From the NCBI RefSeq assembly GCF_003797775.2, contig NZ_CP060725.1, forward strand, positions 3,838,001 to 3,902,000: a stretch of 64,000 nt of DNA, given 5' to 3'. Below the pieces are notes generated by a model. The model saw only the letters and a program-made list of their open reading frames with translations. It did no database searches and was not told the DNA's origin. Shown one piece after another: positions 1-64,000 of this stretch (position 1 is its first letter; each line of letters opens with the position of its first letter). The translations under genes were made by a program, and so were the position numbers. The DNA comes from Sphingopyxis sp. OPL5 (GTDB lineage Bacteria > Pseudomonadota > Alphaproteobacteria > Sphingomonadales > Sphingomonadaceae).

Positions 1-209
1 CCATATCGATAATGGCCTTTGATATTGGCAGCAAGAAACTGTCCCTTCGATTCTGCTCTCTCAAAATCCTGACTTACTTGCGACGGGACATCGTAGTAAT
101 GATATGTACCACCATTGAGGAAAGTGACCTCCAAAGTCTGAGTTTCATCATCATACCGAATGCTTTGAATGTTCGAAGATTCAAACGCGCCAAATTGATG
201 CCAGCTCAT
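1..209 (-). CDS. KTSC-domain protein (partial, 3' end off window)
   Basis: Sixty-nine codons are visible before the window edge cuts the gene. The start ATG shares one base with the HerA stop (TAATG), so it is translationally coupled to the defence pair upstream. The protein begins MSWHQFGAFESSNIQSIRYD and continues with the pattern of the small KTSC domain: a hydrophobic strand, a Gly-Gly-Thr-Tyr-x-Tyr turn, Tyr-Asp-Val-Pro, then Ala-Glu-Ser-Lys-Gly and Asn-Ile-Lys-Gly near residues 52-65. KTSC domains are small domains of poorly known function, found alone or fused to other proteins. Its place as third gene of a SIR2-HerA operon suggests an accessory or regulatory part in defence; that is inference. 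It may simply be a passenger. Confidence 0.75.
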   Translation of the reverse strand, partial: MSWHQFGAFESSNIQSIRYDDETQTLEVTFLNGGTYHYYDVPSQVSQDFERAESKGQFLAANIKGHYRY

Positions 210-2110
210 TATTCATTCTCCTTGGATGCCTTGGGTATGACGGGGCTTTGCTGGCGCCACGCCAGCACAAACTCGTCATATTTTATATCTTTGGGTAGCG
301 GGATATTCCAGCCACCCGGCGCCATCGAATCCTCTGGCAGAACATCGTCGCAAACAATTGGGTCTTGGCTATCCGGACGCCGATCTTTCGGTGGAGCTTG
401 GATCATTGTCCTCATTGGGAGTCCGACGGCTTCGCCGAGTACAATCGCCTCGCCAGTCCGCAGGATAGGCAGCATATTAGTCAGCCCCTCCAGATTGTCT
501 GATAGCGTACCGGTCACATGAGACCGGTCCGTCCCATTGCTGAGCCTTAGCGCGAAGAAAGTGCCGCATTGAGAAAGAATGGTTGAATTGATTTCGGAGG
601 GGCGTTGACTCACGATCATAGCACCAATTCCGTACTTTCGTCCTTCCTTGACGATCCGCTGGACCACCGATGATGCAGCGCCGTCGAAATTATCATTCAG
701 ATAAGTGTGAGCTTCTTCCATCACAATGAGTAGCGGTCTTTCCCGCCCACCTTCCGACAGATTGCGTGCCCAAAACAACGCGTCGTAAAGAACCCGCAAC
801 ACGATGCCGATAATGTCATTCATCATCGATGCCGGTACGCCTGACAGATCGAGGATCGTTATCGGTTTGTCGCTACCCAACCATAGCTTCATCAGGTCGG
901 GCAGGTCTTTTTCAACTTTCCCGTCTAAATCGGGATGCCAGTCGCCAGCATTAAGGAGGAAATCGAAGCGGGAAACACGAATCTTGGAACCAAGATTCTC
1001 GACGGCCCCTCGAATATTATATCCATCCGGGATGTAATTTATCTTTTCGTCGTCAGATTTGATATTTTTTACTTTTTTGAACCGGGGAGGTCGGCCTATT
1101 TGAGCGTCTCCCATCATGGGTTTTTTAGCCGGGTCTAATTCATAGGCCCAGGTCTTCGGGTCTGATGCGTTCCCTTGCGCGCTATAATAAGTTCCAAATT
1201 CCGTACAGTAGAGGCTGTGCCAAAGCTTGTTCAGGGAGAATGGGATAGGGCTATCGGCACTAATATTATCATCGGTGACACCGGGCCTTTGATATGTTTT
1301 CAGTGTCTCGGCCTTTAGTTCGATCACCCGCTCCAAAATCATGTTTCTTGCTTTGCCATCTGCGGGCAGCGTTCCGAAAGTGACTTTGATAAGTTCGTCG
1401 AAGCTCATTGCCCAGAAGGGTATATGGAGCGGATGCTCATTGGCATTCCGGCTATCCGGGTTGATCTTGAAGATGTTTGCGCGGTCACCCAACGCGCGTG
1501 AATATTCCCCGTGAAGATCGAGAACGACAATGCGGGCCGATGGGAACCGGGTGCTGTCGGATAAAACGTTCAGCAAGCCCGCGACCGTGGTGGACTTTCC
1601 CGAACCGGTCGTGCCCACCACGGCGGAATGCCTAGTAACTAACTTGTTGATATCGACGAGCGCATCGATGGATTCACTCCCAGCAATATGCCCGATCCGG
1701 ACGAAATGATTTTGCTTTCCAGCCTTTCCGTAAATCGCCGCAAGGTCGTCTTCCGAGACCAAATGCACCTCGTCTTCGATGGTAGGATACTGTGAGATGC
1801 CGCGCTGGAACTTTCCAGTGCGATACCCTTCGCCAATTAGCTGCACGGTGATCCACTTATAGCCCGTAGGCATGGTTGCTGAGAGCGCTTCTGGAACAGC
1901 GCTAGCTCCCACCTGAGAAACGATTCCATATAGATCAAGATAACCAACCGGAATCTTGACGAAACTTCCAATCTGACCGATCCGATACCCTTGGCCGCTC
2001 ACAAAAGTGAGGCCTGAAAACTGATCAGCATTAAGGGTGACGCTGACCGACGTGCCGCTGACATCTTGAACTGTGCCGATGATGGTAGCGGTATGGATTG
2101 ACTTAGACAT
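209..2110 (-). CDS. HerA-like hexameric ATPase of SIR2-HerA defence system
   Basis: I place the start at the ATG reading MSKSIHTATI, giving 633 aa; it lies inside the end of the SIR2 gene (8-base overlap). An N-terminal HerA beta-barrel-like segment is followed by a P-loop, GTTGSGKSTT, at about residue 166, and a Walker B/catalytic stretch, LLIVMEEAH, at about residue 460. A conserved VSQRPSEI segment follows, as in the HerA/FtsK ATPase family. In known SIR2-HerA (Nezha-type) systems the ATPase forms a large ring complex with the SIR2 effector, and the pair depletes NAD+ or degrades nucleic acid upon phage infection. The overlapping order SIR2 then HerA matches those systems. The motifs look intact. 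Family assignment is secure; the defence role is inferred from gene pairing. Confidence 0.9.
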   Translation of the reverse strand: MSKSIHTATIIGTVQDVSGTSVSVTLNADQFSGLTFVSGQGYRIGQIGSFVKIPVGYLDLYGIVSQVGASAVPEALSATMPTGYKWITVQLIGEGYRTGKFQRGISQYPTIEDEVHLVSEDDLAAIYGKAGKQNHFVRIGHIAGSESIDALVDINKLVTRHSAVVGTTGSGKSTTVAGLLNVLSDSTRFPSARIVVLDLHGEYSRALGDRANIFKINPDSRNANEHPLHIPFWAMSFDELIKVTFGTLPADGKARNMILERVIELKAETLKTYQRPGVTDDNISADSPIPFSLNKLWHSLYCTEFGTYYSAQGNASDPKTWAYELDPAKKPMMGDAQIGRPPRFKKVKNIKSDDEKINYIPDGYNIRGAVENLGSKIRVSRFDFLLNAGDWHPDLDGKVEKDLPDLMKLWLGSDKPITILDLSGVPASMMNDIIGIVLRVLYDALFWARNLSEGGRERPLLIVMEEAHTYLNDNFDGAASSVVQRIVKEGRKYGIGAMIVSQRPSEINSTILSQCGTFFALRLSNGTDRSHVTGTLSDNLEGLTNMLPILRTGEAIVLGEAVGLPMRTMIQAPPKDRRPDSQDPIVCDDVLPEDSMAPGGWNIPLPKDIKYDEFVLAWRQQSPVIPKASKENE

Positions 2111-3308
2111 CATCGTTTTCCGAACCGACGGCAAGCCCCTTGAGCAGGTTTCCCAGAACAGCGAAATCTCCAAGCTTCAACTCACAAACCTGCGTCGAGG
2201 GGTCTGTGTTGATTACGCCTTCAGGAAGATCAAACGATGTTGGCTCATCCGTGCCTGTCCACAGGCCTTCAACGCGCCCGATGATGCCCTTGTCGAAGGC
2301 AAGCACGCTCAGGTTTGGCGTAGAGAGCCCGCATTCTTTCGCTTGGGCATATTGCGAGCTGTCTAATGGTCCAAAAAGAAATGCAAAAACGTGCGCGGTT
2401 GGATTAGTCTCAAGGCTACGGCAAATTATGTCATTTATGTGCTCGTCCCCGAAGGAATATCCAGAAAGAAAAAGCAGAGATGAGGGATTTAATAAGAACG
2501 CCTTTAGACGATCCAGCATAGCCAGATATGGCATTTTCCGGCTCTGGTCATACTTTAGATGTGAAGGATAAATCAGATACGATTCCGTATCAGATTTCTG
2601 GTCGCTTCGAACGACGCTTTTGCCGTCTTGCAAACGCCAGTTCAAGGAACCATGAATCTTCCAGAGGCGGGTCCACCGTGCGGGTAAAATGTTTTCATCT
2701 TCGACTGCTCCCAAGTCGAAAAACGCCTTTCGAGAGCCAATGAATCCATCAAAGTATGGCGCGGAGCTTTCCTCGAGAGATTGCTCAGCTAAAAGGTCGT
2801 AGTTGGTGGTAAAAACGTGGACTGGCTTTTCACGTTTGACCGAACGGGTCCAAACCGCGAGATTATGATAGGCTGATTTTCTATCTGGCAGAGGCTTATT
2901 GACCTCTTCTGAAATGATCCGGCAGATTTTTTCATCTAACTCGCGGAGTTCATCCGCCTTCATGCCCCGCACTACGCCTTTTCCAGCGACACTTTGAAGC
3001 GAACGAATTTGGCTTAAAAGGAACTCGATGTTCTTTTCATTGCCCCCATCTTCCTTGGCGATTGCAATAATTCTGTCCCAACTTGATGGCGCGACAGGGT
3101 CAGCGTTTGCCAGTTTCTTGTGGATGATTGCGGTGAGACCGGCGACGTCCGGGATGAGTGGGTCGCTGAGCGTTTTGTCGCCTTCAACCCTTATATTCAC
3201 TCGCACCGACAACGGGCACCCCGCGCCAATGAAGAACCCTATCTGCTTCCTATTTTGGGAAAGGGACTGCTGAATAAAGCCAACTTGGCGAATAGCGTCG
3301 TGTTGCAT
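2103..3308 (-). CDS. SIR2-family NADase effector of SIR2-HerA defence system
   Basis: This 401-aa protein has the SIR2-like Rossmann-fold signatures: FFIGAGCPLSVR at residues 25-36 (the Gly-Ala-Gly NAD-binding loop), FTTNYD at 166-171, the catalytic histidine in WKIHGSLNW at about 219, and LSGYSFGDEHIND at 281-293. SIR2 proteins of this type cleave NAD+ as toxic effectors in several anti-phage systems. The ATG is preceded by a GAGGTG ribosome-binding site. The downstream HerA ATPase starts inside the last codons, which is the arrangement of the SIR2-HerA two-gene system. No transmembrane segment or fused sensor domain is visible, so sensing is expected to lie in the SIR2-HerA complex itself. 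Confidence 0.9.
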   Translation of the reverse strand: MQHDAIRQVGFIQQSLSQNRKQIGFFIGAGCPLSVRVNIRVEGDKTLSDPLIPDVAGLTAIIHKKLANADPVAPSSWDRIIAIAKEDGGNEKNIEFLLSQIRSLQSVAGKGVVRGMKADELRELDEKICRIISEEVNKPLPDRKSAYHNLAVWTRSVKREKPVHVFTTNYDLLAEQSLEESSAPYFDGFIGSRKAFFDLGAVEDENILPARWTRLWKIHGSLNWRLQDGKSVVRSDQKSDTESYLIYPSHLKYDQSRKMPYLAMLDRLKAFLLNPSSLLFLSGYSFGDEHINDIICRSLETNPTAHVFAFLFGPLDSSQYAQAKECGLSTPNLSVLAFDKGIIGRVEGLWTGTDEPTSFDLPEGVINTDPSTQVCELKLGDFAVLGNLLKGLAVGSENDDV

Positions 3309-3469
3309 GGCACCTCTACATAGCTTGATACTGCTGTAGCGCGCATGATGAGCGTCGCCCCCTTTGTCATCTTATACAAGTCACGGTCCTTACGTCCATC
3401 GCCGACAAATCCAGAATGGGGGCCATGGAAAGTCTGGCGGCTCAAACCTCGACCGCCGCTGAGACAGCC

Positions 3470-6283
3470 CTAATCTGCGCCTTCCAGTGGCGGCGTGTAG
3501 GAAACCTTCGCTTTTGCGTCCCAGCCAGTGGCCGTCTGCCGCTCCCAATCATGGGCCTCTTTACCGATATGTTCGATACCGCAAATGAGAACGTGCCGTC
3601 GCTTCGTTATCCCGCTATCGAAATAGTCCCCGTTCAAAAATTTCAATTCCGGCGAGAGGTGATAGGTCGCAAGCGCTTCGGCATATGTCGCGAGCGCAGA
3701 TGCGGTGATCGGATTGCCGGTTTCACGATCAAAGGCGAGCTGGATTGCGCGGTAATGTTCTTTATCGAACGGGGCAACCGGCCTGATCGGCAATCGTTTG
3801 CGCGGCCTTCCCCGCTTTGGCGCGGTATCGATTTGCTCGCCACCCGCGAAATCGAACGCAGCGCGAAGCGCAAGCAAGAAGCCGAACGGTTTTACCCGCT
3901 CGCGGTATGACCGTCCTTCGTTATAGCCCTTGAACCAGCGTAACAGGTTAGGTGATGTCGCAGCATAGCGGCTGACCGTCGGCTGATTAAGCGCCGGATG
4001 ATAGTCGAGGGCAACCCGATCAGGGTGTCCCGCCAAAGTGGCTCGAACGATCTGGTGCCATAAATCGCAATGCCACCGCGCGGTGCCATATCGAAGAACG
4101 GACGGGTGCGGGATCGGGAAGCCCGCTGGGGCATTCGCATCGTCGTATGGTTCACGCAAATGCCCGAGGCCGTGCGCCGATATCTTGCGCATGGTCGGCG
4201 TGCCGATCGCCGTCAGGTTGAAAAGTGCATAGCGCTTCGACGAAATGGCGAGGCAATAGAGTGGCTCCAGCCCGCCGCCATCAAGGCCGTCATTTACATC
4301 CTCGATCTTGAGGATCGATCCGCCAAACTCATACGGGTTGAGCGGCTCGAACCAATCGACGATCGATCGGACGCGGGCGGTGAAATCGTCGCCTTCCAGA
4401 TCATCGGGTTTAGCAAAGGCCATGCTATCGGTGTCGCAAAAGCTCCAATCAAGGCCCGCATCCGCCGCGAGCCTTTCTGCGATGGCGAGCATCAACCGTG
4501 CCGCACCAGTAATCAGCGTGGCGAGCAGCGGGTGGAAATAGCTCCCCGGCATTTCAGCCTTATCGGTATTGAGCGTGAATTGCTCGGCAGTCGAATTGAA
4601 GATCGTCACTGATCGAGGTTCCGGCCGATCCTCGACATTGACCTCGACCCAAATTCCGTAGCTGGTCGAGTTGGCGCAAATTTTGAGAGCGTTTTGTTCG
4701 ATGTCGAGCCGGTCGCACTCTTCCGGCGGCGCCGCCTTCATCTGGCGTTTGGTCGCTTGCCGCAGTTCAATGACGCGTTTGAAGAAATCATCCTTGTAGG
4801 GATCGACGCGGTACGCTGGGTTTCCGGCAATATTGATCGGCTGGAATCCCTCCTGCGGCAGCCCCGCTTCGAACGCCATCGCTTCCACAATCTCCGGCGC
4901 TTTTCGGGTGGCCAGCTTTGCTGCAATGCAATCCGCCAAAGTGAACCACATAGGGTGCGGCGAGGTAAGGAAATTTGCACCAATTGTTGGCTGGCCCTCG
5001 CCGCAATAGTCGGCCCTAACCGGAAATATGTCGGCGTCGGGTTTGACCCGGACGATCATATTGAGCGCCGACCAGGTGCGCGGTGACCGCAACGCATCGA
5101 GATCAATACTATCGAGAAGGTCGCGGGCTTCGTCGGTCGCATCGCGCCATGTCATGCCGTCGGCGATGACAAACTGCCAAAGGTTCATGAGCGTACAGAC
5201 GGTGGGATACATCGACAGGAAATCGCAGAGCATCACTTGCCGGATTTCGCGGCGGATGCGGACCTCCGATCGCCCCCCATAGTATGTGCCCATAACGTTG
5301 CCGATGAGCTGGGCGGGAAATTCCGGTTGGGCTTTACGCCACGGCGTGACGCCAATCTGTTTGAGATAGGCTTTGCCGATGCCCGCCTCGCTGTAGATTT
5401 TTTCCGGAATGCTGCGGTCGAGCTTCAAATCGACAAATCGGGCCATCAATTCGGCAAAGCATTCCCAACTCGCTTGGGTATCGCGCACGGCATATGTCAG
5501 GATATCATCGGTAATAGGTCCGTCGAAATCCTCAAAATCCAACTTGGGATTAGGAATTTCGAGGAATTGCGAAAGGCTTTTCAGCGAAAAAGACTTTGCA
5601 AAGAGCGCCGCTGCTAGCGTTTTGAGATCGATGAAATGGCCGCGTCGGACGGGCGATTTCATACCGCGACGCCGTTGTCCCCGTGAATCCGGATTGCCCA
5701 TTGGTGCAGCAAAGGAAATGAGAGCGGCCTTCGCACCCATATGCTTCACGCGAACGTTCGGGAAAATCTTCTGGCGCGAGAGTGTGAAGGTGAAGCCGCC
5801 GCGCATGGGATGCGTGTCGGCATCGATCGGCGCCCGTGCCGAGCCGTGCCTGATCGAAAGGCGCGAGATGTCGAACGGCAGATTGAAGCCGATGATTGTC
5901 GCATTGAGCTGATAGGCTCGCCGGAAGAATATCTCGTCCACAAAGCTGTCACGGTCGCGAAGCGTCAGCTCCTCGCGATCGGCGAATGCGGTCATGACCT
6001 CCAGTTCGGCGCCAGTTATACCGTCGGGATCGTAGAATATCCCGCTTTCGCGAAGCTCCCCCTCTTTTCGCAATTGATAGGTGCCAAACCGGAGCGCCTG
6101 AGCCGCGTCGGTCGTTGTTTCACTGTCAAAGGTCAGTGACCATTTCGACGCGGGCAAAAGGCCTTTGCGGCGGCGTTTTGGCTTGGCGCTTTCATCGGGA
6201 ATGATCCGCCATGTCGGCGTGGCATAAGCTCGAATGGCAACCGGAAGTTCATCGGTGATAGCGGGGAGATCGAGCGCGCTCAT
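3470..6283 (-). CDS. Family-B DNA polymerase with 3'-5' exonuclease (casposon-like replicase)
   Basis: A 937-aa protein carries every family-B landmark in order. Exo I is FDSETT (D53, E55), Exo II FNLPFD (N134, D138), Exo III YAVRD (Y264, D268), motif A CDFLSMYPT (D354), motif B KICANSTSYG (K534), motif C FCDTDS (D617, D619) and a KRY element at about 683. Both exonuclease and polymerase centres therefore look intact. Motif B has one residue more than the usual Kx3NSxYG spacing. Sphingomonads do not normally use a second family-B replicase, and this gene sits with an HNH nuclease gene (4-base overlap) and a solo cas1, as in casposons, where PolB replicates the element. Whether priming is by RNA, protein or none cannot be read here. 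A plasmid or phage polymerase is the alternative origin. Confidence 0.9.
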   Translation of the reverse strand: MSALDLPAITDELPVAIRAYATPTWRIIPDESAKPKRRRKGLLPASKWSLTFDSETTTDAAQALRFGTYQLRKEGELRESGIFYDPDGITGAELEVMTAFADREELTLRDRDSFVDEIFFRRAYQLNATIIGFNLPFDISRLSIRHGSARAPIDADTHPMRGGFTFTLSRQKIFPNVRVKHMGAKAALISFAAPMGNPDSRGQRRRGMKSPVRRGHFIDLKTLAAALFAKSFSLKSLSQFLEIPNPKLDFEDFDGPITDDILTYAVRDTQASWECFAELMARFVDLKLDRSIPEKIYSEAGIGKAYLKQIGVTPWRKAQPEFPAQLIGNVMGTYYGGRSEVRIRREIRQVMLCDFLSMYPTVCTLMNLWQFVIADGMTWRDATDEARDLLDSIDLDALRSPRTWSALNMIVRVKPDADIFPVRADYCGEGQPTIGANFLTSPHPMWFTLADCIAAKLATRKAPEIVEAMAFEAGLPQEGFQPINIAGNPAYRVDPYKDDFFKRVIELRQATKRQMKAAPPEECDRLDIEQNALKICANSTSYGIWVEVNVEDRPEPRSVTIFNSTAEQFTLNTDKAEMPGSYFHPLLATLITGAARLMLAIAERLAADAGLDWSFCDTDSMAFAKPDDLEGDDFTARVRSIVDWFEPLNPYEFGGSILKIEDVNDGLDGGGLEPLYCLAISSKRYALFNLTAIGTPTMRKISAHGLGHLREPYDDANAPAGFPIPHPSVLRYGTARWHCDLWHQIVRATLAGHPDRVALDYHPALNQPTVSRYAATSPNLLRWFKGYNEGRSYRERVKPFGFLLALRAAFDFAGGEQIDTAPKRGRPRKRLPIRPVAPFDKEHYRAIQLAFDRETGNPITASALATYAEALATYHLSPELKFLNGDYFDSGITKRRHVLICGIEHIGKEAHDWERQTATGWDAKAKVSYTPPLEGAD

Positions 6284-6642
6284 TTCGCGGCCTCCCCGAC
6301 ATCATCCGACTTTCCTTCAATGAGTATCAGGCCGAATTCATAGAGACGGCGCACAATGACCCGCAGCATGTCGGCGAGCCCCAGCAGGAAATAGCCGATC
6401 GCAGCCATTGGGCTATTGGCGTCCCGATCAAACGCTGGGTGGTCGCGCTGATCGTCGCTCATGATCCGATGACAATTGGCGCAAAGGATCACCGTCAAAT
6501 CATCATGCTTGCGGCCCGCAACATGATGCAATTCCAAGGTGCAATCATTGCCTTCGCCGCACATCCCGCAATGGGGATCCTCGGTCCCTAGCTTTTCGAA
6601 CCGCTTTTGCTGGCGGCGATCTCGTTCAAATTTATCAGTCAT
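6280..6642 (-). CDS. HNH endonuclease
   Basis: A 120-aa protein has the HNH core LELHHVAGRKHDDL, then VILCANCHRIM, at about residues 36-65. Two Cys-x-x-Cys pairs (CGMC near 24-27 and CANC near 57-60) probably hold a structural zinc. The stop overlaps the PolB start (ATGA), so the two are co-translated. HNH nucleases are frequent companions of PolB and Cas1 in casposons. After the HNH core there is an unusual 35-residue hydrophobic or amphipathic stretch (from MAAIGYFLLG) that ordinary small HNH proteins lack; it could be a protein contact or a membrane-leaning helix. The DNA target is unknown. Confidence 0.85.
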   Translation of the reverse strand: MTDKFERDRRQQKRFEKLGTEDPHCGMCGEGNDCTLELHHVAGRKHDDLTVILCANCHRIMSDDQRDHPAFDRDANSPMAAIGYFLLGLADMLRVIVRRLYEFGLILIEGKSDDVGEAAK

Positions 6643-6654
6643 GGTATTCTCCTT

Positions 6655-7230
6655 TCAAGAAACTAGGCGGTAAACTTGGTGGAATAGTTCGTTCCCCGAC
6701 TGCGACGCGGCGAGCCGGTGGAGCGTGTTCGGACGGGTTTCGAAGGGGTGGGCTTTGCCCTTGGCGTCGATCACCGATCGACCGACGAAGGGGGCGATCA
6801 GGTCGTAATCATTGAGCCGCAGAAAGGTGCGGACAGCGCTGAGATAATCGCCGTTAAGTGATGACTCTTCCCACCCGATAATCTTGATTTTGTAGACTTC
6901 GCCGCCGCTGATGGTCGTCATCTCGCGAAGCCGCTTGTCGGTGAAAGTCCATGCTCGGCCCTCGCGCTTGGCGAGGCCCAGTTCGCGGATGTACCGGCGT
7001 AGCCGTTCGGGCGCGATACGATGGGATTTGGCGGCGGTGGTCAGCGCGCCCGACTGGCGCATGTCGCTAAGCGCCGCCTCTAGGCGGGTCGTATCTATAG
7101 TCGGTTTGGGGCGAAGTGCCGCCTCGCCGGGACGGGCGTGGCCGCGAGCTTGTGATCGGCTTAGTCCCCGCTTTTTCGCGTTCGCCAACCGGCGTTTATA
7201 TTCGCTGCGATAGTTTCTTTTCTGTGCCAT
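6655..7230 (-). CDS. Unrecognised protein of casposon-like cluster
   Basis: I choose the start reading MAQKRNYRSEYKRR (191 aa) because the longer frame would run into the divergent gene at 7301. The N-terminal 40 residues are strongly basic and suit nucleic-acid binding. A middle segment (about residues 45-100) looks like a helix-turn-helix, with ALTTAAKSHRIAPERLRRYI. The C-terminal half contains GGEVYKIKIIGWE and a segment ending in the pattern FVGRSVIDAKGK. I do not recognise a named family. It is 12 bases upstream of the HNH gene and reads into it, so it belongs to the HNH-PolB transcription unit. A DNA-binding or regulatory job within the element is plausible but unproven. Confidence 0.65.
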   Translation of the reverse strand: MAQKRNYRSEYKRRLANAKKRGLSRSQARGHARPGEAALRPKPTIDTTRLEAALSDMRQSGALTTAAKSHRIAPERLRRYIRELGLAKREGRAWTFTDKRLREMTTISGGEVYKIKIIGWEESSLNGDYLSAVRTFLRLNDYDLIAPFVGRSVIDAKGKAHPFETRPNTLHRLAASQSGNELFHQVYRLVS

Positions 7231-7300
7231 GCCTCGCTGGTGACGTGACTCCCCGAGTCCGTTCTCGCGAATCCGGACGCATCTGTGCGATAGTGCGGAA

Positions 7301-8230
7301 ATGACCAATCAAGAGCTGGCAGATCATTTGAATGAAGCCGTTGGGTTGACTGGCAAGGAAGCCGTCACCGTCAATGTTGTGCGACAGTGGGTAGGTTGGG
7401 ACGTGCTGCCGAAGGCCCAGCCGATCGGCCAGGCCTTCGGTAAGGCGCCGGAATGGGCGCGGCAGGATACAGGCCTGGAGCGGGCCGTTCGATTATCCGA
7501 GCTCCGAAAGCTTGGCATCCGCCGCAAGAATGCTGTGGTCGCTCAGGCCTATTTCGAATGGGGACACCCTGATTTCGAATTGGCACGCGAGGCAGTCGTC
7601 AGTGAATTTATTAAATGGCGTGAGCAGCTGAATCGCCGCCAGACGACAACCTTGGGTGGAAAGAATTTCCAAGAAGTCAGCAGTGCGAAAAAGCGGGCAA
7701 TCAAAACCCAACTTGGTCCGCTCGATCAGCGATTTGTTGATGCGCCGTTTGAGCAGGCCCCAGAATTGTACGCATTGTTTGCGGACGCTGCTCGTACAGG
7801 GCAGGTCGAAGCCTCTCAAATCGCCGCATTGCTGGCGGAAGGTCTGGAAAAAATCGATCCGAAAATTGCTAATCTTATGCCGCGGAAAGACTTACTCGCA
7901 TTTGCTTCCGCGACGGCAGGTTTGACCGGTTATCAAGATGAAATCGCGAATTCAGGCGAAGAGACCCTCATAAATGCGGCAGCGGAGCAATTTGAGAAGG
8001 CACGCCAATTAAATAAAATAATGACCAACATTTCGATACCGCCCGACGTTGAAGCCGTCGCGGCCCAAACGGCCAAAAATCTTCAAAATTTGATCGACAT
8101 TAGAATGCAATTGCATTCCCAAATATCAATCGGACCTTGGGCAATTTTTCAGTTTGCCGGAATTCTACATTCAATCGTGAACGATCCCAATTTTGGACAA
8201 AAACTCACTGATTTTGCGCGAATTTGCTGA
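7301..8230 (+). CDS. Unrecognised protein upstream of cas1, possible N-terminal HTH
   Basis: A 309-aa protein starts at an ATG with a GCGGAA sequence just upstream. Residues 1-45 read like a helix-turn-helix that ends in a wing (MTNQELADHLNEAVG, then VNVVRQWVGWDVLPK). The remainder is largely helical, with a charged middle and a C-terminus ending in a hydrophobic stretch around IGPWAIFQFAGILHSIV. No enzymatic motif is visible and I do not recognise the family. It is divergent from the HNH-PolB unit, with 70 bases between, and ends 31 bases before cas1, so it is likely co-transcribed with cas1. An accessory factor for Cas1 or a regulator of the element are the simplest guesses. Confidence 0.6.
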   Translation: MTNQELADHLNEAVGLTGKEAVTVNVVRQWVGWDVLPKAQPIGQAFGKAPEWARQDTGLERAVRLSELRKLGIRRKNAVVAQAYFEWGHPDFELAREAVVSEFIKWREQLNRRQTTTLGGKNFQEVSSAKKRAIKTQLGPLDQRFVDAPFEQAPELYALFADAARTGQVEASQIAALLAEGLEKIDPKIANLMPRKDLLAFASATAGLTGYQDEIANSGEETLINAAAEQFEKARQLNKIMTNISIPPDVEAVAAQTAKNLQNLIDIRMQLHSQISIGPWAIFQFAGILHSIVNDPNFGQKLTDFARIC

Positions 8231-8261
8231 CATTTCCCCGGCGATTTCGCTATAGAACAAT

Positions 8262-9329
8262 ATGCTTTTAGAAACGCAATTTGAGCAATCGGAAATGGCC
8301 GACGAATGGGCAATTCGTTCCGATAATTGGATCGCCGAATTAGGGAAATTGCAAAAGCCGAGACGGCTTCGCGAGCGAAATCCCAATGCACTGATATTGA
8401 CCGGCCACGGCAATAGCCTTCGCGTCGAGAATGGCTCCCTTATTATCAAACAAGGCTTTACCCATTATCCCCAAAAGCAGGAATGCCACCGCCTTCTCAA
8501 AGGCGATTTGGATTTGCCGCGCATCATAATGCTATTGGACGGAAGCGGCTCACTGTCCTTTGATGTTTTGGATTGGCTGTCAGAGCAATCCATTGCTCTC
8601 GCCCGTATCAAAGGGTCCGGCGACGTGGCGATCGTCGCCAGCGGAAATGGATTTGCGAGCGACCAATCCAAGATAGATTGGCAGCGAGAAACGCTTGCAT
8701 GCCCAGTTCGACGCATGGCGTTCGTGCAAGAGCTTATTCAATCGAAGCTGACGAATAGCCTGGAGACGCTTTCCGGTCATTTGCCTAGGCACGCGGACAC
8801 AGACGCCGCGATTGCAGGGGCCAAGCGCGGGATCACAGCACTCGATCGGCCTCTCCACGATATGCAGCAGGTGCGAGCGATCGAAGGCGAATGCGCATCC
8901 CTCTATTTTCGCGCTTGGCGCAATTTGCGCCCGCAATGGAAAATCTCGAAACGATATCCGGTCCCGGAAAGCTGGCTGACATATCGGGGCCGCAGCTCGG
9001 TTCACGAATGTAAACCCGAAAATCGCCGCGCTACCGATCCGATCAATGCCATGCTGAATTACGGCTACGCCGTGATGCATAGCAAATTGCAGATCAAAGC
9101 CGTCGCCGATGGCTACAGTCCGCTTCTCGGGATCATGCACCGGCAAAAGCGATCGAGCGCGAGCTACATTCTCGACATGCTAGAGCCCGAACGCCCGCGC
9201 GTGGACGCGGCAATTTTGGACTTTGTGCAATCCCGCACCTTTTCGGGCGCGGATTTCATACTGCGGAAAGACGGCGCTTGCCGACTGTCCCCGCAACTGG
9301 CGCGGGTTGTGGCGGCATTGATAATTTAG
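8262..9329 (+). CDS. cas1: Solo Cas1 endonuclease/integrase (casposase-like)
   Basis: The 355-aa product (or 343 aa from the internal ATG at 8298) has the Cas1 layout. An N-terminal beta domain contains LLDGSGSLSFDVLDWLSEQ (about 91-109). The helical domain has AIEGECASLYF (E208), DPINAMLNYGYAVM (259-272), LLGIMH (H293) and ILDMLEPERP (D305, E308). E208, H293 and D305/E308 correspond to the metal-binding Glu/His/Asp set of Cas1, so the enzyme appears active. There is no cas2, no effector gene and no CRISPR array in the window. A family-B polymerase and an HNH gene lie beside it. Such solo Cas1 proteins are the integrases of casposons. A stray CRISPR relic is possible but does not explain the polymerase. 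Confidence 0.88.
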   Translation: MLLETQFEQSEMADEWAIRSDNWIAELGKLQKPRRLRERNPNALILTGHGNSLRVENGSLIIKQGFTHYPQKQECHRLLKGDLDLPRIIMLLDGSGSLSFDVLDWLSEQSIALARIKGSGDVAIVASGNGFASDQSKIDWQRETLACPVRRMAFVQELIQSKLTNSLETLSGHLPRHADTDAAIAGAKRGITALDRPLHDMQQVRAIEGECASLYFRAWRNLRPQWKISKRYPVPESWLTYRGRSSVHECKPENRRATDPINAMLNYGYAVMHSKLQIKAVADGYSPLLGIMHRQKRSSASYILDMLEPERPRVDAAILDFVQSRTFSGADFILRKDGACRLSPQLARVVAALII

Positions 9330-9586
9330 TCTCGCTTTTTCCTTCCGGGGCGAAGGCCGCTCAAATTCTCATCGTCCCTAATCGGTAGGAAAAATTCGAG
9401 AACACCGACATTCAAAATAGCCGCGATCTTATCGAGCGTATCGACGCTCGGATTTTCGTCGAAGCGCTCGATGCCTCCCAAATAAGAGCGGTCCACGCTG
9501 GCGTCGAACGCCAGCCGTTCTTGAGACACGCCTCTTTCGACGCGAATCCGCCTGATATTTTTCCCAACAAGTTCGCGGCCGCGCAT
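9326..9586 (-). CDS. XRE-family transcriptional regulator
   Basis: An 86-aa protein is almost wholly a Cro/CI-type helix-turn-helix: VGKNIRRIRVERGVSQERLA (residues 7-26) then DRSYLGGIERFDENPSVDTL and an IAAILNVGVLEFF helix. It has a short basic tail, GRKKRD. Its end overlaps the end of cas1 by 4 bases in convergent orientation, so it belongs to the same compact gene block. It reads away from a small secreted-protein gene, with a perfect 12-bp palindrome in the shared upstream region, suggesting autoregulation and control of that neighbour. It could also govern element expression. Confidence 0.85.
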   Translation of the reverse strand: MRGRELVGKNIRRIRVERGVSQERLAFDASVDRSYLGGIERFDENPSVDTLDKIAAILNVGVLEFFLPIRDDENLSGLRPGRKKRD

Positions 9587-9623
9587 GATCCGACAAAGCC
9601 GAAGATGCAGGGCATAAAACCAC

Positions 9624-9635
9624 TGGATATATCCA
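9624..9635. promoter_or_regulatory. Palindrome, possible operator of the XRE regulator
   Basis: TGGATATATCCA is a perfect 12-bp palindrome in the 99-base gap between the divergent XRE gene (start 9586) and the secreted-protein gene (start 9686). Size and position fit an operator of a small XRE dimer. The link to the regulator is inference. Confidence 0.4.
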
Positions 9636-9685
9636 TCATATTAAGATTTGCGCGGTATCTTTGCCATGAAATTTGGAGGAAGATT

Positions 9686-10054
9686 ATGCGCTTTTTCGCC
9701 CGTCTCATGCTGTCTGCTTTCGCGCTTGGCGCCACATCAGTTCAGGCCGCCGAACCAACCTTCGATCTCATCTGCCGGGGATTGAGCGGGCAGAAGCTAC
9801 ATTATCGATTCGACCTCGCGCAGAAGAAGTGGTGCATCGACCAATGCCAATCTGTCTGGGGGATTGATCGGCTTAGCGACAGCATGATTGAACTAGTTAC
9901 GTTTAGCAGCGACGGCCAAAACGATTGGACGATAAAGATCGATCGTTACACCGGCGCATTTGCGGCGATACGCCGAGGCTTCGGGAGTGAACCAAAAGAC
10001 ACTGGCGCATGCGAGGCAAAGACCTTTTCGGGGTTTCCCGGGAAGAAGTTCTAG
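9686..10054 (+). CDS. Small secreted protein of unknown function
   Basis: The start follows a strong GGAGGA site and gives 122 aa. Residues 1-22 form a signal peptide (MRFFARLMLSAFALGATSVQ, cleavage probably after Ala-Ala), so the mature protein is periplasmic. It has four cysteines (30, 50, 54 and 109), which could form two disulfides; WCIDQC holds two of them. Similar small exported proteins of unknown function are common in sphingomonads; I cannot name a family. It diverges from the XRE gene and may be under its control. Whether it belongs to the mobile element or to the flanking island is unclear. Confidence 0.7.
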   Translation: MRFFARLMLSAFALGATSVQAAEPTFDLICRGLSGQKLHYRFDLAQKKWCIDQCQSVWGIDRLSDSMIELVTFSSDGQNDWTIKIDRYTGAFAAIRRGFGSEPKDTGACEAKTFSGFPGKKF

Positions 10055-10279
10055 GCGGGGAGCATAGATTCAACGTTCGCCACATCAACCGTTGAGCAGC
10101 GGAAAGCTAACACCACCGGTGGCTGGCAACCGATGTTCGGTGCTGCCCTCCCACAAAGAACGATAGGCAGCGCTACGACGTTATTTCGGTCATCGCCAAT
10201 CGTCCGAGCAAGATGCTCAGATATTTAGGTCTTATCAGCTTTTACCTTGCAACATGTCTCGGTACGATTGGAGGTTGCC

Positions 10280-11956
10280 ATGTCGAAAGAGATGGTTCTC
10301 AGGGATATGGCAGCCGCCGGGATACCCGCCGCCCAATACATTCGCATGTCGACCGAGCATCAGCGATATTCGCCTGACAACCAAAAAGCCGTTATCGCAG
10401 CATACGCCCTTGATAGGGGCTTTGATATTGTCGAAACTTACCAAGATAGCGGGAAGAGCGGCCTAACGCTCAAGGGGCGGGACGAGCTGAAGAGGCTGCT
10501 TAGCGATGTCATCAGCGGCGAGGCGAACTATGGGGCGATTCTGGTTCTAGACGTGAGCCGATGGGGGCGGTTCCAGGATACGGATCAAGCCGCCCATTAT
10601 GAATTTATGTGCCGCGCGGCGGGCGTTTCCATCCACTACTGTGCCGAACCCTTCGATTCCGAAGGTGGCATGGTCGCCTCGATCGTCAAGCACATGAAGC
10701 GGGTTATGGCTGCGGAATACAGTCGCGAACTGTCCTCGAAGATTGCGCGGGCACAGCGACTACAGGCGCGGTTAGGTTTCAAACAGGGCACCGCTCCACC
10801 TTATGGGCTTCGGCGGCAAGTTATCGACGAGAATGGCGTTCCTCGATTCGTCCTTAAGACTGGCGAACGCAAGGCACTCGCGACCGATAAAGTCGTCTTT
10901 GTTCGCGGTCCCGATCACGAAGCAGAAATAATTGCGCAAGTTTTCTACAATTTCGTGAGAAAGCGGATGAATCTTGGGCAGATTGCAGATTGGCTGAACC
11001 AGCAAGGCGAACGCCACCCCAACGGCAACCTTTGGCACACGCAGCCCGTTCGCACTCTTCTGACCAACCAGCTGTATATCGGCTATTACGTGTTCGGCAG
11101 AACGAGGAACAACCTACAGAAGAATGAGCCCAGAGCCAAGGATACCGACTTCAGCCGCGTCCGCGTCGTCGATCCCATCATCCCCGAAAAGCTGTTCGAC
11201 GCTGCTCAACGGCGGTTGGCGCTGGTGACACGTCGGCATTGGTCGACTCAAGAAATTCACGCCGGGCTTCAAAAATTGCTAAAGGCGGAGGGGCGGCTAT
11301 CTTATGATCTTATCGAGGTGTGCCCCTATCTCCCGCGAGCATGTGTCGTGTCCGATCGCTTCGGCGGTCTCGGAAAGGCGTTTCAAACAGTTGGGTATGA
11401 AATCCCGCCGCGTGTCCGCAAAAATCGAAACGGATTGCCCTATACGGACGAAGAGTTGTTGGAGGAGCTTCTTAGGATTTACCGTGGGCACGGCTACATT
11501 TCGCGCCACCTGATCGACCTGGACCCAGAATGCCCGACTGGGAGATACTACATTCGGCGGTTCGGCGGTCTGATACCAGCTTTTCGTCTGGCAGGCATCG
11601 ACGCGGACGCCAACTCGCAGCGACGGGCAGCCACTGCGCGCAGACATGCATTTCAGGATGCCAACGGATTGCCTAAGGCGCGTCCGCCAAAAAGGGGAGT
11701 GCCCGATGCAGAGATGATCGATGGGCTGCGGAGGCTCTTGGCAACGCACGGCTACCTATCAATGCAATTGATAAATGCCGATCCTGATCTTCCCGCTGTC
11801 GGAACAATAGCGCGGAGGTTTGGTGGTCTGGTTTCGATATATGAGCAGGTCGGCTATTCGAGCAGTCGAAGCGAGATTATGCGGGCTGCGCGGAAGCGCC
11901 TTGGTATGCCTGTCTTGGCTATTCAGCGAGGTCGCAGTCCGAAGAGGAAAGGGTAG
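10280..11956 (+). CDS. Large serine recombinase with three C-terminal repeats
   Basis: I start at the ATG preceded by GGAGG (558 aa, MSKEMVLRDM). The resolvase domain covers about residues 14-155, with catalytic serine in AQYIRMSTEHQRYS, LVLDVSRWGRF, and an AAEYSRELSSKI arm. A recombinase domain follows (GTAPPYGLRR; IADWLNQQGE; TNQLYIGYYVFGR). Instead of an obvious zinc ribbon, the C-terminus has three repeats of about 50-75 residues spacing, each of the form LL-x-G-Y/R-L/I-S then a proline-rich turn then RFGGL and G-Y/I. They recall the homing-endonuclease-associated repeat. Large serine recombinases integrate or excise phages and islands, so this gene probably moves all or part of the island. 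Attachment sites were not identified. Confidence 0.88.
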   Translation: MSKEMVLRDMAAAGIPAAQYIRMSTEHQRYSPDNQKAVIAAYALDRGFDIVETYQDSGKSGLTLKGRDELKRLLSDVISGEANYGAILVLDVSRWGRFQDTDQAAHYEFMCRAAGVSIHYCAEPFDSEGGMVASIVKHMKRVMAAEYSRELSSKIARAQRLQARLGFKQGTAPPYGLRRQVIDENGVPRFVLKTGERKALATDKVVFVRGPDHEAEIIAQVFYNFVRKRMNLGQIADWLNQQGERHPNGNLWHTQPVRTLLTNQLYIGYYVFGRTRNNLQKNEPRAKDTDFSRVRVVDPIIPEKLFDAAQRRLALVTRRHWSTQEIHAGLQKLLKAEGRLSYDLIEVCPYLPRACVVSDRFGGLGKAFQTVGYEIPPRVRKNRNGLPYTDEELLEELLRIYRGHGYISRHLIDLDPECPTGRYYIRRFGGLIPAFRLAGIDADANSQRRAATARRHAFQDANGLPKARPPKRGVPDAEMIDGLRRLLATHGYLSMQLINADPDLPAVGTIARRFGGLVSIYEQVGYSSSRSEIMRAARKRLGMPVLAIQRGRSPKRKG

Positions 11957-12004
11957 CGCTTGCGTCGGCGCTTTCATGCAATTTTTGCTAGCGATCACTA
12001 TACC

Positions 12005-12023
12005 CCCCGGACTTGATCCGGGG
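12005..12023. repeat. Alphaproteobacterial REP-like palindrome
   Basis: CCCCGGACTTGATCCGGGG is a short near-perfect palindrome of a type scattered through intergenic regions of alphaproteobacteria. It lies just after the recombinase gene, within a 233-base gap before the SMI1/KNR4-like gene, and may act as a bidirectional terminator. That role is inference. Confidence 0.5.
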
Positions 12024-12149
12024 CCTGCCTTGTCTTGCAGAAGAAAAAGGCGGCTGCCGCGTCAAGCCCGGCAGGACGACAAGGGATGGCGGCTAACGGC
12101 CGGTAGCGGCCAAAAGCGATCCTCCCCGGAACGGGGAAGATCGGCGACG

Positions 12150-12174
12150 TCCGCTTCCCACCCCAAAGCGGACC
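12150..12174. repeat. Intergenic repeat copy 1 (8-bp inverted arms)
   Basis: GTCCGCTT and AAGCGGAC form perfect 8-bp inverted arms around a 9-base centre. I recall similar sequence in many sphingomonad intergenic regions. A second copy in the same orientation, matching 21 of 25 positions, is at 13891-13915. Confidence 0.5.
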
Positions 12175-12189
12175 CCGTCGCCCACTGCC

Positions 12190-12567
12190 TCACTCCCACT
12201 CGATCATCTCCTCCACGGCGGCACGAAACCAGGACCATATATCGTCGAACCGGCCCGCATCCTCCCAACCGGGCGATGCGAAATCATGGATGATAACGAC
12301 TTGCTCGCCGGAATCCTTCGACCAGCACGCCACATCGTCATTGTCCTGACGATAGGCGAAGGGGAACAGGTCGCGGGATGGATAACGTCGCGACAGTCCC
12401 TCGAAATGAACGGCGGCACGCCGCGCCTCCATGATATGCCAAGGAGTGATGTCGAGCAGCGCCTGTTCGACGATGCGCATAAAGGGCCCTGGATACTCCA
12501 CCCAGTCGGGGCGCTCTCCTTCGGGCAGCAGATAGAGGCTGGTTGAACCCGGTCCAATGTCGGTCAT
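12190..12567 (-). CDS. SMI1/KNR4 (SUKH)-like protein
   Basis: The start reading MTDIGPGSTSLYLLPEGE gives 125 aa; the frame extends further upstream but without a convincing start. The body reads like bacterial SMI1/KNR4 proteins: GPFMRIVEQALLDITPWHI, then a segment with RYPSRDLFPFAYRQDNDDVA and VVIIHDFASPGWE, ending in WSWFRAAVEEMIEWE. In bacteria SUKH-fold proteins are often immunity proteins of contact-dependent or polymorphic toxins, but many stand alone with unknown function. No toxin gene is beside it. The family call rests on these motif phrases alone. Confidence 0.65.
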   Translation of the reverse strand: MTDIGPGSTSLYLLPEGERPDWVEYPGPFMRIVEQALLDITPWHIMEARRAAVHFEGLSRRYPSRDLFPFAYRQDNDDVACWSKDSGEQVVIIHDFASPGWEDAGRFDDIWSWFRAAVEEMIEWE

Positions 12568-12742
12568 GACCGGGTGATGCGGGCAGACGGCTTTTGCGTC
12601 AACGGATGTTCCCTGTCGGCGATTTGCGCATCGCTCGTCCGGAACGCGGCAAGCGAGAGAAAGCCGATGGTCGCGCATGACCGATTGCGGCCACGCCGGG
12701 CTTTGCTAGTATGACCCGGTTCAGAACATGGGGGAGGTAGCG

Positions 12743-13174
12743 ATGCCCAGACCAATCAAAGGCTCATGCCTTTGCGGCGAAATAGGCTTCGTCGTCGACG
12801 GCAAATTCGGACCGGCCGGGCAATGTCACTGTTCGAAATGCCGCAAGGTGTCCGGAACCGATGGCAATGCCGTTTTCTATGCCGCGAAAGCCAGCTTCCG
12901 CTGGGTGAAAGGCGCGGACAATATCGCGACCTACCATGTCCCCGGTGAGCAGGGGTGGCAGTCCAGCTTCTGCAAGACGTGCGGAAGTCCGACCCCTCAC
13001 ACCGATCGGGAAGGAAAGATATATTTCGTCCCGGCGGGCTTGCTCGACGACGACCCGGGATTTCGTGGGTATGCCGCCCATATATTCGTCGGTTCGAAGG
13101 CGCCCTGGGTGTGCATAACCGACGGGGCGCCGCAATTCGCGGCAGGATTCCCCTCGGACAAGGCCGATAGCTGA
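12743..13174 (+). CDS. GFA (CENP-V-like) family protein
   Basis: Start at the ATG preceded by GGAGGT gives 143 aa. It has the glutathione-dependent formaldehyde-activating (GFA) zinc fold: GSCLCGEIGF (residues 7-16), CHCSKCRKVSG (about 31-41) and FCKTCGSPT (about 84-92). All cysteine pairs of the two zinc sites are present. Members are small cytosolic zinc proteins; despite the name, most have no proven activity on formaldehyde. No formaldehyde or glutathione genes adjoin it, so no pathway can be inferred. Confidence 0.85.
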   Translation: MPRPIKGSCLCGEIGFVVDGKFGPAGQCHCSKCRKVSGTDGNAVFYAAKASFRWVKGADNIATYHVPGEQGWQSSFCKTCGSPTPHTDREGKIYFVPAGLLDDDPGFRGYAAHIFVGSKAPWVCITDGAPQFAAGFPSDKADS

Positions 13175-13249
13175 CCGCGCGGAGAAGCCAGCCCGTCGCC
13201 GACCCTCCGCGGGCGCCGGAATGGCCTCTCACGACCGGTTGCGGAAATG

Positions 13250-13397
13250 AATCCTCCCTGCGGCGCAGCCGTGGGGAGGGGGACCGCCGCGTAGCGGTGG
13301 TGGAGGGGCCGCGGCGTTGCGCCAGCCTTTGACGGCGTCGGCCCCTCCGTCAGCGCTACGCGCTGCCACCTCCCCATCGCTGCGCGACAGGGAGGAG
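13250..13397. repeat. Large imperfect inverted repeat in intergenic gap
   Basis: The 326-base gap between the GFA gene and the next gene (13175-13500) holds no convincing gene. It contains two mirror-related arms, about 13250-13310 and 13338-13397. Each combines a GGGGAGG/CCTCCCC box, a GTAGCG/CGCTAC box and a GGAGGGGCC/GGCCCCTCC box. The result would be a long stem-loop in RNA or DNA. Such elements recur in sphingomonad genomes. Confidence 0.6.
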
Positions 13398-13500
13398 TGG
13401 CAACGTCCGTTCCCCACCTCATTCCGGTCACCCGGTTCGAACCCAGCCAAAATGGCCGGTAACGACCGATTGCGGACTTTGTGACATCCTATAGAAGAAT

Positions 13501-13878
13501 GTGATGCGCACTCATCCAACCAACATCGTTGACGCAATGACGGAGATGCTGACGTTCTTCGAAAATCGGTGTGACGATAGAGACACGCTCCGCAAACTTC
13601 TCATAATGATTGCGGATCGTGGAAGTTGGAAGGGCGCCCATGCGCTCTTCCAAGACATTCGACAAAAGACGCTGAAGGCGGAGAAGCGGGACGATCAGCT
13701 AGGTTTGGTACAATATGCTTTTGAGGAAATTTGCGCAAAGACCATATACAATCTCAGCGATTCTCCTGCGCCATTTGATGCTGACTCGGCATTCTGGGTG
13801 GTGCCTTTGGGTGTCGCTCTAGGGCGCCAAATGGGCCTTTCTGAGCCTTCACAGATCACGTCCCTATTGGAGATGTAG
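13501..13878 (+). CDS. Hypothetical protein
   Basis: A 125-aa frame begins GTG-ATG (13501 or 13504), with AGAAG upstream as a plausible ribosome-binding site. The product is acidic-to-neutral and predicted helical, with no signal peptide, metal motif or known domain that I recognise. Codon use is more AT-rich than in the core genes that follow, in keeping with the accessory zone to its left. No neighbour suggests a role. Confidence 0.5.
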   Translation: MMRTHPTNIVDAMTEMLTFFENRCDDRDTLRKLLIMIADRGSWKGAHALFQDIRQKTLKAEKRDDQLGLVQYAFEEICAKTIYNLSDSPAPFDADSAFWVVPLGVALGRQMGLSEPSQITSLLEM

Positions 13879-13890
13879 TCCACAGCGAGC

Positions 13891-13915
13891 GTCTGCTTCC
13901 TACCCCAAAGCGATC
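13891..13915. repeat. Intergenic repeat copy 2
   Basis: It matches 21 of 25 bases of the element at 12150-12174 in the same orientation, but the outer arm bases are degenerate. The two copies bracket the SMI1/KNR4-like, GFA and hypothetical genes. The rest of the gap to ntrY (to 14093) shows nothing I can interpret. Confidence 0.45.
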
Positions 13916-14093
13916 ATCGGCATCGGAATCCGATCGCCCCGATCCGCGCCACCCGCCACGACCCGCATTTCCCGATCCCGGTATCGAACATCCGGCAAAA
14001 CAACGTCCAACCGAACCGATTTATGCGCCAAACCGTGGTCCCCGCGCACATTGTGTGTTTTCTATGCAACAGGTTTGTCGTAACGAGGCAACA

Positions 14094-16385
14094 ATGGCGA
14101 ACGGCGTTACGGTAACCGGCGAAGCGCAACCCGAAGGGCAGGGGGCCCGTTCGCGCATCTGGACCTTTGCCGCGCCCGAATATTACACGCTGGCCCTCAT
14201 CCTCAGCGTCGGCATCGCCACCTATGTCTTCGTTACCGGCGACGCGCAGAGCGAACGGTTGCTCACGCCGGGGCTGGTCGCCGTGATCATGGTCGTCAAC
14301 CTCGTTCCCGCGATGGCGCTGATCGTGCTCATCGGCAGCCGCGTGGCGCGCGCGCGCGCGATGCGCTCGATGGCGGGCGGTACCGGGCGTCTCCACGTCC
14401 GGCTCGTCGCGCTCTTTTCGCTGATCGCCGCGACGCCGACGATGCTCGTCGTGATCTTCGCCTCGCTGCTCTTCCAGTTCGGGGTCGATTTCTGGTTTTC
14501 CGACCGCTCGCGCGGCATGTTCGAAAATGCGGCTGGTCTCGCCGAGGGCTATTATCAGGAAAACCAGCGCGAGGTCGTCGCGAACACGATGAAGATGGCG
14601 GGCGATCTCGGCGATATCCTGGCCCGGTTTCCGATCGATGGTCCCGATTTTGCCGATTATTATCTGCAACAGGTCGTCGTCCGGAACCTCAATGAATCGG
14701 CGATCATCGAGATCGGTCCCGATGGCGTCGCGCGTACGGCGGCGATGATCGATCCCGATAATCGCGATGCCGAAGCGCGCATTTCGCCGTCGATCGTCGC
14801 GCGGCTCGACAATGGCGAGGATGTCATCGTCAGCCGCCAGTCCGACCGGATCGAAGCGGTCACCAAATTGCCGCGGCGATCGCGCGCCTATCTCTATGCG
14901 TCGCGCGATGCCAATGTTCTGGGCTTTCAGCAGTCGCAGCGCGCGAGCACCGTGCTCGCCGACTATAATGCCCTGTTCAAACGTTCGCAGCAGCTCCAGC
15001 TCCAGTTCAACGGCGCGCTCTATCTCGGCGCGCTGCTCCTGCTCGCGCTCGCCGTGATCGCGGCGATCGTCGTCGCCGACCGCATCGTCCGCCCGCTCGG
15101 CACGCTCGTCGGGGCGACGCGTACCGCCGCCGGCGGCGACCTGTCGGTGCGGGTGACGCCGACCGCACACGACGACGAGATTTCGGTCCTCGCCCATGCC
15201 TTCAACCGCATGACCGAACAGATTCAGGGTCAGACCGGCGCGCTGCTCAGCGCCAACGAGCAGATCGAGGCGCGCCGAAGCTTCATCGAAGCGGTGCTCA
15301 GCGGCGTCTCCTCGGCGGTCGTCTCGGTCGACGCCGGCCATCACATCCTGCTTGCCAACGCCGCCGCCGAGCGATTGATCGGGACCCCCGCCGACCAGCT
15401 CACCGGACGCCCGCTCGAACAGGTCGCGCCCGAACTCGCGCGCCTGATCACCGGCGACGAGCGCGAGGCGGTGGTCCAGCTCGCGCGCCGCGAGGGCGAG
15501 CCCGCGACGCTCGCCGCCAAGGCGGTCGCGCAGGGCGACGGCTTCGTCCTCAGCTTCGAGGATATCACCCAGCAATTGCTCGACCAGCGCCGCGCCGCCT
15601 GGTCCGACGTCGCGCGCCGCATCGCGCACGAGATCAAGAATCCGCTCACCCCGATCCAGCTCGCCGCCGAACGCCTCCAGCGCCGCTTCGGCGACAAGGT
15701 CGAGGGCGACCAGGCGACCTTCCGCAAGCTCACCGACACCGTGATCCGCCAGGTCCACGACATGCGGCGCATGGTCGACGAATTCTCCAGCTTCGCGCGC
15801 ATGCCCAAGCCGACCTTCGGGGTCGAGGATATCCGCGACATATTGAAACAGGCGGTGTTCCTGTTCGAGGTCGCCAAGCCCGACATCGCCTTCAGCGTCA
15901 CCGTCCCGAACGATATCGAGCCCTTGGTGTGCGACCGCCGCTTGCTGTCCCAAGCGCTGACCAATATCGTCAAGAACGCGGTTGAAGCCATTGAAGAAAA
16001 TGTAAAAAATCCCGAAACTTCACCGATCGGCCACATTCGTGCGATCCTCGATATGGGCAATGATCGTGAAGTTGTGATCCGCATCGCCGACGACGGCATC
16101 GGCCTCCCCGAAGCCCGCGACACGATCGCCGAACCCTATATGACGACGCGCCAGGGCGGCACCGGACTCGGCCTCGCGATCGTCAAGAAAATTGTCGAGC
16201 AGCATTATGGCGAACTCGATTTTTCCGACAATCCGGCAGGAAAGGGGACATGCGTGACGCTCACGCTTCATCCCGACCGCCTCCGCCCGCTCGCCGGGCG
16301 CGGCGCCGATACGACAACAGGGCAGGCCGAATCGGTCCCGGGCCGTTCCCGGAACCGACAGGATAGAGAAGATCATGGCGCTTGA
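14094..16385 (+). CDS. ntrY: Nitrogen-regulation sensor histidine kinase NtrY
   Basis: I prefer the ATG reading MANGVTVTGE, with GAGG six bases upstream (763 aa). It has three transmembrane helices near residues 28-120, a periplasmic or extracytoplasmic sensor region, another membrane helix at about 300-330, HAMP, PAS, a HisKA domain with RRIAHEIKNPLTP (H512), and a HATPase domain with N box IVKNAVEA and G boxes DDGIGLP and GGTGLGLAI. NtrY with NtrX responds to nitrogen or redox state in alphaproteobacteria. Its end overlaps ntrX by 11 bases, so the pair is co-translated. No ntrB/ntrC pair is seen in front of it, unlike the ntrBC-ntrYX order of many rhizobia. Confidence 0.93.
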   Translation: MANGVTVTGEAQPEGQGARSRIWTFAAPEYYTLALILSVGIATYVFVTGDAQSERLLTPGLVAVIMVVNLVPAMALIVLIGSRVARARAMRSMAGGTGRLHVRLVALFSLIAATPTMLVVIFASLLFQFGVDFWFSDRSRGMFENAAGLAEGYYQENQREVVANTMKMAGDLGDILARFPIDGPDFADYYLQQVVVRNLNESAIIEIGPDGVARTAAMIDPDNRDAEARISPSIVARLDNGEDVIVSRQSDRIEAVTKLPRRSRAYLYASRDANVLGFQQSQRASTVLADYNALFKRSQQLQLQFNGALYLGALLLLALAVIAAIVVADRIVRPLGTLVGATRTAAGGDLSVRVTPTAHDDEISVLAHAFNRMTEQIQGQTGALLSANEQIEARRSFIEAVLSGVSSAVVSVDAGHHILLANAAAERLIGTPADQLTGRPLEQVAPELARLITGDEREAVVQLARREGEPATLAAKAVAQGDGFVLSFEDITQQLLDQRRAAWSDVARRIAHEIKNPLTPIQLAAERLQRRFGDKVEGDQATFRKLTDTVIRQVHDMRRMVDEFSSFARMPKPTFGVEDIRDILKQAVFLFEVAKPDIAFSVTVPNDIEPLVCDRRLLSQALTNIVKNAVEAIEENVKNPETSPIGHIRAILDMGNDREVVIRIADDGIGLPEARDTIAEPYMTTRQGGTGLGLAIVKKIVEQHYGELDFSDNPAGKGTCVTLTLHPDRLRPLAGRGADTTTGQAESVPGRSRNRQDREDHGA

Positions 16386-17754
16386 TATTTTGATCGTCGA
16401 CGACGAGCGCGACATCTGCGACCTCGTCGCCGGCGTCATGGAAGACGAAGGATATGAGGCGCGTACCGCGTCCGACAGCGACGCCGCGCTCGAGGCGATC
16501 CGCCAACGGCGCCCGTCGCTCGCGCTGATCGACGTGTGGCTGCAGGGTTCTCGGCTCGACGGGCTTGGACTGGTCGAGGCGATCAAGGCGTTTGACCCGA
16601 CGCTGCCGATCATCGTCATTTCGGGCCATGGCGGGCTCGACACCGCCGTCGCTGCGATCCGCCGCGGCGCCTTCGACTTCATCGAAAAGCCGTTCGAGGC
16701 CGAGCGCCTGCTCCACCTCGTTGCGCGCGCGACCGAAAACGAGCGGCTGAAGTTCGAATATGAGCGGCTGCGCGAACGTGCCGGTCCCGCCGACGAACTC
16801 ACCGGCACCAGCGCCGCGATCAACAATGTCCGTGCGACGCTGAAACGCGTCGCCGGCACCGGCAGCCGCGTGCTGATCACCGGCGCGGCGGGCGTGGGCA
16901 AGGAGGTCGCAGCGCGCGTCCTCCACGGCTGGAGCGGCCGCCACACCGCGCCGTTCCGCGTCATTTCGTCGGCGCGCATGGACCCCGAAACGGTCGAGGC
17001 CGAGCTGTTCGGGTCCGAAAGCGACGACGGCGCGATCCGCGTCGGCCTGCTCGAACAGGCGCATGGCGGTACCGTCTTCCTCGACGAGGTCGCCGACATG
17101 CCGTTGACCACGCAGGGCAAGATATTGCGCGTGCTGACCGATCAGAGCTTCACCCGCGTTGGCGGGCGGACGATGATCCGCGTCGATGTCCGGATCATTT
17201 CGGGATCGGCGCGCGACCTGATGACCGAAATCGCCGAGGGGCGTTTCCGCGAGGATCTCTATTACCGGCTCAACGTCGTGCCGGTGCACATCCCGTCGTT
17301 GCGCGAGCGGCGCGATGACATCGCAGCCCTGTGCGAGCATTTTGTCGGTCGCTACGCTGCCGATCGCCGTGCGCCGCCGGCGGAAATCAGCACCGAAGCG
17401 ATGGCGGCGCTCCAGGCGCACGACTGGCCCGGCAACGTTCGCGAACTTCGCAACGTCATCGAGCGCGTGATGATCCTCGCGCCGAGCGATCGGCTCGGGC
17501 GGATCGACGCCGACATGTTGCCTGCCGAACTGGTGCGCGGCGGCACCGACATATTGCCTAACGCCGAATCGATCACCGCAATCCCGCTCAAGGAAGCGCG
17601 AGAGAATTTCGAGCGCGAATATCTGCGGATCCAGATCAATCGTTTCTCGGGCAATATTTCGCGCACCGCGACCTTCATCGGCATGGAACGGTCGGCATTG
17701 CACCGGAAGCTGAAGCTTTTGGGTTTGACCGACAATTCGGACGGCGAAGCCTGA
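16375..17754 (+). CDS. ntrX: Response regulator NtrX (AAA+ sigma-54-type)
   Basis: A 459-aa response regulator. The receiver has DD at 9-10, phospho-acceptor D53 in LIDVWLQ and K in FIEKPF. The AAA+ domain has Walker A GAAGVGKE (170-177) and Walker [10 protein letters not shown] (231-239). A Fis-type helix-turn-helix closes the protein ([19 protein letters not shown]). The loop that normally carries GAFTGA, needed to contact sigma-54, is replaced here by [11 protein letters not shown]. NtrX proteins of this lineage are known for lacking it, so it may act on sigma-70 promoters. It receives phosphate from NtrY. Confidence 0.93.
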
Positions 17755-17876
17755 AAGCCATCGGCTTTGCGCTAGACCTGCGCGACGCTTTGCCGCATAT
17801 TGGGCACGCCGCGACGAAAGCGGCGGTCCAGTCAGGGCCATCAAGCGGTTTTACCCGCCAAGAACAGGAGGCCAAT

Positions 17877-18368
17877 GTGTCCGATAAAAACCAGAATCTC
17901 CAGGATCTCTTCCTCAACGCTCTCCGCCGCAGCAAGACACCGGTGACGATGTTCCTCGTCAAGGGTGTCAAATTGCAGGGCATCATCACCTGGTTCGACA
18001 ATTTTTCGTTGCTTCTGCGCCGCGATGGCCAGTCGCAGCTCGTCTACAAGCATGCGATTTCGACCGTCATGCCTTCGCATGACTTCGACCTGTCGCTGCT
18101 CGGCGACAATCTGCGTGACGCGCCCGCCAGCAAGGGCAAGGCATTGCAGGATGTGTTCCTGAACGCGGTACGCAAATCCGACGAATCGGTGACGATGTTC
18201 CTCGTCAACGGCGTGATGCTGCAGGGCGATATCGTCGCGTTCGATCTGTTCTGCATGCTGCTCGAACGTGAGCGGCAGGTGCAGTTGGTCTACAAGCACG
18301 CGATTTCGACAGTGCAGCCCAACGGGCCGATCAATCTGACCGACAGCGAGCCCGAAGGCGACGCCTGA
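17877..18368 (+). CDS. hfq: Tandem double-domain Hfq RNA chaperone
   Basis: Start is the GTG seven bases after AGGAGG, giving 163 aa. Two complete Hfq Sm domains sit in one chain: residues 7-66 ([20 protein letters not shown]) and 89-147 ([20 protein letters not shown]). Each has the Sm2 signature YKHAIST (57-63 and 139-145). A linker of about 20 residues joins them and a short acidic tail ends the protein. Hfq is a hexameric ring that pairs small RNAs with mRNAs; a tandem protein would build the ring from three chains. Such duplicated Hfq is, to my knowledge, a sphingomonad trait. It lies between ntrX and hflX, the usual order. Confidence 0.93.
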
Positions 18369-18376
18369 TCGATCCG

Positions 18377-19723
18377 ATGTCCGACAATGACGACGAGGTG
18401 ACGCGCGGCGCCACGGCGGTGCTGATCGTGCCCGAATGGCACGCCCAGCGGCTGTCGCGCGACGTCGACGCTCGCGCCGAAGAAGCGAAGGGGCTGGCGC
18501 TCGCGATCGGGCTGGAGGTCGTGGCGGTGTTTCCGCTTCGGCTGCGGCAGACGCGGGCGGCGACGTTGATCGGGGTGGGGCAGATCGATGCGATCAAGGC
18601 GGAAGTTGGCGAAGGTGCCGCGCAGCTTGTGATTGTCGATGCGTCGCTGACGGCGATCCAGCAGCGCAATCTGGAGACCGCGTTCGGAACCAAAGTCATT
18701 GATCGGACGGGATTAATCCTCGAAATTTTCGGCGAGCGCGCGGCGACGGCCGAGGGGCGGCTGCAGGTCGAACTGGCGCATCTCGACTATCAGGCGGGGC
18801 GGTTGGTGCGCAGCTGGACCCACCTCGAGCGCCAGCGCGGCGGCTTCGGCTTCCTCGGCGGCCCCGGCGAAACCCAGATCGAGGCCGACCGCCGGATGAT
18901 CCGCAACCGCATGGCGCGTATCCGCCGCAGCCTGGAGGATGCCAAGCGGACGCGGCAGTTGCAGCGCGCCAAGCGCCAGCGCGCGCCCTGGCCGGTGGTC
19001 GCGCTCGTCGGCTATACCAATGCCGGAAAATCGACGTTTTTCAATCGCTTGACGGGAAGTGACGTCATGGCGGAAGATATGCTGTTCGCGACGCTCGACC
19101 CGACGATGCGCGAAATTCGGCTGCCCGGCATTGACAAGGCGATCTTGTCCGACACCGTCGGTTTCGTGTCCGACCTGCCAACCGAATTGGTCGCGGCGTT
19201 TCGCGCGACGCTGGAGGAAGTGACGACCGCCGACCTGATCGTCCATGTCCGCGACATCGCGCATCCCGACAGCGAGGCGCAATATGCCGATGTTGTTGCC
19301 ATCCTCAATTCGCTGGGCGTCAACGGCCCGCAGGACGGCGGGGAAGGGGGCGCCGATGCGCCCGCGGTCATTCCGCAGATCGAGATATGGAACAAGATCG
19401 ACACCGCCGATTCCGATGAGCGAGCGGCGATCGAAGAGATGGCGGCGCGGCGGAGTGACGTCGCGGTCATCTCGGCGGTCAGCGGCGAGGGCGTCGAAGC
19501 GGCCCGGACGCTCATGGCGTCGCAATTGACCGCGCTGCACAGGGTCGAACGCATTTTCCTCGGCTACGACCATGGCGAAGCGGCGGCGTGGCTTCACGCG
19601 CGCGGCGAAGTGCTGGGCGACGAGCCGCAGGACGACGGTCATGTGTTGACGGTACGGCTCGATCCCGCCGACAAGGCGCGGTTCGAACGGCTGTGGCCGG
19701 CTAGGACCGCTCCGACGCCTTGA
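18377..19723 (+). CDS. hflX: Ribosome-associated GTPase HflX
   Basis: A 448-aa protein has the HflX N-terminal domain with the hallmark FGFLGGPGETQIE (about 157-169). A GTPase domain follows: G1 GYTNAGKST (212-220), G3 DTVGF, G4 NKID and a G5-like SAVSGEG. HflX rescues stalled ribosomes by splitting 70S under stress. Its ATG lies 8 bases after the hfq stop, so the two form an operon. Its end overlaps the convergent mazG by 23 bases. Confidence 0.95.
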   Translation: MSDNDDEVTRGATAVLIVPEWHAQRLSRDVDARAEEAKGLALAIGLEVVAVFPLRLRQTRAATLIGVGQIDAIKAEVGEGAAQLVIVDASLTAIQQRNLETAFGTKVIDRTGLILEIFGERAATAEGRLQVELAHLDYQAGRLVRSWTHLERQRGGFGFLGGPGETQIEADRRMIRNRMARIRRSLEDAKRTRQLQRAKRQRAPWPVVALVGYTNAGKSTFFNRLTGSDVMAEDMLFATLDPTMREIRLPGIDKAILSDTVGFVSDLPTELVAAFRATLEEVTTADLIVHVRDIAHPDSEAQYADVVAILNSLGVNGPQDGGEGGADAPAVIPQIEIWNKIDTADSDERAAIEEMAARRSDVAVISAVSGEGVEAARTLMASQLTALHRVERIFLGYDHGEAAAWLHARGEVLGDEPQDDGHVLTVRLDPADKARFERLWPARTAPTP

Positions 19724-20483
19724 CCGCCTGCCAATGCGCTTCCTGCGCGTCGAGCGACAGGCCGGCCAGCGTTCCACCCGCGCGGTCTTCCATGGCGGCA
19801 AAGCGTCTTGCGAACTTCATGTTGGCGTCACGCAGCGCACTCTCGGCATCGACTCCGAGCTTACTGGCATAGTTGACGACCGCGAAGAGCAGGTCGCCGA
19901 CCTCTTCATGGCGTTCCTGTTCGTTGGTCGCCGCGGCCACTTCGGCAAGTTCCTCGGCGATCTTGTCGCGCGGGCCATCGGCATCGGGCCAGTCGAACCC
20001 GACGCGCGCGGCGCGCGACTGGAGCTTTTCGGCGCGGAGCAACGCCGGCAGCGACAGCGCAACGCCGTCGAGCGCACCCTTGGGACCGTCGGCGGCGCGT
20101 TCGTTCGCCTTGATCTGCTCCCATTGCAGCCGCACGTCGGACGTCGTGACGTCACCGAAGATATGCGGATGGCGGCGTTCCATTTTGTCGGAGATCGCGG
20201 TCGCGACATCGTCGAAGGTGAACAGGCCATCGTCGGCCGCGATCTGGCTGTGAAAGACGACCTGGAGCAGCAGGTCGCCAAGCTCGTCGCAGATGGCCAC
20301 AGGATCGCCGCCGGCGATCGCGTCGGCGACCTCATAGGCTTCCTCGATCGTATAGGGCGCGATGGTCGAGAAGTCCTGCGCCAGATCCCATTCGCAGCCG
20401 CCGTCGGGGTCGCGCAAGCGGGCCATGACGCCAAGCAGGCGGGCCATGGGGGATGCGGGGGATTCGGTCGTGCCTTGGGACAT
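19701..20483 (-). CDS. mazG: Nucleoside triphosphate pyrophosphohydrolase MazG
   Basis: A 260-aa two-domain MazG protein. The first domain has GGCEWDLAQDF, YTIEEAYEVADAI and the metal-binding DELGDLLLQVVFH; the second has EELAEVAAATN and HEEVGDLLFAVVNYA. The paired EExxE and ExxD helices bind Mg2+. MazG hydrolyses (d)NTPs, including damaged ones, to monophosphates. It faces hflX tail to tail, with overlapping ends, and is the last gene of the long minus-strand run. Confidence 0.93.
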   Translation of the reverse strand: MSQGTTESPASPMARLLGVMARLRDPDGGCEWDLAQDFSTIAPYTIEEAYEVADAIAGGDPVAICDELGDLLLQVVFHSQIAADDGLFTFDDVATAISDKMERRHPHIFGDVTTSDVRLQWEQIKANERAADGPKGALDGVALSLPALLRAEKLQSRAARVGFDWPDADGPRDKIAEELAEVAAATNEQERHEEVGDLLFAVVNYASKLGVDAESALRDANMKFARRFAAMEDRAGGTLAGLSLDAQEAHWQAVKASERS

Positions 20484-20553
20484 CAGTTTATCCGATAATA
20501 TATATTATGTTAAATCTGTGGAGAAGTAGAAGGCGACTGCTTTCCCAATCGTT

Positions 20554-20636
20554 CGTCATTGTGGGCGAAGCGAAGCAATCCAGAGCGATTCATGCCCGCT
20601 CTAGATTGCCGCGTCGCTTCGCTCCTCGCAATGACG
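20554..20636. repeat. REP-like palindromic element A
   Basis: The arms CGTCATTG and CAATGACG enclose GCGAAGCGAAGCAATC and a matching TTGCCGCGTCGCTTCGCTC arm around an A/T-rich centre. This is the widespread bacterial CGTCATTGCGAGCG-type intergenic palindrome. It lies between mazG and the small membrane-protein gene, and has a second copy at 22411-22493. It probably folds into a hairpin at transcript ends. Confidence 0.75.
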
Positions 20637-20652
20637 AGGCCCTAAGCATAAG

Positions 20653-20826
20653 TCACGTCACGACCTGCCAAGTTCGGATCACGAGGAAAATCAGGCCGAA
20701 GATCGCGATCCAGGCCAGTGCCATCTTGATCCAGTCCTTCATCGGCAATTGGCGCGCGACGAGTGCGCTGACTACCAGCGCCAGCGAACCGATGCCCCAG
20801 ATCAGATTGACGCCCATGTCGTTCAC
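20653..20826 (-). CDS. Small two-helix membrane protein
   Basis: It starts at a GTG that overlaps the hydrolase stop (GTGA), giving 57 aa, or at the ATG at 20817, giving 54 aa. The product has two hydrophobic helices (LIWGIGSLALVVSALVA and MALAWIAIFGLIFLVI) joined by a short basic loop, RQLPMKDWIK. No family is recognisable. Overlap with the upstream hydrolase gene suggests co-translation, and the reading frame is well used between two real genes, so I consider it real. Confidence 0.6.
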   Translation of the reverse strand: MNDMGVNLIWGIGSLALVVSALVARQLPMKDWIKMALAWIAIFGLIFLVIRTWQVVT

Positions 20827-21587
20827 AGCTGCACCTCCAGCCCGTCATAGCCCGGCTCGACGCCCGGCGGCAGTTCGCCGGCAAGGTCGTCGTAATCCAT
20901 CGTATTGTCCATATGGGTGATGATCGCGCGCGGATTTCCTACCTTTTCCAGCGCCGCGAGCGACATGGCCAGATGCGGATGCGTCGGGTGCGGATAGCGG
21001 CGCAGCGCGTCGATCACGAACAGATCGACACCCTGGAAAAAATCGACCATTTCGTCGGTAAATTTCGAGAAATCAGTCGCATAGCCGATCTTGTGGACAC
21101 CATCGCTGAAGATGAGTCCGCTGGCCTTGATCGGGCCGTGCGGCATTTCGATCGCCGACACCTCAAGGGGGCCGATCGATTGATGGTCGAGCAGGTCGAT
21201 CGGATCGACCAACGCCGGATAGCCGGCGTTCCCCGCAAAGGCGTAGGTAAAGCGCCATTTGAGCGTGTCGAGCACATGGTTGCGGGCGTAAGCCGGCACC
21301 TGCGAGCCGCGCAGATGCATGATCTGACGCAGGTCGTCGAGGCCATGGCAGTGGTCGGCGTGCTCGTGGGTCCAGATGATGCCGTCGACCGCCCCCACCT
21401 CGGCATCGAGCAGTTGCAGCCGCATGTCGGGGCTGGTGTCGACGAGCAGACGGAAACCGCCCAAGGAGATCAGGATCGACGAGCGACTGCGCAGGTTGCG
21501 CGGGTTGTCGGGATCGCACTGCCCCCAATCATTGCCGATCCGCGGCACCCCCGACGAGGTACCGCAACCCAGGATGCGAACTTTCAT
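20823..21587 (-). CDS. PhnP-like metallo-beta-lactamase-fold phosphodiesterase
   Basis: A 254-aa MBL-fold protein. MKVRILGCGTSSGVPRIGND at the N-terminus and WTHEHADHCHGLDDL (about 72-86) are typical of the PhnP/phosphoribosyl cyclic phosphodiesterase-like group. Later metal-binding residues appear in GYATDFSKF and ITHMDNTMD. The exact substrate is unknown, since this group often sits beside tatD in alphaproteobacteria with no phosphonate genes near, as here. It follows tatD by 27 bases in the same operon. Confidence 0.88.
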   Translation of the reverse strand: MKVRILGCGTSSGVPRIGNDWGQCDPDNPRNLRSRSSILISLGGFRLLVDTSPDMRLQLLDAEVGAVDGIIWTHEHADHCHGLDDLRQIMHLRGSQVPAYARNHVLDTLKWRFTYAFAGNAGYPALVDPIDLLDHQSIGPLEVSAIEMPHGPIKASGLIFSDGVHKIGYATDFSKFTDEMVDFFQGVDLFVIDALRRYPHPTHPHLAMSLAALEKVGNPRAIITHMDNTMDYDDLAGELPPGVEPGYDGLEVQL

Positions 21588-21614
21588 AGTGCGACCTTCA
21601 TGCCAGACGTGACG

Positions 21615-22394
21615 TCATGGCGCCGCCTTGTTGAACAAATGGTAGAAATTGGCGCTTGTTGCGGCGCCCAGGACCGCCCTGTCCTCGCCGCGCAGATCGG
21701 CGAGATAGGCGAGGGTGTCGGCGACGAAGGCCGGTTCGCCGGTCTTGCCGCGGTGCGGGACGGGGGCAAGGAAGGGGGAATCGGTTTCGATCAGCAGCCG
21801 GTCCTGTGGCAGCCACCGCGCGGTCGTCTGAAGATCGGCGGCGTTCTTGAAGGTCACGATGCCCGAGATCGAGATATAGAGGCCGAGCGCCAGGGCCTGC
21901 CTTGCAAAATCGTCGCTGGCGGTGAAACAGTGGATCACGCCGGGGAATGTCGTCCTGCCCATCTCCTCGCCGAGCAGCGCGAGCGTATCTTCCTCGGCAT
22001 CGCGGGTGTGGACGATGATCGGCAGGCCGGTCGCCTGCGACGCGTGGATGTGGCGGCGGAAACTGTCCTGCTGCCGCTGCCGGTCGCTCTTGTCGTAATA
22101 ATAATCGAGCCCGGTTTCGCCGATGCCGATGACGCGCGGGTGCGCGGCGCGCTCGACGAGCTTCGCGGTGTCGACGTCGGGATGATGGTCGGCGTCGTGC
22201 GGATGGATGCCGACGCTGGCCCAGACATCGTCGTTCGCCTCGGCAGCGGCGAGCACATCGTCCCATTCGCTTTCACGCGTCGCGATGTTGAGCATCGCGG
22301 TGACGCCGCGGTTGCGGGCGCGCGCCAGCACCTCGTCCTGCTGTTCGGCAAGCCCCTTGTAGTTGAGGTGGCAGTGCGAATCGACGAGCATCAA
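21615..22394 (-). CDS. tatD: TatD-family DNase
   Basis: A 259-aa TIM-barrel hydrolase (ATG at 22394, alternative at 22391). Metal ligands are DSHCH (H8, H10), GIGETGLDYYY (Glu), PIIVHTRDAEED (His), VIHCFT (His) and LIETDSPFLAP (Asp). TatD proteins are Mg2+-dependent 3'-5' DNases that act in DNA repair and degradation. It lies downstream of metG, as in most bacteria, separated by a REP-like palindrome. Confidence 0.92.
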   Translation of the reverse strand: MMLVDSHCHLNYKGLAEQQDEVLARARNRGVTAMLNIATRESEWDDVLAAAEANDDVWASVGIHPHDADHHPDVDTAKLVERAAHPRVIGIGETGLDYYYDKSDRQRQQDSFRRHIHASQATGLPIIVHTRDAEEDTLALLGEEMGRTTFPGVIHCFTASDDFARQALALGLYISISGIVTFKNAADLQTTARWLPQDRLLIETDSPFLAPVPHRGKTGEPAFVADTLAYLADLRGEDRAVLGAATSANFYHLFNKAAP

Positions 22395-22410
22395 AGGACC
22401 TTCAACGGCT

Positions 22411-22493
22411 CGTCATTGCGAGGAGCGTAGCGACGAAGCAATCCAGGGCAGTGCAAGGCCGCCCTGGATTGCTTCGCTTCGCTCGCAATGACG
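22411..22493. repeat. REP-like palindromic element B
   Basis: A more perfect copy of the element at 20554: CGTCATTGCGAGGAGCGTAG opens it, and the mirrored GCTTCGCTCGCAATGACG closes it, around GCAATCCAGG / CCTGGATTGC. It lies in the metG-tatD gap of the operon, so a hairpin would form in the polycistronic mRNA. It could stabilise the upstream message or reduce read-through. Confidence 0.78.
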
Positions 22494-22509
22494 AAGTTTA
22501 TGGGGGCGG

Positions 22510-24084
22510 TCATTCCCCTTCCCCCTCGGGCAGTTCGAGACGCGGGAAAATCGGGACGGGCTGGCCGACGGTGAAGCCGCTGCCCGCCACCCTGGCGAGC
22601 CAGTCGGTGTCGTCGAGCGCCGCAAAGTCCCGCGCGTCGACCGCGATGCCCATCTGGTCGAGCAGATTGTCGGCGGCGGCTGGCACAACCGGGCGGATGG
22701 CGATCGCGAGGTCGCGAACGGCGATGAAGAGAGTCATGAGCACAGCGGCCATTCGCTCAGGATCGGTCTTGCGCAGCGCCCAAGGGGCCATTTCATCCAC
22801 GTACTGATTGCATGCAAAAACTGCCCTCAGCCAAGCGTCAATGCCGACTGAAAAATTCAGTTTCTCAAACTCGCGCGGAAGTTCGGAAGCGCAGGCAATT
22901 TTCACGGTGGCAAGCAAGTCCGCGTCCGCCTCTGCATTTCCCGGTATGACGGAAAGTTCGCCGCCCAAATTCTTGAAAATCATCGACAAGCTGCGCTGTG
23001 CCAGATTGCCGAAGCTGTTCGCGAGATCGGCGTTGGCGGCGCGCACGATCGCCTCGGCCGAATAGGTGCCGTCCTGACCGAAGCTGACTTCGCGGAGCAG
23101 ATAATAGCGCAGCGGATCGACCCCGAAGGTGTCGGCGAGGGTCATCGGGTCGACGACGTTGCCGAGCGATTTCGACATCTTCTCGCCGCGGTTGAGCAGG
23201 AAGCCGTGCCCGAACACCTGCTTGGGCAAAGGCAGATTGGCGCTCATCAGGAAGGCCGGCCAGTAAACCGTATGAAAACGAACGATATCCTTGCCGATCA
23301 TGTGGATGTCGGCGGGCCAATATTTGCCCCATTCGCCGTCGGTATCGGGATAGCCGAGCGCCGACATATAGGTGGTCAGTGCATCGACCCAGACATACAT
23401 GACATGGCCGGGCGACCCCGGCACCGGCACCCCCCAGTCGAAGCTGGTGCGCGAGACGCTGAGATCCTTGAGCCCGCCCTCGACAAAGCGCAGCACTTCG
23501 TTGCGGCGGCTTTCGGGGCGGATGAAATCGGGGTTCGTCTCATAGAGCGCGAGCAATTTGTCCTGATAGGCCGAGAGGCGGAAGAACCAGCTTTCTTCGA
23601 CGGTCCATTCGACCGCGGTCCCCTGCGGCGAGAGTTTGGCCTCCCCTTCCCCCGCGATCAGTTCGCTTTCATCGTAAAAGGCCTCGTCGCGGACCGAATA
23701 CCAGCCCTCGTAGCGGTCGAGATAGAGATCGCCATTGGCTTCCATCGCGCGCCACAAGGCCTGCGACGCGGCGTGATGCGCGGGGTCGGATGTGCGCATG
23801 AAATGGTCGAAACTGATATTCAGTTTGGCATACATCTCACGGAAATATCCTGACATTTCATCAGCGAGTTCGATCGTCGGGCGACCCTGGTCGCGCGCCG
23901 TCTGAAACATTTTGAGGCCATGTTCGTCGGTGCCGGTGGTCAGCCGCACGTCGCGGCCGCGGGCGCGCTGGAACCGCGCCATCACGTCGGTCGCGATCGC
24001 TTCATAGGCGTGGCCGATATGCGGGCGGCCATTGGGGTAGCTGATCGCGGTGGTGATGTAGAAAGGGGTGTTGGTTTCGGACAT
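22510..24084 (-). CDS. metG: Methionyl-tRNA synthetase
   Basis: A 524-aa class I synthetase that charges tRNA-Met. The HIGH motif is PHIGH (21-25), the KMSKS loop is EKMSKSLGN (K302-S306), and the anticodon-binding helical domain follows (GNLAQRSLSMIF, NQYVDEMAPWAL). It lacks the C-terminal tRNA-binding OB-fold of longer MetG proteins, as usual in alphaproteobacteria. It lies 53 bases downstream of holB, in the order tmk-holB-metG-tatD. Confidence 0.96.
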   Translation of the reverse strand: MSETNTPFYITTAISYPNGRPHIGHAYEAIATDVMARFQRARGRDVRLTTGTDEHGLKMFQTARDQGRPTIELADEMSGYFREMYAKLNISFDHFMRTSDPAHHAASQALWRAMEANGDLYLDRYEGWYSVRDEAFYDESELIAGEGEAKLSPQGTAVEWTVEESWFFRLSAYQDKLLALYETNPDFIRPESRRNEVLRFVEGGLKDLSVSRTSFDWGVPVPGSPGHVMYVWVDALTTYMSALGYPDTDGEWGKYWPADIHMIGKDIVRFHTVYWPAFLMSANLPLPKQVFGHGFLLNRGEKMSKSLGNVVDPMTLADTFGVDPLRYYLLREVSFGQDGTYSAEAIVRAANADLANSFGNLAQRSLSMIFKNLGGELSVIPGNAEADADLLATVKIACASELPREFEKLNFSVGIDAWLRAVFACNQYVDEMAPWALRKTDPERMAAVLMTLFIAVRDLAIAIRPVVPAAADNLLDQMGIAVDARDFAALDDTDWLARVAGSGFTVGQPVPIFPRLELPEGEGE

Positions 24085-24137
24085 GGCCGCGCCTTAGCGG
24101 GTGCGGGGCAGAAGGGGAAGTGGCCCCTTCCGCCGCG

Positions 24138-25121
24138 TCAGCGCGCCGGCATTCCGCGCGGGGCCAGCTCGGCGAGGCAATTGCCGATCTCGAACCCGAC
24201 CATCGCGCCGTCATACGACCCGCGGATCGCATCGCGAACGGTGCGTTGCACCCTGTCCCATTGCGCGAGTACCGGCGCGATCTCGGCAACCGGGCGCTCG
24301 CGTGCGATGCGGGCGAGCAGGCCGGGGACGATGTCGATGACGAGTTCGAGTTTGGCGCGGTTGGCCGTGCCGCCGACCTCGCGCGCGAGCGCTTCGCGCA
24401 GGCGATTGCCGGGGTCGCCCGAGGTGGCGATGGCGAGCAGCTTCTTTTCCATCGCGCCGACGTCGCTGTCGATCAGCGCGAGCGCCTTGCCGGGGACGCC
24501 GCCCGATGCGGCGACGGTGGCGCGAAGCTCGACCATATCGGCCATCGGGCGCAGTTCGTGCAGCCACGCCGTCATGACGTCATGATCAACCGGTTGAAAA
24601 CGCACCGTTCTGCACCGCGACCGGATCGTCGGGAGCAGGCGCCCCGGCGAGTGGCTGATCAGGATGAAGACGGTCTGCGCCGGCGGTTCCTCGAGCGTCT
24701 TGAGCAGCGCGTTGGACGCGGCAGGCTCCAGATCGTCGATCGCGTCGACAATGATGACGCGCCAGTCGCCGAGCGACAGCGAGAAGTGAAGACGGGCCTT
24801 GAGCTCGCGCACCTGGTCGATCGTGATGTTGCGCGCGAGGTCCTTGCCCTTGTCCTTCACCTGTCGGTTGAGGTGGAGAATCTCGGGGTGGTTGCCCGCG
24901 GCGACGAGGCGGTCGGCGGCGGTATCGCCGGGGTCGTCGAGAGCGACAGCGGCGCTCGCCCCGCCCTTGTCATGGGTGACGAGGAAGCGTGCGGCGCGCG
25001 CGGCGAAGGCGGCCTTGCCCATGCCCTGCGGCCCGGCGAAGAGCCAGGCGTGATGGAGCCGCCCGGCGGACCAGGATTCGAGGAACGCGTTCTCGGCGTC
25101 TTGATGCCCGATCAGAGCCAT
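24138..25121 (-). CDS. holB: DNA polymerase III delta' subunit
   Basis: A 327-aa AAA+ clamp-loader subunit. It has a P-loop-like FAGPQGMGKAAFA (29-41), an acidic strand IIVDAIDDLEPAASNALLK and the HolB/DnaX phrase LLKTLEEPPA followed by ISHSPGRLLPTIRSRC. Delta' works with delta and gamma/tau to load the beta clamp. Overlap with tmk (10 bases) and closeness to metG give the standard tmk-holB arrangement. Confidence 0.93.
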   Translation of the reverse strand: MALIGHQDAENAFLESWSAGRLHHAWLFAGPQGMGKAAFAARAARFLVTHDKGGASAAVALDDPGDTAADRLVAAGNHPEILHLNRQVKDKGKDLARNITIDQVRELKARLHFSLSLGDWRVIIVDAIDDLEPAASNALLKTLEEPPAQTVFILISHSPGRLLPTIRSRCRTVRFQPVDHDVMTAWLHELRPMADMVELRATVAASGGVPGKALALIDSDVGAMEKKLLAIATSGDPGNRLREALAREVGGTANRAKLELVIDIVPGLLARIARERPVAEIAPVLAQWDRVQRTVRDAIRGSYDGAMVGFEIGNCLAELAPRGMPAR

Positions 25122-25735
25122 GGTTCGAGCTCGGCGAGGATGGCTGACGTCACGGCGTCGGCGGCGCCTTCGGCGGCGACAACGCGCCAGCGGTCGGGTT
25201 CGGCGGCGGCGATCGCGGCGAAGCGCGCGGAGAGGCGCGCCTGATAGTCGGCGGACTTGCTGCCCATGCGGTCGGCGCCGGCGGCGTCACGGACCGAGAG
25301 GCGCCTCGCGGCCTCGTCGGTGCCGACGGTGAGCAGGAAGCTGCGGTCGGGAAGCAGGCCTTCGGAGCCGATGCGATGGAGGGTGAGGATGTCGGCATCG
25401 GTCAGCCCGCCGCCGGCACCCTGATAGGCGCGCGATGAGTCGACGAAGCGGTCGCAGAGCACCCAGGCGCCGCGTGCCAGCGCCGGGCGAATGGTGCGCG
25501 CGACATGGTCGGCGCGCGCGGCGGCGAAGAGCAAAGCTTCGCTGCGCGCGTCCCAGCGGTCGTCGCTGCCGGTCATCAGCAGGGTGCGGATCGCCTCGGC
25601 GCCGGGGCTGCCGCCGGGTTCGCGGGTGGTCACGACATCGACCCCGCGCTTCGTGAGCGCGGCCGCGAGGGCGCGGATCTGGGTCGACTTGCCGACCCCC
25701 TCGCCGCCTTCGAGCGTGATGAAGCGGCCGCTCAC
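25112..25735 (-). CDS. tmk: Thymidylate kinase
   Basis: A 207-aa kinase that phosphorylates dTMP to dTDP. P-loop EGGEGVGKST (9-18), DR(F/Y) motif LCDRFVDSSRAYQG and a LID region near the arginine-rich RRLSVRD segment are visible. Its start overlaps the end of the carboxypeptidase gene by 4 bases (ATGA) and it overlaps holB downstream, so these genes are translated together. Confidence 0.95.
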   Translation of the reverse strand: MSGRFITLEGGEGVGKSTQIRALAAALTKRGVDVVTTREPGGSPGAEAIRTLLMTGSDDRWDARSEALLFAAARADHVARTIRPALARGAWVLCDRFVDSSRAYQGAGGGLTDADILTLHRIGSEGLLPDRSFLLTVGTDEAARRLSVRDAAGADRMGSKSADYQARLSARFAAIAAAEPDRWRVVAAEGAADAVTSAILAELEPWL

Positions 25736-26979
25736 AGTCCGGTGAGCCGGTAGAAGCCGGTGCGCGCGCGGTCGAACCAGCCGCCCTCGCCGACATCGGT
25801 CGCGGCGAGCAGCGGCGTGATTTGCGGCGGCAGGCCGTCGGGGGTGACGATAAGGTCGGCGACACGGGTGCCGCGCGCGATCGGCGCGGCGAGCGGGCTC
25901 TGGCTGCGAACGGTCGCGCGATAGCCGCCCCGATAGCCCGCGGGCACGGTCATGCGGACCGGGATGGCGGCTTCGGCGGCGAGCATGGGCTTTGCCCCCT
26001 GCCCGACATCGATCTGGCCGACCTTGGCGCCGGCGGGGACGATCTCACGCCCTTCCCAGGCATCGAAGCCCCAGGCCATCAACCGTTCGGCCTCGTCGCG
26101 GCGCGCCTTTTCGCTGCTCATCCCCGCAACGACCATGATCAGGCGGCGCCCGTCGCGCTTGGCCGAGCCGAGGAAGCAATAGCCGGCGTCGGCGGTGTGG
26201 CCGGTCTTGAGCCCGTCGGCCCCTTCGAACCGTCCGAGGATCGGGTTGCGGTTCGGCTGGACGATCGGCTTGCCATCGGGCGATTTGCCGTGTCGGAGGC
26301 TGGAAATTGAGAAATAGCGCGCATATCCCGCAGGATGGTCGCGGATCAGCCGGTCGGCCAGCGTGATCAGGTCGGCCGCCGACACCTTGGTGACGCCGCC
26401 GTCGGGCCAGCCGCTGGGGGTGCCGAAGCGGCTCGACTTCATATCAATCTTTTTCGCTACCTCGTTCATTCTCTTGACGAAAGCATCCTCGCTGCCGTCG
26501 ATGCCGACCGCGAGCGCGGTCGCGGCGTCGTTGCCCGAGACGGTGATCAGCCCCTTGAGCAGTTCGTCGACGCTCACCTTCTCGCGGGCGCGGAGGAACA
26601 TCGTCGAGCCGCCGCGGCGGGCGTTCCATTGTTTCCAGGTCGCGTCGTCGACGGTGAAGACCGTGTCGCGCGACAGCTTGCCCGCCTTGATCAGGTCGAG
26701 CACGACATAGGCGGTCATCACCTTGGCCATCGAGGCGGGGGCGAAGCGTTTGTCGGCGCCGCGCGAAAACAGGATCGCGCCCGAATCGAGATCCTTGAGC
26801 ATCACGATCGGCGCCTGGGTGACATAGAGCGGGCGGCTGACCGCTGCCGGCGCCTTTTGGGCGGGCGCCTTCTTCGCGGGCGGATTGGCGGCGGGCGCGG
26901 CGGCAGGGACGAGCAGCAGCGCGAACGCCGCCAAGGCCGCGCCCCCTGCCCTTGTTTTACTGTGCCGGTGTCCCGTCAT
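25732..26979 (-). CDS. dacC: D-alanyl-D-alanine carboxypeptidase (PBP5/6-like)
   Basis: A 415-aa penicillin-binding protein with an N-terminal signal/hydrophobic segment (AALAAFALLLVPAAAPA, about 14-30) and a short Ala-Pro-Lys linker. Active-site motifs are SMAK (S83, K86), SGN (148-150) and KTG (258-260). The C-terminal half has the beta domain of PBP5/6. It trims the terminal D-Ala of peptidoglycan stem peptides in the periplasm. The next gene upstream, rlpA, and then mltB make this a cell-wall cluster. Confidence 0.93.
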   Translation of the reverse strand: MTGHRHSKTRAGGAALAAFALLLVPAAAPAANPPAKKAPAQKAPAAVSRPLYVTQAPIVMLKDLDSGAILFSRGADKRFAPASMAKVMTAYVVLDLIKAGKLSRDTVFTVDDATWKQWNARRGGSTMFLRAREKVSVDELLKGLITVSGNDAATALAVGIDGSEDAFVKRMNEVAKKIDMKSSRFGTPSGWPDGGVTKVSAADLITLADRLIRDHPAGYARYFSISSLRHGKSPDGKPIVQPNRNPILGRFEGADGLKTGHTADAGYCFLGSAKRDGRRLIMVVAGMSSEKARRDEAERLMAWGFDAWEGREIVPAGAKVGQIDVGQGAKPMLAAEAAIPVRMTVPAGYRGGYRATVRSQSPLAAPIARGTRVADLIVTPDGLPPQITPLLAATDVGEGGWFDRARTGFYRLTGL

Positions 26980-26985
26980 CGGGCG

Positions 26986-27987
26986 TCAGCGGTCGCGCTG
27001 GACCTGCGCGTCGCGGAACCCCTTGGCCTTGGCCTTGCCGGCGGCGCTCGCCGCCTCGGCCTCGCTGGCGAAGGGCCCCATGCGCACGCGCCAGAGGTTG
27101 CCCGCCTTGGTCACCGTGCCGCCGACCGATTTCGCGGCGGCATTGGCGCGGCTCTGGCTGCCGAAGGCGGCGACCTGCACGGCATAACTGCCGCTGGTGG
27201 CGGGTGCGGGCTTGGCAGCGGGCGGCGGGGTCGCCGCGGGTTTCGCCGTCGCAGGTTTTGCGGTGGCGGGTTTCGCGGTCGCGGGCTTGGCACCCGGACC
27301 TTCGACGATGAAACGGTCGCCGCCCGGCGCGGGGGCCGAGGGGGTGGGTTTGCTCGCGGTCGCGGCGGCCATGCCGGCAGGCGCCGGCCTGTCCTTGAGC
27401 TTGTTGCGGAGCAGGACGAGCAACGTGTCGGGGGTCGCAAGCCGTTCGCCGACGGCGCCGCCGCTGCGCAGCTGCGCCTTTTCGGCCATCGGCGGGTTGG
27501 TGCGACGGACGCGCACGGCGGCGACGCCGCCGGTGAGGCCGAGCTGCTGCGCGGCCCCGCGCGACAGGTCGATCAACCGGTCATTGGCCATCGGCCCGCG
27601 GTCGTTGACGCGCACGACGATGGTGCGTCCGGTATCGAGCGCGGTCACCTCGACATAGCTCGGCAACGGCAGCGTCTTGTGCGCCGCGCTGATTCCGTCG
27701 GGGTTGAAGGGCTCGCCGATCGCGGTCGGCGACCCCGCGAGTTCCTCGCCATACCAGCTCGCATAGCCGACATCGTCGTAATCGGCGATGTCGGACGGGG
27801 TGTAGGTGGTGCCGGCGACCGTGAAGGGCGCGCCGAGCTTGGGCGGGCCGTCGACCAGCGCGCCGCCGCCGGGGGCAGGCGTCGGCCCGGCCACAGGGCC
27901 GCCATCGCGCTTGCCATCGACACTTCCGCAACCCGCCAGCAGCAATGTCGCCGCCAGCATGACCCCCCTATTACCGATCGATTTCAT
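26986..27987 (-). CDS. rlpA: RlpA-like septal lipoprotein with SPOR domain
   Basis: Starting at MKSIGNRGVMLA gives 333 aa with a lipobox LLLAGC (Cys20), so it is an outer-membrane lipoprotein. A double-psi beta-barrel RlpA domain follows (YASWYGEELAG; VRVNDRGPM; DLSRGAAQQLGL). A Pro/Ala/Lys/Thr-rich linker carries three exact repeats of AKPAT. A C-terminal SPOR domain (YAVQVAAFGSQSRAN to the end) binds denuded septal glycan. RlpA in some bacteria is a lytic transglycosylase. It overlaps the mltB end by 17 bases. Confidence 0.92.
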   Translation of the reverse strand: MKSIGNRGVMLAATLLLAGCGSVDGKRDGGPVAGPTPAPGGGALVDGPPKLGAPFTVAGTTYTPSDIADYDDVGYASWYGEELAGSPTAIGEPFNPDGISAAHKTLPLPSYVEVTALDTGRTIVVRVNDRGPMANDRLIDLSRGAAQQLGLTGGVAAVRVRRTNPPMAEKAQLRSGGAVGERLATPDTLLVLLRNKLKDRPAPAGMAAATASKPTPSAPAPGGDRFIVEGPGAKPATAKPATAKPATAKPAATPPPAAKPAPATSGSYAVQVAAFGSQSRANAAAKSVGGTVTKAGNLWRVRMGPFASEAEAASAAGKAKAKGFRDAQVQRDR

Positions 27988-29035
27988 CCGCCAGCAACCC
28001 CACAGACAGTGCGTAAAAATTGGAACAATTGTAATCGAGTATCGCACGATAATTGCCGGTCAGCAAATAAGCGGTGCGTCCCGGCCCGTCGGGTTCGAGC
28101 AAGGTCGCCTGGACGCGACCGTCGGGCCAATTGCCGCCCGCCAGCTGGAAGCCATCGGCGCGCCATTCGGCGACAGAACGCCACCGGCTGTGACGCGCGA
28201 AAACGCGCGGGCAGCGGGTGGGTTCGAGCTTGCTGGCGACGCGCGTCCGGTTGAACCCGGCGGGAACGCTGACCGCGACGCCCCAGGGCTGCCCGGCGCG
28301 CCAGCCGGCGCGGCGCAGATAGGCGCCGATCGATTCGATCGCATCGGCCTCGCTCGACCAGATATTCGCCTTGCCGTCGCCGTCGCCGTCCTCGGCGACC
28401 TGCAGATAGACCGAGGGCAGGAATTGCGGATAGCCGAAGGCGCCGGCCCAGCTGCCCTTGAGCACCTGTCGCGGCACGCCCTGTTCGACCATCTGCAATG
28501 TCGCGAGGAATTCGGGTTCGAACAGGCTGCGGCGGCGCCCTTCATAGGCGAGGGTCGCCAGCGCCTCGGGCAGGTCGAAATTGCCGGTGACCTGGCCGTA
28601 GGCGGTTTCATGGCCGTAGATCGCGATCATGATGCTGGTCGGCACCCCGGTGCGCTGCTCGATGCGCGACAGCAAGGGCAGCAGCCGATCGTGGACGCGG
28701 CGTCCGCCGCCGATGCGCGCGGCATCGACATGCTTGAGTTTATAGGGGGCGAAGGCTGGGATCGGGGTGTCGTTGGTCGGCGGCGCGCCGAGATTGTCGC
28801 GGTCGAGCGCAATGACGCGCGGATTGTAGCGCAGCCCGATGGTCACCCGGTCGAAGGTCGCACGCGACACGCCGCGCGCCTGCGCCTTGGGCCATAGCGA
28901 CTGGATATAGGTATCGAAGCCGGGGTCGCCGCTTTGGGCATGGAGCGGCGCCGAGGCGGTGAGCATCCACGCCGATACGAACGCCGCGAACAGCGAGAAA
29001 AAGCGTGTGATTCCGAAACTTGCAGTGCGCATCAT
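27971..29035 (-). CDS. mltB: MltB-type lytic murein transglycosylase
   Basis: The ATG with GGTGGGAC just ahead (MMRTASFGITRFF) gives 354 aa with a cleavable signal peptide ending near PLHAQS. The SLT_2 domain shows FDTYIQSLWPKAQARGVS, the catalytic-glutamate phrase IAIYGHETAYG, and FGYPQFLPSVY. A C-terminal peptidoglycan-binding-like part ends in YNCSNFYALSVGLLADEI. It cleaves the MurNAc-GlcNAc bond with formation of an anhydro end. It is the first gene of the minus-strand run that leads into rlpA, the carboxypeptidase and tmk. Confidence 0.9.
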   Translation of the reverse strand: MMRTASFGITRFFSLFAAFVSAWMLTASAPLHAQSGDPGFDTYIQSLWPKAQARGVSRATFDRVTIGLRYNPRVIALDRDNLGAPPTNDTPIPAFAPYKLKHVDAARIGGGRRVHDRLLPLLSRIEQRTGVPTSIMIAIYGHETAYGQVTGNFDLPEALATLAYEGRRRSLFEPEFLATLQMVEQGVPRQVLKGSWAGAFGYPQFLPSVYLQVAEDGDGDGKANIWSSEADAIESIGAYLRRAGWRAGQPWGVAVSVPAGFNRTRVASKLEPTRCPRVFARHSRWRSVAEWRADGFQLAGGNWPDGRVQATLLEPDGPGRTAYLLTGNYRAILDYNCSNFYALSVGLLADEIDR

Positions 29036-29200
29036 GTCCCACCCCATAAGCAAGGTCTGACACAGATGCACGCTGAATGACCAGCCTGCGACCCGATGAA
29101 GCGAGTCATAAGCGCGGCGGACGGAGAACCGCCGGCCCGCCGCGCCGCCGGACAAGGTTTCGCTTGCCGCAAGCCGCGCGCGCGCTATGGCGCGGGCGGA

Positions 29201-29290
29201 GGACAGGTGGCCGAGTGGTTTAAGGCAGCGGTCTTGAAAACCGCCGTGGGTGCAAGCTCACCGTGGGTTCGAATCCCACCCTGTCCGCCA
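29201..29290 (+). tRNA. tRNA-Ser (UGA anticodon)
   Basis: The acceptor arms GGACAGG and CCTGTCC pair perfectly, with G as discriminator and an encoded CCA. The D arm GGCCGAGTGG, the anticodon loop CTTGAAA (TGA), a long class-II variable arm and the T loop GTTCGAATC are all present. At 90 bases it is a normal serine tRNA. There is no integrase gene beside it. Confidence 0.97.
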
Positions 29291-29304
29291 AAAGCCGAGG
29301 GCAA

Positions 29305-30009
29305 TCAGAAATTCCAGGCCAGCGTTCCCAGCCAGCTGTGCGAACCGAAGTTGCCCTTGAAGGTCTGGCCGCCCTGGATACTGGTATATTTGAAGCCTTC
29401 GCCGTGGATGAGGCGATATTTGACGCCAAGGTCGAGGTTCTTCGACAACGGGATATAGGCGCCGACGATGGCCTGTCCGACCAGCCGGGTCGATGATGCG
29501 TCGATGAACGGATCGAGCAGCAGGCGGCTGCGGAAGCGGCTGGCTTTCACATTCTGAAACCCGATGCCAAGGCCGCCGTAAAGGCCGATTTTCCCGTTGC
29601 CGCCGGTTTCGACGATGATGTTCGCCATCAGCGCTTTGCGGTGCGTATAGCCTTTGACATCGGGATAGAGCGCCGGCTGCGCGACTTCGGGACCGGTGAG
29701 CAAGGTCGGCACGTTGACGATATAGTCGTGAATACGGCTGCGCTGGGCGATGAACTCACCCTCTGCGCGGATCGTCCCGAAGTCGTAACCGACTGAAAGC
29801 GCCGTATCGAACTGGCCGGTGTGATAATCGACGCGGTTGGCCTGCTTTATGCCATCGACACGAAATTCGGTGTCGAGCGGATCGGTGAGCCCGAGCGCAT
29901 ATTGGACATAGGCTTCGCCGTCGCGCGCCTGGACGGCGGTCGGCGCCAACAAGGTGGATGCCAGTATCGCCGCGGCCAGCACGGCGGAACAGCTGTTGCT
30001 CGAAATCAT
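29305..30009 (-). CDS. Outer-membrane beta-barrel protein
   Basis: A 234-aa exported protein with a signal peptide (to about TAVQA, residue 28). It alternates short beta strands (YVQYALGL, ALSVGYDF, IGLYGGLGIGFQN, LGVKYRLI) and ends in an aromatic residue (LGTLAWNF), as is usual for outer-membrane barrels of the OmpW/Omp25-like size. A porin-like or surface-exposed role is likely. No specific family is assignable from these motifs. It stands alone beside the tRNA on the opposite strand. Confidence 0.75.
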   Translation of the reverse strand: MISSNSCSAVLAAAILASTLLAPTAVQARDGEAYVQYALGLTDPLDTEFRVDGIKQANRVDYHTGQFDTALSVGYDFGTIRAEGEFIAQRSRIHDYIVNVPTLLTGPEVAQPALYPDVKGYTHRKALMANIIVETGGNGKIGLYGGLGIGFQNVKASRFRSRLLLDPFIDASSTRLVGQAIVGAYIPLSKNLDLGVKYRLIHGEGFKYTSIQGGQTFKGNFGSHSWLGTLAWNF

Positions 30010-30102
30010 GACCTACCCCACCCGATTGCCGATCGACGATATGGCCGGATTTCCGATGGCACAATCGAAAGCAGCCCTATCGCGCAGGTGATAGGGCCAT
30101 AT

Positions 30103-31122
30103 TTACAACTCTTTATCCACCGATAAATACGGCGGCTCGCGCCTCGTCTCGACCGTCAGATGGGCGATTTCCGATATGCTCGCCAGCCGCCGGCGGATCG
30201 CGTTACAGTCGCCGCCATCGACCGAGACGATGGCGGCGTGCGCGGCGGGGCCGACGCGCCAGACGTGGAGGTCGGCGAGGCGGATGTCGCCTTCGGCCTC
30301 GAGGGTGTCGCGGATCTTCGCCTCGAGCGCGGGTTCGCTGCTGTCGAGCAGCACCGACGCGGTGTCGCGGATCAGCGACCAGGCCCAGATGGCGATGACG
30401 ACGGCGCCGACGATGCCGATGACGGGGTCGAGCCAGATCCATCCGAGGTACCGCCCGCCGAGCAGCGCCGCGATCGCCATCACCGAGGTCAGCGCATCGG
30501 CGAGGACATGGAGATAGGCCGAGCGCATATTGTTGTCGCTGTGCCGCGCAGGCTTGGCATGGTCGTGGTGGTGGTGATCGTGGCCGTGACCATGGTGATC
30601 ATGGTCGTCGTGCGCATGATTGTGGTGCGCATGGCCGTGGCTTTGCCCCGGACCATGGCTGTGACCACCGCCGAGCAGCACCGCGCAGACGATGTTCACC
30701 ACGAGGCCGATGGTGGCGACGATGGTGGCGTCGAGGAAGTCGACCGGGCGCGGATCAAGCAGGCGTTGCGCCGATTCAAAGGCGATACCGAGCGCGACGA
30801 TGCCGAGGATCAGTGCCGAGGCGAAGCCGGCGAGGTCGCCGACCTTGCCGGTGCCGAAGCTGTAGCGCGGGTTGCGGGCATGTTTGCGCGCATAAGCATA
30901 TGCGATGGCGGCAATGCCGAGCGCGCCGGCGTGGGTCGCCATATGAAAGCCGTCGGCGAGCAGCGCCATCGAGTTGTAGGCGATCCCCGCGACGATTTCG
31001 GCGACCATCATCACCGCGGTGATCGCGACCACCCACAGGGTGCGGCGGCCGTTTTCGTCGTGGCCGGGGCCGAGGAAGACATGGTCGTGGGTGAGGTCGT
31101 CGACCTGGCTATCGAAAGACAT
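30103..31122 (-). CDS. dmeF: Cation diffusion facilitator DmeF (Ni/Co efflux)
   Basis: A 339-aa CDF transporter with six predicted membrane helices and a long histidine-rich cytosolic loop (about residues 163-200, with repeated HGHAHHNHAHDDHDHH-like runs). The metal-site phrases are ALLADGFHMATH and HVLADALTSVMAI (His/Asp pairs in helices 2 and 5). CDF proteins export divalent metals by proton antiport. It is preceded, 11 bases upstream, by an RcnR/DmeR-type regulator with nickel/cobalt ligands, so nickel and cobalt are the likely substrates. Confidence 0.92.
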   Translation of the reverse strand: MSFDSQVDDLTHDHVFLGPGHDENGRRTLWVVAITAVMMVAEIVAGIAYNSMALLADGFHMATHAGALGIAAIAYAYARKHARNPRYSFGTGKVGDLAGFASALILGIVALGIAFESAQRLLDPRPVDFLDATIVATIGLVVNIVCAVLLGGGHSHGPGQSHGHAHHNHAHDDHDHHGHGHDHHHHDHAKPARHSDNNMRSAYLHVLADALTSVMAIAALLGGRYLGWIWLDPVIGIVGAVVIAIWAWSLIRDTASVLLDSSEPALEAKIRDTLEAEGDIRLADLHVWRVGPAAHAAIVSVDGGDCNAIRRRLASISEIAHLTVETRREPPYLSVDKEL

Positions 31123-31132
31123 TGTGCCGCCC

Positions 31133-31408
31133 CTATTTGCCGTAGCGCCGGATGACCGTCAGCAGCTCGTCCGCCGCTTCGCTGCGCTCCGCGTCGGTGA
31201 GTCCCGGACGCGCGAGATGTTCGCGGACATGGTCCTCGACCAGTTCGTCGGCGAGCCCGAGGACCGCCCCGCGAACTCCCGCGACATGGTGCAGCACCGC
31301 CGAACAACTGGCGTCGTCGATGATCGCCTTTTCGATCGCGGCGACTTGTCCGGCGATCCGGCGGACGCGAGCAAGGAGTTGATCCTTGTTGGGTTTCAGA
31401 TGCGACAT
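31133..31408 (-). CDS. dmeR: RcnR/DmeR-type nickel/cobalt-sensing repressor
   Basis: A 91-aa all-helical member of the CsoR/RcnR family. All four ligands used by RcnR for Ni/Co are present at the same numbers: H3, C35, H60 and H64. FrmR, the formaldehyde-sensing relative, lacks the metal set. Repression is expected to be lifted by nickel or cobalt, turning on the downstream dmeF gene. A G-tract operator-like sequence sits just upstream of its start. Confidence 0.9.
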   Translation of the reverse strand: MSHLKPNKDQLLARVRRIAGQVAAIEKAIIDDASCSAVLHHVAGVRGAVLGLADELVEDHVREHLARPGLTDAERSEAADELLTVIRRYGK

Positions 31409-31411
31409 GGG

Positions 31412-31430
31412 ATAGCCCCCTACCCTATAT
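31412..31430. promoter_or_regulatory. Possible DmeR operator (G-tract)
   Basis: ATAGCCCCCTACCCTATAT, with its complement reading ATATAGGGTAGGGGGCTAT, resembles the G-tract flanked by AT-rich halves bound by RcnR/DmeR proteins. It lies just upstream of the dmeR ATG and within the SMR-dmeR gap. Confidence 0.45.
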
Positions 31431-31457
31431 TGCCTGTCATGAACAGCCGCAGACGCA

Positions 31458-31787
31458 TCAATGCGCGCTGACCTTCGAGAAGAGGTTCATCACCGCGACG
31501 CCGCTGATGATCAACCCCATACCGACGATCGCGGGCGCATCGAGCTTCTGGCCCTGAAACGCCCAGGCGACGGCGGCGATCAGCACGATGCCCGCCCCCG
31601 ACCAGATCGCATAGGCGATGCCGGTCGGGATGGTGCGCAGGGTGAGCGAGAGGAAATAGAAGGCGATGGCATAGCCGACGACGGTGACGACCGACGGCAG
31701 CAATTTGGTGAAGCCCGCCGACCATTTGAGGCACGAGGTCGCGATGACCTCCGCGACGATCGCCAGCGCCAGATAGAGATAGTTCAT
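31458..31787 (-). CDS. SMR-family multidrug efflux protein (EmrE-like)
   Basis: A 109-aa protein with four hydrophobic helices. The conserved proton/substrate glutamate is E13 in [15 protein letters not shown], followed by the SMR signature [12 protein letters not shown] in helix 3. It dimerises in the inner membrane and exports cationic drugs by proton exchange. It begins 22 bases after the GDT1-like gene in the same direction and may be in the same Mn2+-riboswitch operon. Confidence 0.92.
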
Positions 31788-31809
31788 CGCCTTCTCCTTC
31801 CCTGCGGCG

Positions 31810-32382
31810 TCAGCCGAACAGGCCGGCCGCCTGTATCAGCACCCAGATGCCGATGACGAGGAAAAGTACGGCGGCGACCTTGCGCACCGTGTCGAGATTG
31901 ACGCGCTTGAGCAGTTCGTGGCCGAGGAAGATCGCCGGGACATTGGCGATCATCATGCCGAGGGTGGTGCCGGTCGTGACGAGCAGCACGCTGTGATATT
32001 GGGCGCCGAGCGCGATCGTCGCGACCTGCGTCTTGTCGCCCATTTCGACGAGGAAGAAGGCGACGAGCGTGGTCAGGAAGGCGCCGAAGCGCGGCTTGGG
32101 GGCTTCATCGTCGTCGAGCTTGTCGGGGACGAGGGTCCATGCCGCCATCGCGATGAAGCTGAGGCCGATGGCATAGCGGAAGACCGGGCTGTCAAGAAAC
32201 GACGCCGCGGACGCGCCGAGCAGCGCGGCGAGCGCGTGGTTGGCGAGGGTGGCGAAGAGAATGCCGAAGATGATCGGCACCGGCTTGTTGAAGCGCGTCG
32301 CGAGCAGGATCGCGAGCAATTGCGTCTTGTCGCCGATTTCGGCGAGCGCGACGACGGCGGTCGAGGTGAAGAGGGCTTCCAT
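31810..32382 (-). CDS. TMEM165/GDT1 (UPF0016) Mn2+-exporter-like membrane protein
   Basis: The start that follows CGGAG gives [12 protein letters not shown] (190 aa). The two family signatures are EIGDKTQ (15-21) and EMGDKTQ in the second half, each in an inverted-repeat topology of three helices. Members transport Mn2+ (and Ca2+) and are known as Mn exporters in bacteria. A yybP-ykoY riboswitch precedes the gene, which fits Mn-dependent expression. Upstream are the tam operon and a lipoprotein; downstream is the SMR gene. Confidence 0.93.
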
Positions 32383-32394
32383 GGATAGACTCCG

Positions 32395-32446
32395 GGGCCG
32401 GGCGGCGTTGCGATTCCAACGGACATCGATACCCGCCGCCCGGCCC
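32395..32446 (-). promoter_or_regulatory. GC-rich hairpin, likely riboswitch expression platform
   Basis: A perfect 13-bp inverted repeat (GGGCCGGGCGGCG at 32395-32407, complement at 32434-32446) with a 26-base loop. In the transcript its 3' arm ends a few bases before the CGGAG ribosome-binding site and the ATG at 32382. No U-run follows, so it probably controls translation rather than termination. Confidence 0.55.
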
Positions 32447-32464
32447 GGACGTGGGGTCGATGCC

Positions 32465-32575
32465 ATTGGTCTCGCCCAAGCGGTGTTCCCGCTTCCACCG
32501 CACCACGGCCTCTCGACCGAGTATGTTGACACGATGGCCCGTCCTGAACGGACGGCTGGCTACTCCCCAGATGAC
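32465..32575 (-). promoter_or_regulatory. yybP-ykoY (Mn2+) riboswitch aptamer
   Basis: In the minus-strand transcript the conserved pieces occur in order. GGGGAGTAGCC is at 32569-32559, GTCAACATACTC at 32530-32519 and GGGCGAGACC at 32477-32468. The first and third are the loop sequences that hold Mn2+ in this family, and the middle is close to the mntP/alx leaders. A hairpin pairs GCGGTG with CACCGC between them. It precedes the GDT1-type transporter gene. Manganese is known to favour expression of such genes. Confidence 0.82.
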
Positions 32576-32790
32576 GGGGCGGGGTTAGACGGGGACGCTT
32601 CGGGAGGCAAGGCTTTTGGTTCCGCCTCCCCCGCATCCTTCGCCGCCTTGTCCGCCGCCGCGATGTCGGCGTCCATTGCCTTGGCGCGCGCGTCGATTTC
32701 CTTTGCCGCCTTGTCGAAGCGATCCTCGAACTTCGGCTCCTCCTTGCAGGCGGCGAGGAGCAGGGGCAGCAGGAGGAGCGCGGCGCGCAT
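32560..32790 (-). CDS. Small lipoprotein downstream of tamB
   Basis: A 76-aa protein whose ATG shares bases with the tamB stop (TGATG). A lipobox-like MRAALLLLPLLLAACKEE gives Cys15 (outer-membrane-type, as the residue after Cys is Lys). The mature part is a charged, Ala/Lys/Asp-rich helix with three AAKD/E-type repeats (FDKAAKEIDARAKAMDADIA), then a Pro-rich tail. No family is recognisable. Its stop TAG lies inside the riboswitch motif GGGGAGTAG, so the last codons are shared with the aptamer. Confidence 0.8.
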   Translation of the reverse strand: MRAALLLLPLLLAACKEEPKFEDRFDKAAKEIDARAKAMDADIAAADKAAKDAGEAEPKALPPEASPSNPAPSSGE

Positions 32791-35700
32791 CAATAATCCT
32801 TGCGGTAGCGGACGCTGAAATTGGTCTGGCCCGATCCGCCGGCCTGGCTGAGGATCGACAGCGCCGGGGTCAGGCTGATTTCGAGCTGGGTCGCGGTGTA
32901 GCCGCGACCGTCGGTGATCACCTCGATATAGATATCGTTGGTGATGTGCTGGCCCGCCGCGAGCGCGGTGCCGCGCCCCTGCGTATCGTCGGGGCTGAGC
33001 ACCCGGAGGCGGTCGATGCCGGTCGCCGATTGTAGCGCGCCGAGCGGGCTGAGGCCACCGCTGCCGCGCAGGCTGTTGAGCGAAGCGGCAAGCTGGACCG
33101 CCTGCAGCGGCGACAACGCGGTGATCGAATCACCGAACAGGATGCGCGACACGATCTCGTCCTGCGGCAGGCCGGGGACGCTGGAGAAGGCGATCTGCGG
33201 GTTCTGGGCGCGGCCCGACACGTTGACCGTGACGGTGACGTCGTCGAACGTGTCGCTCGCGATCAGGCGGATCGACGGATCATAGGCATCGCCGGTCGGG
33301 AAGGTCACCCTGCCCTCTTCGAGGTCGAAAGAGCGGCCCGCGAAACCGAGCGTCCCGCGCACCAGTTCGATCTCGCCGGTGACGCGCGGCGCTTCCGTCG
33401 TGCCCTTCAGCGTGACGTCGGCCATCCATTCGGATTCGAGCCCCATGCCGCTGACATAGATTTCGTCGCCGGCACGCAGGCGGACGTCGAGGCGGATCAG
33501 GTCGAACAGGCTGCCGCCCACCGCGGCCATGCCGTCGCCGCTGATCCGCTGGCGCCCGGCGGGGGGCTTGCGGCGGACGCCGGTCAGCACCGGCACGCTC
33601 GCGGCGCCCTGGCGGACGATCTTGTAGCGCGTTTCGGGAAGGCGGAGGTCGCCCGAGAGCAGCGCGGTCTGGCCCGCGACCTTTTCGAGCGTCAAATTGC
33701 CGGTGGCGCGCGCTGCCAGATTGTCGCTGCGCGCGAGGCGGGCGTTGTCGAGCACGGCGTCGATCTTCATCGGATAGCCGCTCGCCGCGGCAAGGCTGAC
33801 ATAGCCCGACGCCTTGACGGTGCCGTCGCCGGCGGTCGCAGTCATCTGTTCGATTTCGAGGCGGTCGCCCGAGAAGCGGCCGTTGACGACCATGTTGGTC
33901 AGCCGCGTGCCATAGGTCAGATTCTCATAGGTCAGCGCATTGCCGCGCACGACCCCGTTCAGGCAGGGAGCCATCAGGCGGCAGCTGAAATCGGCGGCGA
34001 CGCCGATCGGCCCGGCGATGCGCTGATCGCCCGATCCCACGAAGGAGAAGAGCGTGTCGGCGGGGCCGTTGTAGCGGATGCCGCCGCTGAGCGGCGCGGC
34101 CTGCAGCCGCGTCATCCAGGTACCTGCGCCGGGGGGCAGCGGGCGGAGCGAGGCCTGGAGGCGTCCGATGACGCTGCCGCGCTTGCGCATAACGGCGCTG
34201 GCCTCGCCGCCGTCGGCGAGCAGCTTGCCGGCGAAATTGACGTCGACCGGCTGGCTGACCGTCGCGGCGGTGGTGCGGGTGAAACCGGTGATCGTCAGGC
34301 GCGCGTCGGCGCGCGGGAAGCTGTCGGCGCTGGCCTGTTCGAAATCGAGGCTGCCCGTCGCGCGGCCGCCCAGGCCGAGGTCGGGATAGACCGCGTTGAG
34401 CATCGCGAGATTGACGCGGTCGAGCCGGCTCTGGACCATGATGCCGTCGCCGAACCGCCCCGCGAGCCGCGCGCTGCTTCCGCGCCCGAAATCGACGTTG
34501 GTGGGCAGCAGTTCATACCCATCCTTGCCGGGGATGATGCGCGCCGGGCTGGTGGTGCGGAAATTGATGCCGGTGGCGCGGCCCTGCACCGAGGCGCGCC
34601 ACAGATCGGGTTGCAGATCGGCGTTGGCGGCGACGCGGAAGGGCACGCCGCTCGTCCCCTCGACCAGCGCCTGCGCCTTGCCGGTGCCGTTCTGGTAATC
34701 GATCTTGACGCGGCCGACCGCGATGTCGAATTCGCGGATGCGCGTCTGGGCGATCTGGATGTCGGCGATGACGCGCGGCTGGTCGTAGAGGATGACATCG
34801 GCATCGACGATCGCCGAGCCGATCGCGAGCTGGGCCGGCCCGGGCAGCACGACATTGTTGGCGCGCACGTTGATGGCTGCGGCCTGATACTGGCCCGCGG
34901 CGCTGAGGCGGACGAGGCCGCCGAGGCCCTGACCCGAGGCGTCGAGCTGGCCGACGAAGGGCCCGGCGGCGCCCTGCACGAGCTGCCCCTTGAAACCGAT
35001 GCCCGACAGGTCGCCGCGCTCGATATCGATCGTCAGCGGCCCCTTGGCGGTGATCAGCACGACGTCGGCGCTGAGCGGACCATAGTCGGTGTCGCCGGTC
35101 GCGGCGAGGCGGTAGCCACCGGTTGCGCCGGTGATCCGCGCGACGAGGTTCTGGAGTCCGATCCCGAGGCCCGGGCGATCGGCGGTGAGCGTCGCGCGTG
35201 AATCGGTGATCGTGCCCGCGAGTTGCAGGCCGAGCGGGCCATATTCGGTCGAGGACGCGCGGGCGGTCAGGTTGATCTGGCCATTGGGGTTGTAGGTCCC
35301 CTGCCCGCTGACAACCCGCATCAGCGGCGCGCTCATGCGCAGGTTGGCGAAGCGGATGATCCCGTCGGTGCCGTAACGCACGTCGCTCGACGCCGTGGCG
35401 TTGCCGCCCAGCACGTTGCGGACGCCCGAGTTGAACAGCTGGGTCGAGCGGGCGCGGACGCGGCCGACGATCTCAAACCCGCCGTTCGCCGCGGTCTTGA
35501 GGTCGGCGTCGGTGTTGATGTCGAAGATGCCGACGCTTTCGATGCGATAATCGTCGATGCGGCCGTCGATCGCGCCGGTATAGAAACCGCGGTTGAGGTC
35601 GGCGATCAGGATCGCCTTGGCATCGATGCGGCTCGACCGCAGGCGCATATTGTCGCTGAGCAGACGGCCGTCCTTGTAAGCGAGGTCGCCGTTGAGGCTC

Positions 35701-37019
35701 ACCTGCACCAACGTGCCGCCGGCGACGGTGTCGAGGCCGCGGATGCGGCTGGCGCGGCCTGCGACGGGGATGAAGATCTGGTCGGGATCGACCCGCGCCT
35801 TGCCCGACAGGGTCAGCGCCTCGATGACGATGTCGTTGACCGCGAGGCTGGTCGCATTGGCCTGATATTCGACCGTCGGCAGGCGGAATTCACCGTCGAG
35901 ACGGGCCTGCGCGCGCAGCCCGCTGCCGCGTACATAAGGGGCGATGGCGCCGGGCTTGAGGAGGACGAAGGCGACCTGCAACCCGTCATAACGGCTGGTA
36001 CCGAGGTCGATACCGCCGCTGAGTCCGACGCGCGCGGCGTCGGACGAAATGCGGCCGTCGAGACCGACCTTGCGCTCGGCCAGCCGGGCCGTGAGGTCGA
36101 TCGCGGTTTCGGTGCCGAGCATGTCGGCGACGGGGCCGGCGGCGAGCAGGCGCGACGGCCGGGCCGTGCCCTTGACCGCGAACACCCCGTCGCGCGCGGC
36201 AAGGCCGAGGCGCGCGAGCGGCTGGCTGCCGAGGTTGCCGGTCAGCGTGCCGTTCCAGACCTTCCAGTCACCCTTACCCGAGAGTTTCGCGGTCAGCGGC
36301 TCCTTGAATCCACCCATCGCCGCGAGCACACCGCCCTGCGGCGCGTTGATGTCCATGTCGATCGACAGCCGGTTCGTCTCGGGCACGGCGTCGAGGATCA
36401 GCGCAAGCTTGTCGCCCTTCGCCTTGCCCCCGACCGTTTCGGCGTTGGCGGTGACCTGTGCGCGGCGGTCGGCGATCGCAACCTTGCCGGTGATGCGCGC
36501 TTCCTGCCGTTCGCCCGCGACGGCGGGTTCGAAGATGAAGCGGTCGACCTGCACTTTCGCGACATCGATATCGAGGTCGGGCAGCAAGGGTTCGCCGGTA
36601 TCGGGAACTGGCTTGAACGCGGGTATCCGTGCCAGCGTCATCGTCCGCGCGGTCGCCGAGCGGATGTCGACATGGTTCGATAGGTAAGCGAAGGGCCGCC
36701 AGTCGACCTTGACCTCGGGCGAGCGCAGGAAGACGCCTTTGGTATCGGACAGGGTGAGTTCACGGATCGACATCGCGCCATAGAGCGAGCCGTCGAGCCG
36801 ACCGATCCCGATCTTCATCCCGTTTTCGAATTCATATTTTTCGATCTGGGTGACGACGAAACGCCGCCCGGCATCGCTGTTGAGCCCGATGAGGAAGAGG
36901 CCGATCAGCGCGATCAGGCCGACGATCGTGATGCCGACGCCGCGCGCGATGCGGCGCGGCCAGGACGGCTTTGCCTTTGGCGGCGGCGGGCTATCGTCGA
37001 AGGCGGCGTCGGCGGCCAT
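32790..37019 (-). CDS. tamB: Translocation and assembly module protein TamB
   Basis: A 1409-aa protein with one N-terminal membrane anchor (VGITIVGLIALIGLFLIGL, about 28-46). A very long stretch of beta-repeat follows (AsmA-like lipid-bridging groove), and a C-terminal DUF490 domain contains PQIAFSSVPGLPQDEIVSR and RYRKDY at the end. TamB spans the periplasm and moves phospholipid and/or autotransporter substrates to the outer membrane with TamA. Its ATG overlaps the tamA stop. The length is in the normal range for alphaproteobacterial TamB. Confidence 0.95.
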   Translation of the reverse strand: MAADAAFDDSPPPPKAKPSWPRRIARGVGITIVGLIALIGLFLIGLNSDAGRRFVVTQIEKYEFENGMKIGIGRLDGSLYGAMSIRELTLSDTKGVFLRSPEVKVDWRPFAYLSNHVDIRSATARTMTLARIPAFKPVPDTGEPLLPDLDIDVAKVQVDRFIFEPAVAGERQEARITGKVAIADRRAQVTANAETVGGKAKGDKLALILDAVPETNRLSIDMDINAPQGGVLAAMGGFKEPLTAKLSGKGDWKVWNGTLTGNLGSQPLARLGLAARDGVFAVKGTARPSRLLAAGPVADMLGTETAIDLTARLAERKVGLDGRISSDAARVGLSGGIDLGTSRYDGLQVAFVLLKPGAIAPYVRGSGLRAQARLDGEFRLPTVEYQANATSLAVNDIVIEALTLSGKARVDPDQIFIPVAGRASRIRGLDTVAGGTLVQVSLNGDLAYKDGRLLSDNMRLRSSRIDAKAILIADLNRGFYTGAIDGRIDDYRIESVGIFDINTDADLKTAANGGFEIVGRVRARSTQLFNSGVRNVLGGNATASSDVRYGTDGIIRFANLRMSAPLMRVVSGQGTYNPNGQINLTARASSTEYGPLGLQLAGTITDSRATLTADRPGLGIGLQNLVARITGATGGYRLAATGDTDYGPLSADVVLITAKGPLTIDIERGDLSGIGFKGQLVQGAAGPFVGQLDASGQGLGGLVRLSAAGQYQAAAINVRANNVVLPGPAQLAIGSAIVDADVILYDQPRVIADIQIAQTRIREFDIAVGRVKIDYQNGTGKAQALVEGTSGVPFRVAANADLQPDLWRASVQGRATGINFRTTSPARIIPGKDGYELLPTNVDFGRGSSARLAGRFGDGIMVQSRLDRVNLAMLNAVYPDLGLGGRATGSLDFEQASADSFPRADARLTITGFTRTTAATVSQPVDVNFAGKLLADGGEASAVMRKRGSVIGRLQASLRPLPPGAGTWMTRLQAAPLSGGIRYNGPADTLFSFVGSGDQRIAGPIGVAADFSCRLMAPCLNGVVRGNALTYENLTYGTRLTNMVVNGRFSGDRLEIEQMTATAGDGTVKASGYVSLAAASGYPMKIDAVLDNARLARSDNLAARATGNLTLEKVAGQTALLSGDLRLPETRYKIVRQGAASVPVLTGVRRKPPAGRQRISGDGMAAVGGSLFDLIRLDVRLRAGDEIYVSGMGLESEWMADVTLKGTTEAPRVTGEIELVRGTLGFAGRSFDLEEGRVTFPTGDAYDPSIRLIASDTFDDVTVTVNVSGRAQNPQIAFSSVPGLPQDEIVSRILFGDSITALSPLQAVQLAASLNSLRGSGGLSPLGALQSATGIDRLRVLSPDDTQGRGTALAAGQHITNDIYIEVITDGRGYTATQLEISLTPALSILSQAGGSGQTNFSVRYRKDY

Positions 37020-39394
37020 CAGAAAGCCTGCCCGATCGAGACATAGACGCTGACCCGGCCTTCACCCGGCTGGCGATCGATCGGAGTCGCGATGTCGAGG
37101 CGCATCGGACCGAAATTGGTGTAGAACCGCCCGCCGATGCCGACACCGTAGCGCAGGTTCGAAAAATCCGGGGTCGAGCCGCGATAGACCTGCCCCGCGT
37201 CGACGAAGCCCACGATACCATAGTTCCCAAAGCGATAGCGGGCCTCGACCGCCGCTTCGTTGACGCTGCGGCCCCCGATCGGGTCGTTGTTCGGGTCTTT
37301 GGGCCCCAGTTCCTGATAACCGAAGCCGCGCACCGAACCGCCGCCGCCGGCATAGAAGCGCCGCGACGGCGCGAGATTTTCGCGCGAGGCACCGAGGATC
37401 GAGCCGACGCGGACGCGCCCCGCGAGCACGACGCTGTCGGTCACCGGATAATAGCCGCTCGCATCGATCCGGACGCGGGCATAGGGCGAGAAGCTGCCGC
37501 TGAGCGAGCCTTCGGGCTGGATCAGCGTGGTGACGCGGAAACCCTTGCTCGGGTTAAGCAGATTGTCGCTGCGGTCGATGCCGACCTGGCCGGACAAGCC
37601 CGCGATATAATAGAGGCTGCGGTCGCGCGCGCCGAGGAGGAAGCTGTAGTCGTCTTCACTCGTGGCGATCAGATCGAGGCCATAGGCATAGGTGATCTTT
37701 TTCTGCCAGATCGGCGTCGATTCGCGGCTGACGCGAAAACCGACACGCCCGGTCAGCGCCTCGAATGCGTTGTAATTGCTGCGCGATGCTTCGGCGACCA
37801 GTTCGAAGGTGCGGTCGCGGCGCCCGGCGTTCGAGCGGCGGAAGGTGACGCCCAGCGCCTGTTCCTGCGTTCCCGCGATGCCGCGGACGATCAGCGCGCC
37901 TTCGGGCGGGAACAGGTTGCGGTGAGTCCAGCTTCCCTCGACCCGGATACCCTGACCGGTGCCATAGCCCGCACTCGCAGCGAGAGTGCGCGGCGGCCCC
38001 GCCTCCTGCGTCACCAGCATCGTGACAAACTCGGTGTCGTCGCCTGCACTTTCACCGGTCTTTTGCGGTTCGACAGACACGGTCGAGAACAGCCCGGTCG
38101 CGACGAGCGCCTGGCGGAGGTCGTCGGCCCTGCGGCTGTCATAAAGGTCGCCGCGCTTGAACCGCGCCAGCAGTTCGACATGCTCGACATCGAAGGCCTG
38201 CTTGCCGGTCGTCTCGAAGCCGCCGAAGCGCGCGCGGGGCCCGATTTCGACGGGCAAGGTGTAAACCCCGTCACCGGTCGCTCCATCGAGCAGGATGTCG
38301 CGTTGCCCGACGACCGCGAACGGATAGCCCTCCTCGGGCAGTTTGAGCGCGATCGCCGCCTCGGCCCCCTGGACGCGTTGCGCGACGATCGGTTCGCCGA
38401 TCGCCAGCGGGAAATTATCCTTGATCAGCGTTGGCGGCACCGTCGGCGCGGCGTTGATGACGATGTCGGAGAGGGTGTAGCGCTGCCCCGGCACGACATC
38501 GATAATCGCGACCAGCGACCGCGGACGCCCGGACTGACCCTGCGTGGTTGTGGCGGCGGGGCCATCCGCAGTTCGGTTTCCGCGGTCAGTGCCGTCATTG
38601 TCGCTGCCGCCGCTGCGGTCGATCCGCGTTTCGACCTGCGCGTCATAATAGCCCTCCGAGGCGAGGATACGCCGCATCAGGTCGGCATCGGCGGTCAGGC
38701 GGGCGCGGACCATCGACGCATTGGCGGCTTCGCCATCGCCATCGTAGAGCGCCGACAGGTCGCCGAACAGGTCGGCGAGGTCGGCGTCGGTGCCGTCGTC
38801 GGCGGGCGCAAGGCCGTTGACCTGAACCGTGTAAGCGATCTTGACCGTTTCGTCGGCGGATTCGGGTTCGGCGAATTCGACCGGTTCGACGTTGAAGCTT
38901 TCGAGCGAGGGCAGCGGCGCGGCGAGTTCGGTGTCGCTGATCGGCGCGTCGCCGATCGCCTCGACCGCATCGCCGTCGGCCAGCGCCGGAGTGGGGGCGG
39001 GTTCGGAGCCGGGCGGCGCTTCACCTTGTGTCGCGGCCTTTGCCGCCTGCCGGCGTTCGAATTCGGCGATCGATTCGAGCGGGACGCCGAGTTCGGGGTC
39101 GTCCTCGGCCGAAATTGGAGGGATGGCGCGATCGAACTCGTCATCCTCGATGATCGGTTCGACCGGCGGGAAAACCGCATCGGGCGGCGGCGGGGTGGGC
39201 TTGGCCAGCTCGGTTTCGGGCGCGGCGTCGGGAGCAATCGTTTCGGTGACCGGTGGCGGCTGCGGCGCCACTTGCCCATGCGCAGTCGTTGCGGCGAGGC
39301 AGAGCAAGGATGCCGACAGCGCGAGCGTTGGACGCAGCGACGTCCTCGTCGCGGTCCGGCGGATCAATTCGCGAAGGTTTTCAGAATCTTGCAT
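37019..39394 (-). CDS. tamA: TamA/BamA-family outer-membrane barrel with POTRA domains
   Basis: The first ATG reads MQDSENLRELIR and gives 791 aa; an earlier TTG at 39445 is possible. After a signal peptide there are about 180 residues rich in Pro, Ala, Glu and Asp, a low-complexity part that common TamA lacks. POTRA domains follow, then a 16-strand barrel with AAVEARYRFGNYGIVGFVDA, ending in YVSIGQAF. It is the outer-membrane partner of TamB. Overlap of the two genes (TGATG) shows co-translation. Confidence 0.93.
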   Translation of the reverse strand: MQDSENLRELIRRTATRTSLRPTLALSASLLCLAATTAHGQVAPQPPPVTETIAPDAAPETELAKPTPPPPDAVFPPVEPIIEDDEFDRAIPPISAEDDPELGVPLESIAEFERRQAAKAATQGEAPPGSEPAPTPALADGDAVEAIGDAPISDTELAAPLPSLESFNVEPVEFAEPESADETVKIAYTVQVNGLAPADDGTDADLADLFGDLSALYDGDGEAANASMVRARLTADADLMRRILASEGYYDAQVETRIDRSGGSDNDGTDRGNRTADGPAATTTQGQSGRPRSLVAIIDVVPGQRYTLSDIVINAAPTVPPTLIKDNFPLAIGEPIVAQRVQGAEAAIALKLPEEGYPFAVVGQRDILLDGATGDGVYTLPVEIGPRARFGGFETTGKQAFDVEHVELLARFKRGDLYDSRRADDLRQALVATGLFSTVSVEPQKTGESAGDDTEFVTMLVTQEAGPPRTLAASAGYGTGQGIRVEGSWTHRNLFPPEGALIVRGIAGTQEQALGVTFRRSNAGRRDRTFELVAEASRSNYNAFEALTGRVGFRVSRESTPIWQKKITYAYGLDLIATSEDDYSFLLGARDRSLYYIAGLSGQVGIDRSDNLLNPSKGFRVTTLIQPEGSLSGSFSPYARVRIDASGYYPVTDSVVLAGRVRVGSILGASRENLAPSRRFYAGGGGSVRGFGYQELGPKDPNNDPIGGRSVNEAAVEARYRFGNYGIVGFVDAGQVYRGSTPDFSNLRYGVGIGGRFYTNFGPMRLDIATPIDRQPGEGRVSVYVSIGQAF

Positions 39395-39576
39395 CTGCTG
39401 CCCGCTACCAGATGCGCTTCTGTCCGCTGACGCGCAGCGGCGCAACCAGATTCTGGCGGTTTTGCGATGACTTGCGGTGCGATGCAGAACCCATTCCCCC
39501 TGCCTGCGCGATCGATCGGCCCTGTATCGATCACTGCCGTCGTCGCTTTTCGCAACGTGGCGAAAGGCATAGGGTT

Positions 39577-39596
39577 CCGCACCCGGAAAAGTGCGG
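39577..39596. terminator. Weak hairpin between tamA and glycosyltransferase
   Basis: CCGCAC and GTGCGG form a 6-bp stem with an 8-base loop just beyond the stop of the glycosyltransferase gene at 39598. There is no T-run on either side, so termination strength is doubtful. A second 6-bp stem (TTTCGC/GCGAAA) lies at 39548-39565. Nothing else is seen in this 200-base gap. Confidence 0.3.
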
Positions 39597-39597
39597 G

Positions 39598-40761
39598 TCA
39601 GGTTTCCGCGCGCAGATGGCCGGCCATGATCTCGGCCTGACGGTTCACCGACAGGTTCGCCAGCGCGTAGTTTCGCGCCGCTTCATCGGCATATTGCCCC
39701 TTGTCGAGCAGATCGCCGAGCAGTTTCGCGAGGCCGGCAACGTCGCCTTCGTCGAACAAATGCCCCTGCCCGCCCATCACTTCGGGGATCGCGCCCGATC
39801 GGCTGCCGACCATGGTGCGACCGCACGCCATCACTTCCTGGATGACGCGGCCGTACTGCTCCTTCCACTTGGGGGTGCTTAGCGACGGCAGGACGACGAT
39901 GTCAGCTGCGTTCATGTAACGCGCCATGTCTTCGTGCCGGGATTCGAAAAAAGTCACGCGATCGGATAGTCCGAGACGCTCGATCTGCGCCTGGAGCTGC
40001 GCGGTGTAGCCCGAGGCGCCGATGAAATCGTCGATCAGGAACTGCCAGGGGCGGTCACGGATGCGGTCGAGCGCGTCGATCAGGACATGGATGCCCTTTT
40101 CGGGGGTCTGGCGCCCGAAATAGGCGATCACTGGCCGGGTGAGACCGAGCTCGGCGCGCACCGCGGCGCGTTCGGCTTCGGGCAAGGGCTGGAACAGGCG
40201 CGGGTCGAAACCGATCGGCACCTGCGTCGCGGTCAGCCCCATCGCCTCGATCAGCGCGGTGCCATCCTGGCTGAGCGTCAGCACGCGGTCGACCTTGCGG
40301 CGCGCCGAGCGGCGAAGCCACGCCTTGACCAGCGCCGAGGCGATGCCGGCGGGCTGGCGCGTTTCGAGCGCCTTTTTGAGGTCGATGCCCAGGCTCTGCG
40401 GCATATTCTCGGCAGTGAGCGACCACAGCCGCGCGTTCGGCGCGACCTGTTTGGCCTGCCGCACCATCATGCTCGCGGGATCGCTGTCGCAATAGATATG
40501 CGTCGGCTGGAAGGCATCGACGACTCCCTGTAGCCCCTGCAACCTGTGGGTGCGCTGGTTGGTGCCGGTGAGGTCGAGCAGCGTGAGCTCATAATTTTCG
40601 GGCGGAAAGTCGGGGGTGTCGCGCCACTGGCCGCCGACGAAATGGCGGCGCGGGACGACGAGCTGGACGGGGATGCCGAGCGCGCCGATTTCGCGGAACA
40701 GCGCGCGATTCACCGGCTCGTGGCACGAGAGCGAGATGGCGAGGAGACGCGGGGTGGTCAC
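39598..40761 (-). CDS. Family-4-like glycosyltransferase
   Basis: It begins at a GTG overlapping the stop of the upstream reductase gene (GTGA) and gives 387 aa, with start VTTPRLLAISLSCHEPVNRA. A GT-B fold is indicated by PVIAYFGRQTPEKGIHVL (about 225), the EQYGRVIQEVMACGRTMVG segment that includes an Ex7E-like nucleotide-sugar site, and GSRSGAIPEVMGGQG. It probably adds the CDP- or GDP-sugar made by the neighbouring genes to the repeat unit at the cytosolic membrane face. It is the last gene of the minus arm. Confidence 0.85.
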   Translation of the reverse strand: MTTPRLLAISLSCHEPVNRALFREIGALGIPVQLVVPRRHFVGGQWRDTPDFPPENYELTLLDLTGTNQRTHRLQGLQGVVDAFQPTHIYCDSDPASMMVRQAKQVAPNARLWSLTAENMPQSLGIDLKKALETRQPAGIASALVKAWLRRSARRKVDRVLTLSQDGTALIEAMGLTATQVPIGFDPRLFQPLPEAERAAVRAELGLTRPVIAYFGRQTPEKGIHVLIDALDRIRDRPWQFLIDDFIGASGYTAQLQAQIERLGLSDRVTFFESRHEDMARYMNAADIVVLPSLSTPKWKEQYGRVIQEVMACGRTMVGSRSGAIPEVMGGQGHLFDEGDVAGLAKLLGDLLDKGQYADEAARNYALANLSVNRQAEIMAGHLRAET

Positions 40762-41675
40762 GCGGTAAAGGCGGCGATGGTGCGGCGGGCCTCGTCGGCG
40801 ATCGAGGCCGAGGGCGCCCAGCCAAGCGCGCCGAGCCGCGCGATGTCGACCGTGAACGGGCTGCGGAAGGCGTCGGTGCCGTCGCCATAGCCGATCCCGA
40901 CGGGCTGCGGTGCGGCGACGGCGATGGTCTCGGCGAGCGTCTGCATCGTGATCGCACGCCCGGCGCCGAGGTTGAAGAGATTGTTCCAGCCACTTGTCGC
41001 GCGCAGCAACAGCTCGACCGCGGTGATCGCATCGCCGAACGGCAATATGTCGCGATAGCTCTGCCCGTCGTTGCGCAGGCTCATCGCGCCGCTTTCGGCG
41101 ACCTGACGGCAGAGATCGAGGAAGATCAGCCCCGCCTGTTCGCCAAGGTCCTTGTGCGCGGGCGCGCCGACCATGTTGGTCGGGCGGAGGATCGCGATGC
41201 GCTCGGCGACGTCGCTGGCGGTGAGATCGCCCTCGATCGCGAGGTGCGTCTTGCCATAGGGATGGCCCGGCGCCTTGGGCATGTCTTCGGTATAAAGCGC
41301 GGCGGCATTGCCGCCATAGACGTGGAAGGTCGAGAAATGGATCAGCCGCGTCGCCCTGCCCTCGCGCAGCGCGGCGAGGCAGGCGGCGGCGGTGCTGCGG
41401 CCCTGTGCCATCGCGGCGTCGGCGTCCTTGCCCGCCGCCTGCGCGCCCGGCATCGCGAGATTGACGATCGCGTTGAAATCGCCGCCGGGCAGCTCCGCGT
41501 CGCGGCTGCTGTCGTAGCGAAAGGACGCGATGCCGCGCTCGGCGAGCCATGCGGCGCGCGCGGGCGTGTCCGAGCGTACCGTGACCGCGACATCCCAGGC
41601 GCCGGCCAGCGCCTCGGCCAGCCGCGCCCCGAAATATCCGCTGCCGCCGACGAGCAGCAGCCGGCCATCAGCCAT
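40758..41675 (-). CDS. NAD(P)-dependent epimerase/reductase of deoxysugar pathway
   Basis: A 305-aa extended SDR protein. Its Rossmann motif is LLVGGSGYFGARLAEAL (6-22), with DFNAIVNLA and HFSTFHVYGG later. The usual catalytic Tyr-x-x-x-Lys reads Tyr-Gly-Lys-Thr-His, so the lysine at +4 is a histidine. Such proteins in CDP/dTDP-sugar loci reduce the 4-keto group or epimerise. It overlaps the downstream glycosyltransferase and the cupin gene upstream (8 bases), all one operon. Confidence 0.8.
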   Translation of the reverse strand: MADGRLLLVGGSGYFGARLAEALAGAWDVAVTVRSDTPARAAWLAERGIASFRYDSSRDAELPGGDFNAIVNLAMPGAQAAGKDADAAMAQGRSTAAACLAALREGRATRLIHFSTFHVYGGNAAALYTEDMPKAPGHPYGKTHLAIEGDLTASDVAERIAILRPTNMVGAPAHKDLGEQAGLIFLDLCRQVAESGAMSLRNDGQSYRDILPFGDAITAVELLLRATSGWNNLFNLGAGRAITMQTLAETIAVAAPQPVGIGYGDGTDAFRSPFTVDIARLGALGWAPSASIADEARRTIAAFTA

Positions 41676-42117
41676 GGCGAACGTCCCAGTTGTACGGGAT
41701 CTTGTCGGTGAACGGATCCATGCGGTCGATCTCGTCGGCCGAATGGACGTGGGTGGTGCAGTTCGCGACGATCGCCGGATACTGACCGTAACCCTTGAAG
41801 CCGTTCCAGACGAAGGGCGGCACGGTGACGAGGCAATAATTATCCTCGCCCATGAAGATTTCCTGGAGTTCACCGCGCGTCGGCGAGCCTTCGCGGTCGT
41901 CGTAGAGGACGAATTTGATGCGGCCGTGGACGACGGCATAGTTCAGCGTCATTTCGCTGTGGATGTGCCAGGCCTTGATCGCGCCGGGCTGGACACACGA
42001 GAAATAGATCTCGCCGAACTGGTCGAAATGCGGCGCATCGCTGCGCAGCATGTGCATGATCTTGCCGCGCTCGTCCGCTATTTGCCGCAGCGGTGTAATC
42101 AGGACGCCGTCGATCAT
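41668..42117 (-). CDS. RmlC-like 3,5-epimerase (cupin)
   Basis: A 149-aa cupin that starts MIDGVLITPLRQIADERGKI after AAGGGG. It has the RmlC-type phrases PGAIKAWHIHSEMT (metal-free histidine pair), LVTVPPFVWNGFKGYG and ANCTTHVHSADE. These enzymes invert C3 and C5 of 4-keto-6-deoxysugar nucleotides. Because it follows rfbG, the likely substrate is CDP-4-keto-6-deoxyglucose rather than the dTDP-form. The final sugar is not deducible. Confidence 0.85.
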   Translation of the reverse strand: MIDGVLITPLRQIADERGKIMHMLRSDAPHFDQFGEIYFSCVQPGAIKAWHIHSEMTLNYAVVHGRIKFVLYDDREGSPTRGELQEIFMGEDNYCLVTVPPFVWNGFKGYGQYPAIVANCTTHVHSADEIDRMDPFTDKIPYNWDVRHG

Positions 42118-42137
42118 TCTATTCCCCTTGGGTTGGT

Positions 42138-43250
42138 TCAGGCCGCCCAGGCGAGCGATTTCGCTCGCGCCTCGGCGACGAAGGTTTCGATATCGTGACG
42201 CGTCTGGTCGAGCGCCGGCGCCTGGTCGGCGACCACCGCCTTGTACCAGCCCGCAGTCAGCGCGACGCCGCCGGCGAAGTCTAGCGTCGGCGCCCAGCCG
42301 AGCTTGTGATACGCCTTGTCGATCGACAGGCCGAGCAGGCCCGCCTCGTGCACCGCGCCGGCTTCCGCCGCGTTGATCCATTCGCCGGGCCAATGCTTGA
42401 GGAATTCGGTGACCAGCCGCTCGACCGAGCCATTGGCTTCGACCCAAGGGCCGAAGTTGAACGCTTCGGTGACGTCCGCCGGCGATTTTACCCGCGGCGT
42501 GGTCGCGGCGCCGCCGAGCAGCGCGCCGAGCCAGAGATAGCCGCTCAGCGATTCCAGCACATGCTGCCAGGGCCGCGTCGCCGCCGGGTTGCGCAGGCGG
42601 ATCGGCTCGCCCTTGGCCAGGCTGCGCACGCAATCGGGGACGATGCGGTCGAGCGACCAGTCGCCGCCGCCGATGACATTGCCGGCGCGCACCGTCGCCA
42701 TCTTCACCGGGCTGTCGGGGGCGGAAAAGAAGCTGCGGCGATAGCTGTGCGCGACGATTTCGGCGGCGCCCTTCGACGCGCTATAGGTGTCGTGGCCGCC
42801 CATCGGATCGTCCTCGCGATATCCCGACAGGACTTCGCGATTCTCGTAGCATTTGTCCGAGGTGACGCAGACGACCGCCGCCGGATTTCCGGCGCGGCGC
42901 AGCGCGTCGAGCAGGTTGACGGTGCCCATGACGTTGGTCGCCATCGTCTCGACCGGATGGTCGTAGGAATAACGAACGAGCGACTGCGCCGCGAGGTGGA
43001 AGACATAGTCGGGCCGGTGCGCCGTGACGACGTCGTACAGTGCATCGGCATCGCGCACGTCGCCAAGGATATGCGTCATCCGGTCGGCGAGACCGAGGCT
43101 GTCGAAATGCGACGGGCCGTCATCGACCTTGTGCGAGAAGCCAACGACATTGGCGCCGAGCATCAGTAGCCATTCGGCCATCCACGAACCCTTGAAGCCC
43201 GTGTGACCGGTGAGCAGCACAGTCTTGCCGCGATAGGCGTCGCCGAACAT
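42138..43250 (-). CDS. rfbG: CDP-glucose 4,6-dehydratase
   Basis: The start that follows the rfbF stop by 8 bases gives 370 aa (MFGDAYRGKTVLLTGHTGFK). The Rossmann motif GHTGFKGSW (about 15-23), NAD-binding FHLAAQSLVRYSYDHP, the catalytic Tyr-Ser-Ala-Ser-Lys and NVIGGGDWSLDRIVPD are those of RfbG. It converts CDP-glucose to CDP-4-keto-6-deoxyglucose. The next genes act on this intermediate. No RfbH, which makes 3,6-dideoxyhexoses, is found in the window. Confidence 0.93.
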   Translation of the reverse strand: MFGDAYRGKTVLLTGHTGFKGSWMAEWLLMLGANVVGFSHKVDDGPSHFDSLGLADRMTHILGDVRDADALYDVVTAHRPDYVFHLAAQSLVRYSYDHPVETMATNVMGTVNLLDALRRAGNPAAVVCVTSDKCYENREVLSGYREDDPMGGHDTYSASKGAAEIVAHSYRRSFFSAPDSPVKMATVRAGNVIGGGDWSLDRIVPDCVRSLAKGEPIRLRNPAATRPWQHVLESLSGYLWLGALLGGAATTPRVKSPADVTEAFNFGPWVEANGSVERLVTEFLKHWPGEWINAAEAGAVHEAGLLGLSIDKAYHKLGWAPTLDFAGGVALTAGWYKAVVADQAPALDQTRHDIETFVAEARAKSLAWAA

Positions 43251-43258
43251 CGCGGTGC

Positions 43259-44044
43259 CTACCACTTTTTCCAGGGTGCCTGCCCGTCCGCCCACAGCTC
43301 GTTGAGCAGCGAATATTCGCGCGGCGTGTCCATCGGCTGCCAGAAACCATTATGTTCGTACATCATCAACTCACGGTCGGCGGCGAGGCGTTCCATCGGC
43401 TCGCGCTCGAGGATCAGCTCTTCGCGATCGTCGAGATAGTCGTCGACGAAATTGCGGTTGAAGACGAAGAAGCCGCCGTTGATATGGCCGCCCGACACCT
43501 GCGGCTTTTCGTTGAAGCTGGCGACGACGCCGCCCTCTGTCCCGAGTTCGCCGAAGCGGCCCGGCGGGTAGACGCCGGTGAGCGTTGCGGTCTTGCCATG
43601 GCCCTTGTGGAAATCGACGAGCCCCGAAATGTCGATATCGCCGACGCCGTCGCCATAGGTGGCGCAGAACTGATCGACCCCGTCGAGATAGCGCGCGCCG
43701 CGGCGGATGCGCGCGCCGGTCATCGCGTCCTCGCCGGTCTCGGCGAGGGTGACCTTCCAGTCTTCGGTCTGGTGCTTGTGGAACTGCAATCGGTCCTCGC
43801 CGCGCTTCGACAGGTCGACGGTGACGTCGGACGACTGGTTCGCGTAATTCAGGAAGAAATCGCGGATGATGTCGCCCTTGTAGCCGAGCAGCAGGACGAA
43901 GTCGGTGATGCCGTGCGCCGCATAGATTTTCATGATGTGCCACACGATCGGCTTGTCGCCGATCGGCACCATCGGTTTGGGCAGCGTTTCGGACACTTCG
44001 CGCAGCCGGGTTCCCCGGCCGCCACAGAGAATCAATGCTTTCAT
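43259..44044 (-). CDS. rfbF: Glucose-1-phosphate cytidylyltransferase
   Basis: A 261-aa nucleotidyltransferase that opens with the sugar-nucleotide signature MKALILCGGRGTRLREVSE, followed by KPMVPIGDKPIVWHIM. The mid-chain has CATYGDGVGDIDI and GGHINGGFFVFN, typical of RfbF. It joins CTP and glucose-1-phosphate to give CDP-glucose, the first step of the pathway that rfbG continues. It begins the deoxysugar operon in the minus arm. Confidence 0.95.
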   Translation of the reverse strand: MKALILCGGRGTRLREVSETLPKPMVPIGDKPIVWHIMKIYAAHGITDFVLLLGYKGDIIRDFFLNYANQSSDVTVDLSKRGEDRLQFHKHQTEDWKVTLAETGEDAMTGARIRRGARYLDGVDQFCATYGDGVGDIDISGLVDFHKGHGKTATLTGVYPPGRFGELGTEGGVVASFNEKPQVSGGHINGGFFVFNRNFVDDYLDDREELILEREPMERLAADRELMMYEHNGFWQPMDTPREYSLLNELWADGQAPWKKW

Positions 44045-44165
44045 AGGGGTGAGCTCGTTCCGTTCTGATTGTCAGGATGTGGCGGAATCAATTGGGCTAT
44101 CAAGCGCCCGCTCGGTAGCCGCAAAGCCAGGACGCTGCAACGCGCTTCGAACCTTGATCGCCAAT

Positions 44166-45629
44166 TCATGTGCCGCAGAAGGTCACATAAGGGGCGCCTT
44201 CGGCAGGGCCCGGGCCGGCATAAGCCGCCCAGTCGGCGCGTTCGACATAGGGCGCGCGCACGACTTCGAGCAGCGCTTGGAACGGCGCCAGATCGCCCTG
44301 CTCCGCGGCCGTCAGTGCTTCTTCGACCCGGTGGTTGCGCGGGACATAGCGCGGGTTCACCGCATCCATCGCCGCGGCGCGTTCGAGCGGATGGATATCC
44401 TCGCGTTCGAGTTCGGCCCACCAGCTGGCAATCCAGGGCGCCATCACCTCGGGTTGCGGGAGCAAGGCTTCGAGTTCGCTCGCATCGCCGCGCAGCAGCG
44501 TGGCGAGGGCGCGGAAGAAGCCGGTAAAATCGATCGCATGGGTTTCGAGTTCGCCGAAAAGATTGTCGATCAGCTCCGCATCGCCCTCATGCGCGCTGGC
44601 AAGGCCAAGCTTGGTTTGCATGCGGGCGAACCAATGGGTGCGAAAGCGGTCGGGGATCGCATCGACGAGTCCCTTGGCCTTCTCGACGTCCGCCGGATCG
44701 ACGGCGTGGATGGCAGGCAGCAGGGCTTCGGTCAAACGCGCCATGTTCCAGTGGAGGATCTGCGGCTGACGGCCATAGGCGTAACGGCCATTGGCATCGA
44801 TCGAGCTGAACACCGTGTTGGCGGAAAAGCGGTCCATGAAAGCACAGGGGCCATAATCGATCGTCTCGCCGCTGATCGCGACATTGTCGGTGTTCATCAC
44901 GCCATGGATAAAGCCGACCCCGAGCCAGTGCGCAACCAGTTCGCATTGCAGGCCGATCACGCGGTCGAGCAGCGCGAGATGCGGGTTGGGGCTTGTCGCA
45001 AGGTCCGGAAAATGACGCCGAATGCTATAGTCGGACAATTGCACCACATGCTCGGCGCCGAAGTGGGCGGCGAAGAACTGGAAGGTGCCGACGCGGATAT
45101 GGCTGCTCGCGATGCGGGTGAGCACCGCGCCGGGGTGGGCGCGTTCGCGCTGGACGCGGTCGCCGGTCGCCACCGCCGCCAAGGCGCGCGTGGTCGGCAC
45201 ATGCATCGCCGCCATCGCCTCGGAGACGAGAAATTCGCGCAGCACCGGGCCGATCGCGGCCTTGCCGTCGCCGTTGCGCGAGAAAGGCGTCGGACCCGAG
45301 CCCTTGAGCTGGACGTCGAAACGCGCCCCATCGGGGGCGACGATTTCGCCGAGCAGCAAAGCGCGGCCATCGCCGAGCTGCGACGAGAAGTGGCCAAACT
45401 GATGCCCCGCATAGGCAAAGGCGAGCGGATTGGCGCCGCCGGGCATCGCCTCGCCCGAGAAGAGGCGCACGAGCGTATCGTCATCGGCGCCGTCGATATC
45501 GAGGCCCAGTTTCCGGGCGAGCGCATGGTTGAAGACCAGCAGCTTCGGCGCCGAGGGCGGCGCGGCTTCGGCGGGGGCGTAAAAGCCCTCCATGTCGCGG
45601 TGAAAACTATTGTCGAAGGCGAAATCCAT
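44166..45629 (-). CDS. selO: Protein adenylyltransferase SelO
   Basis: A 487-aa pseudokinase-fold protein beginning MDFAFDNSFHRDMEGFY. The SelO signatures are YAGHQFGHFSSQLGDGRA, VQLKGSGPTPFSRNGDG, EFLVSEAMAA, GVMNTDNVAISG and DYGPCAFMD, with the C-terminal TFCGT keeping the conserved redox cysteine. SelO transfers AMP to Ser, Thr or Tyr in metabolic proteins during oxidative stress. It separates the CDP-sugar genes from the GDP-fucose genes and has no known link to polysaccharide synthesis. Confidence 0.95.
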   Translation of the reverse strand: MDFAFDNSFHRDMEGFYAPAEAAPPSAPKLLVFNHALARKLGLDIDGADDDTLVRLFSGEAMPGGANPLAFAYAGHQFGHFSSQLGDGRALLLGEIVAPDGARFDVQLKGSGPTPFSRNGDGKAAIGPVLREFLVSEAMAAMHVPTTRALAAVATGDRVQRERAHPGAVLTRIASSHIRVGTFQFFAAHFGAEHVVQLSDYSIRRHFPDLATSPNPHLALLDRVIGLQCELVAHWLGVGFIHGVMNTDNVAISGETIDYGPCAFMDRFSANTVFSSIDANGRYAYGRQPQILHWNMARLTEALLPAIHAVDPADVEKAKGLVDAIPDRFRTHWFARMQTKLGLASAHEGDAELIDNLFGELETHAIDFTGFFRALATLLRGDASELEALLPQPEVMAPWIASWWAELEREDIHPLERAAAMDAVNPRYVPRNHRVEEALTAAEQGDLAPFQALLEVVRAPYVERADWAAYAGPGPAEGAPYVTFCGT

Positions 45630-45688
45630 GGCCCTGCTCCTCGCCTTTCTATGTCGAGCCTGTCGGGCGCGAATGCAAGCGCCGGGCG

Positions 45689-46630
45689 TCAGCGCCGGTG
45701 CGCGAGGAACCAGTCGTAGGTCGAGGCGATCCCGTCGCGCAGCGCGATGCGCGGCGACCAGCCCATGCCGGCAAGCTTGGCGTTCGACATCAGCTTGCGC
45801 GGGGTGCCGTCGGGCTTGTCGGTGTCGAGGACGATCTCGACATCGGCGCCGACGACCTGACAGACGAGGCGCGCGAGGTCGATGATCGCGATGTCGGTTC
45901 CCGACCCGACATTGATGTGCCCGGCGTCCGAATAGCGCTTCATCAGGAAGACGCAGGCGTCGGCGCAATCGTCGACGTGGAGGAATTCGCGCATCGGCGT
46001 GCCGCTTCCCCACAGCGTCATCGTCTTGGCGCCGCTCTCTTTCGCTTCATGCGCCTTGCGGATCAGCGCGGGCAGCACATGGCTGGAGTTGAGGTCGAAA
46101 TTGTCGCCGGGGCCATAAAGGTTGGTCGGCATCGCCGAGATATAATCGGCGCCATATTGCCGGCGATAGCTTTGCGCGAGCTTGATCCCGGCGATCTTGG
46201 CGATCGCATACCATTCGTTGGTCGGCTCGAGCGGGCCGGTGAGCAACGCCTCCTCGACGATCGGCTGCTCGGCGAACTTCGGATAGATGCACGACGAGCC
46301 GAGGAAGCAGAGTTTCGCGACGTTGGCGCGGTGCGCCGCATCGACGATATTCGTTTCGATGACGAGATTCTGGTAAAGGAAATCGGCTGGAAAACTATCG
46401 TTGGCAAGGATGCCGCCAACCTTCGCCGCCGCGAGGAAGACCGCGTCGGGCCTTTCGCGCGCGGTCCATGCGCGCACCGCCGCCTGGTCGAGCAGGTCGA
46501 GCGTATCGCGCCCTGCCGTCAGGACCTCGCAATTCTCATCGGCAAGCCGGCGTACCAGCGCGCTGCCGACCATGCCGCGGTGTCCCGCGACCCAGACGCG
46601 CTTGCCCGCGAGCGAAAAGGCCTCAGTCAT
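45689..46630 (-). CDS. fcl: GDP-L-fucose synthase
   Basis: A 313-aa extended SDR enzyme that opens with a Rossmann motif [18 protein letters not shown]. The segments [14 protein letters not shown], the catalytic Tyr-Ala-Ile-Ala-Lys and [20 protein letters not shown] mark the GMER/WcaG family. It epimerises and reduces GDP-4-keto-6-deoxymannose to GDP-L-fucose. It overlaps gmd by 8 bases. Part of the capsular nucleotide-sugar set. Confidence 0.95.
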
Positions 46631-47693
46631 GCGACGGGGTCGTGCCGGCCTTGTATGCCGCGACGTCGGCGGCGACCATTTCGCGGCACAGCTCGCGCAC
46701 CGAGGTTTCGTGGCGCCAGCCAAGCTTTTGATGCGCCTTCGACGGGTCGCCGATCAGCAGGTCGACCTCGGTCGGGCGGAAATAGCGCGGGTCGACCTCG
46801 ACGAGGCATTTGCCGCTGGCCTTGCAATAGCCCTTTTCGTCGACGCCCTCGCCCTTCCACTCGAGCGCGATGCCGACATCCTCGAACGCCCATTCGACGA
46901 AGTCGCGCACCGGCGTGGTTTCGCCCGTCGCGAGGACATAATCGTCGGGCTCGTCCTGCTGTATCATCATCCACATGCCGCGGACATATTCGCGGGCATG
47001 CCCCCAGTCGCGCTTGGCGTCGAGGTTGCCGAGGTACAGCTTGTCCTGCTGGCCGAGGCTGATCGCCGCAGCGGCGCGGGTGATCTTGCGCGTGACGAAG
47101 GTTTCGCCGCGCAGCGGGCTTTCATGGTTGAACAGGATGCCGTTCGACGCGTGCATGCCATAGGCTTCGCGGTAGTTCACGACGATCCAATAAGCGTAGA
47201 GCTTCGCCGCCGCATAAGGGCTGCGCGGATAGAAGGGCGTGGTTTCGCGCTGCGGCACTTCCTGCACCAGCCCGTACAGTTCCGAGGTCGAAGCCTGATA
47301 GAAACGGCAGGTCTTTTCCATGCCGAGGATGCGCATCGCCTCGAGCAGCCGCAGCGTGCCGATCGCGTCGCTGTTCGCGGTATATTCGGGGGTCTCGAAA
47401 CTCACCTGCACATGGCTCTGCGCCGCGAGGTTGTAGATTTCGGTCGGTTTCGTTTCCTGAACGATGCGGATCAGGTTGGTGCTGTCGGTCAGGTCGCCAT
47501 AATGAAGGTGGAAACGCGAGTTTTCGACGTGCGGGTCCTGGTAGATATCCTCGATCCGGCTGGTGTTGAACGAAGATGAGCGGCGCTTGAGGCCGTGGAC
47601 GACATAGCCCTTGTCGAGCAGCAGCCGCGCGAGATAGGCGCCATCCTGTCCGGTAATTCCGGTCACAAGGGCAATTTTTTCCTGTTCCGCCAA
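46623..47693 (-). CDS. gmd: GDP-mannose 4,6-dehydratase
   Basis: A 356-aa enzyme with [20 protein letters not shown] at its start, then [27 protein letters not shown] and the catalytic Tyr-Ala-Ala-Ala-Lys. [10 protein letters not shown] and [16 protein letters not shown] complete the family pattern. It makes GDP-4-keto-6-deoxymannose for the adjacent fcl. It starts the minus arm, divergent from the UDP-sugar arm with 196 bases between, where both promoters must lie. Confidence 0.96.
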
Positions 47694-47889
47694 GACTTTA
47701 TTCCTCGTTCCGGGGAGAGTGTTCGAGCGCGTGTGATCCGCGCTATTCGGCGGTGCATCCCTTTCCGCGCCTAGCCCGCGAAGTCAACCGGGCTGTTGCC
47801 GGCAGGGGAACTTCGCCCTTGTTGCCAAAGGCTCACATGTCTATCGCGGCCATGCTGCGGTGCCACAAACCGCATCCGACAGGAGATGA

Positions 47890-48888
47890 TTGTTGACCGT
47901 GTTGATTACCGGGGCCGCCGGATTTATCGGTTTCCATCTCGCGCGGCGGTTGATGGGCGAAGGCCGGCCGGTGATCGGCATCGACATCGTCAACGACTAT
48001 TACGACCCGGAGCTCAAGCGCGCGCGGCTGGCGAAATTGTCGGCGGAATATGGCGATCTCTTCACCTTCCGCCAGGTCGATTTCGCCGACGCGACCGCGC
48101 TCGACGAAGCGCTCGCCGACCTGAAATTCGCCGATATCGCGCATCTGGGCGCGCAGGCGGGGGTCCGTTATTCGATCGATAACCCGCGCGCCTATGTCCA
48201 GTCGAACCTCGTCGGGCATCTCAACCTGCTCGAAGTCGCGCGGACCCGCGGTGTGCCGATGGTCTATGCCTCCTCCTCGTCGGTCTATGGCGGCAACAAG
48301 ACCCTGCCCTTCCGCGTCGAGGACCGCGTCGACCATCCGATGTCGCTCTATGCCGCGACCAAGAAGGCCGACGAACTGATGAGCGAGACCTACGCCCATC
48401 TCTATCGCATCCCGCTGACCGGCCTGCGCTTCTTCACCGTCTATGGCCCCTGGGGCCGCCCCGACATGGCGATGTGGATCTTCACCAAAGCGATTTTCGA
48501 GGGGACGCCGATCCAGGTGTTCAACGCCGGCGCGATGCGCCGCGACTTCACCTATATCGACGATATCGTGTCGGGCGTCGCTGCGTGCATCGCCAATCCG
48601 CCGCCCGACGACGGCGAACTCAAGGCCGGCGGCAGCGTCGCGCCGCACCGGCTCTACAATATCGGCAACAACCGGTCCGAAGAGCTGACGCGGATGATTT
48701 CGCTGATCGAGGAGGCCTGCGGGCGCGAGGCGATCAAGCAGATGGCGCCGCTGCAACCCGGCGACGTCCCCGAAACCTATGCCGACATCAGCGCGATTTC
48801 GGGCGACCTCGGTTACGAGCCGACGACCCCGATCGACGTCGGCATCCCCAATTTCGTCGCTTGGTACCGCGACTATCACGGGCTTTGA
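47890..48888 (+). CDS. UDP-glucuronate 4-epimerase-like protein
   Basis: It starts at a TTG (47890 or 47893) after AGGAG and gives about 332 aa. The SDR fold shows [20 protein letters not shown] (about 4-23), the catalytic Tyr-Ala-Ala-Thr-Lys and FTVYGPWGRPDMAMWIF, which is typical of the LpsL/CapI-type UDP-glucuronate 4-epimerases that yield UDP-galacturonate. A UDP-GlcNAcA 4-epimerase (TviC-type) role is the main alternative, since a TviB-like dehydrogenase follows 56 bases downstream. Confidence 0.85.
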   Translation: MLTVLITGAAGFIGFHLARRLMGEGRPVIGIDIVNDYYDPELKRARLAKLSAEYGDLFTFRQVDFADATALDEALADLKFADIAHLGAQAGVRYSIDNPRAYVQSNLVGHLNLLEVARTRGVPMVYASSSSVYGGNKTLPFRVEDRVDHPMSLYAATKKADELMSETYAHLYRIPLTGLRFFTVYGPWGRPDMAMWIFTKAIFEGTPIQVFNAGAMRRDFTYIDDIVSGVAACIANPPPDDGELKAGGSVAPHRLYNIGNNRSEELTRMISLIEEACGREAIKQMAPLQPGDVPETYADISAISGDLGYEPTTPIDVGIPNFVAWYRDYHGL

Positions 48889-48944
48889 CGCCTCCCCCAC
48901 TCCCCCAAGGACCGCTGCCAAAGCGGCAAAGGATCAGAGCGAAA

Positions 48945-50213
48945 ATGAAAATCGTCGTCATCGGGCTGGGCTATGTCGGATTGCCGCTCGCGGTCCAGCT
49001 CGCGAAGCATTTCGACACCGTCGGGCTGGACAGCAATGCTGCGCGGATCGCCGAGCTGCGCGATGGTCACGACCGGACGGGCGAGGTCGATGCCGCGGCA
49101 TTGGCCGCGTGCGGGCTGGCGCTGACCAGCGATGCGGCGGATTGCAGTGGCGCCGACCTCTATATCGTGACCGTACCGACGCCGATCGATGCCGACAACC
49201 GCCCCGACCTGTCGCCGGTGCGCAGCGCGACACGCACCGTCGCGGCCCTTCTCGACGCGGCGAAAACGCCGACGGTCGTCTATGAAAGCACCGTCTATCC
49301 CGGGGTGACCGAGGATATTTGCGGGCCCATGATCGAGGACCTGTCGGGGCTGGTGCGCGGGCGCGATTTTTTCCTCGGCTATTCGCCCGAGCGCATCAAT
49401 CCGGGCGACCGCGAGCATACGGTCGACAAGATCATGAAGGTGCTGGCGGGCGAGAACGACCAGGTCACCGAATTGCTCGCCACCGTCTATGGCAAGGTGA
49501 CGAGCGGCGGGGTGTTCCGCGCCAGGTCGATCCGCGCCGCCGAAGCCGCGAAGGTGATCGAGAACGCCCAGCGCGATATCAACATCGCCTTCATCAACGA
49601 AGTGACCAAGATCTTCTCGGCGCTAGACATTTCGGTGTGGGACGTGCTCGACGCGGCGCGGACGAAGTGGAATTTCCTGCCCTTCGAACCCGGCCTCGTC
49701 GGCGGCCACTGCATCGGGGTCGACCCCTATTATCTCAGCCACCGTGCGCAGGAACTCGGCATCGACCCGCAGGTCGTGTTGTCGGGCCGCGCGATCAACG
49801 ACGGCATGGCGCAGTGGATGGCCGACGGCATCCACGCCGCGCTCGGCAAGCCGGGCGCCGACATCCTGATCCTGGGACTGACCTTCAAGGAAAACGTCCC
49901 CGACCTGCGCAACAGCAAGGTCATCGATCTGGTGCAGGCGCTGCGCGGACACGGCCACAGCGTCGCGGTCCATGACCCGCACGCCGACCCCGCCGAAGCG
50001 CGGCACGAATATGGACTCGACCTGGCATCGATGCCTGGCGAACCCACCTATGACTGCGTGATCGGCGCGGTGCGCCACGAGGCGTTTCGCACGCTTTCAG
50101 GGGCCGATCTCGCGGCGATATTGCGTCCCGGCGGGCTTGTCGCCGACATCAAGCGCATGTGGCCGGCGCCTGCCGCCGACGCGGCTTCGACCCACCGCTA
50201 CTGGTCGATTTAA
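48945..50213 (+). CDS. UDP-N-acetyl-hexosamine 6-dehydrogenase (TviB/WbpO type)
   Basis: A 422-aa UDP-sugar dehydrogenase beginning MKIVVIGLGYVGLPLAVQLA. The motifs are GHDRTGEV near 42, VPTPID, the STVYPGVTED and GYSPERINPGD phrases of the TviB/WbpO group, and the catalytic cysteine in GGHCIGVDPYYL. It oxidises a UDP-HexNAc to a uronic acid in two NAD-dependent steps, making an acidic sugar for the polymer. This is the subgroup that acts on UDP-GlcNAc/GalNAc rather than UDP-glucose, by motif resemblance only. Confidence 0.9.
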   Translation: MKIVVIGLGYVGLPLAVQLAKHFDTVGLDSNAARIAELRDGHDRTGEVDAAALAACGLALTSDAADCSGADLYIVTVPTPIDADNRPDLSPVRSATRTVAALLDAAKTPTVVYESTVYPGVTEDICGPMIEDLSGLVRGRDFFLGYSPERINPGDREHTVDKIMKVLAGENDQVTELLATVYGKVTSGGVFRARSIRAAEAAKVIENAQRDINIAFINEVTKIFSALDISVWDVLDAARTKWNFLPFEPGLVGGHCIGVDPYYLSHRAQELGIDPQVVLSGRAINDGMAQWMADGIHAALGKPGADILILGLTFKENVPDLRNSKVIDLVQALRGHGHSVAVHDPHADPAEARHEYGLDLASMPGEPTYDCVIGAVRHEAFRTLSGADLAAILRPGGLVADIKRMWPAPAADAASTHRYWSI

Positions 50214-50284
50214 CCATCCGGGGGTGGCGCATGCGGCAATATCTGCCTAAGGCGCGGTCAACGACTGAAAACATGGAAGAATGA

Positions 50285-51691
50285 ATGTCGCGTTCCCGGG
50301 AGTCCCTCTTCGATCGTTGGTTTCTGGCGATTTTCCTGATCGCCATCCTGCTGTTCGGCGGGTCGGCCCGCGTCGACAGCGTCGGGCTGGTGATCGTGCG
50401 CACGCTGGCGATCGTCGCGATCGCGATTGCTCTTCCCTATTGGGTTGAGGAGCGCGGGCGTGACCGGCTGCAACGCTGCCGCCCGCTGCTGCTGCTCCTC
50501 GCCGCCACCGCGGGATGGATGCTGATCCAGATCATCCCGCTGCCCGCCGGCCTTTGGTCGGCGCTGCCCGGCCATGGCGAACTCGCGTCGCGGATGACCG
50601 CCGCCGGGGTCGAGATCGGCTGGCGCCCGCTGGCGCTGTCGCCGGGCCGCGCGATCCATTCGCTGCTCGACCTGCTGGTCCCGCTGGCGGTCGTGCTGCT
50701 GGTCGGGCGCACGTCCGACCAGGATTTGCGGCAACTGCCGCTGCGCCTGCTCGCCTTCCTCGGCGTCGCGGCGGTGTTCGGCGTGCTGCAATTGCTCGGC
50801 GGTGAGGGCGCGCCTTATTTCCACCGCATAACCAACACCGGCGCCGCGGTGGGCTTTTTCGCCAACCGCAACCATCATGCGGTGCTACTCGCGCTCTATT
50901 GGCCGCTGCTGCTGTGGTACGTCCATGGCCGCGCCGATCGCGCCGGCAGCCACGCCGCAACCCTGCTCGGCGTGCTCGGCGGGGTGGCGATGATGCTCGC
51001 GATCATGGCGACCGGCTCGCGCGCCGGCCTAGCCATCGGCGGCGTCAGCTTCCTCGTCACCAGCATCTTGCTCTACCGGATGCGCAGCGCCGCGGTCGGC
51101 ACCGAATCGGCGGCAAAGATCGTGCGGCTCACGCTGATCGCGTCGATCGCCGGAACGCTCGCCGGTGCGGCGGCGATGCTGTTGTTCGGGGCTGGTTTCA
51201 TGGATCGGCTCGACCAGAGCGACGTGGTCGCAGACCTGCGTTTCGCGGTCCTTCCGACGCTCAACGCGATGATCTGGCACTATGCGCCGTTCGGCGGCGG
51301 TTTTGGCAGTTTCGAGGCGGCGTACAAGATCGTCGAACCGGTCAACCTCCTGTCGCTGCAATATCTGAACCACGCCCATAACGACTATCTCGAGCTGTTG
51401 ATCGACGGCGGATTTCCCGCGCTTCTGCTGCTGGTCGGCTGGGGCGTGATCGTCTGGCGCGCGGCGAAGCGCGGTTGGCAGCACGAGCAGTCGGCGCCGA
51501 CCGACCGCATCGGAATCCTCGTATCGCTGATGATGCTGGCGATTTTCGCGGCCGCCAGCCTGGTCGATTATCCGCTGCGGACGCCCGCGCTCGCCGCGAT
51601 GGCGACGCTTGCCACGGTGCTCGTCTATCGTCGCCCCGACATCCCCAGCGCGCGCCGCAAGGGGCAAAAGACCTCCGCCGGTTTCCGCTGA
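50285..51691 (+). CDS. O-antigen ligase / Wzy-like membrane polymerase
   Basis: A 468-aa polytopic membrane protein with roughly ten to twelve hydrophobic helices. The large extracytoplasmic loop and the GFFANRNHHAVLLAL and TGSRAGLAIGG segments are those of the WaaL/Wzy superfamily. The last loop has NHAHNDYLELLIDGGFPALL, a conserved histidine-bearing pattern. It either joins polysaccharide to a lipid acceptor or polymerises repeat units. Position before wza and wzc in an exopolysaccharide locus favours polymerisation. Confidence 0.85.
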   Translation: MSRSRESLFDRWFLAIFLIAILLFGGSARVDSVGLVIVRTLAIVAIAIALPYWVEERGRDRLQRCRPLLLLLAATAGWMLIQIIPLPAGLWSALPGHGELASRMTAAGVEIGWRPLALSPGRAIHSLLDLLVPLAVVLLVGRTSDQDLRQLPLRLLAFLGVAAVFGVLQLLGGEGAPYFHRITNTGAAVGFFANRNHHAVLLALYWPLLLWYVHGRADRAGSHAATLLGVLGGVAMMLAIMATGSRAGLAIGGVSFLVTSILLYRMRSAAVGTESAAKIVRLTLIASIAGTLAGAAAMLLFGAGFMDRLDQSDVVADLRFAVLPTLNAMIWHYAPFGGGFGSFEAAYKIVEPVNLLSLQYLNHAHNDYLELLIDGGFPALLLLVGWGVIVWRAAKRGWQHEQSAPTDRIGILVSLMMLAIFAAASLVDYPLRTPALAAMATLATVLVYRRPDIPSARRKGQKTSAGFR

Positions 51692-51788
51692 ACCGATGCT
51701 GCGTTGCGACATAGGTTTGATTTTGCGGTTTCCTTTGCGGGGTGGGCGGGCTAGTCCCCTCAGGACATAAAAAAGGGATGATGTTTCG

Positions 51789-52499
51789 GTGAACTTTCGT
51801 TTGGCTATCGCTAGCCTGACCGCCGCCTGCCTGTTGGCCGGCTGTGGCGGTCGCCCGCAGCTCACGAGCACCCAGACGCTCCAGGTCATGGACGGCAATG
51901 CGCTGCCCGCGCCAACCGGGAACGACCTCGTCGGTGAGACGCGTCCCTATCTGATCGGCCCGTTCGACCGGCTCAGCGTCGACGTCTATGGCGTCCCCGA
52001 CCTCAGCAAGCAGGTGCAGACCGACGCTGCGGGGATGATCCAGTTGCCGCTGGTCGGACAGATCAAGGCATCGAACCAGACGAGCGCCGAACTCGCCGAG
52101 GCGATCGAGCAAAAGCTCACGCGCTTCGTTCGCCGCCCCGATGTCAGCGTCAACGTCACCGAATCGGTCAGCCAGGTGCTGACGGTCGAGGGACAGGTGG
52201 CGCAGCCGGGCCTGTATCCGGTGGTCGGCAAGATGTCGCTGATCCGCGCCGTCGCGCTCGCCAAGGGGACGACCGAATTCGCCAAGCTCGACGATGTGGT
52301 GATCTTTCGCACCGTCGGCGGGCAACGCATGGCCGCGCTCTACAATCTGAAAGCCATCCGGACCGGCGTGTATGACGATCCCGAAGTCTTTGCCAACGAC
52401 GTCGTCGTGGTCGGCGATTCGCCAGGGCGCCGCCTGTTCAAGGACATCTTGGCGACCACACCGCTGCTGGTCTCGCCGATCGTAGCTCTCATCAAGTAA
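51789..52499 (+). CDS. wza: Polysaccharide export lipoprotein (Wza-like)
   Basis: It begins at a GTG after an A-rich stretch, giving 236 aa. A lipobox CLLAGCGG (Cys19) marks an outer-membrane lipoprotein. Poly_export and SLBB domains follow: YLIGPFDRLSVDVYGVPDLS, QLPLVGQIKASNQT and LTVEGQVAQPGLYPVVG. Wza-type octamers form the outer-membrane export channel. It is smaller than E. coli Wza. It is 27 bases ahead of the wzc gene. Confidence 0.93.
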   Translation: MNFRLAIASLTAACLLAGCGGRPQLTSTQTLQVMDGNALPAPTGNDLVGETRPYLIGPFDRLSVDVYGVPDLSKQVQTDAAGMIQLPLVGQIKASNQTSAELAEAIEQKLTRFVRRPDVSVNVTESVSQVLTVEGQVAQPGLYPVVGKMSLIRAVALAKGTTEFAKLDDVVIFRTVGGQRMAALYNLKAIRTGVYDDPEVFANDVVVVGDSPGRRLFKDILATTPLLVSPIVALIK

Positions 52500-52525
52500 G
52501 ATTTGCAGGAAGTTCGACTCGCTCC

Positions 52526-54748
52526 ATGACCGACGCAACCCCCAAATCCCAGCCGTTGCCCGTGCCAGCAAGCCAGACCGCCGAAGGCGATCAGGGGCGG
52601 CAGGCCGGCGGCTTCGCGACGGCGATGCCGTGGATCCTGCAATATTGGCGCGTCGCGCTGCGCTGGAAATGGGTGATCATCGGCACGATCATCGCCTGCC
52701 TGATCGGCGGCGCGGTCTACACCATGCTCGCCCAGCGCATCTATACCGCGAACGCACGGATCGAGGTTTCGCGTACCGAATCCAAGGTGCTCAACATGAG
52801 CGGCGTCGAGCCCGAACGGGGCGGCCGCGTCGAGCAGGAATTCTATCAGACGCAGTATAACTTGCTGCGCGCCCGTTCGCAGGCCGCGCGCGTCGCCAAA
52901 AGCCTGAACCTGGCGCGAGACCCGACCTTCCTGGCAGCCTTTGGCGGCAAGGCGCCGCCATCGTCGCTGCGCGTGATGTCGAAGGCCGAACTCGATGCCG
53001 CGACCCGCGGCGTCGCCTCGGTGCTCGGCAGCATGGTCCAGATAAAGCCGGTCATCGGATCGGCGCTGGTCGACATCTCGGTGTCGACCCCCAACCCCGA
53101 ATTGTCGGCGAAGATCGCCAACAGCTGGGCCGAGAATTTCATCGCCGGCAATCTCGAGCGCCGCTATGATTCCGCGTCCTACGCACGCCGGTTCCTCGAG
53201 GATCAGCTGCAGCAGACCAAAGCCAAGATGGAAGAGGCCGAGCGCGAGATGATGAGCTATGCCGAACGGCAGGGCATCCTCACCATCGCGCAGTCGGACA
53301 GCAGCGACCCGAAGGCACCGACCGTCGAACGTTCGATCATGGCCACGGACCTGGTCGCGCTGAACGATGCGCTCAATAAGGCGACGATCGAACGGATCGC
53401 CGCCGAGAGCGCGTTGAAGGCCGCAACCGGACAGGCCTCCGCCCTCGCCAGCGGGAGCGCCAGCGTCGCCGGCCTGCGCCAACGCAAGGCGGACCTGCAA
53501 TCCGAATATGCCAAGCTGATGGTGATATTCCAGCCCGACTACCCGCCGGCGCAGGCGCTCGACCGCCAGATCAAGGAAGTCGACCGGGCGATCAACGCCG
53601 AGCAGAACCAGGTCGGCGGATCGAACGTCGCGACCGCGCGCGCCGCCTATACGGCCGCAGCCGCCCGCGAAGAGGAACTGCGCTCGCGCGTGTCGGGGAC
53701 CAAGGTCAATCTGGTCGATGAACGTCGCCGCAGTGTCCAGTACGGCATCCTGCAGCGCGAGGTCGACACCAACCGCGAACTTTATGACGGCCTGCTCCAG
53801 CGCTACAAGGAAGTCGGAATCGCCGGCGGCGTCGGCACGAACAATGTCGCGATCGTCGATCGCGCGCTGGTCCCCGGCGTGCCGTCGAGCCCGCGGCTGA
53901 CGAGCAACATGTTCACCGCGCTGCTGATCGGCCTTGCGCTTGCCGCGCTGCTGACGATCATCCTCGCCCAGATCGACACCACGGTCCGCGACCCCGCCGA
54001 AGCACAGGAAGTCACCGACCTCCCGCTGCTCGGCGTCATTCCGGATACCGACAACGAACTGGCCATCGAGGAGGTGCGCGATCGCAAGTCGTCGCAGTCC
54101 GAAGCCTATCTGTCGGTCCAGACCGCGCTGCGCTTCTCGACTACCACCGGCGTCCCGCGCTCGCTCATGTGCACTTCGACGCGCAAGGGCGAAGGCAAAT
54201 CGACCTCTTCCTATGCGCTGGCGCTATCGCTCCATCGCATCGGACGCAGCGCGATCATCGTCGATTGCGATCTGCGCTCGCCGTCGGTCCACCGCCTCGC
54301 CGGTGTCGCCAATGGCGCGGGGACGAGCAATTTCCTGTCGGGCAACAACGACATCATGGCGATGATCCATCACGACGAACAGGATGGCCTGCCCTTCATC
54401 ACCGCCGGCCCGATGCCGCCGAACGCGGCCGAACTGCTGTCGAGCGATCGCATCGCCGACCTGGTCGCGGCGCTGGGCCAGCATTTCCAGCACGTCGTGC
54501 TCGACGCGCCGCCGGTCCTCGGCCTTGCCGACTCGCCGTTGCTGGCGAGCAAGGTCGAAGGCGTCGTCTATTGCGTCGAGGCCGAAGGCGCCCGAACCAA
54601 TGCGATCCGTTATTCGCTCGCACGCCTGCGCGCCGCCGGAGCGACCTTGCTCGGTGTCGTGCTGACCAAGTTCGACGAAAAGCGGGCCTATTACGGCTAT
54701 GGTTATGAATATGGGTACGGCTATGCCGACACGCAGCCGGGTGAATAG
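52526..54748 (+). CDS. wzc: Wzc-like polysaccharide co-polymerase and BY-kinase
   Basis: A 740-aa protein with an N-terminal Wzz domain between two membrane helices (about 40-60 and 475-495) and a long coiled-coil periplasmic part, then a GNVR-type segment. The cytosolic kinase has Walker A TRKGEGKSTSS (K558), Walker A' IIVDCDLRSP and Walker B VVLDAPPVLGLAD. The tail has nine tyrosines interleaved with glycines (YYGYGYEYGYGYADTQ), the autophosphorylation cluster. It sets chain length and export activity of the polymer through phosphorylation cycles. Confidence 0.95.
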   Translation: MTDATPKSQPLPVPASQTAEGDQGRQAGGFATAMPWILQYWRVALRWKWVIIGTIIACLIGGAVYTMLAQRIYTANARIEVSRTESKVLNMSGVEPERGGRVEQEFYQTQYNLLRARSQAARVAKSLNLARDPTFLAAFGGKAPPSSLRVMSKAELDAATRGVASVLGSMVQIKPVIGSALVDISVSTPNPELSAKIANSWAENFIAGNLERRYDSASYARRFLEDQLQQTKAKMEEAEREMMSYAERQGILTIAQSDSSDPKAPTVERSIMATDLVALNDALNKATIERIAAESALKAATGQASALASGSASVAGLRQRKADLQSEYAKLMVIFQPDYPPAQALDRQIKEVDRAINAEQNQVGGSNVATARAAYTAAAAREEELRSRVSGTKVNLVDERRRSVQYGILQREVDTNRELYDGLLQRYKEVGIAGGVGTNNVAIVDRALVPGVPSSPRLTSNMFTALLIGLALAALLTIILAQIDTTVRDPAEAQEVTDLPLLGVIPDTDNELAIEEVRDRKSSQSEAYLSVQTALRFSTTTGVPRSLMCTSTRKGEGKSTSSYALALSLHRIGRSAIIVDCDLRSPSVHRLAGVANGAGTSNFLSGNNDIMAMIHHDEQDGLPFITAGPMPPNAAELLSSDRIADLVAALGQHFQHVVLDAPPVLGLADSPLLASKVEGVVYCVEAEGARTNAIRYSLARLRAAGATLLGVVLTKFDEKRAYYGYGYEYGYGYADTQPGE

Positions 54749-56000
54749 GGTCGCAGTCGGGGGCAGGAAAATCGGTGGATCGGGCGCGCGTCATGTCTCG
54801 CGCCTGCCGGGCCGGGGTGTCCTCCTCTATGGCGCCGCGGTGCTCGTGGTCTGGCTGCTGGTCACGACGTTCACCGCGTCGTCGGTCATGGCGGTCTACA
54901 GCCCGGCGCGCGCGCTGACGCTCAATCCGTTCAATGCCACCGTCAAGGCGCAGATGGCGAGCGACCTCGTCTATGCCACCGGCGACGCGAGCCAGACCGG
55001 CGCGGCGGCAAAGCTGAGCCGCGAGGCGCTCGACGGTAACCCGATGCTGCCCGCGGCCTATCGCATGATCGGCCTCGACAACGCGCGCCATGGCAAGCCG
55101 GTGAAACCCGCGATCATGGCCGCGACCTATCTTACGCGGCGCGACTATGTCGCCAATCTGTGGCTGATCGAGGATGCCGTGAAACGCGGCCGCATGGATC
55201 AGGCGATGACCGACGTCGACGCCTCGCTGCGCACCTCGCGCCGCGGCCAGGCGCTGCTGTTCCCGATCCTGTCGAAGGCGATAGCCGAACCCGAAATGAA
55301 GCCGCAGTTCGTGCGGCTGTTTCGTCCGGCGCCCGACTGGCTGCCCAGCTTCCTGAGCTATTATATCGGGACCAAGCAGAAGGCGGTGCCGCTCGCGCAG
55401 GTCATCCTGTCGGTGCGCAAGGATCTGCCGCCCAGTTTTGGCGAACTCGACCGGACGCTGATCAGCATGATGGTCGTCCAGCATGATTTCGACGCCGCGC
55501 GCGCCTATGAGCGCCAGATCGCGGGCGCCGGGCCGAAAGCCGACACGTCGATCGTCCATCACGGCCGCTTTCAGGAGGAAGGCCCCTACCCGCCGATCGA
55601 CTGGCATCTGATCCGCGAATCGGCCTATGGCTCGGACATCGCCAAGGACGCGAAGGGCAACCGGCTCGTCGTCGTGTCCGACGAGGAACGGCCCAATCTG
55701 GTCGCGCGCCAGCTCATCCAGTTGACCCCCGGCAGCTATCGTTTCGCCACGCGCGGCAGGCTGGTGACCAGCAACGACGATGCGTCGGCGGTCTGGCAGG
55801 TCGCCTGCGCCGAACAGGACAAGTCGGGCGTGTTCGCAAGCATCAAATATGCGCGCGGCGTTGCAGCGGATCCCGTCGACTTCAGCGTCCCGAGCGGCGG
55901 TTGCCGCAACTATTGGGTCGGCCTGATCGTCGCGGGCGGTTTCGGTACCTCGGCGCTGCAGGCGGAGTTTCAGCAAGTCGACCTTCAGCCGGTCCGCTGA
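54723..56000 (+). CDS. Hypothetical membrane-anchored TPR-like protein of EPS locus
   Basis: Its start is uncertain: ATG at 54723 (425 aa, overlapping wzc by 26 bases) or GTG at 54741. One membrane helix (LLYGAAVLVVWLLVTTFTAS) near the N-terminus anchors the protein. A helical, repeat-like domain follows, with the phrase LTLNPFNATVKAQMASDLVYA near the beginning and a beta-rich C-terminal domain with cysteines in WQVACAEQD and SGGCRNYWVG. I recognise no named family. Position between wzc and a methyltransferase suggests a polymerisation or secretion accessory in the periplasm. Confidence 0.7.
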   Translation: MPTRSRVNRVAVGGRKIGGSGARHVSRLPGRGVLLYGAAVLVVWLLVTTFTASSVMAVYSPARALTLNPFNATVKAQMASDLVYATGDASQTGAAAKLSREALDGNPMLPAAYRMIGLDNARHGKPVKPAIMAATYLTRRDYVANLWLIEDAVKRGRMDQAMTDVDASLRTSRRGQALLFPILSKAIAEPEMKPQFVRLFRPAPDWLPSFLSYYIGTKQKAVPLAQVILSVRKDLPPSFGELDRTLISMMVVQHDFDAARAYERQIAGAGPKADTSIVHHGRFQEEGPYPPIDWHLIRESAYGSDIAKDAKGNRLVVVSDEERPNLVARQLIQLTPGSYRFATRGRLVTSNDDASAVWQVACAEQDKSGVFASIKYARGVAADPVDFSVPSGGCRNYWVGLIVAGGFGTSALQAEFQQVDLQPVR

Positions 56001-56031
56001 TGGCGGCCTCAACATCGGGAAACGATGCACG

Positions 56032-56892
56032 ATGAGCGGTTTTTCGCCGGCGCGGCTTGTCCGCTATGCGATGGCACACCCGATCGGCGAGCGGCAGCGG
56101 CTGCGCACCCTTGCGCGGATCGCGCGATGGCAGCTCAGTGCCCGGCTGCTCGGCGGACCGCGCGTCCATTCGTGGGTCGGCGGTAGCCGGCTCGTCGTCG
56201 AACGCGGGATGACCGGCGCGACCGGCAACGTCTATTTCGGGCTGCACGAGTTCGCCGACATGGGCTTCGTGCTCCATATGTTGCGTGCCGACGACCTGTT
56301 CGTCGATATCGGCGCCAATATCGGCAGCTTCACGATCCTCGCCGCCAAGGTTGCGGGCGCCCGCGTGATCGCGTTCGAACCCGACACCAACACGGTCGCG
56401 ACGCTGGCGCGCAACATCGACGCCAATGGCGTCGGCGGCCAGGTCGAAGTGCACACGAGCGCGCTCGGCGACCGCGAACAGGAGCTATGGTTCACCAGCG
56501 GCATGGACACGATCAACCATGTCGCCGACGCCGATACCCCGGGCGCGGTGCGCGTCCATGGCACGACGCTCGACACGGTGCTGGCGGGCCGCGTGCCCCT
56601 GCTCATCAAGATCGACGTCGAGGGCCATGAACCCGCTGTCATCGCGGGCGCGCCGAAGACCCTGGCTTCACCGCAGTTGCAGGCGGTCGAGGTCGAAACG
56701 GTGACACAGGACATCGCCGACCTGCTGGCGGGCCATGGCTTCGTGCAGCGCCACTATGACCCGTTCACCCGGCGGCTTTCGTCGACCCCGGTTCACGCCG
56801 CGAACAACAGCCTCTATGTCCGCGACGAGGCGCTTGTGGCGCAGCGGCTGCAAAGCGCGCCGCCGGTCGATGTCTACGGAATCGCCGTCTAG
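56032..56892 (+). CDS. FkbM-family methyltransferase
   Basis: A 286-aa protein with the SAM-binding motif DLFVDIGANIGSFTILAAK (about 85-103), followed by VIAFEPDTNTVATLARNI and the FkbM phrase LIKIDVEGHEPAVIAGA. These enzymes O-methylate sugars or polyketides, here probably a hydroxyl of the repeat unit in the cytosol. It starts 31 bases after the upstream membrane protein in the same operon. Confidence 0.93.
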   Translation: MSGFSPARLVRYAMAHPIGERQRLRTLARIARWQLSARLLGGPRVHSWVGGSRLVVERGMTGATGNVYFGLHEFADMGFVLHMLRADDLFVDIGANIGSFTILAAKVAGARVIAFEPDTNTVATLARNIDANGVGGQVEVHTSALGDREQELWFTSGMDTINHVADADTPGAVRVHGTTLDTVLAGRVPLLIKIDVEGHEPAVIAGAPKTLASPQLQAVEVETVTQDIADLLAGHGFVQRHYDPFTRRLSSTPVHAANNSLYVRDEALVAQRLQSAPPVDVYGIAV

Positions 56893-56912
56893 GCATCCGG
56901 CGATCACACGCG

Positions 56913-58046
56913 ATGAAAATCCTATATATCCAATATGCCAACCCCGGCGGTTTTCCTGCGGCGATGCGCGCCGGGCGGCTGTGGCGCCGCGACGGGCACG
57001 AGGTCCGCTATCTCGGCGTCGGGTTCGGCGAGAGCGACCCGCTTGCGGTCGCCGACGATCTTTCGGATGCCTGTGACTGGGTGTATTTCGGGCGCCTGAC
57101 CCCGCTGCGTTTCGCCGCAAAGGCAGCCGCTCTGGTGCGGCGCTGGAAGCCCGACTGGCTCTATATCGCCGACGCGACCGCGGCGCTGCTCTGCGCACCG
57201 GTCCGTGCGTTTCATCGCGGCGGCATCGTTTATCACGAGCATGACTCGCCGGTCGAAGGCGCGTCGGCGCGGCTGCGGGCAGAGTGGGCCGGGCGCAAGG
57301 CGATGGCGCGCCGCGCCGACGCCGTCGTGCTGCCCAACGCCGACCGAGCGGCACTGCTGGCGCGCGACGCCGGGCTGCCCGCGGGACGCGCGCCGATCGT
57401 CGCCTGGAACACTCCCTGCCGCGACGAGGTCGGGCCGCCGCGCGCCATCGCCGCCGAAGGCCCGGTACGTGTCGTCTATGCCGGGTCGATCAATATCCAC
57501 CGCGTCCCCTTCGCGCTGGTCGACGCGCTGGCCGCGGTGCCGAACATCGAACTGACGGTGATCGGATATGAGACCGTGTCGTCGCGCGGCCATTGCGACC
57601 GCCTCCGCGCCCATGCCGAAACGCGGGGCTGTGCGGATCGGCTGCTGTTCCGCGGCGCGATGCCCTATCACGAACTGCTCGGCGCATTGCAGGGCTATGA
57701 CGTCACCTTTGCGGCGCTGCCGCTCGATGCCTTCGAAGTCAATTTGCGCTACATGGCCGGGGCCTCGAACAAGACCTTCGACGCGATCGGCCAGGGACAG
57801 GCGCTCGTCGTCGGGCCGGGCGCCGACTGGCACGCGATGTTCGTCGAGCCGGGTTATGCGGTTGCCTGCGACCCCGCCGACGCGGCATCGATCGCCGAGG
57901 CGTTCCGGAAGCTTGGCGGCGACCGCGACGCGGTGCGCGCGATGGGCGAAGCCGCACGCCAGCGGATGATCGCCGAATGGGCCTATGAAGAGCAATTCGC
58001 GCCGGTGCTGCGGATCATGACGCGGACCCGCGGGGGCGCATCGTGA
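56913..58046 (+). CDS. Glycosyltransferase (GT-B, family-4-like)
   Basis: A 377-aa GT-B enzyme opening MKILYIQYANPGGFPAAMRA. It has VVLPNADRAALLARDAGLP as the hinge acceptor-sugar segment, RVVYAGSINIHRVPFALVDA and a MPYHELLGALQGYD phrase. The glutamate site of nucleotide-sugar binding is near GASNKTFDAIGQGQALVVG. Substrate is not deducible. The stop overlaps the GTG start of the next glycosyltransferase (GTGA), so they are coupled. Confidence 0.85.
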   Translation: MKILYIQYANPGGFPAAMRAGRLWRRDGHEVRYLGVGFGESDPLAVADDLSDACDWVYFGRLTPLRFAAKAAALVRRWKPDWLYIADATAALLCAPVRAFHRGGIVYHEHDSPVEGASARLRAEWAGRKAMARRADAVVLPNADRAALLARDAGLPAGRAPIVAWNTPCRDEVGPPRAIAAEGPVRVVYAGSINIHRVPFALVDALAAVPNIELTVIGYETVSSRGHCDRLRAHAETRGCADRLLFRGAMPYHELLGALQGYDVTFAALPLDAFEVNLRYMAGASNKTFDAIGQGQALVVGPGADWHAMFVEPGYAVACDPADAASIAEAFRKLGGDRDAVRAMGEAARQRMIAEWAYEEQFAPVLRIMTRTRGGAS

Positions 58047-59059
58047 AGATCTTGACGCCGGTCAGCGGCAATCCCTGGGCAGTGCCCGATTGCTATTATC
58101 GCGGGCTGGTCCATGCCGGGGCCGATGTCGCTGCTTATGACATCGGCGAAGCGCCCGCCTCGCTGGCCGGGCGCATCCTGCTGCGCCTGCGACGGCTGGC
58201 AGGATCGGTAGCGGCGAAGACGCTCGAGCGTGCGGTCGCCGCCGAAAAACCCGACGTGCTGATCGTCTTCAAGGGCTTCGACTATCCCCCCGCCCTGCTC
58301 CGCAAAATCGCGGCGCGCGGTGTCCAGCTGGTCAACTACAACCCCGATCACCCCTTTCGCTTTTTCCTGTCGGGCGCGGGCAACGCGAATGTCCGCGACA
58401 GCATTCCGGCCTATCGGCTCTATTTCACCTATAGCGGCCCGATCGGGCGCGAAATGCGCGAGGCCTATCCGGACCTGCCGGTCGCCGTGCTGCCCTTCGG
58501 CCATGCGGTCGACGATGCGCTGCACGACGAACTCGCGAGCGAGCCCGAGGTGCTGCGCGGCTGTTTCAACGCCAATCCCGACGAGGATCGCGCGGCGGCG
58601 GTCCGGCTGCTCATCGAAAATGGCGTCGCGATGGACCTGTTCGGCTGGGGGTGGGAGAAGTTCCTGACCCCGGGGCCGATGCTCGGCATCTATCCGGTCG
58701 AGCGCGGCACCGACATGCTGCGCATCCTGCGGCGCTACCGGTTCCAGCTCAACATGTTCCGGCCGCACAACGAAGGCTCGCATAATCTGCGCAGCTTCGA
58801 AGTGCCGGCGGTCGGCGGCATATTGCTGGCGCCCGACAGCCCCGAGCATCGCGACTTCTTTGTGGCCGACCGCGACGCCTTTTATTTCGCCACCCCCGCC
58901 GAAATGCTGGCGAAGGCCCAGCGGCTGCTGGCGATGCCCGCCGCCGAGGCCGATGAAGTTCGGGCTTCGGCGCGGCGGCGGACGGTCGAAATCGAATCCC
59001 ATTTCGACGACCGCGCGCGCGCGATGCTGGCCGAAATTCGCCGGGTGATCACGGCATGA
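58043..59059 (+). CDS. CgeB-like glycosyltransferase
   Basis: A 338-aa protein starting at a GTG coupled to the previous gene. The segments GVQLVNYNPDHPFRFFLSG, YRLYFTYSGPIGREMREAYP and MLRILRRYRFQLNMFRPHNE, then SHNLRSFEVPAVGGILL, match the CgeB/spore-like glycosyltransferase pattern with an Arg/Glu nucleotide-sugar site. It is probably involved in extension of the same oligosaccharide. It ends overlapping the following glycosyltransferase by 4 bases. Confidence 0.8.
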   Translation: MKILTPVSGNPWAVPDCYYRGLVHAGADVAAYDIGEAPASLAGRILLRLRRLAGSVAAKTLERAVAAEKPDVLIVFKGFDYPPALLRKIAARGVQLVNYNPDHPFRFFLSGAGNANVRDSIPAYRLYFTYSGPIGREMREAYPDLPVAVLPFGHAVDDALHDELASEPEVLRGCFNANPDEDRAAAVRLLIENGVAMDLFGWGWEKFLTPGPMLGIYPVERGTDMLRILRRYRFQLNMFRPHNEGSHNLRSFEVPAVGGILLAPDSPEHRDFFVADRDAFYFATPAEMLAKAQRLLAMPAAEADEVRASARRRTVEIESHFDDRARAMLAEIRRVITA

Positions 59060-60108
59060 AGGTGCTGCTGCTCCTCAACGAAGATTATCAGGCGGCGAGC
59101 GGCATCGCGCAATATAATCGCAACGTCGCCGACGCGCTGCGCGGGATCGACGACGCCGAAATGCGGATCGTCTGCCGCGGGCGCATGGGCAGCGCCGCCG
59201 CCGACAAGGCGGTGTTCGGCGTGCAGGCGCTGTTCCACTGCCTCGTCTGGCGCCCCGACCTGATCTTTGTCGGCCATATCAACCTCGTCCCGCTGGTCAT
59301 CGGGATCGCGCGGCGTTTCGGCATCCCGGTCGTCCTCCCTGCGCATGGCATCGAAGTGTGGGACAAGCCGGGTCCCTCGCGGCTGCGCGCCACCGAACAG
59401 GTGACCGAAATCTGGCCGGTGAGCCGGACGACGCAGGACCGCATGCGCGACTGGATGCCGGGTGTGCCGATGCACATCGTCCACAATTGCGTCGAGCTGT
59501 CGGACTTCACCCCCGGCCCCCGGCCTGACTATCTGGTCGATCGTTACGGGCTGGCGGGCAAGAAAGTGGTGATGACGCTGGCGCGCCTGCCCGGATGGGA
59601 CCGGCACAAGGGCGTCGACGAGATGATCCAGGCGATGGCCGACCTCAAGGAGCGCCAGCCCGACCTGCGCTATCTCGTCGCCGGCGAGGGCCCCGACAAA
59701 CAGCGGCTGATCGATCTCGCCGCTGGACTGGGGGTCGCCGACACGGTGATCTTCGCCGGTTTCATCGACCGCGCCGAAAAGCTCGATCATTACCGGCTCG
59801 CCGATGCCTTCGCGATGCCCAGCCGCGGCGAGGGTTTCGGCATCGTCTTTCTCGAATCGCTGGCGTGCGGGGTGCCGGTGATGGGCAGCACGCTCGACGG
59901 CGGGCGCGACGCGCTGCTCGACGGCGAATTGGGTCTGCTGGTCGATCCGGGCGATCGCGCTGCGGTCGCGGCGGGGGTCGAGGCGGTGCTGACGGCGAAG
60001 GCGCCGCCGCGTGCGGCGCTTGACGTCTACAGCTTCGGCGCCTTTGCAAAGAGCATCGAGCAAGCGATGCGCGCGCTGATCGCCGGCACCCGCCTCGGAC
60101 GACCCTAG
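59056..60108 (+). CDS. Family-4 glycosyltransferase
   Basis: A 350-aa GT-B enzyme (MKVLLLLNEDYQAASGIAQY). Diagnostic parts are VMTLARLPGWDRHKGVDEMI, the nucleotide-sugar site SRGEGFGIVFLESLACGVPV (about 255-274) with the E-x7-E pattern, and GLLVDPGDRAAVAAGVEAVL. Retaining mechanism expected. Coupled to the genes on both sides (4-base overlap upstream, adjacent acyltransferase start downstream). Confidence 0.93.
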   Translation: MKVLLLLNEDYQAASGIAQYNRNVADALRGIDDAEMRIVCRGRMGSAAADKAVFGVQALFHCLVWRPDLIFVGHINLVPLVIGIARRFGIPVVLPAHGIEVWDKPGPSRLRATEQVTEIWPVSRTTQDRMRDWMPGVPMHIVHNCVELSDFTPGPRPDYLVDRYGLAGKKVVMTLARLPGWDRHKGVDEMIQAMADLKERQPDLRYLVAGEGPDKQRLIDLAAGLGVADTVIFAGFIDRAEKLDHYRLADAFAMPSRGEGFGIVFLESLACGVPVMGSTLDGGRDALLDGELGLLVDPGDRAAVAAGVEAVLTAKAPPRAALDVYSFGAFAKSIEQAMRALIAGTRLGRP

Positions 60109-61047
60109 ATGGAGACGGCAACGCCGCCACCGCGCGCCTTATGGGTCGACCGCGCCAAGGGCTATGGCATCATCCTGGTCGTCGTCGGCCATATCGCGAC
60201 CGTCGACCGGCTGGTCCACGACATATTCCTGTTTCACATGCCGCTGTTCTTCTTCCTGTCGGGTCTCACCTTCCGGTCCTTCAGCGGCGTCGCCGCGACG
60301 CTCGGCAAGGCGCGGGCGCTGCTGCTTCCCTATGTCGCCTTCGCCCTGCTCATCCTGTTTTGCCTGATCCTCGCCAATGCAGCGGTGGGAAGCGGGCTTC
60401 CCGTACCCGGCCCGCTTCACTTCCTGTTCGGCGGCACCTTCCTGACCGGTGCGTTCGGGACCTTCTGGTTCCCGACCGCGCTGCTCGCCACCTTGCTTCT
60501 GCTGAACCTGCTGCTTCGCCTGCCCTTGTGGGCGCAGGGCGTCGTCCTCGCCGCGACAGCGACCGCTTCCTTCCTGCTCGGCGGTCTCACGCCGTTCAAT
60601 CCCTATGGCCTGCTGACCGTCGGCATGGCGCTGCCCTTTGCCGCCGCCGGCCATCATGTCGGACTCGATCGGGTCGCAAAAGCCGATTGGAAGGCGGTCG
60701 CCGGGCTGGCGCTCTGCGCTGCCGCCTTCTTCCTCCTCGCCCCCTATGGCGGAAAGGTCGATTTCAAATATCTGGATTATGGCGTCTTTCCGGTCGCAAC
60801 CCTCGCCGCTGCCGCCGCGATCGCCGCGATCTGCTTTGTTTCCGCCGTCCCCGTCCCCGGTGTGGCCGCGATCGGGCGCGCGTCGTTGACGATCATGTAC
60901 ACCCATCTTCTGGTGCTGACGCTGCTCAAACCCGCCTTGGAATGGCCGATTATCGTGGTCGTGGCGGTTGCTGTCGGGGTCGCGCTGCATCGGCTGTTCG
61001 CGCTGTCTTCGCCGACGCGGCGGCTGTTGCTCGGCATGCGCGCCTGA
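60109..61047 (+). CDS. Acyltransferase-3-family membrane protein
   Basis: A 312-aa polytopic membrane protein of about ten helices. The AT3 signature occurs near the start: RAKGYGIILVVVGHIATVDR (with the catalytic-type histidine) then FHMPLFFFLSGLTFR (25-60). A later helix has LGKARALLLPYVAF. Such proteins acetylate or otherwise acylate surface sugars using cytosolic acyl-CoA, changing polymer properties. It immediately follows the family-4 glycosyltransferase with no gap. Confidence 0.9.
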   Translation: METATPPPRALWVDRAKGYGIILVVVGHIATVDRLVHDIFLFHMPLFFFLSGLTFRSFSGVAATLGKARALLLPYVAFALLILFCLILANAAVGSGLPVPGPLHFLFGGTFLTGAFGTFWFPTALLATLLLLNLLLRLPLWAQGVVLAATATASFLLGGLTPFNPYGLLTVGMALPFAAAGHHVGLDRVAKADWKAVAGLALCAAAFFLLAPYGGKVDFKYLDYGVFPVATLAAAAAIAAICFVSAVPVPGVAAIGRASLTIMYTHLLVLTLLKPALEWPIIVVVAVAVGVALHRLFALSSPTRRLLLGMRA

Positions 61048-61114
61048 TGCGTACCGCGTCGACATGGTCCGCGGCGCTCGACAGCGCGCGCGTAGCAGGG
61101 CATTAGGACTGGGC

Positions 61115-62518
61115 ATGCTTTTCGAAACCGCAGAATCCACGATCCTGTTCTGGCTGTCGGTCGGCGCCGTCACGATGTTCGGCGTGATGGCGCACACGAT
61201 CCGCTCGAACAAGGGTACGCTCGGCTTTCCAATGGCCATGCTGTTCGCGCTGGCGATCATGCATGTGGCCGCCGGCGTTCACCTGATTCCCGGATATTAT
61301 CACCAGTACGACCCCTATCTGAACGGCATCGGCTATACCCGCGACACGGTGGCCAAGGGGTTGCAAGTTTCGACCATCGGGTTCGTGATGATGGCGCTGG
61401 GCATCTGGTTGATGTCGTATCTGGGCGACAATTATCATGTCGATTTCGACGCGCGCCGTATGCCGGCCCGGTTCCTCCGCGTGGCGCAAAAAAGCGTGCT
61501 GGCGATTGGCGTATTCTTCTTTTTCGCCATCACCGTCGTTCCCGCGATCGCGCAGATTCCGACGATCGGCGCCGTCATCGTCAGCGGCAAGAACCTGCTG
61601 ATCATCGGTATCTGCTTGTCGATCCTGCGCCGCGTCTGGCTGAACGAAGGTCTGACGATGTGGCAGATCGGTGCGATCACCGTCGCCATTCCCATCGCCA
61701 ACCTGCTCGGCAACGCGATTCTGGCCGATGCGGTGGCGGCGATCATCATCATCGGCTGTTTCTGGCTGACCATTGCGGGCCGTCGTTTCGGCATCGGCCG
61801 GGTGATACTCGCGGTCGTCGCCGCCAGCTATATCTTCCTGTTCCTGTCGACCAACTATCTGCTGACCCGCGGTCAGTTTCGCGAAGTGGTGTGGGAACCG
61901 ACATCGACGCTGTCGGAGCGCGTCGACGGCCTCGTCGACGCGATCGGCCAGTTCGGCTCGCTGTCGAGCAGCGACCAGAAGCAGCTATACGTTCTCGACT
62001 CGCGCCTGAATCAGAGCCTGTTCACCGGCATGGCGGTCGAAAAACTCCAGGCGCAGCCCGACACCTATGAAAATGGCTCGACGCTGCTCGCCGGTCTCTT
62101 CGCTTTTGTCCCGCGCGCGATCTGGACGACCAAGCCGGTCCGCGGCGGCTCGGAATTCCTCACCGCGCATACCGGCTATCAGGCAAGCAACGAAACGACG
62201 TTCGGCATCGGGCCCTTTTTTGAGTTTTATGCCAATTTCGCGATGTTCGGCGTGATCTTCTTCTCGTTCCTGATGGGCCTGTTCGTCCGCTATCTCGACC
62301 TGCGGGCCTACCGCGCGCTCGCCGACGGGCGGATGACCGAGGCGATCCCGCTGATGTCGGGTCTGGTCGCGATGGTCCAGCCGCTGGCGAACATGTCGAG
62401 CCTGTTCTCGACCTTCTACGCCTCGCTGGTGATCGGCTTCATCGTGGCGAAGATTCTCGAGCGCTATCTCGATATCCGGCAGTTCGCCGAGAAACAGGGC
62501 CGAACCCAGCGGGTATGA
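61115..62518 (+). CDS. Polymerase-like polytopic membrane protein (Wzy type)
   Basis: The ATG reading MLFETAESTILFWLSVGAVT gives 467 aa with about ten to twelve hydrophobic helices. A large loop contains GQFREVVWEPTSTLSERVD and VEKLQAQPDTYENGSTLLAG. Late segments are FVPRAIWTTKPVRGGSEFLT and FFEFYANFAMFGVIFFSFLM. This layout is common to Wzy-like oligosaccharide-repeat polymerases, which share little sequence. It may be the true repeat-unit polymerase, leaving the 50285 gene as a ligase. Flippase is a lesser alternative. Confidence 0.75.
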   Translation: MLFETAESTILFWLSVGAVTMFGVMAHTIRSNKGTLGFPMAMLFALAIMHVAAGVHLIPGYYHQYDPYLNGIGYTRDTVAKGLQVSTIGFVMMALGIWLMSYLGDNYHVDFDARRMPARFLRVAQKSVLAIGVFFFFAITVVPAIAQIPTIGAVIVSGKNLLIIGICLSILRRVWLNEGLTMWQIGAITVAIPIANLLGNAILADAVAAIIIIGCFWLTIAGRRFGIGRVILAVVAASYIFLFLSTNYLLTRGQFREVVWEPTSTLSERVDGLVDAIGQFGSLSSSDQKQLYVLDSRLNQSLFTGMAVEKLQAQPDTYENGSTLLAGLFAFVPRAIWTTKPVRGGSEFLTAHTGYQASNETTFGIGPFFEFYANFAMFGVIFFSFLMGLFVRYLDLRAYRALADGRMTEAIPLMSGLVAMVQPLANMSSLFSTFYASLVIGFIVAKILERYLDIRQFAEKQGRTQRV

Positions 62519-63609
62519 CGCGGATCCTGCTGACCAATCCCAGTTTCCGGCTCGAACATGGCGGTCCGGCCTATTCGGTCGGACGGCTGGCGGGGGCACT
62601 CGCGGCGCTGGGCCATGACGTCACGGTGTGGGCCGCCGACGGCAGCGCCGACCGTGTCGCGACGATGGACCCCAGCGGCAGCGTGACGATCGCCGCCGCC
62701 GAACTGGACATGGTCCTGACCGCGCAGCGCTGGGACGTTGTGCACGACAATGGCCTTTGGCTGCCCCATGGCGCGCGGATCGCCGGCCACTGCCGCACCC
62801 ACGCGATCCCGCGCCTGCTGAGCGTCAGGGGCATGATGCAGCCCTGGGCGTGGAACCACCGGCGCTGGAAGAAGCGGCTGGCCTGGGCGCTGTACCAGAA
62901 GCGCGGGGTCGAACAGGCGACGCGGCTCCACGCCACGGCGGACGACGAGGTCGCGCGCATCCGCGAGCGTTATCCCGCGCGACGCCCGCTGCTGATCGCC
63001 AACGGTATCGACATTCCGGACCAGCCGTCGCGCGCGCCGAAGGCCGATGGCGCGGTCCGCACCGCGTTGTTCCTCGGCCGGATCCATCCGGTGAAGGGGT
63101 TGACGATGCTGGTCGATGCCTGGGCTGCGGTCAGGCCGGCGGGCTGGCGGCTGCAACTGGTCGGTCCCGACGAGGACGGGTTCCGCGCGCAACTGGAAGC
63201 GCAAATCGCCGCCGCAGGCCTTTCGGACACAATTTCGCTTGCAGGCCCCGCGAGTGGTGCCGCGAAAACCGCATTCTATGACGAGGCGTCGCTGTTCCTG
63301 CTGCCGAGCTATACCGAGAATTTCGGGATTTCGGCGGCAGAGGCGCTGGCCCACGCCATTCCTGTCATCACGACGACCGGAACGCCCTGGCAGGTTCTGG
63401 AAACCGAGGGCTGCGGCTGGTGGGTCGCGCCCGAGACCGCGGCGATCGCAGCCGCCCTCGCCGACGCGACCGCGCGGCCCGACCGCGACCTGATCGCCAT
63501 GGGTGCGACGGGACGTTCATGGGTTGCCGATAACCTGCACTGGCCCGCCATTGCCAAGCAGTTTGCCGATGCCTATGCGGACGCGATAGCCAACCCTTCG
63601 TTGGTTTAA
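62515..63609 (+). CDS. Family-4 glycosyltransferase
   Basis: A 364-aa GT-B enzyme, with MTRILLTNPSFRLEHGGPAY at its start. RTALFLGRIHPVKGLTMLVD marks the start of the nucleotide-sugar domain, and YTENFGISAAEALAHAIPVI (about 262-281) has the E-x7-E motif, as in family 4. The ATG overlaps the preceding polymerase gene (4 bases), so the locus continues as one operon. Donor and acceptor are not predictable. Confidence 0.93.
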   Translation: MTRILLTNPSFRLEHGGPAYSVGRLAGALAALGHDVTVWAADGSADRVATMDPSGSVTIAAAELDMVLTAQRWDVVHDNGLWLPHGARIAGHCRTHAIPRLLSVRGMMQPWAWNHRRWKKRLAWALYQKRGVEQATRLHATADDEVARIRERYPARRPLLIANGIDIPDQPSRAPKADGAVRTALFLGRIHPVKGLTMLVDAWAAVRPAGWRLQLVGPDEDGFRAQLEAQIAAAGLSDTISLAGPASGAAKTAFYDEASLFLLPSYTENFGISAAEALAHAIPVITTTGTPWQVLETEGCGWWVAPETAAIAAALADATARPDRDLIAMGATGRSWVADNLHWPAIAKQFADAYADAIANPSLV

Positions 63610-63623
63610 TCGGGGGATTTTCG

Positions 63624-64000
63624 TTGGTTGTTCCCGGCGTGCGCTTTTCGATCGTCACCGTCTGCTATAATCCCGGCGAGACGATCCTGGCCTGCCTGCG
63701 TTCGGTCGCCGAGCAGGGCTATCCGCATATCGAACATATCGTCATCGACGGCGCCTCGCCCGACGGCACCGCCGAACGCATCGCTGCGCTCGACTGGTTC
63801 AAGGGCCGGCTGGTGTCCGAACCCGACAAGGGCATTTACGACGCGATGAACAAGGGCGCCGCGCTTGCGACCGGCGATTATCTGGGCTTCCTGAACGCTG
63901 ACGACTGGCTCGGTGACCCCGATGCGATCGCTAGGCTCGCTGCCGCTGCCGCCGCACATCCGGGCGCCGATGCGGTGCAGGGCGATGTCGTCATCGTCGA
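63624..64000 (+). CDS. Family-2 glycosyltransferase (partial, 3' end off window)
   Basis: Starts at a TTG seven bases after GGGGGA (LVVPGVRFSIVTVCYNPGET). GT-A fold motifs follow: IVIDGASPDGTAERI (about 44-58), EPDKGIYDAMNKGAALATGD and the DxD-like LNADDW metal site (about 89). It is cut by the window edge after about 125 residues. This type adds sugars to the polyprenyl-linked repeat unit. It begins 14 bases after the previous gene, so it is operonic. Confidence 0.88.
   Translation, partial: MVVPGVRFSIVTVCYNPGETILACLRSVAEQGYPHIEHIVIDGASPDGTAERIAALDWFKGRLVSEPDKGIYDAMNKGAALATGDYLGFLNADDWLGDPDAIARLAAAAAAHPGADAVQGDVVIV

Follow-up and report, generated by a model that had tools for sequence, protein, structure and literature searches.

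A family-B DNA polymerase (PolB), an HNH endonuclease and a Cas1 stand close together in the genome of Sphingopyxis sp. OPL5, which raises the question of what kind of element this locus is and where it ends. Casposons, DNA transposons that carry a stand-alone Cas1, have been proposed as the source of the CRISPR adaptation machinery. An earlier note on this DNA had read positions 3470-9586 of the window (the whole stretch analysed, 64,000 nucleotides) as a bacterial casposon, or a relative of one, in an alphaproteobacterium. This reading is supported by the mapped ends, the target site duplication, the Cas1 tree and relatives that lack the block, and the element is very probably a casposon with the stand-alone Cas1 as its predicted integrase. 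All six genes named before, PolB, HNH, two further proteins, an XRE regulator and an intact Cas1, are found at these positions. The extent, however, had to be revised, because the block is only the middle of a unit about twice as long (Table 1).

Table 1. Features of the element and its right border, in window coordinates (a dot marks features without strand)
Feature	Position	Strand	Remarks
Element (very probably a casposon), part inside the window	1..12006	.	left end at G000:C1:3836857, 1,144 bp before window base 1
HerA-type ATPase, cargo	209..2173	-	PADLOC HerA PDLC04105, 531 bits; Pfam DUF87
SIR2-like protein, cargo	2103..3308	-	PADLOC SIR2 PDLC04094, 436 bits
PolB, family-B DNA polymerase	3470..6283	-	PF00136; 9/9 elements
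HNH endonuclease	6280..6642	-	PHROG HNH families; 9/9 elements
U217, predicted HTH-like DNA-binding protein, core gene	6655..7230	-	start by ORF caller 7308; 9/9 elements
U309, mostly helical, HTH-like N-terminus in model	7301..8230	+	slot before cas1; 3/9 elements
Cas1, candidate casposase-like integrase	8262..9329	+	PF01867; E208, H293, E308
XRE-type regulator	9326..9586	-	HTH_3 (Pfam)
Large serine recombinase, accessory	10247..11956	+	Resolvase and Recombinase domains; 50 bp from right end
Right terminal inverted repeat, first 25 nt	11982..12006	-	read inward GGGGTATAGTGATCGCTAGCAAAAA
Right copy of the 15-bp target site duplication CCGGACTTGATCCGG	12007..12021	.	hairpin core

Ends of the element and its relatives

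The element measures 13,150 bp between inverted ends of the form GGGGTATAGTGAT. Genome-wide, CCGGGGGGTATAGTGAT with up to two mismatches occurs twice, and these two occurrences are the element ends (control: 0). Outside the left end lies an exact 15-bp match to the right copy of CCGGACTTGATCCGG (G000:C1:3836842-3836856). Thus, both boundaries, which had been left open when no inverted repeats were seen by eye, are now mapped, and terminal inverted repeats with a target site duplication are present. A self-comparison of the first 16 kb of the window did not show these repeats, since the left one is located beyond window base 1. Compared with each other, the two ends share 24 of 40 bases, a value equalled by the best of 20,000 random pairs. 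The comparison with related genomes, also proposed earlier, shows that the block is absent from this site: probes in ntrC and ntrY are 56-114 bp apart in 23 of the 29 relatives read. In OPL5 itself the element is separated from ntrY by about 2 kb of additional DNA, and the ntrC-ntrY gap of the relatives is therefore not a clean empty site.

Counting the OPL5 element, nine elements of this kind with both ends mapped were found in alphaproteobacteria, one of them in the record of a named cultured strain, Sphingopyxis sp. JAI128. Loci cut by contig ends (L043, L165, L175, L176, L177) and a cas1 remnant without core (L039) are outside this count. The family is sparse (5/396 genomes of the order). 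The duplication is an exact 15 bp in seven elements and 14 bp in L040; in L019, which has a longer G run on the left, 14 of the 15 bases match. The duplication of G770, GGCTTCAAGAAACAA, is free of G-run ambiguity. An unbiased search required a 15-bp direct repeat with at least 14 identities and, adjoining it, an inward 14-nt inverted repeat with at least 12; it gave exactly one match in eight of ten loci and none in all ten reversed-flank controls. Locus L163 has the core genes, its ends were not found in 20 kb, and it is counted as a locus without ends. A TGACC box about 34 nt from both tips is present in four of the nine elements, the OPL5 element not being among them. End motif and box together occur in 6/277 genomes of the family; four of these six have PolB, one has cas1 on the same contig, and one is cut by a contig end. 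Beyond chromosomal records, alignment of Cas1 to viral contigs found no relative, the end pattern picked out one viral contig, L174, which carries a relative of Cas1 at 35%, and phage records contained one distant Cas1 (24.6%). Among the best 40 of 55 plasmid records, the annotated matches are all called cas1 (23-30% identity), and the matches listed include an unannotated Bradyrhizobium fragment with 42.6% identity over one third of the query.

Core genes, cargo and the affinities of Cas1

Cas1, PolB, HNH and U217 are the only gene families found in each of the nine elements, other wide clusters being read as overlapping frames. PolB lies narrowly above the gathering cut-off of PF00136 (24.4 bits against 23), and the columns that we take to be its exonuclease and polymerase motifs are invariant across ten relatives. 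At E <= 1, PF00136 is matched by eight and PF03175 by five of ten relatives, all weakly. Searched against the PDB, PolB gave no match at 0.001 and weak archaeal and alpha-polymerase matches at up to 10. The HNH protein had no match in the Pfam scan and matched eight PHROG families at E <= 0.01 (best 3e-5), seven of them named HNH endonuclease; the G770 protein is only 25.5% identical. U217, 217 aa as called, probably starts at 7230 and then comprises 191 aa, judged by comparison with its homologues. Three homologues were scanned, two with HTH_17 just under cut-off and the third with HTH_8 under cut-off, and the structure model (pLDDT 83.4) has helices at 47-84 and a sheet. The model of U309 reaches pLDDT 87.9; its fold search returned no match at E <= 0.001, and MerR-type matches are weak. 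DNA of the XRE gene, including about 58-75 bp upstream of the start, is similar in L019, L035 and L041.

The full-length serine recombinase close to the right end, with homologues in four of the nine elements, would allow another view, in which it mobilises an island and the Cas1-PolB block is cargo. We consider this very unlikely. The other five elements have the same kind of ends and duplication without it, and serine integrases are known for leaving short att cores; 15-bp duplications next to inverted ends are not known from them. As the mover the recombinase was rejected on account of these five elements. In three cases two RepB/ParB-like genes accompany it.

The core also has neighbours that match defence genes. 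The HerA-type ATPase matches NCBIfam anti-phage HerA models far under their cut-offs (235 bits against 850), and the SIR2-like protein, likely the partner of HerA, reaches 78 bits with SIR2_antiphage (cut-off 500). The two are likely an anti-phage gene pair carried as cargo. Genes matching anti-phage models are present in six of the nine elements, and the cargo types comprise HerA with SIR2, Septu PtuA, IetA-like and type IIG. Directly upstream of the window a PD-(D/E)XK-like protein is encoded (L042:15951-16988), with a weak Pfam match of 18.4 bits (cut-off 27). Such neighbours could suggest that Cas1, PolB and HNH form a defence or memory system riding an unrelated transposon. We consider this very unlikely as well: no gene family outside the core recurs in each of the nine elements, no arrays were found near the element loci, and the ends and duplication length fit the known products of casposases (14-15 bp, as given in PMC6614799).

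Cas1 itself is the sole candidate integrase common to all elements (9/9), and we infer that it is the integrase of this one. It matches PF01867 at 6.2e-33, and a second Cas1 was not found in the genome at E <= 0.001 (one match in all). The residues E208, H293 and E308 are invariant across 24 homologues and aligned to the E, H and E of the casposase 6OPM, from Methanosarcina mazei, which is also the best solved relative of the Cas1 profile (96.9 bits, eleven others at most 66.6). In the corrected tree the Cas1 proteins of this family form a clade of their own (100/100), apart from 13 Cas1s of other Sphingomonadales. This clade pairs with 6OPM, the one casposase included, at a moderate 88/87, under the star threshold, and 4N06, a chain named CRISPR-associated Cas1, adjoins the pair at 82/77. 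An earlier tree that contained two wrong-frame rows had 6OPM on the CRISPR side of the branch. Two reference loci are missing from both trees, L015, which yielded no ORF above 230 aa where it was read, and L016, which has a stop codon; so are L041, whose cas1 matches fall in two frames, and L043, whose gene is cut by the contig end. An AU test was little informative, the forced grouping (13 of 14 family members and CRISPR_L005) being arbitrary. Within this small reference set Cas1 does not fall inside a CRISPR subtype clade, and the phylogeny proposed earlier thus places it outside the sampled CRISPR Cas1s.

The same note had reported an absence of CRISPR repeats, and this was borne out: a search for CRISPR-like arrays, defined by an 18-mer in three exact copies with the spacing of an array, gave none within the 81 kb surrounding the element or in ten element loci, whereas 12 of 15 reference Cas1 loci have an array within about 1.5 kb. 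Cas2 was not among the ten window proteins scanned with Pfam, nor were other Cas proteins among the nine searched with PADLOC. A decayed CRISPR-Cas locus, to which the presence of a Cas1 might point, has almost no probability left given these array and Cas searches and the separate position of the clade in the tree.

Hairpin targets

The duplicated target lies inside a DNA hairpin in eight of the nine elements, the exception being G770. At the OPL5 site the hairpin (12005-12023) belongs to a REP-like repeat, and the 15-bp duplication is its core. This repeat has 21 other matches in the genome; 19 were fetched and all 19 are unbroken across the hairpin (at most four mismatches in 29 nt), whereas the element splits one copy. 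Of 300 random windows, 34 fold at least as well as the OPL5 site taken alone. A score that counts pairs was reached by many of 1,500 random windows (215 for OPL5, 120 for L034, 171 for L035 and 166 for L040), and because of this poor performance stem length, with one mismatch allowed, and folding energy were used for hairpins. For both measures the longer G run of L019 called for manual placement of its site, and the 5-bp stem of L040 is understated since a 15-bp duplication was used where 14 fits. For L019, no empty site next to polA could be identified to the base, and the search for an empty L036 site within the genus covered one genome. In L175 insertions stand back to back and share one copy of the duplicated unit.

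Judging from published casposases, Cas1 would bind both ends and join the 3' ends to the two target strands about 15 bp apart, and repair would give rise to the duplication. PolB and HNH may act in copying or in excision, and the HTH-like proteins may help to choose the target or have a regulatory role. The sites suggest that most targets are short, GC-rich inverted repeats (hairpins) of a REP-like or terminator-like kind, each of which would be cut symmetrically about its centre and leave a hairpin core at both ends after insertion. We give about even chances to the view that the integrase of this casposon lineage chooses DNA hairpins as its targets. In this view the 15-bp unit that becomes duplicated mostly corresponds to the centre of a short palindrome, which makes it resemble many CRISPR repeats, and insertions standing back to back can have one copy of the unit in common. 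If true, these elements would be a living model of the path from casposon target to palindromic CRISPR repeat that also ferries anti-phage systems, and hairpin insertion would offer a natural comparison with the writing of CRISPR memory. With hairpins as the usual target and their core as the unit that is duplicated, it is directly testable whether Cas1 reads sequence symmetry or cruciform shape.

Comparison with known casposons

In gene content the element is nearest to the family 3 casposons, HenMar-C1, NitAL212-C1, StrAlb-C1 and AceAut-C1 (PMC4046053). HenMar-C1, published in 2014, is already the casposon of an alphaproteobacterium (PMC4046053), and the novelty therefore lies in target, cargo and number of elements rather than in host class: hairpin targets in 8/9, a gene matching anti-phage models in 6/9, a serine recombinase in 4/9, and nine end-mapped alphaproteobacterial elements compared with only four bacterial casposons in the 2014 paper (PMC4046053). 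As far as the published description goes, family 3 shares bacterial hosts including an alphaproteobacterium, PolB, HNH, an HTH protein, terminal inverted repeats and target site duplications, and HenMar-C1 shares a solo Cas1 free of extra domains. Family 3 is further characterised by a PolB derived from PolB3-like polymerases of family 2 and by a conserved HTH protein in common with family 2, to which U217 may correspond. A set of 54 casposon Cas1 sequences has been published (PMC9966878). The 14-15 bp duplications agree with the published median of 15 (range 1-27, PMC4046053). A HerA-like gene is noted in AceAut-C1 and Sir2-like genes in three casposons (PMC4046053), and the cargo seen here suggests reading them as genes of defence instead of replication or chromatin. 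The elements described here differ by their mostly hairpin targets and by HerA and SIR2 as a pair, HenMar-C1 being compared by its description only. They differ further by the large serine recombinase, since the 2014 account describes its casposons as without serine or tyrosine recombinase, a descriptive trait and not a definition (PMC4046053).

Family 2 casposons, with the A. boonei and M. mazei casposases, are alike in Cas1 homology (PMC6614799, PMC6977970), and the A. boonei enzyme also yields duplications of 14-15 bp (PMC6614799). However, in the accounts given there (PMC6614799, PMC6977970) these casposons target the ends of tRNA genes and depend on a motif upstream of the site, and their Cas1 carries a C-terminal HTH; here the targets are mostly symmetric, and the Cas1 domain ends at most four residues from the C-terminus. 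Insertion into repetitive extragenic palindromes is shared with REP-targeting IS elements as described in PMC1525189, but these are insertion sequences and not Cas1 elements.

Ends, target duplication and the site before insertion

By its anatomy, the Sphingopyxis element is a genuine bacterial casposon. The reading proposed in the earlier note stands, carried by ends, target duplication, shared genes and patchy presence, which, together with element-free sites, can be read directly at the sequence level. All six genes that it had named (PolB, HNH, two proteins, Cas1 and XRE) were found where it had placed them (Table). Its block of 3470-9586, given with open boundaries, holds as the inner part, but the span had to be corrected to 13,150 bp starting before the window. 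Comparison across genomes of islands with the same block (loci L019 and L034-L041) revealed at their borders an inverted repeat reading inward. The pattern CCGGGGGGTATAGTGAT occurs, at up to 2 mismatches, at exactly two places in the own genome, against 0 for the reversed-pattern control. With the ends taken as GGGG..., the element begins 1,144 bp ahead of the window and extends to window base 12006, with repeats at both ends and a 15-bp target duplication. The GC content per kb is 0.49-0.58 across 1-12000 versus 0.60-0.74 further on.

A blind search of ten loci for a 15-bp direct repeat (at least 14 identities) next to an inverted repeat of 14 nt facing inward (at least 12) returned a single match in eight, at or within a few bases of the ends found before, and in none of the ten reversed-flank controls. 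L040, with its 14-bp duplication, does not reach this threshold, and no ends were found for L163 in 20 kb. Both ends were mapped in nine elements: the own one, L019, L034, L035, L036, L038, L040, L041 and that of genome G770 (L162 plus L037). Seven of the nine have an exact 15-bp duplication; that of L040 is 14 bp long, and in L019 14 of 15 bases agree. In GC-rich targets the exact borders of the duplication vary with the number of G assigned to the end; that of G770 is ambiguous only at the flanking bases. Over 40 nt, the two ends share 22-32 identities in eight elements (20,000 random pairs: mean 10.2, maximum 24), L038 (22), own (24) and L040 (24) singly not exceeding the random maximum. 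L019, L034, L040 and L041 have an inner TGACC box about 34 nt in from both tips; L035 has it at this distance at one end, and own, L036 and L038 lack it.

The own element splits a dispersed REP-like repeat. The right flank plus hairpin, used as query, matched 22 places in the own genome, one being the insertion site. Of the 21 others 19 were fetched. None is interrupted at the hairpin, mismatches never exceeding 4 in 29 nt, and 18 of the 19 start with CGTCACCCCG, like the own left flank, which the query did not contain. The insertion lies between ntrC, in the stretch upstream of the window (L042), and ntrY (names assigned by reading the proteins); the element and ntrY are separated by about 2 kb of other DNA. 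The comparison with related genomes also bears out the earlier note: among 58 genus relatives with an ntrC match, 29 loci were read, and the distance from the ntrC end to the ntrY probe is 56-114 bp in 23 and about 1.0-1.1 kb in two, three having no ntrY in the fetched stretch and one being unplaced. At ~13231-13421 lies a dispersed repeat, about 150-190 bp long, with several more copies in the own genome and many in the genus.

Shared genes and cargo

When the 533 ORFs of 60 aa or more in the nine elements were clustered, four families were present in every element, Cas1, PolB, HNH and the 217-aa protein U217; the remaining wide clusters were judged to be overlapping frames of the four. The published casposon core comprises five genes including two HTH proteins (PMC4046053, section 9). 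Three U217 homologues matched helix-turn-helix families, all below cut-off, and the helical part of the U217 model appears HTH-like. The 309-aa protein U309 is found in three of nine elements, different proteins filling its slot before cas1 elsewhere; its model (pLDDT 87.9) predicts an HTH-like N-terminus followed by helices, with at most weak MerR-type matches in Foldseek. XRE is present in 4/9 elements (in L019 in two frames). A large serine recombinase also occurs in four of nine, at one end's side, and three of the four have two RepB/ParB-like genes next to it; the recombinase may serve cointegrate resolution or be a captured element. The small protein after the XRE gene has, by eye, a signal-peptide-like start and clusters with ORFs from four other elements, perhaps partly through opposite-strand overlap with XRE; the frame containing it (9521-10054) has no Pfam match. 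L041 is a decayed casposon whose cas1 is matched in two frames, and its interior contains three near-identical transposase copies of the IS4/5 type.

Features of the casposon, its surroundings and related loci (bare coordinates are window positions; G000:C1 is the own contig)
Feature	Coordinates	Strand	Remark
Casposon	G000:C1:3836857-3850006		
CCGGGGGGTATAGTGAT match	G000:C1:3836853-3836869	+	
CCGGGGGGTATAGTGAT match	G000:C1:3849994-3850010	-	
Possible PD-(D/E)XK protein	L042:15951-16988		match below cut-off
HerA	209-2173		left of PolB block; strong PADLOC match, below NCBIfam anti-phage cut-off
SIR2	2103-3308		left of PolB block; strong PADLOC match, below NCBIfam anti-phage cut-off
PolB	3470-6283	-	
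HNH	6280-6642	-	
U217	6655-7308	-	217-aa protein
U309	7301-8230	+	309-aa protein
Cas1	8262-9329	+	
XRE	9326-9586	-	
Small protein	9684-10054		
Large serine recombinase	10247-11956		right of Cas1 block
ntrY	14055-16385		
Serine recombinase region	L019:11896-15290		
Serine recombinase region	L035:1532-4889		
Serine recombinase region	L040:4228-7621		
Decayed casposon	L041:13487-14511		
Transposase copies	L041:6422, 14615, 16477		IS4/5 type
Solitary cas1 piece	L039:9883-10329		genome G557
Cas1 relative with end	L174:1-1125		IMGVR_UViG_3300012268_000167
Paired ends	L175:10870-10963		genome G837; ends at 10908 and 10925

Among the proteins searched with PADLOC, matches to its models came from six of the nine elements. 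The own cargo comprises HerA and SIR2, as called by PADLOC, and the possible PD-(D/E)XK protein. L019 carries PtuA and a DNA methylase, L034 an IetA-like ATPase with DUF6414 (relatives of this pair occur in L041), L036 a type IIG restriction enzyme, L038 the PADLOC candidate PDC-S01 and L037 (G770) the candidate PDC-S60 as a partial match; L035 has instead a Na+/H+ antiporter and a sigma factor. Of ten element proteins searched with PADLOC six matched, and L042:15951, L034:3541, L038:5171 and L035:12998 gave no match. HerA-like and Sir2-like genes and methylases have been known in casposons since 2014, in a paper that treated them mainly as replication, chromatin or DNA modification genes (PMC4046053).

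Cas1 relationships and distribution

Among the 12 PDB sequences matched by the Cas1 family profile, 6OPM ranked first at 96.9 bits with an almost full-length alignment, and the next scored 66.6. E208, H293 and E308, which we take to be the catalytic residues of Cas1, do not vary among 24 homologues; 6OPM has E, H and E at the aligned positions. This chain is the M. mazei casposase according to the depositing paper (PMC6977970). The phylogeny proposed in the earlier note placed the element and metagenome Cas1s in a single clade (100/100), separate from 13 Cas1s of other Sphingomonadales and from 8D3L; grouping with 6OPM followed at a moderate 88/87, and 4N06 joined next at 82/77. A tree version containing two wrong-frame rows grouped 6OPM with CRISPR rows. 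Since 6OPM was the one casposase included and support is moderate, the tree is consistent with a casposase clade but does not prove one. Array-like repeats lie near Cas1 in 12 of 15 reference loci, within the stretch read, and in none of the 10 element loci nor in 81 kb around the own Cas1.

The Cas1 family was found in 5/396 genomes of the order, 4/385 of the class (one a partial copy) and 6/398 of the phylum, all in the same class, and PolB in 6/298 of the family; counts include the own genome where searched, and the order, class and phylum samples overlap. The host is an alphaproteobacterium, as the earlier note held, with a more modest claim to novelty on that point. A protein search returned 985 proteins at E <= 0.001, the best 120 all sharing at least 52% identity. 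The end motif with inner TGACC box occurs in six of 277 family genomes (control 0), the own genome not being among them because it lacks the box. Four of the six hold PolB (G853, G879, G883, G081) and G837 has cas1 on the same contig; therefore the ends track the Cas1 block. The G880 motif is 1.4 kb away from a contig end, with no core genes in the 20 kb read, and in PolB-positive G874, on a 7.3-kb contig, the motif was not matched. L039, apparently a casposon relic, contains a solitary C-terminal cas1 piece, the rest of the block being absent from the 20 kb read. In the IMG/VR contig L174, a Cas1 relative (35%) accompanies a casposon end beside a terminator-like hairpin; its neighbours are presumably phage or gene-transfer-agent structural genes.

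Hairpin targets and archaeal casposons

The rebuilt target is a hairpin in eight of nine elements, centred at most 1 base from the middle of the duplication. Stems measure 7-11 bp in seven elements (one mismatch allowed), equalled by 0-111 of 5,000 random windows from the same loci. The automatic stem of L040, scored in a 15-bp frame that is off by one base, is 5 bp (594/5,000), and its target folds with an energy below all 300 random windows. The own site is not striking alone, because its folding is equalled by 34 of 300 random windows; for the other six hairpin targets the count is 0-8 of 300. By eye, that of L036 is a terminator-like hairpin with A and T runs at its sides. The G770 target forms no hairpin (stem matched by 3,506 of 5,000, folding by 296 of 300 random windows).

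Published experiments with the A. boonei casposase showed TIR ends being joined to a target with a 14-15 bp duplication (PMC6614799). The own Cas1 would likewise join TIR ends to target, here at hairpins; symmetry of the target site may stand in for a one-sided leader motif, and PolB, HNH and the HTH-like proteins might help integration by Cas1. A review describes the A. boonei enzyme as recognising the T-psi-C arm palindrome found at its own site (PMC9939771), which is therefore a partial precedent for hairpin recognition. Among the titles and abstract openings listed for casposon papers, including those since 2021, none points to a hairpin-targeting casposon.

In L175 two ends facing away from each other flank a lone 16-nt target-like unit, and the contig stops inside the second element; the layout suggests tandem, repeated insertion at one site. 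This arrangement resembles the repeated insertion reviewed for Methanosarcina (PMC9939771). Ten casposons of the 2014 set are intergenic, and the reported archaeal targets are tRNA and EF-2 gene ends, in contrast to the mostly hairpin targets found here (PMC4046053).
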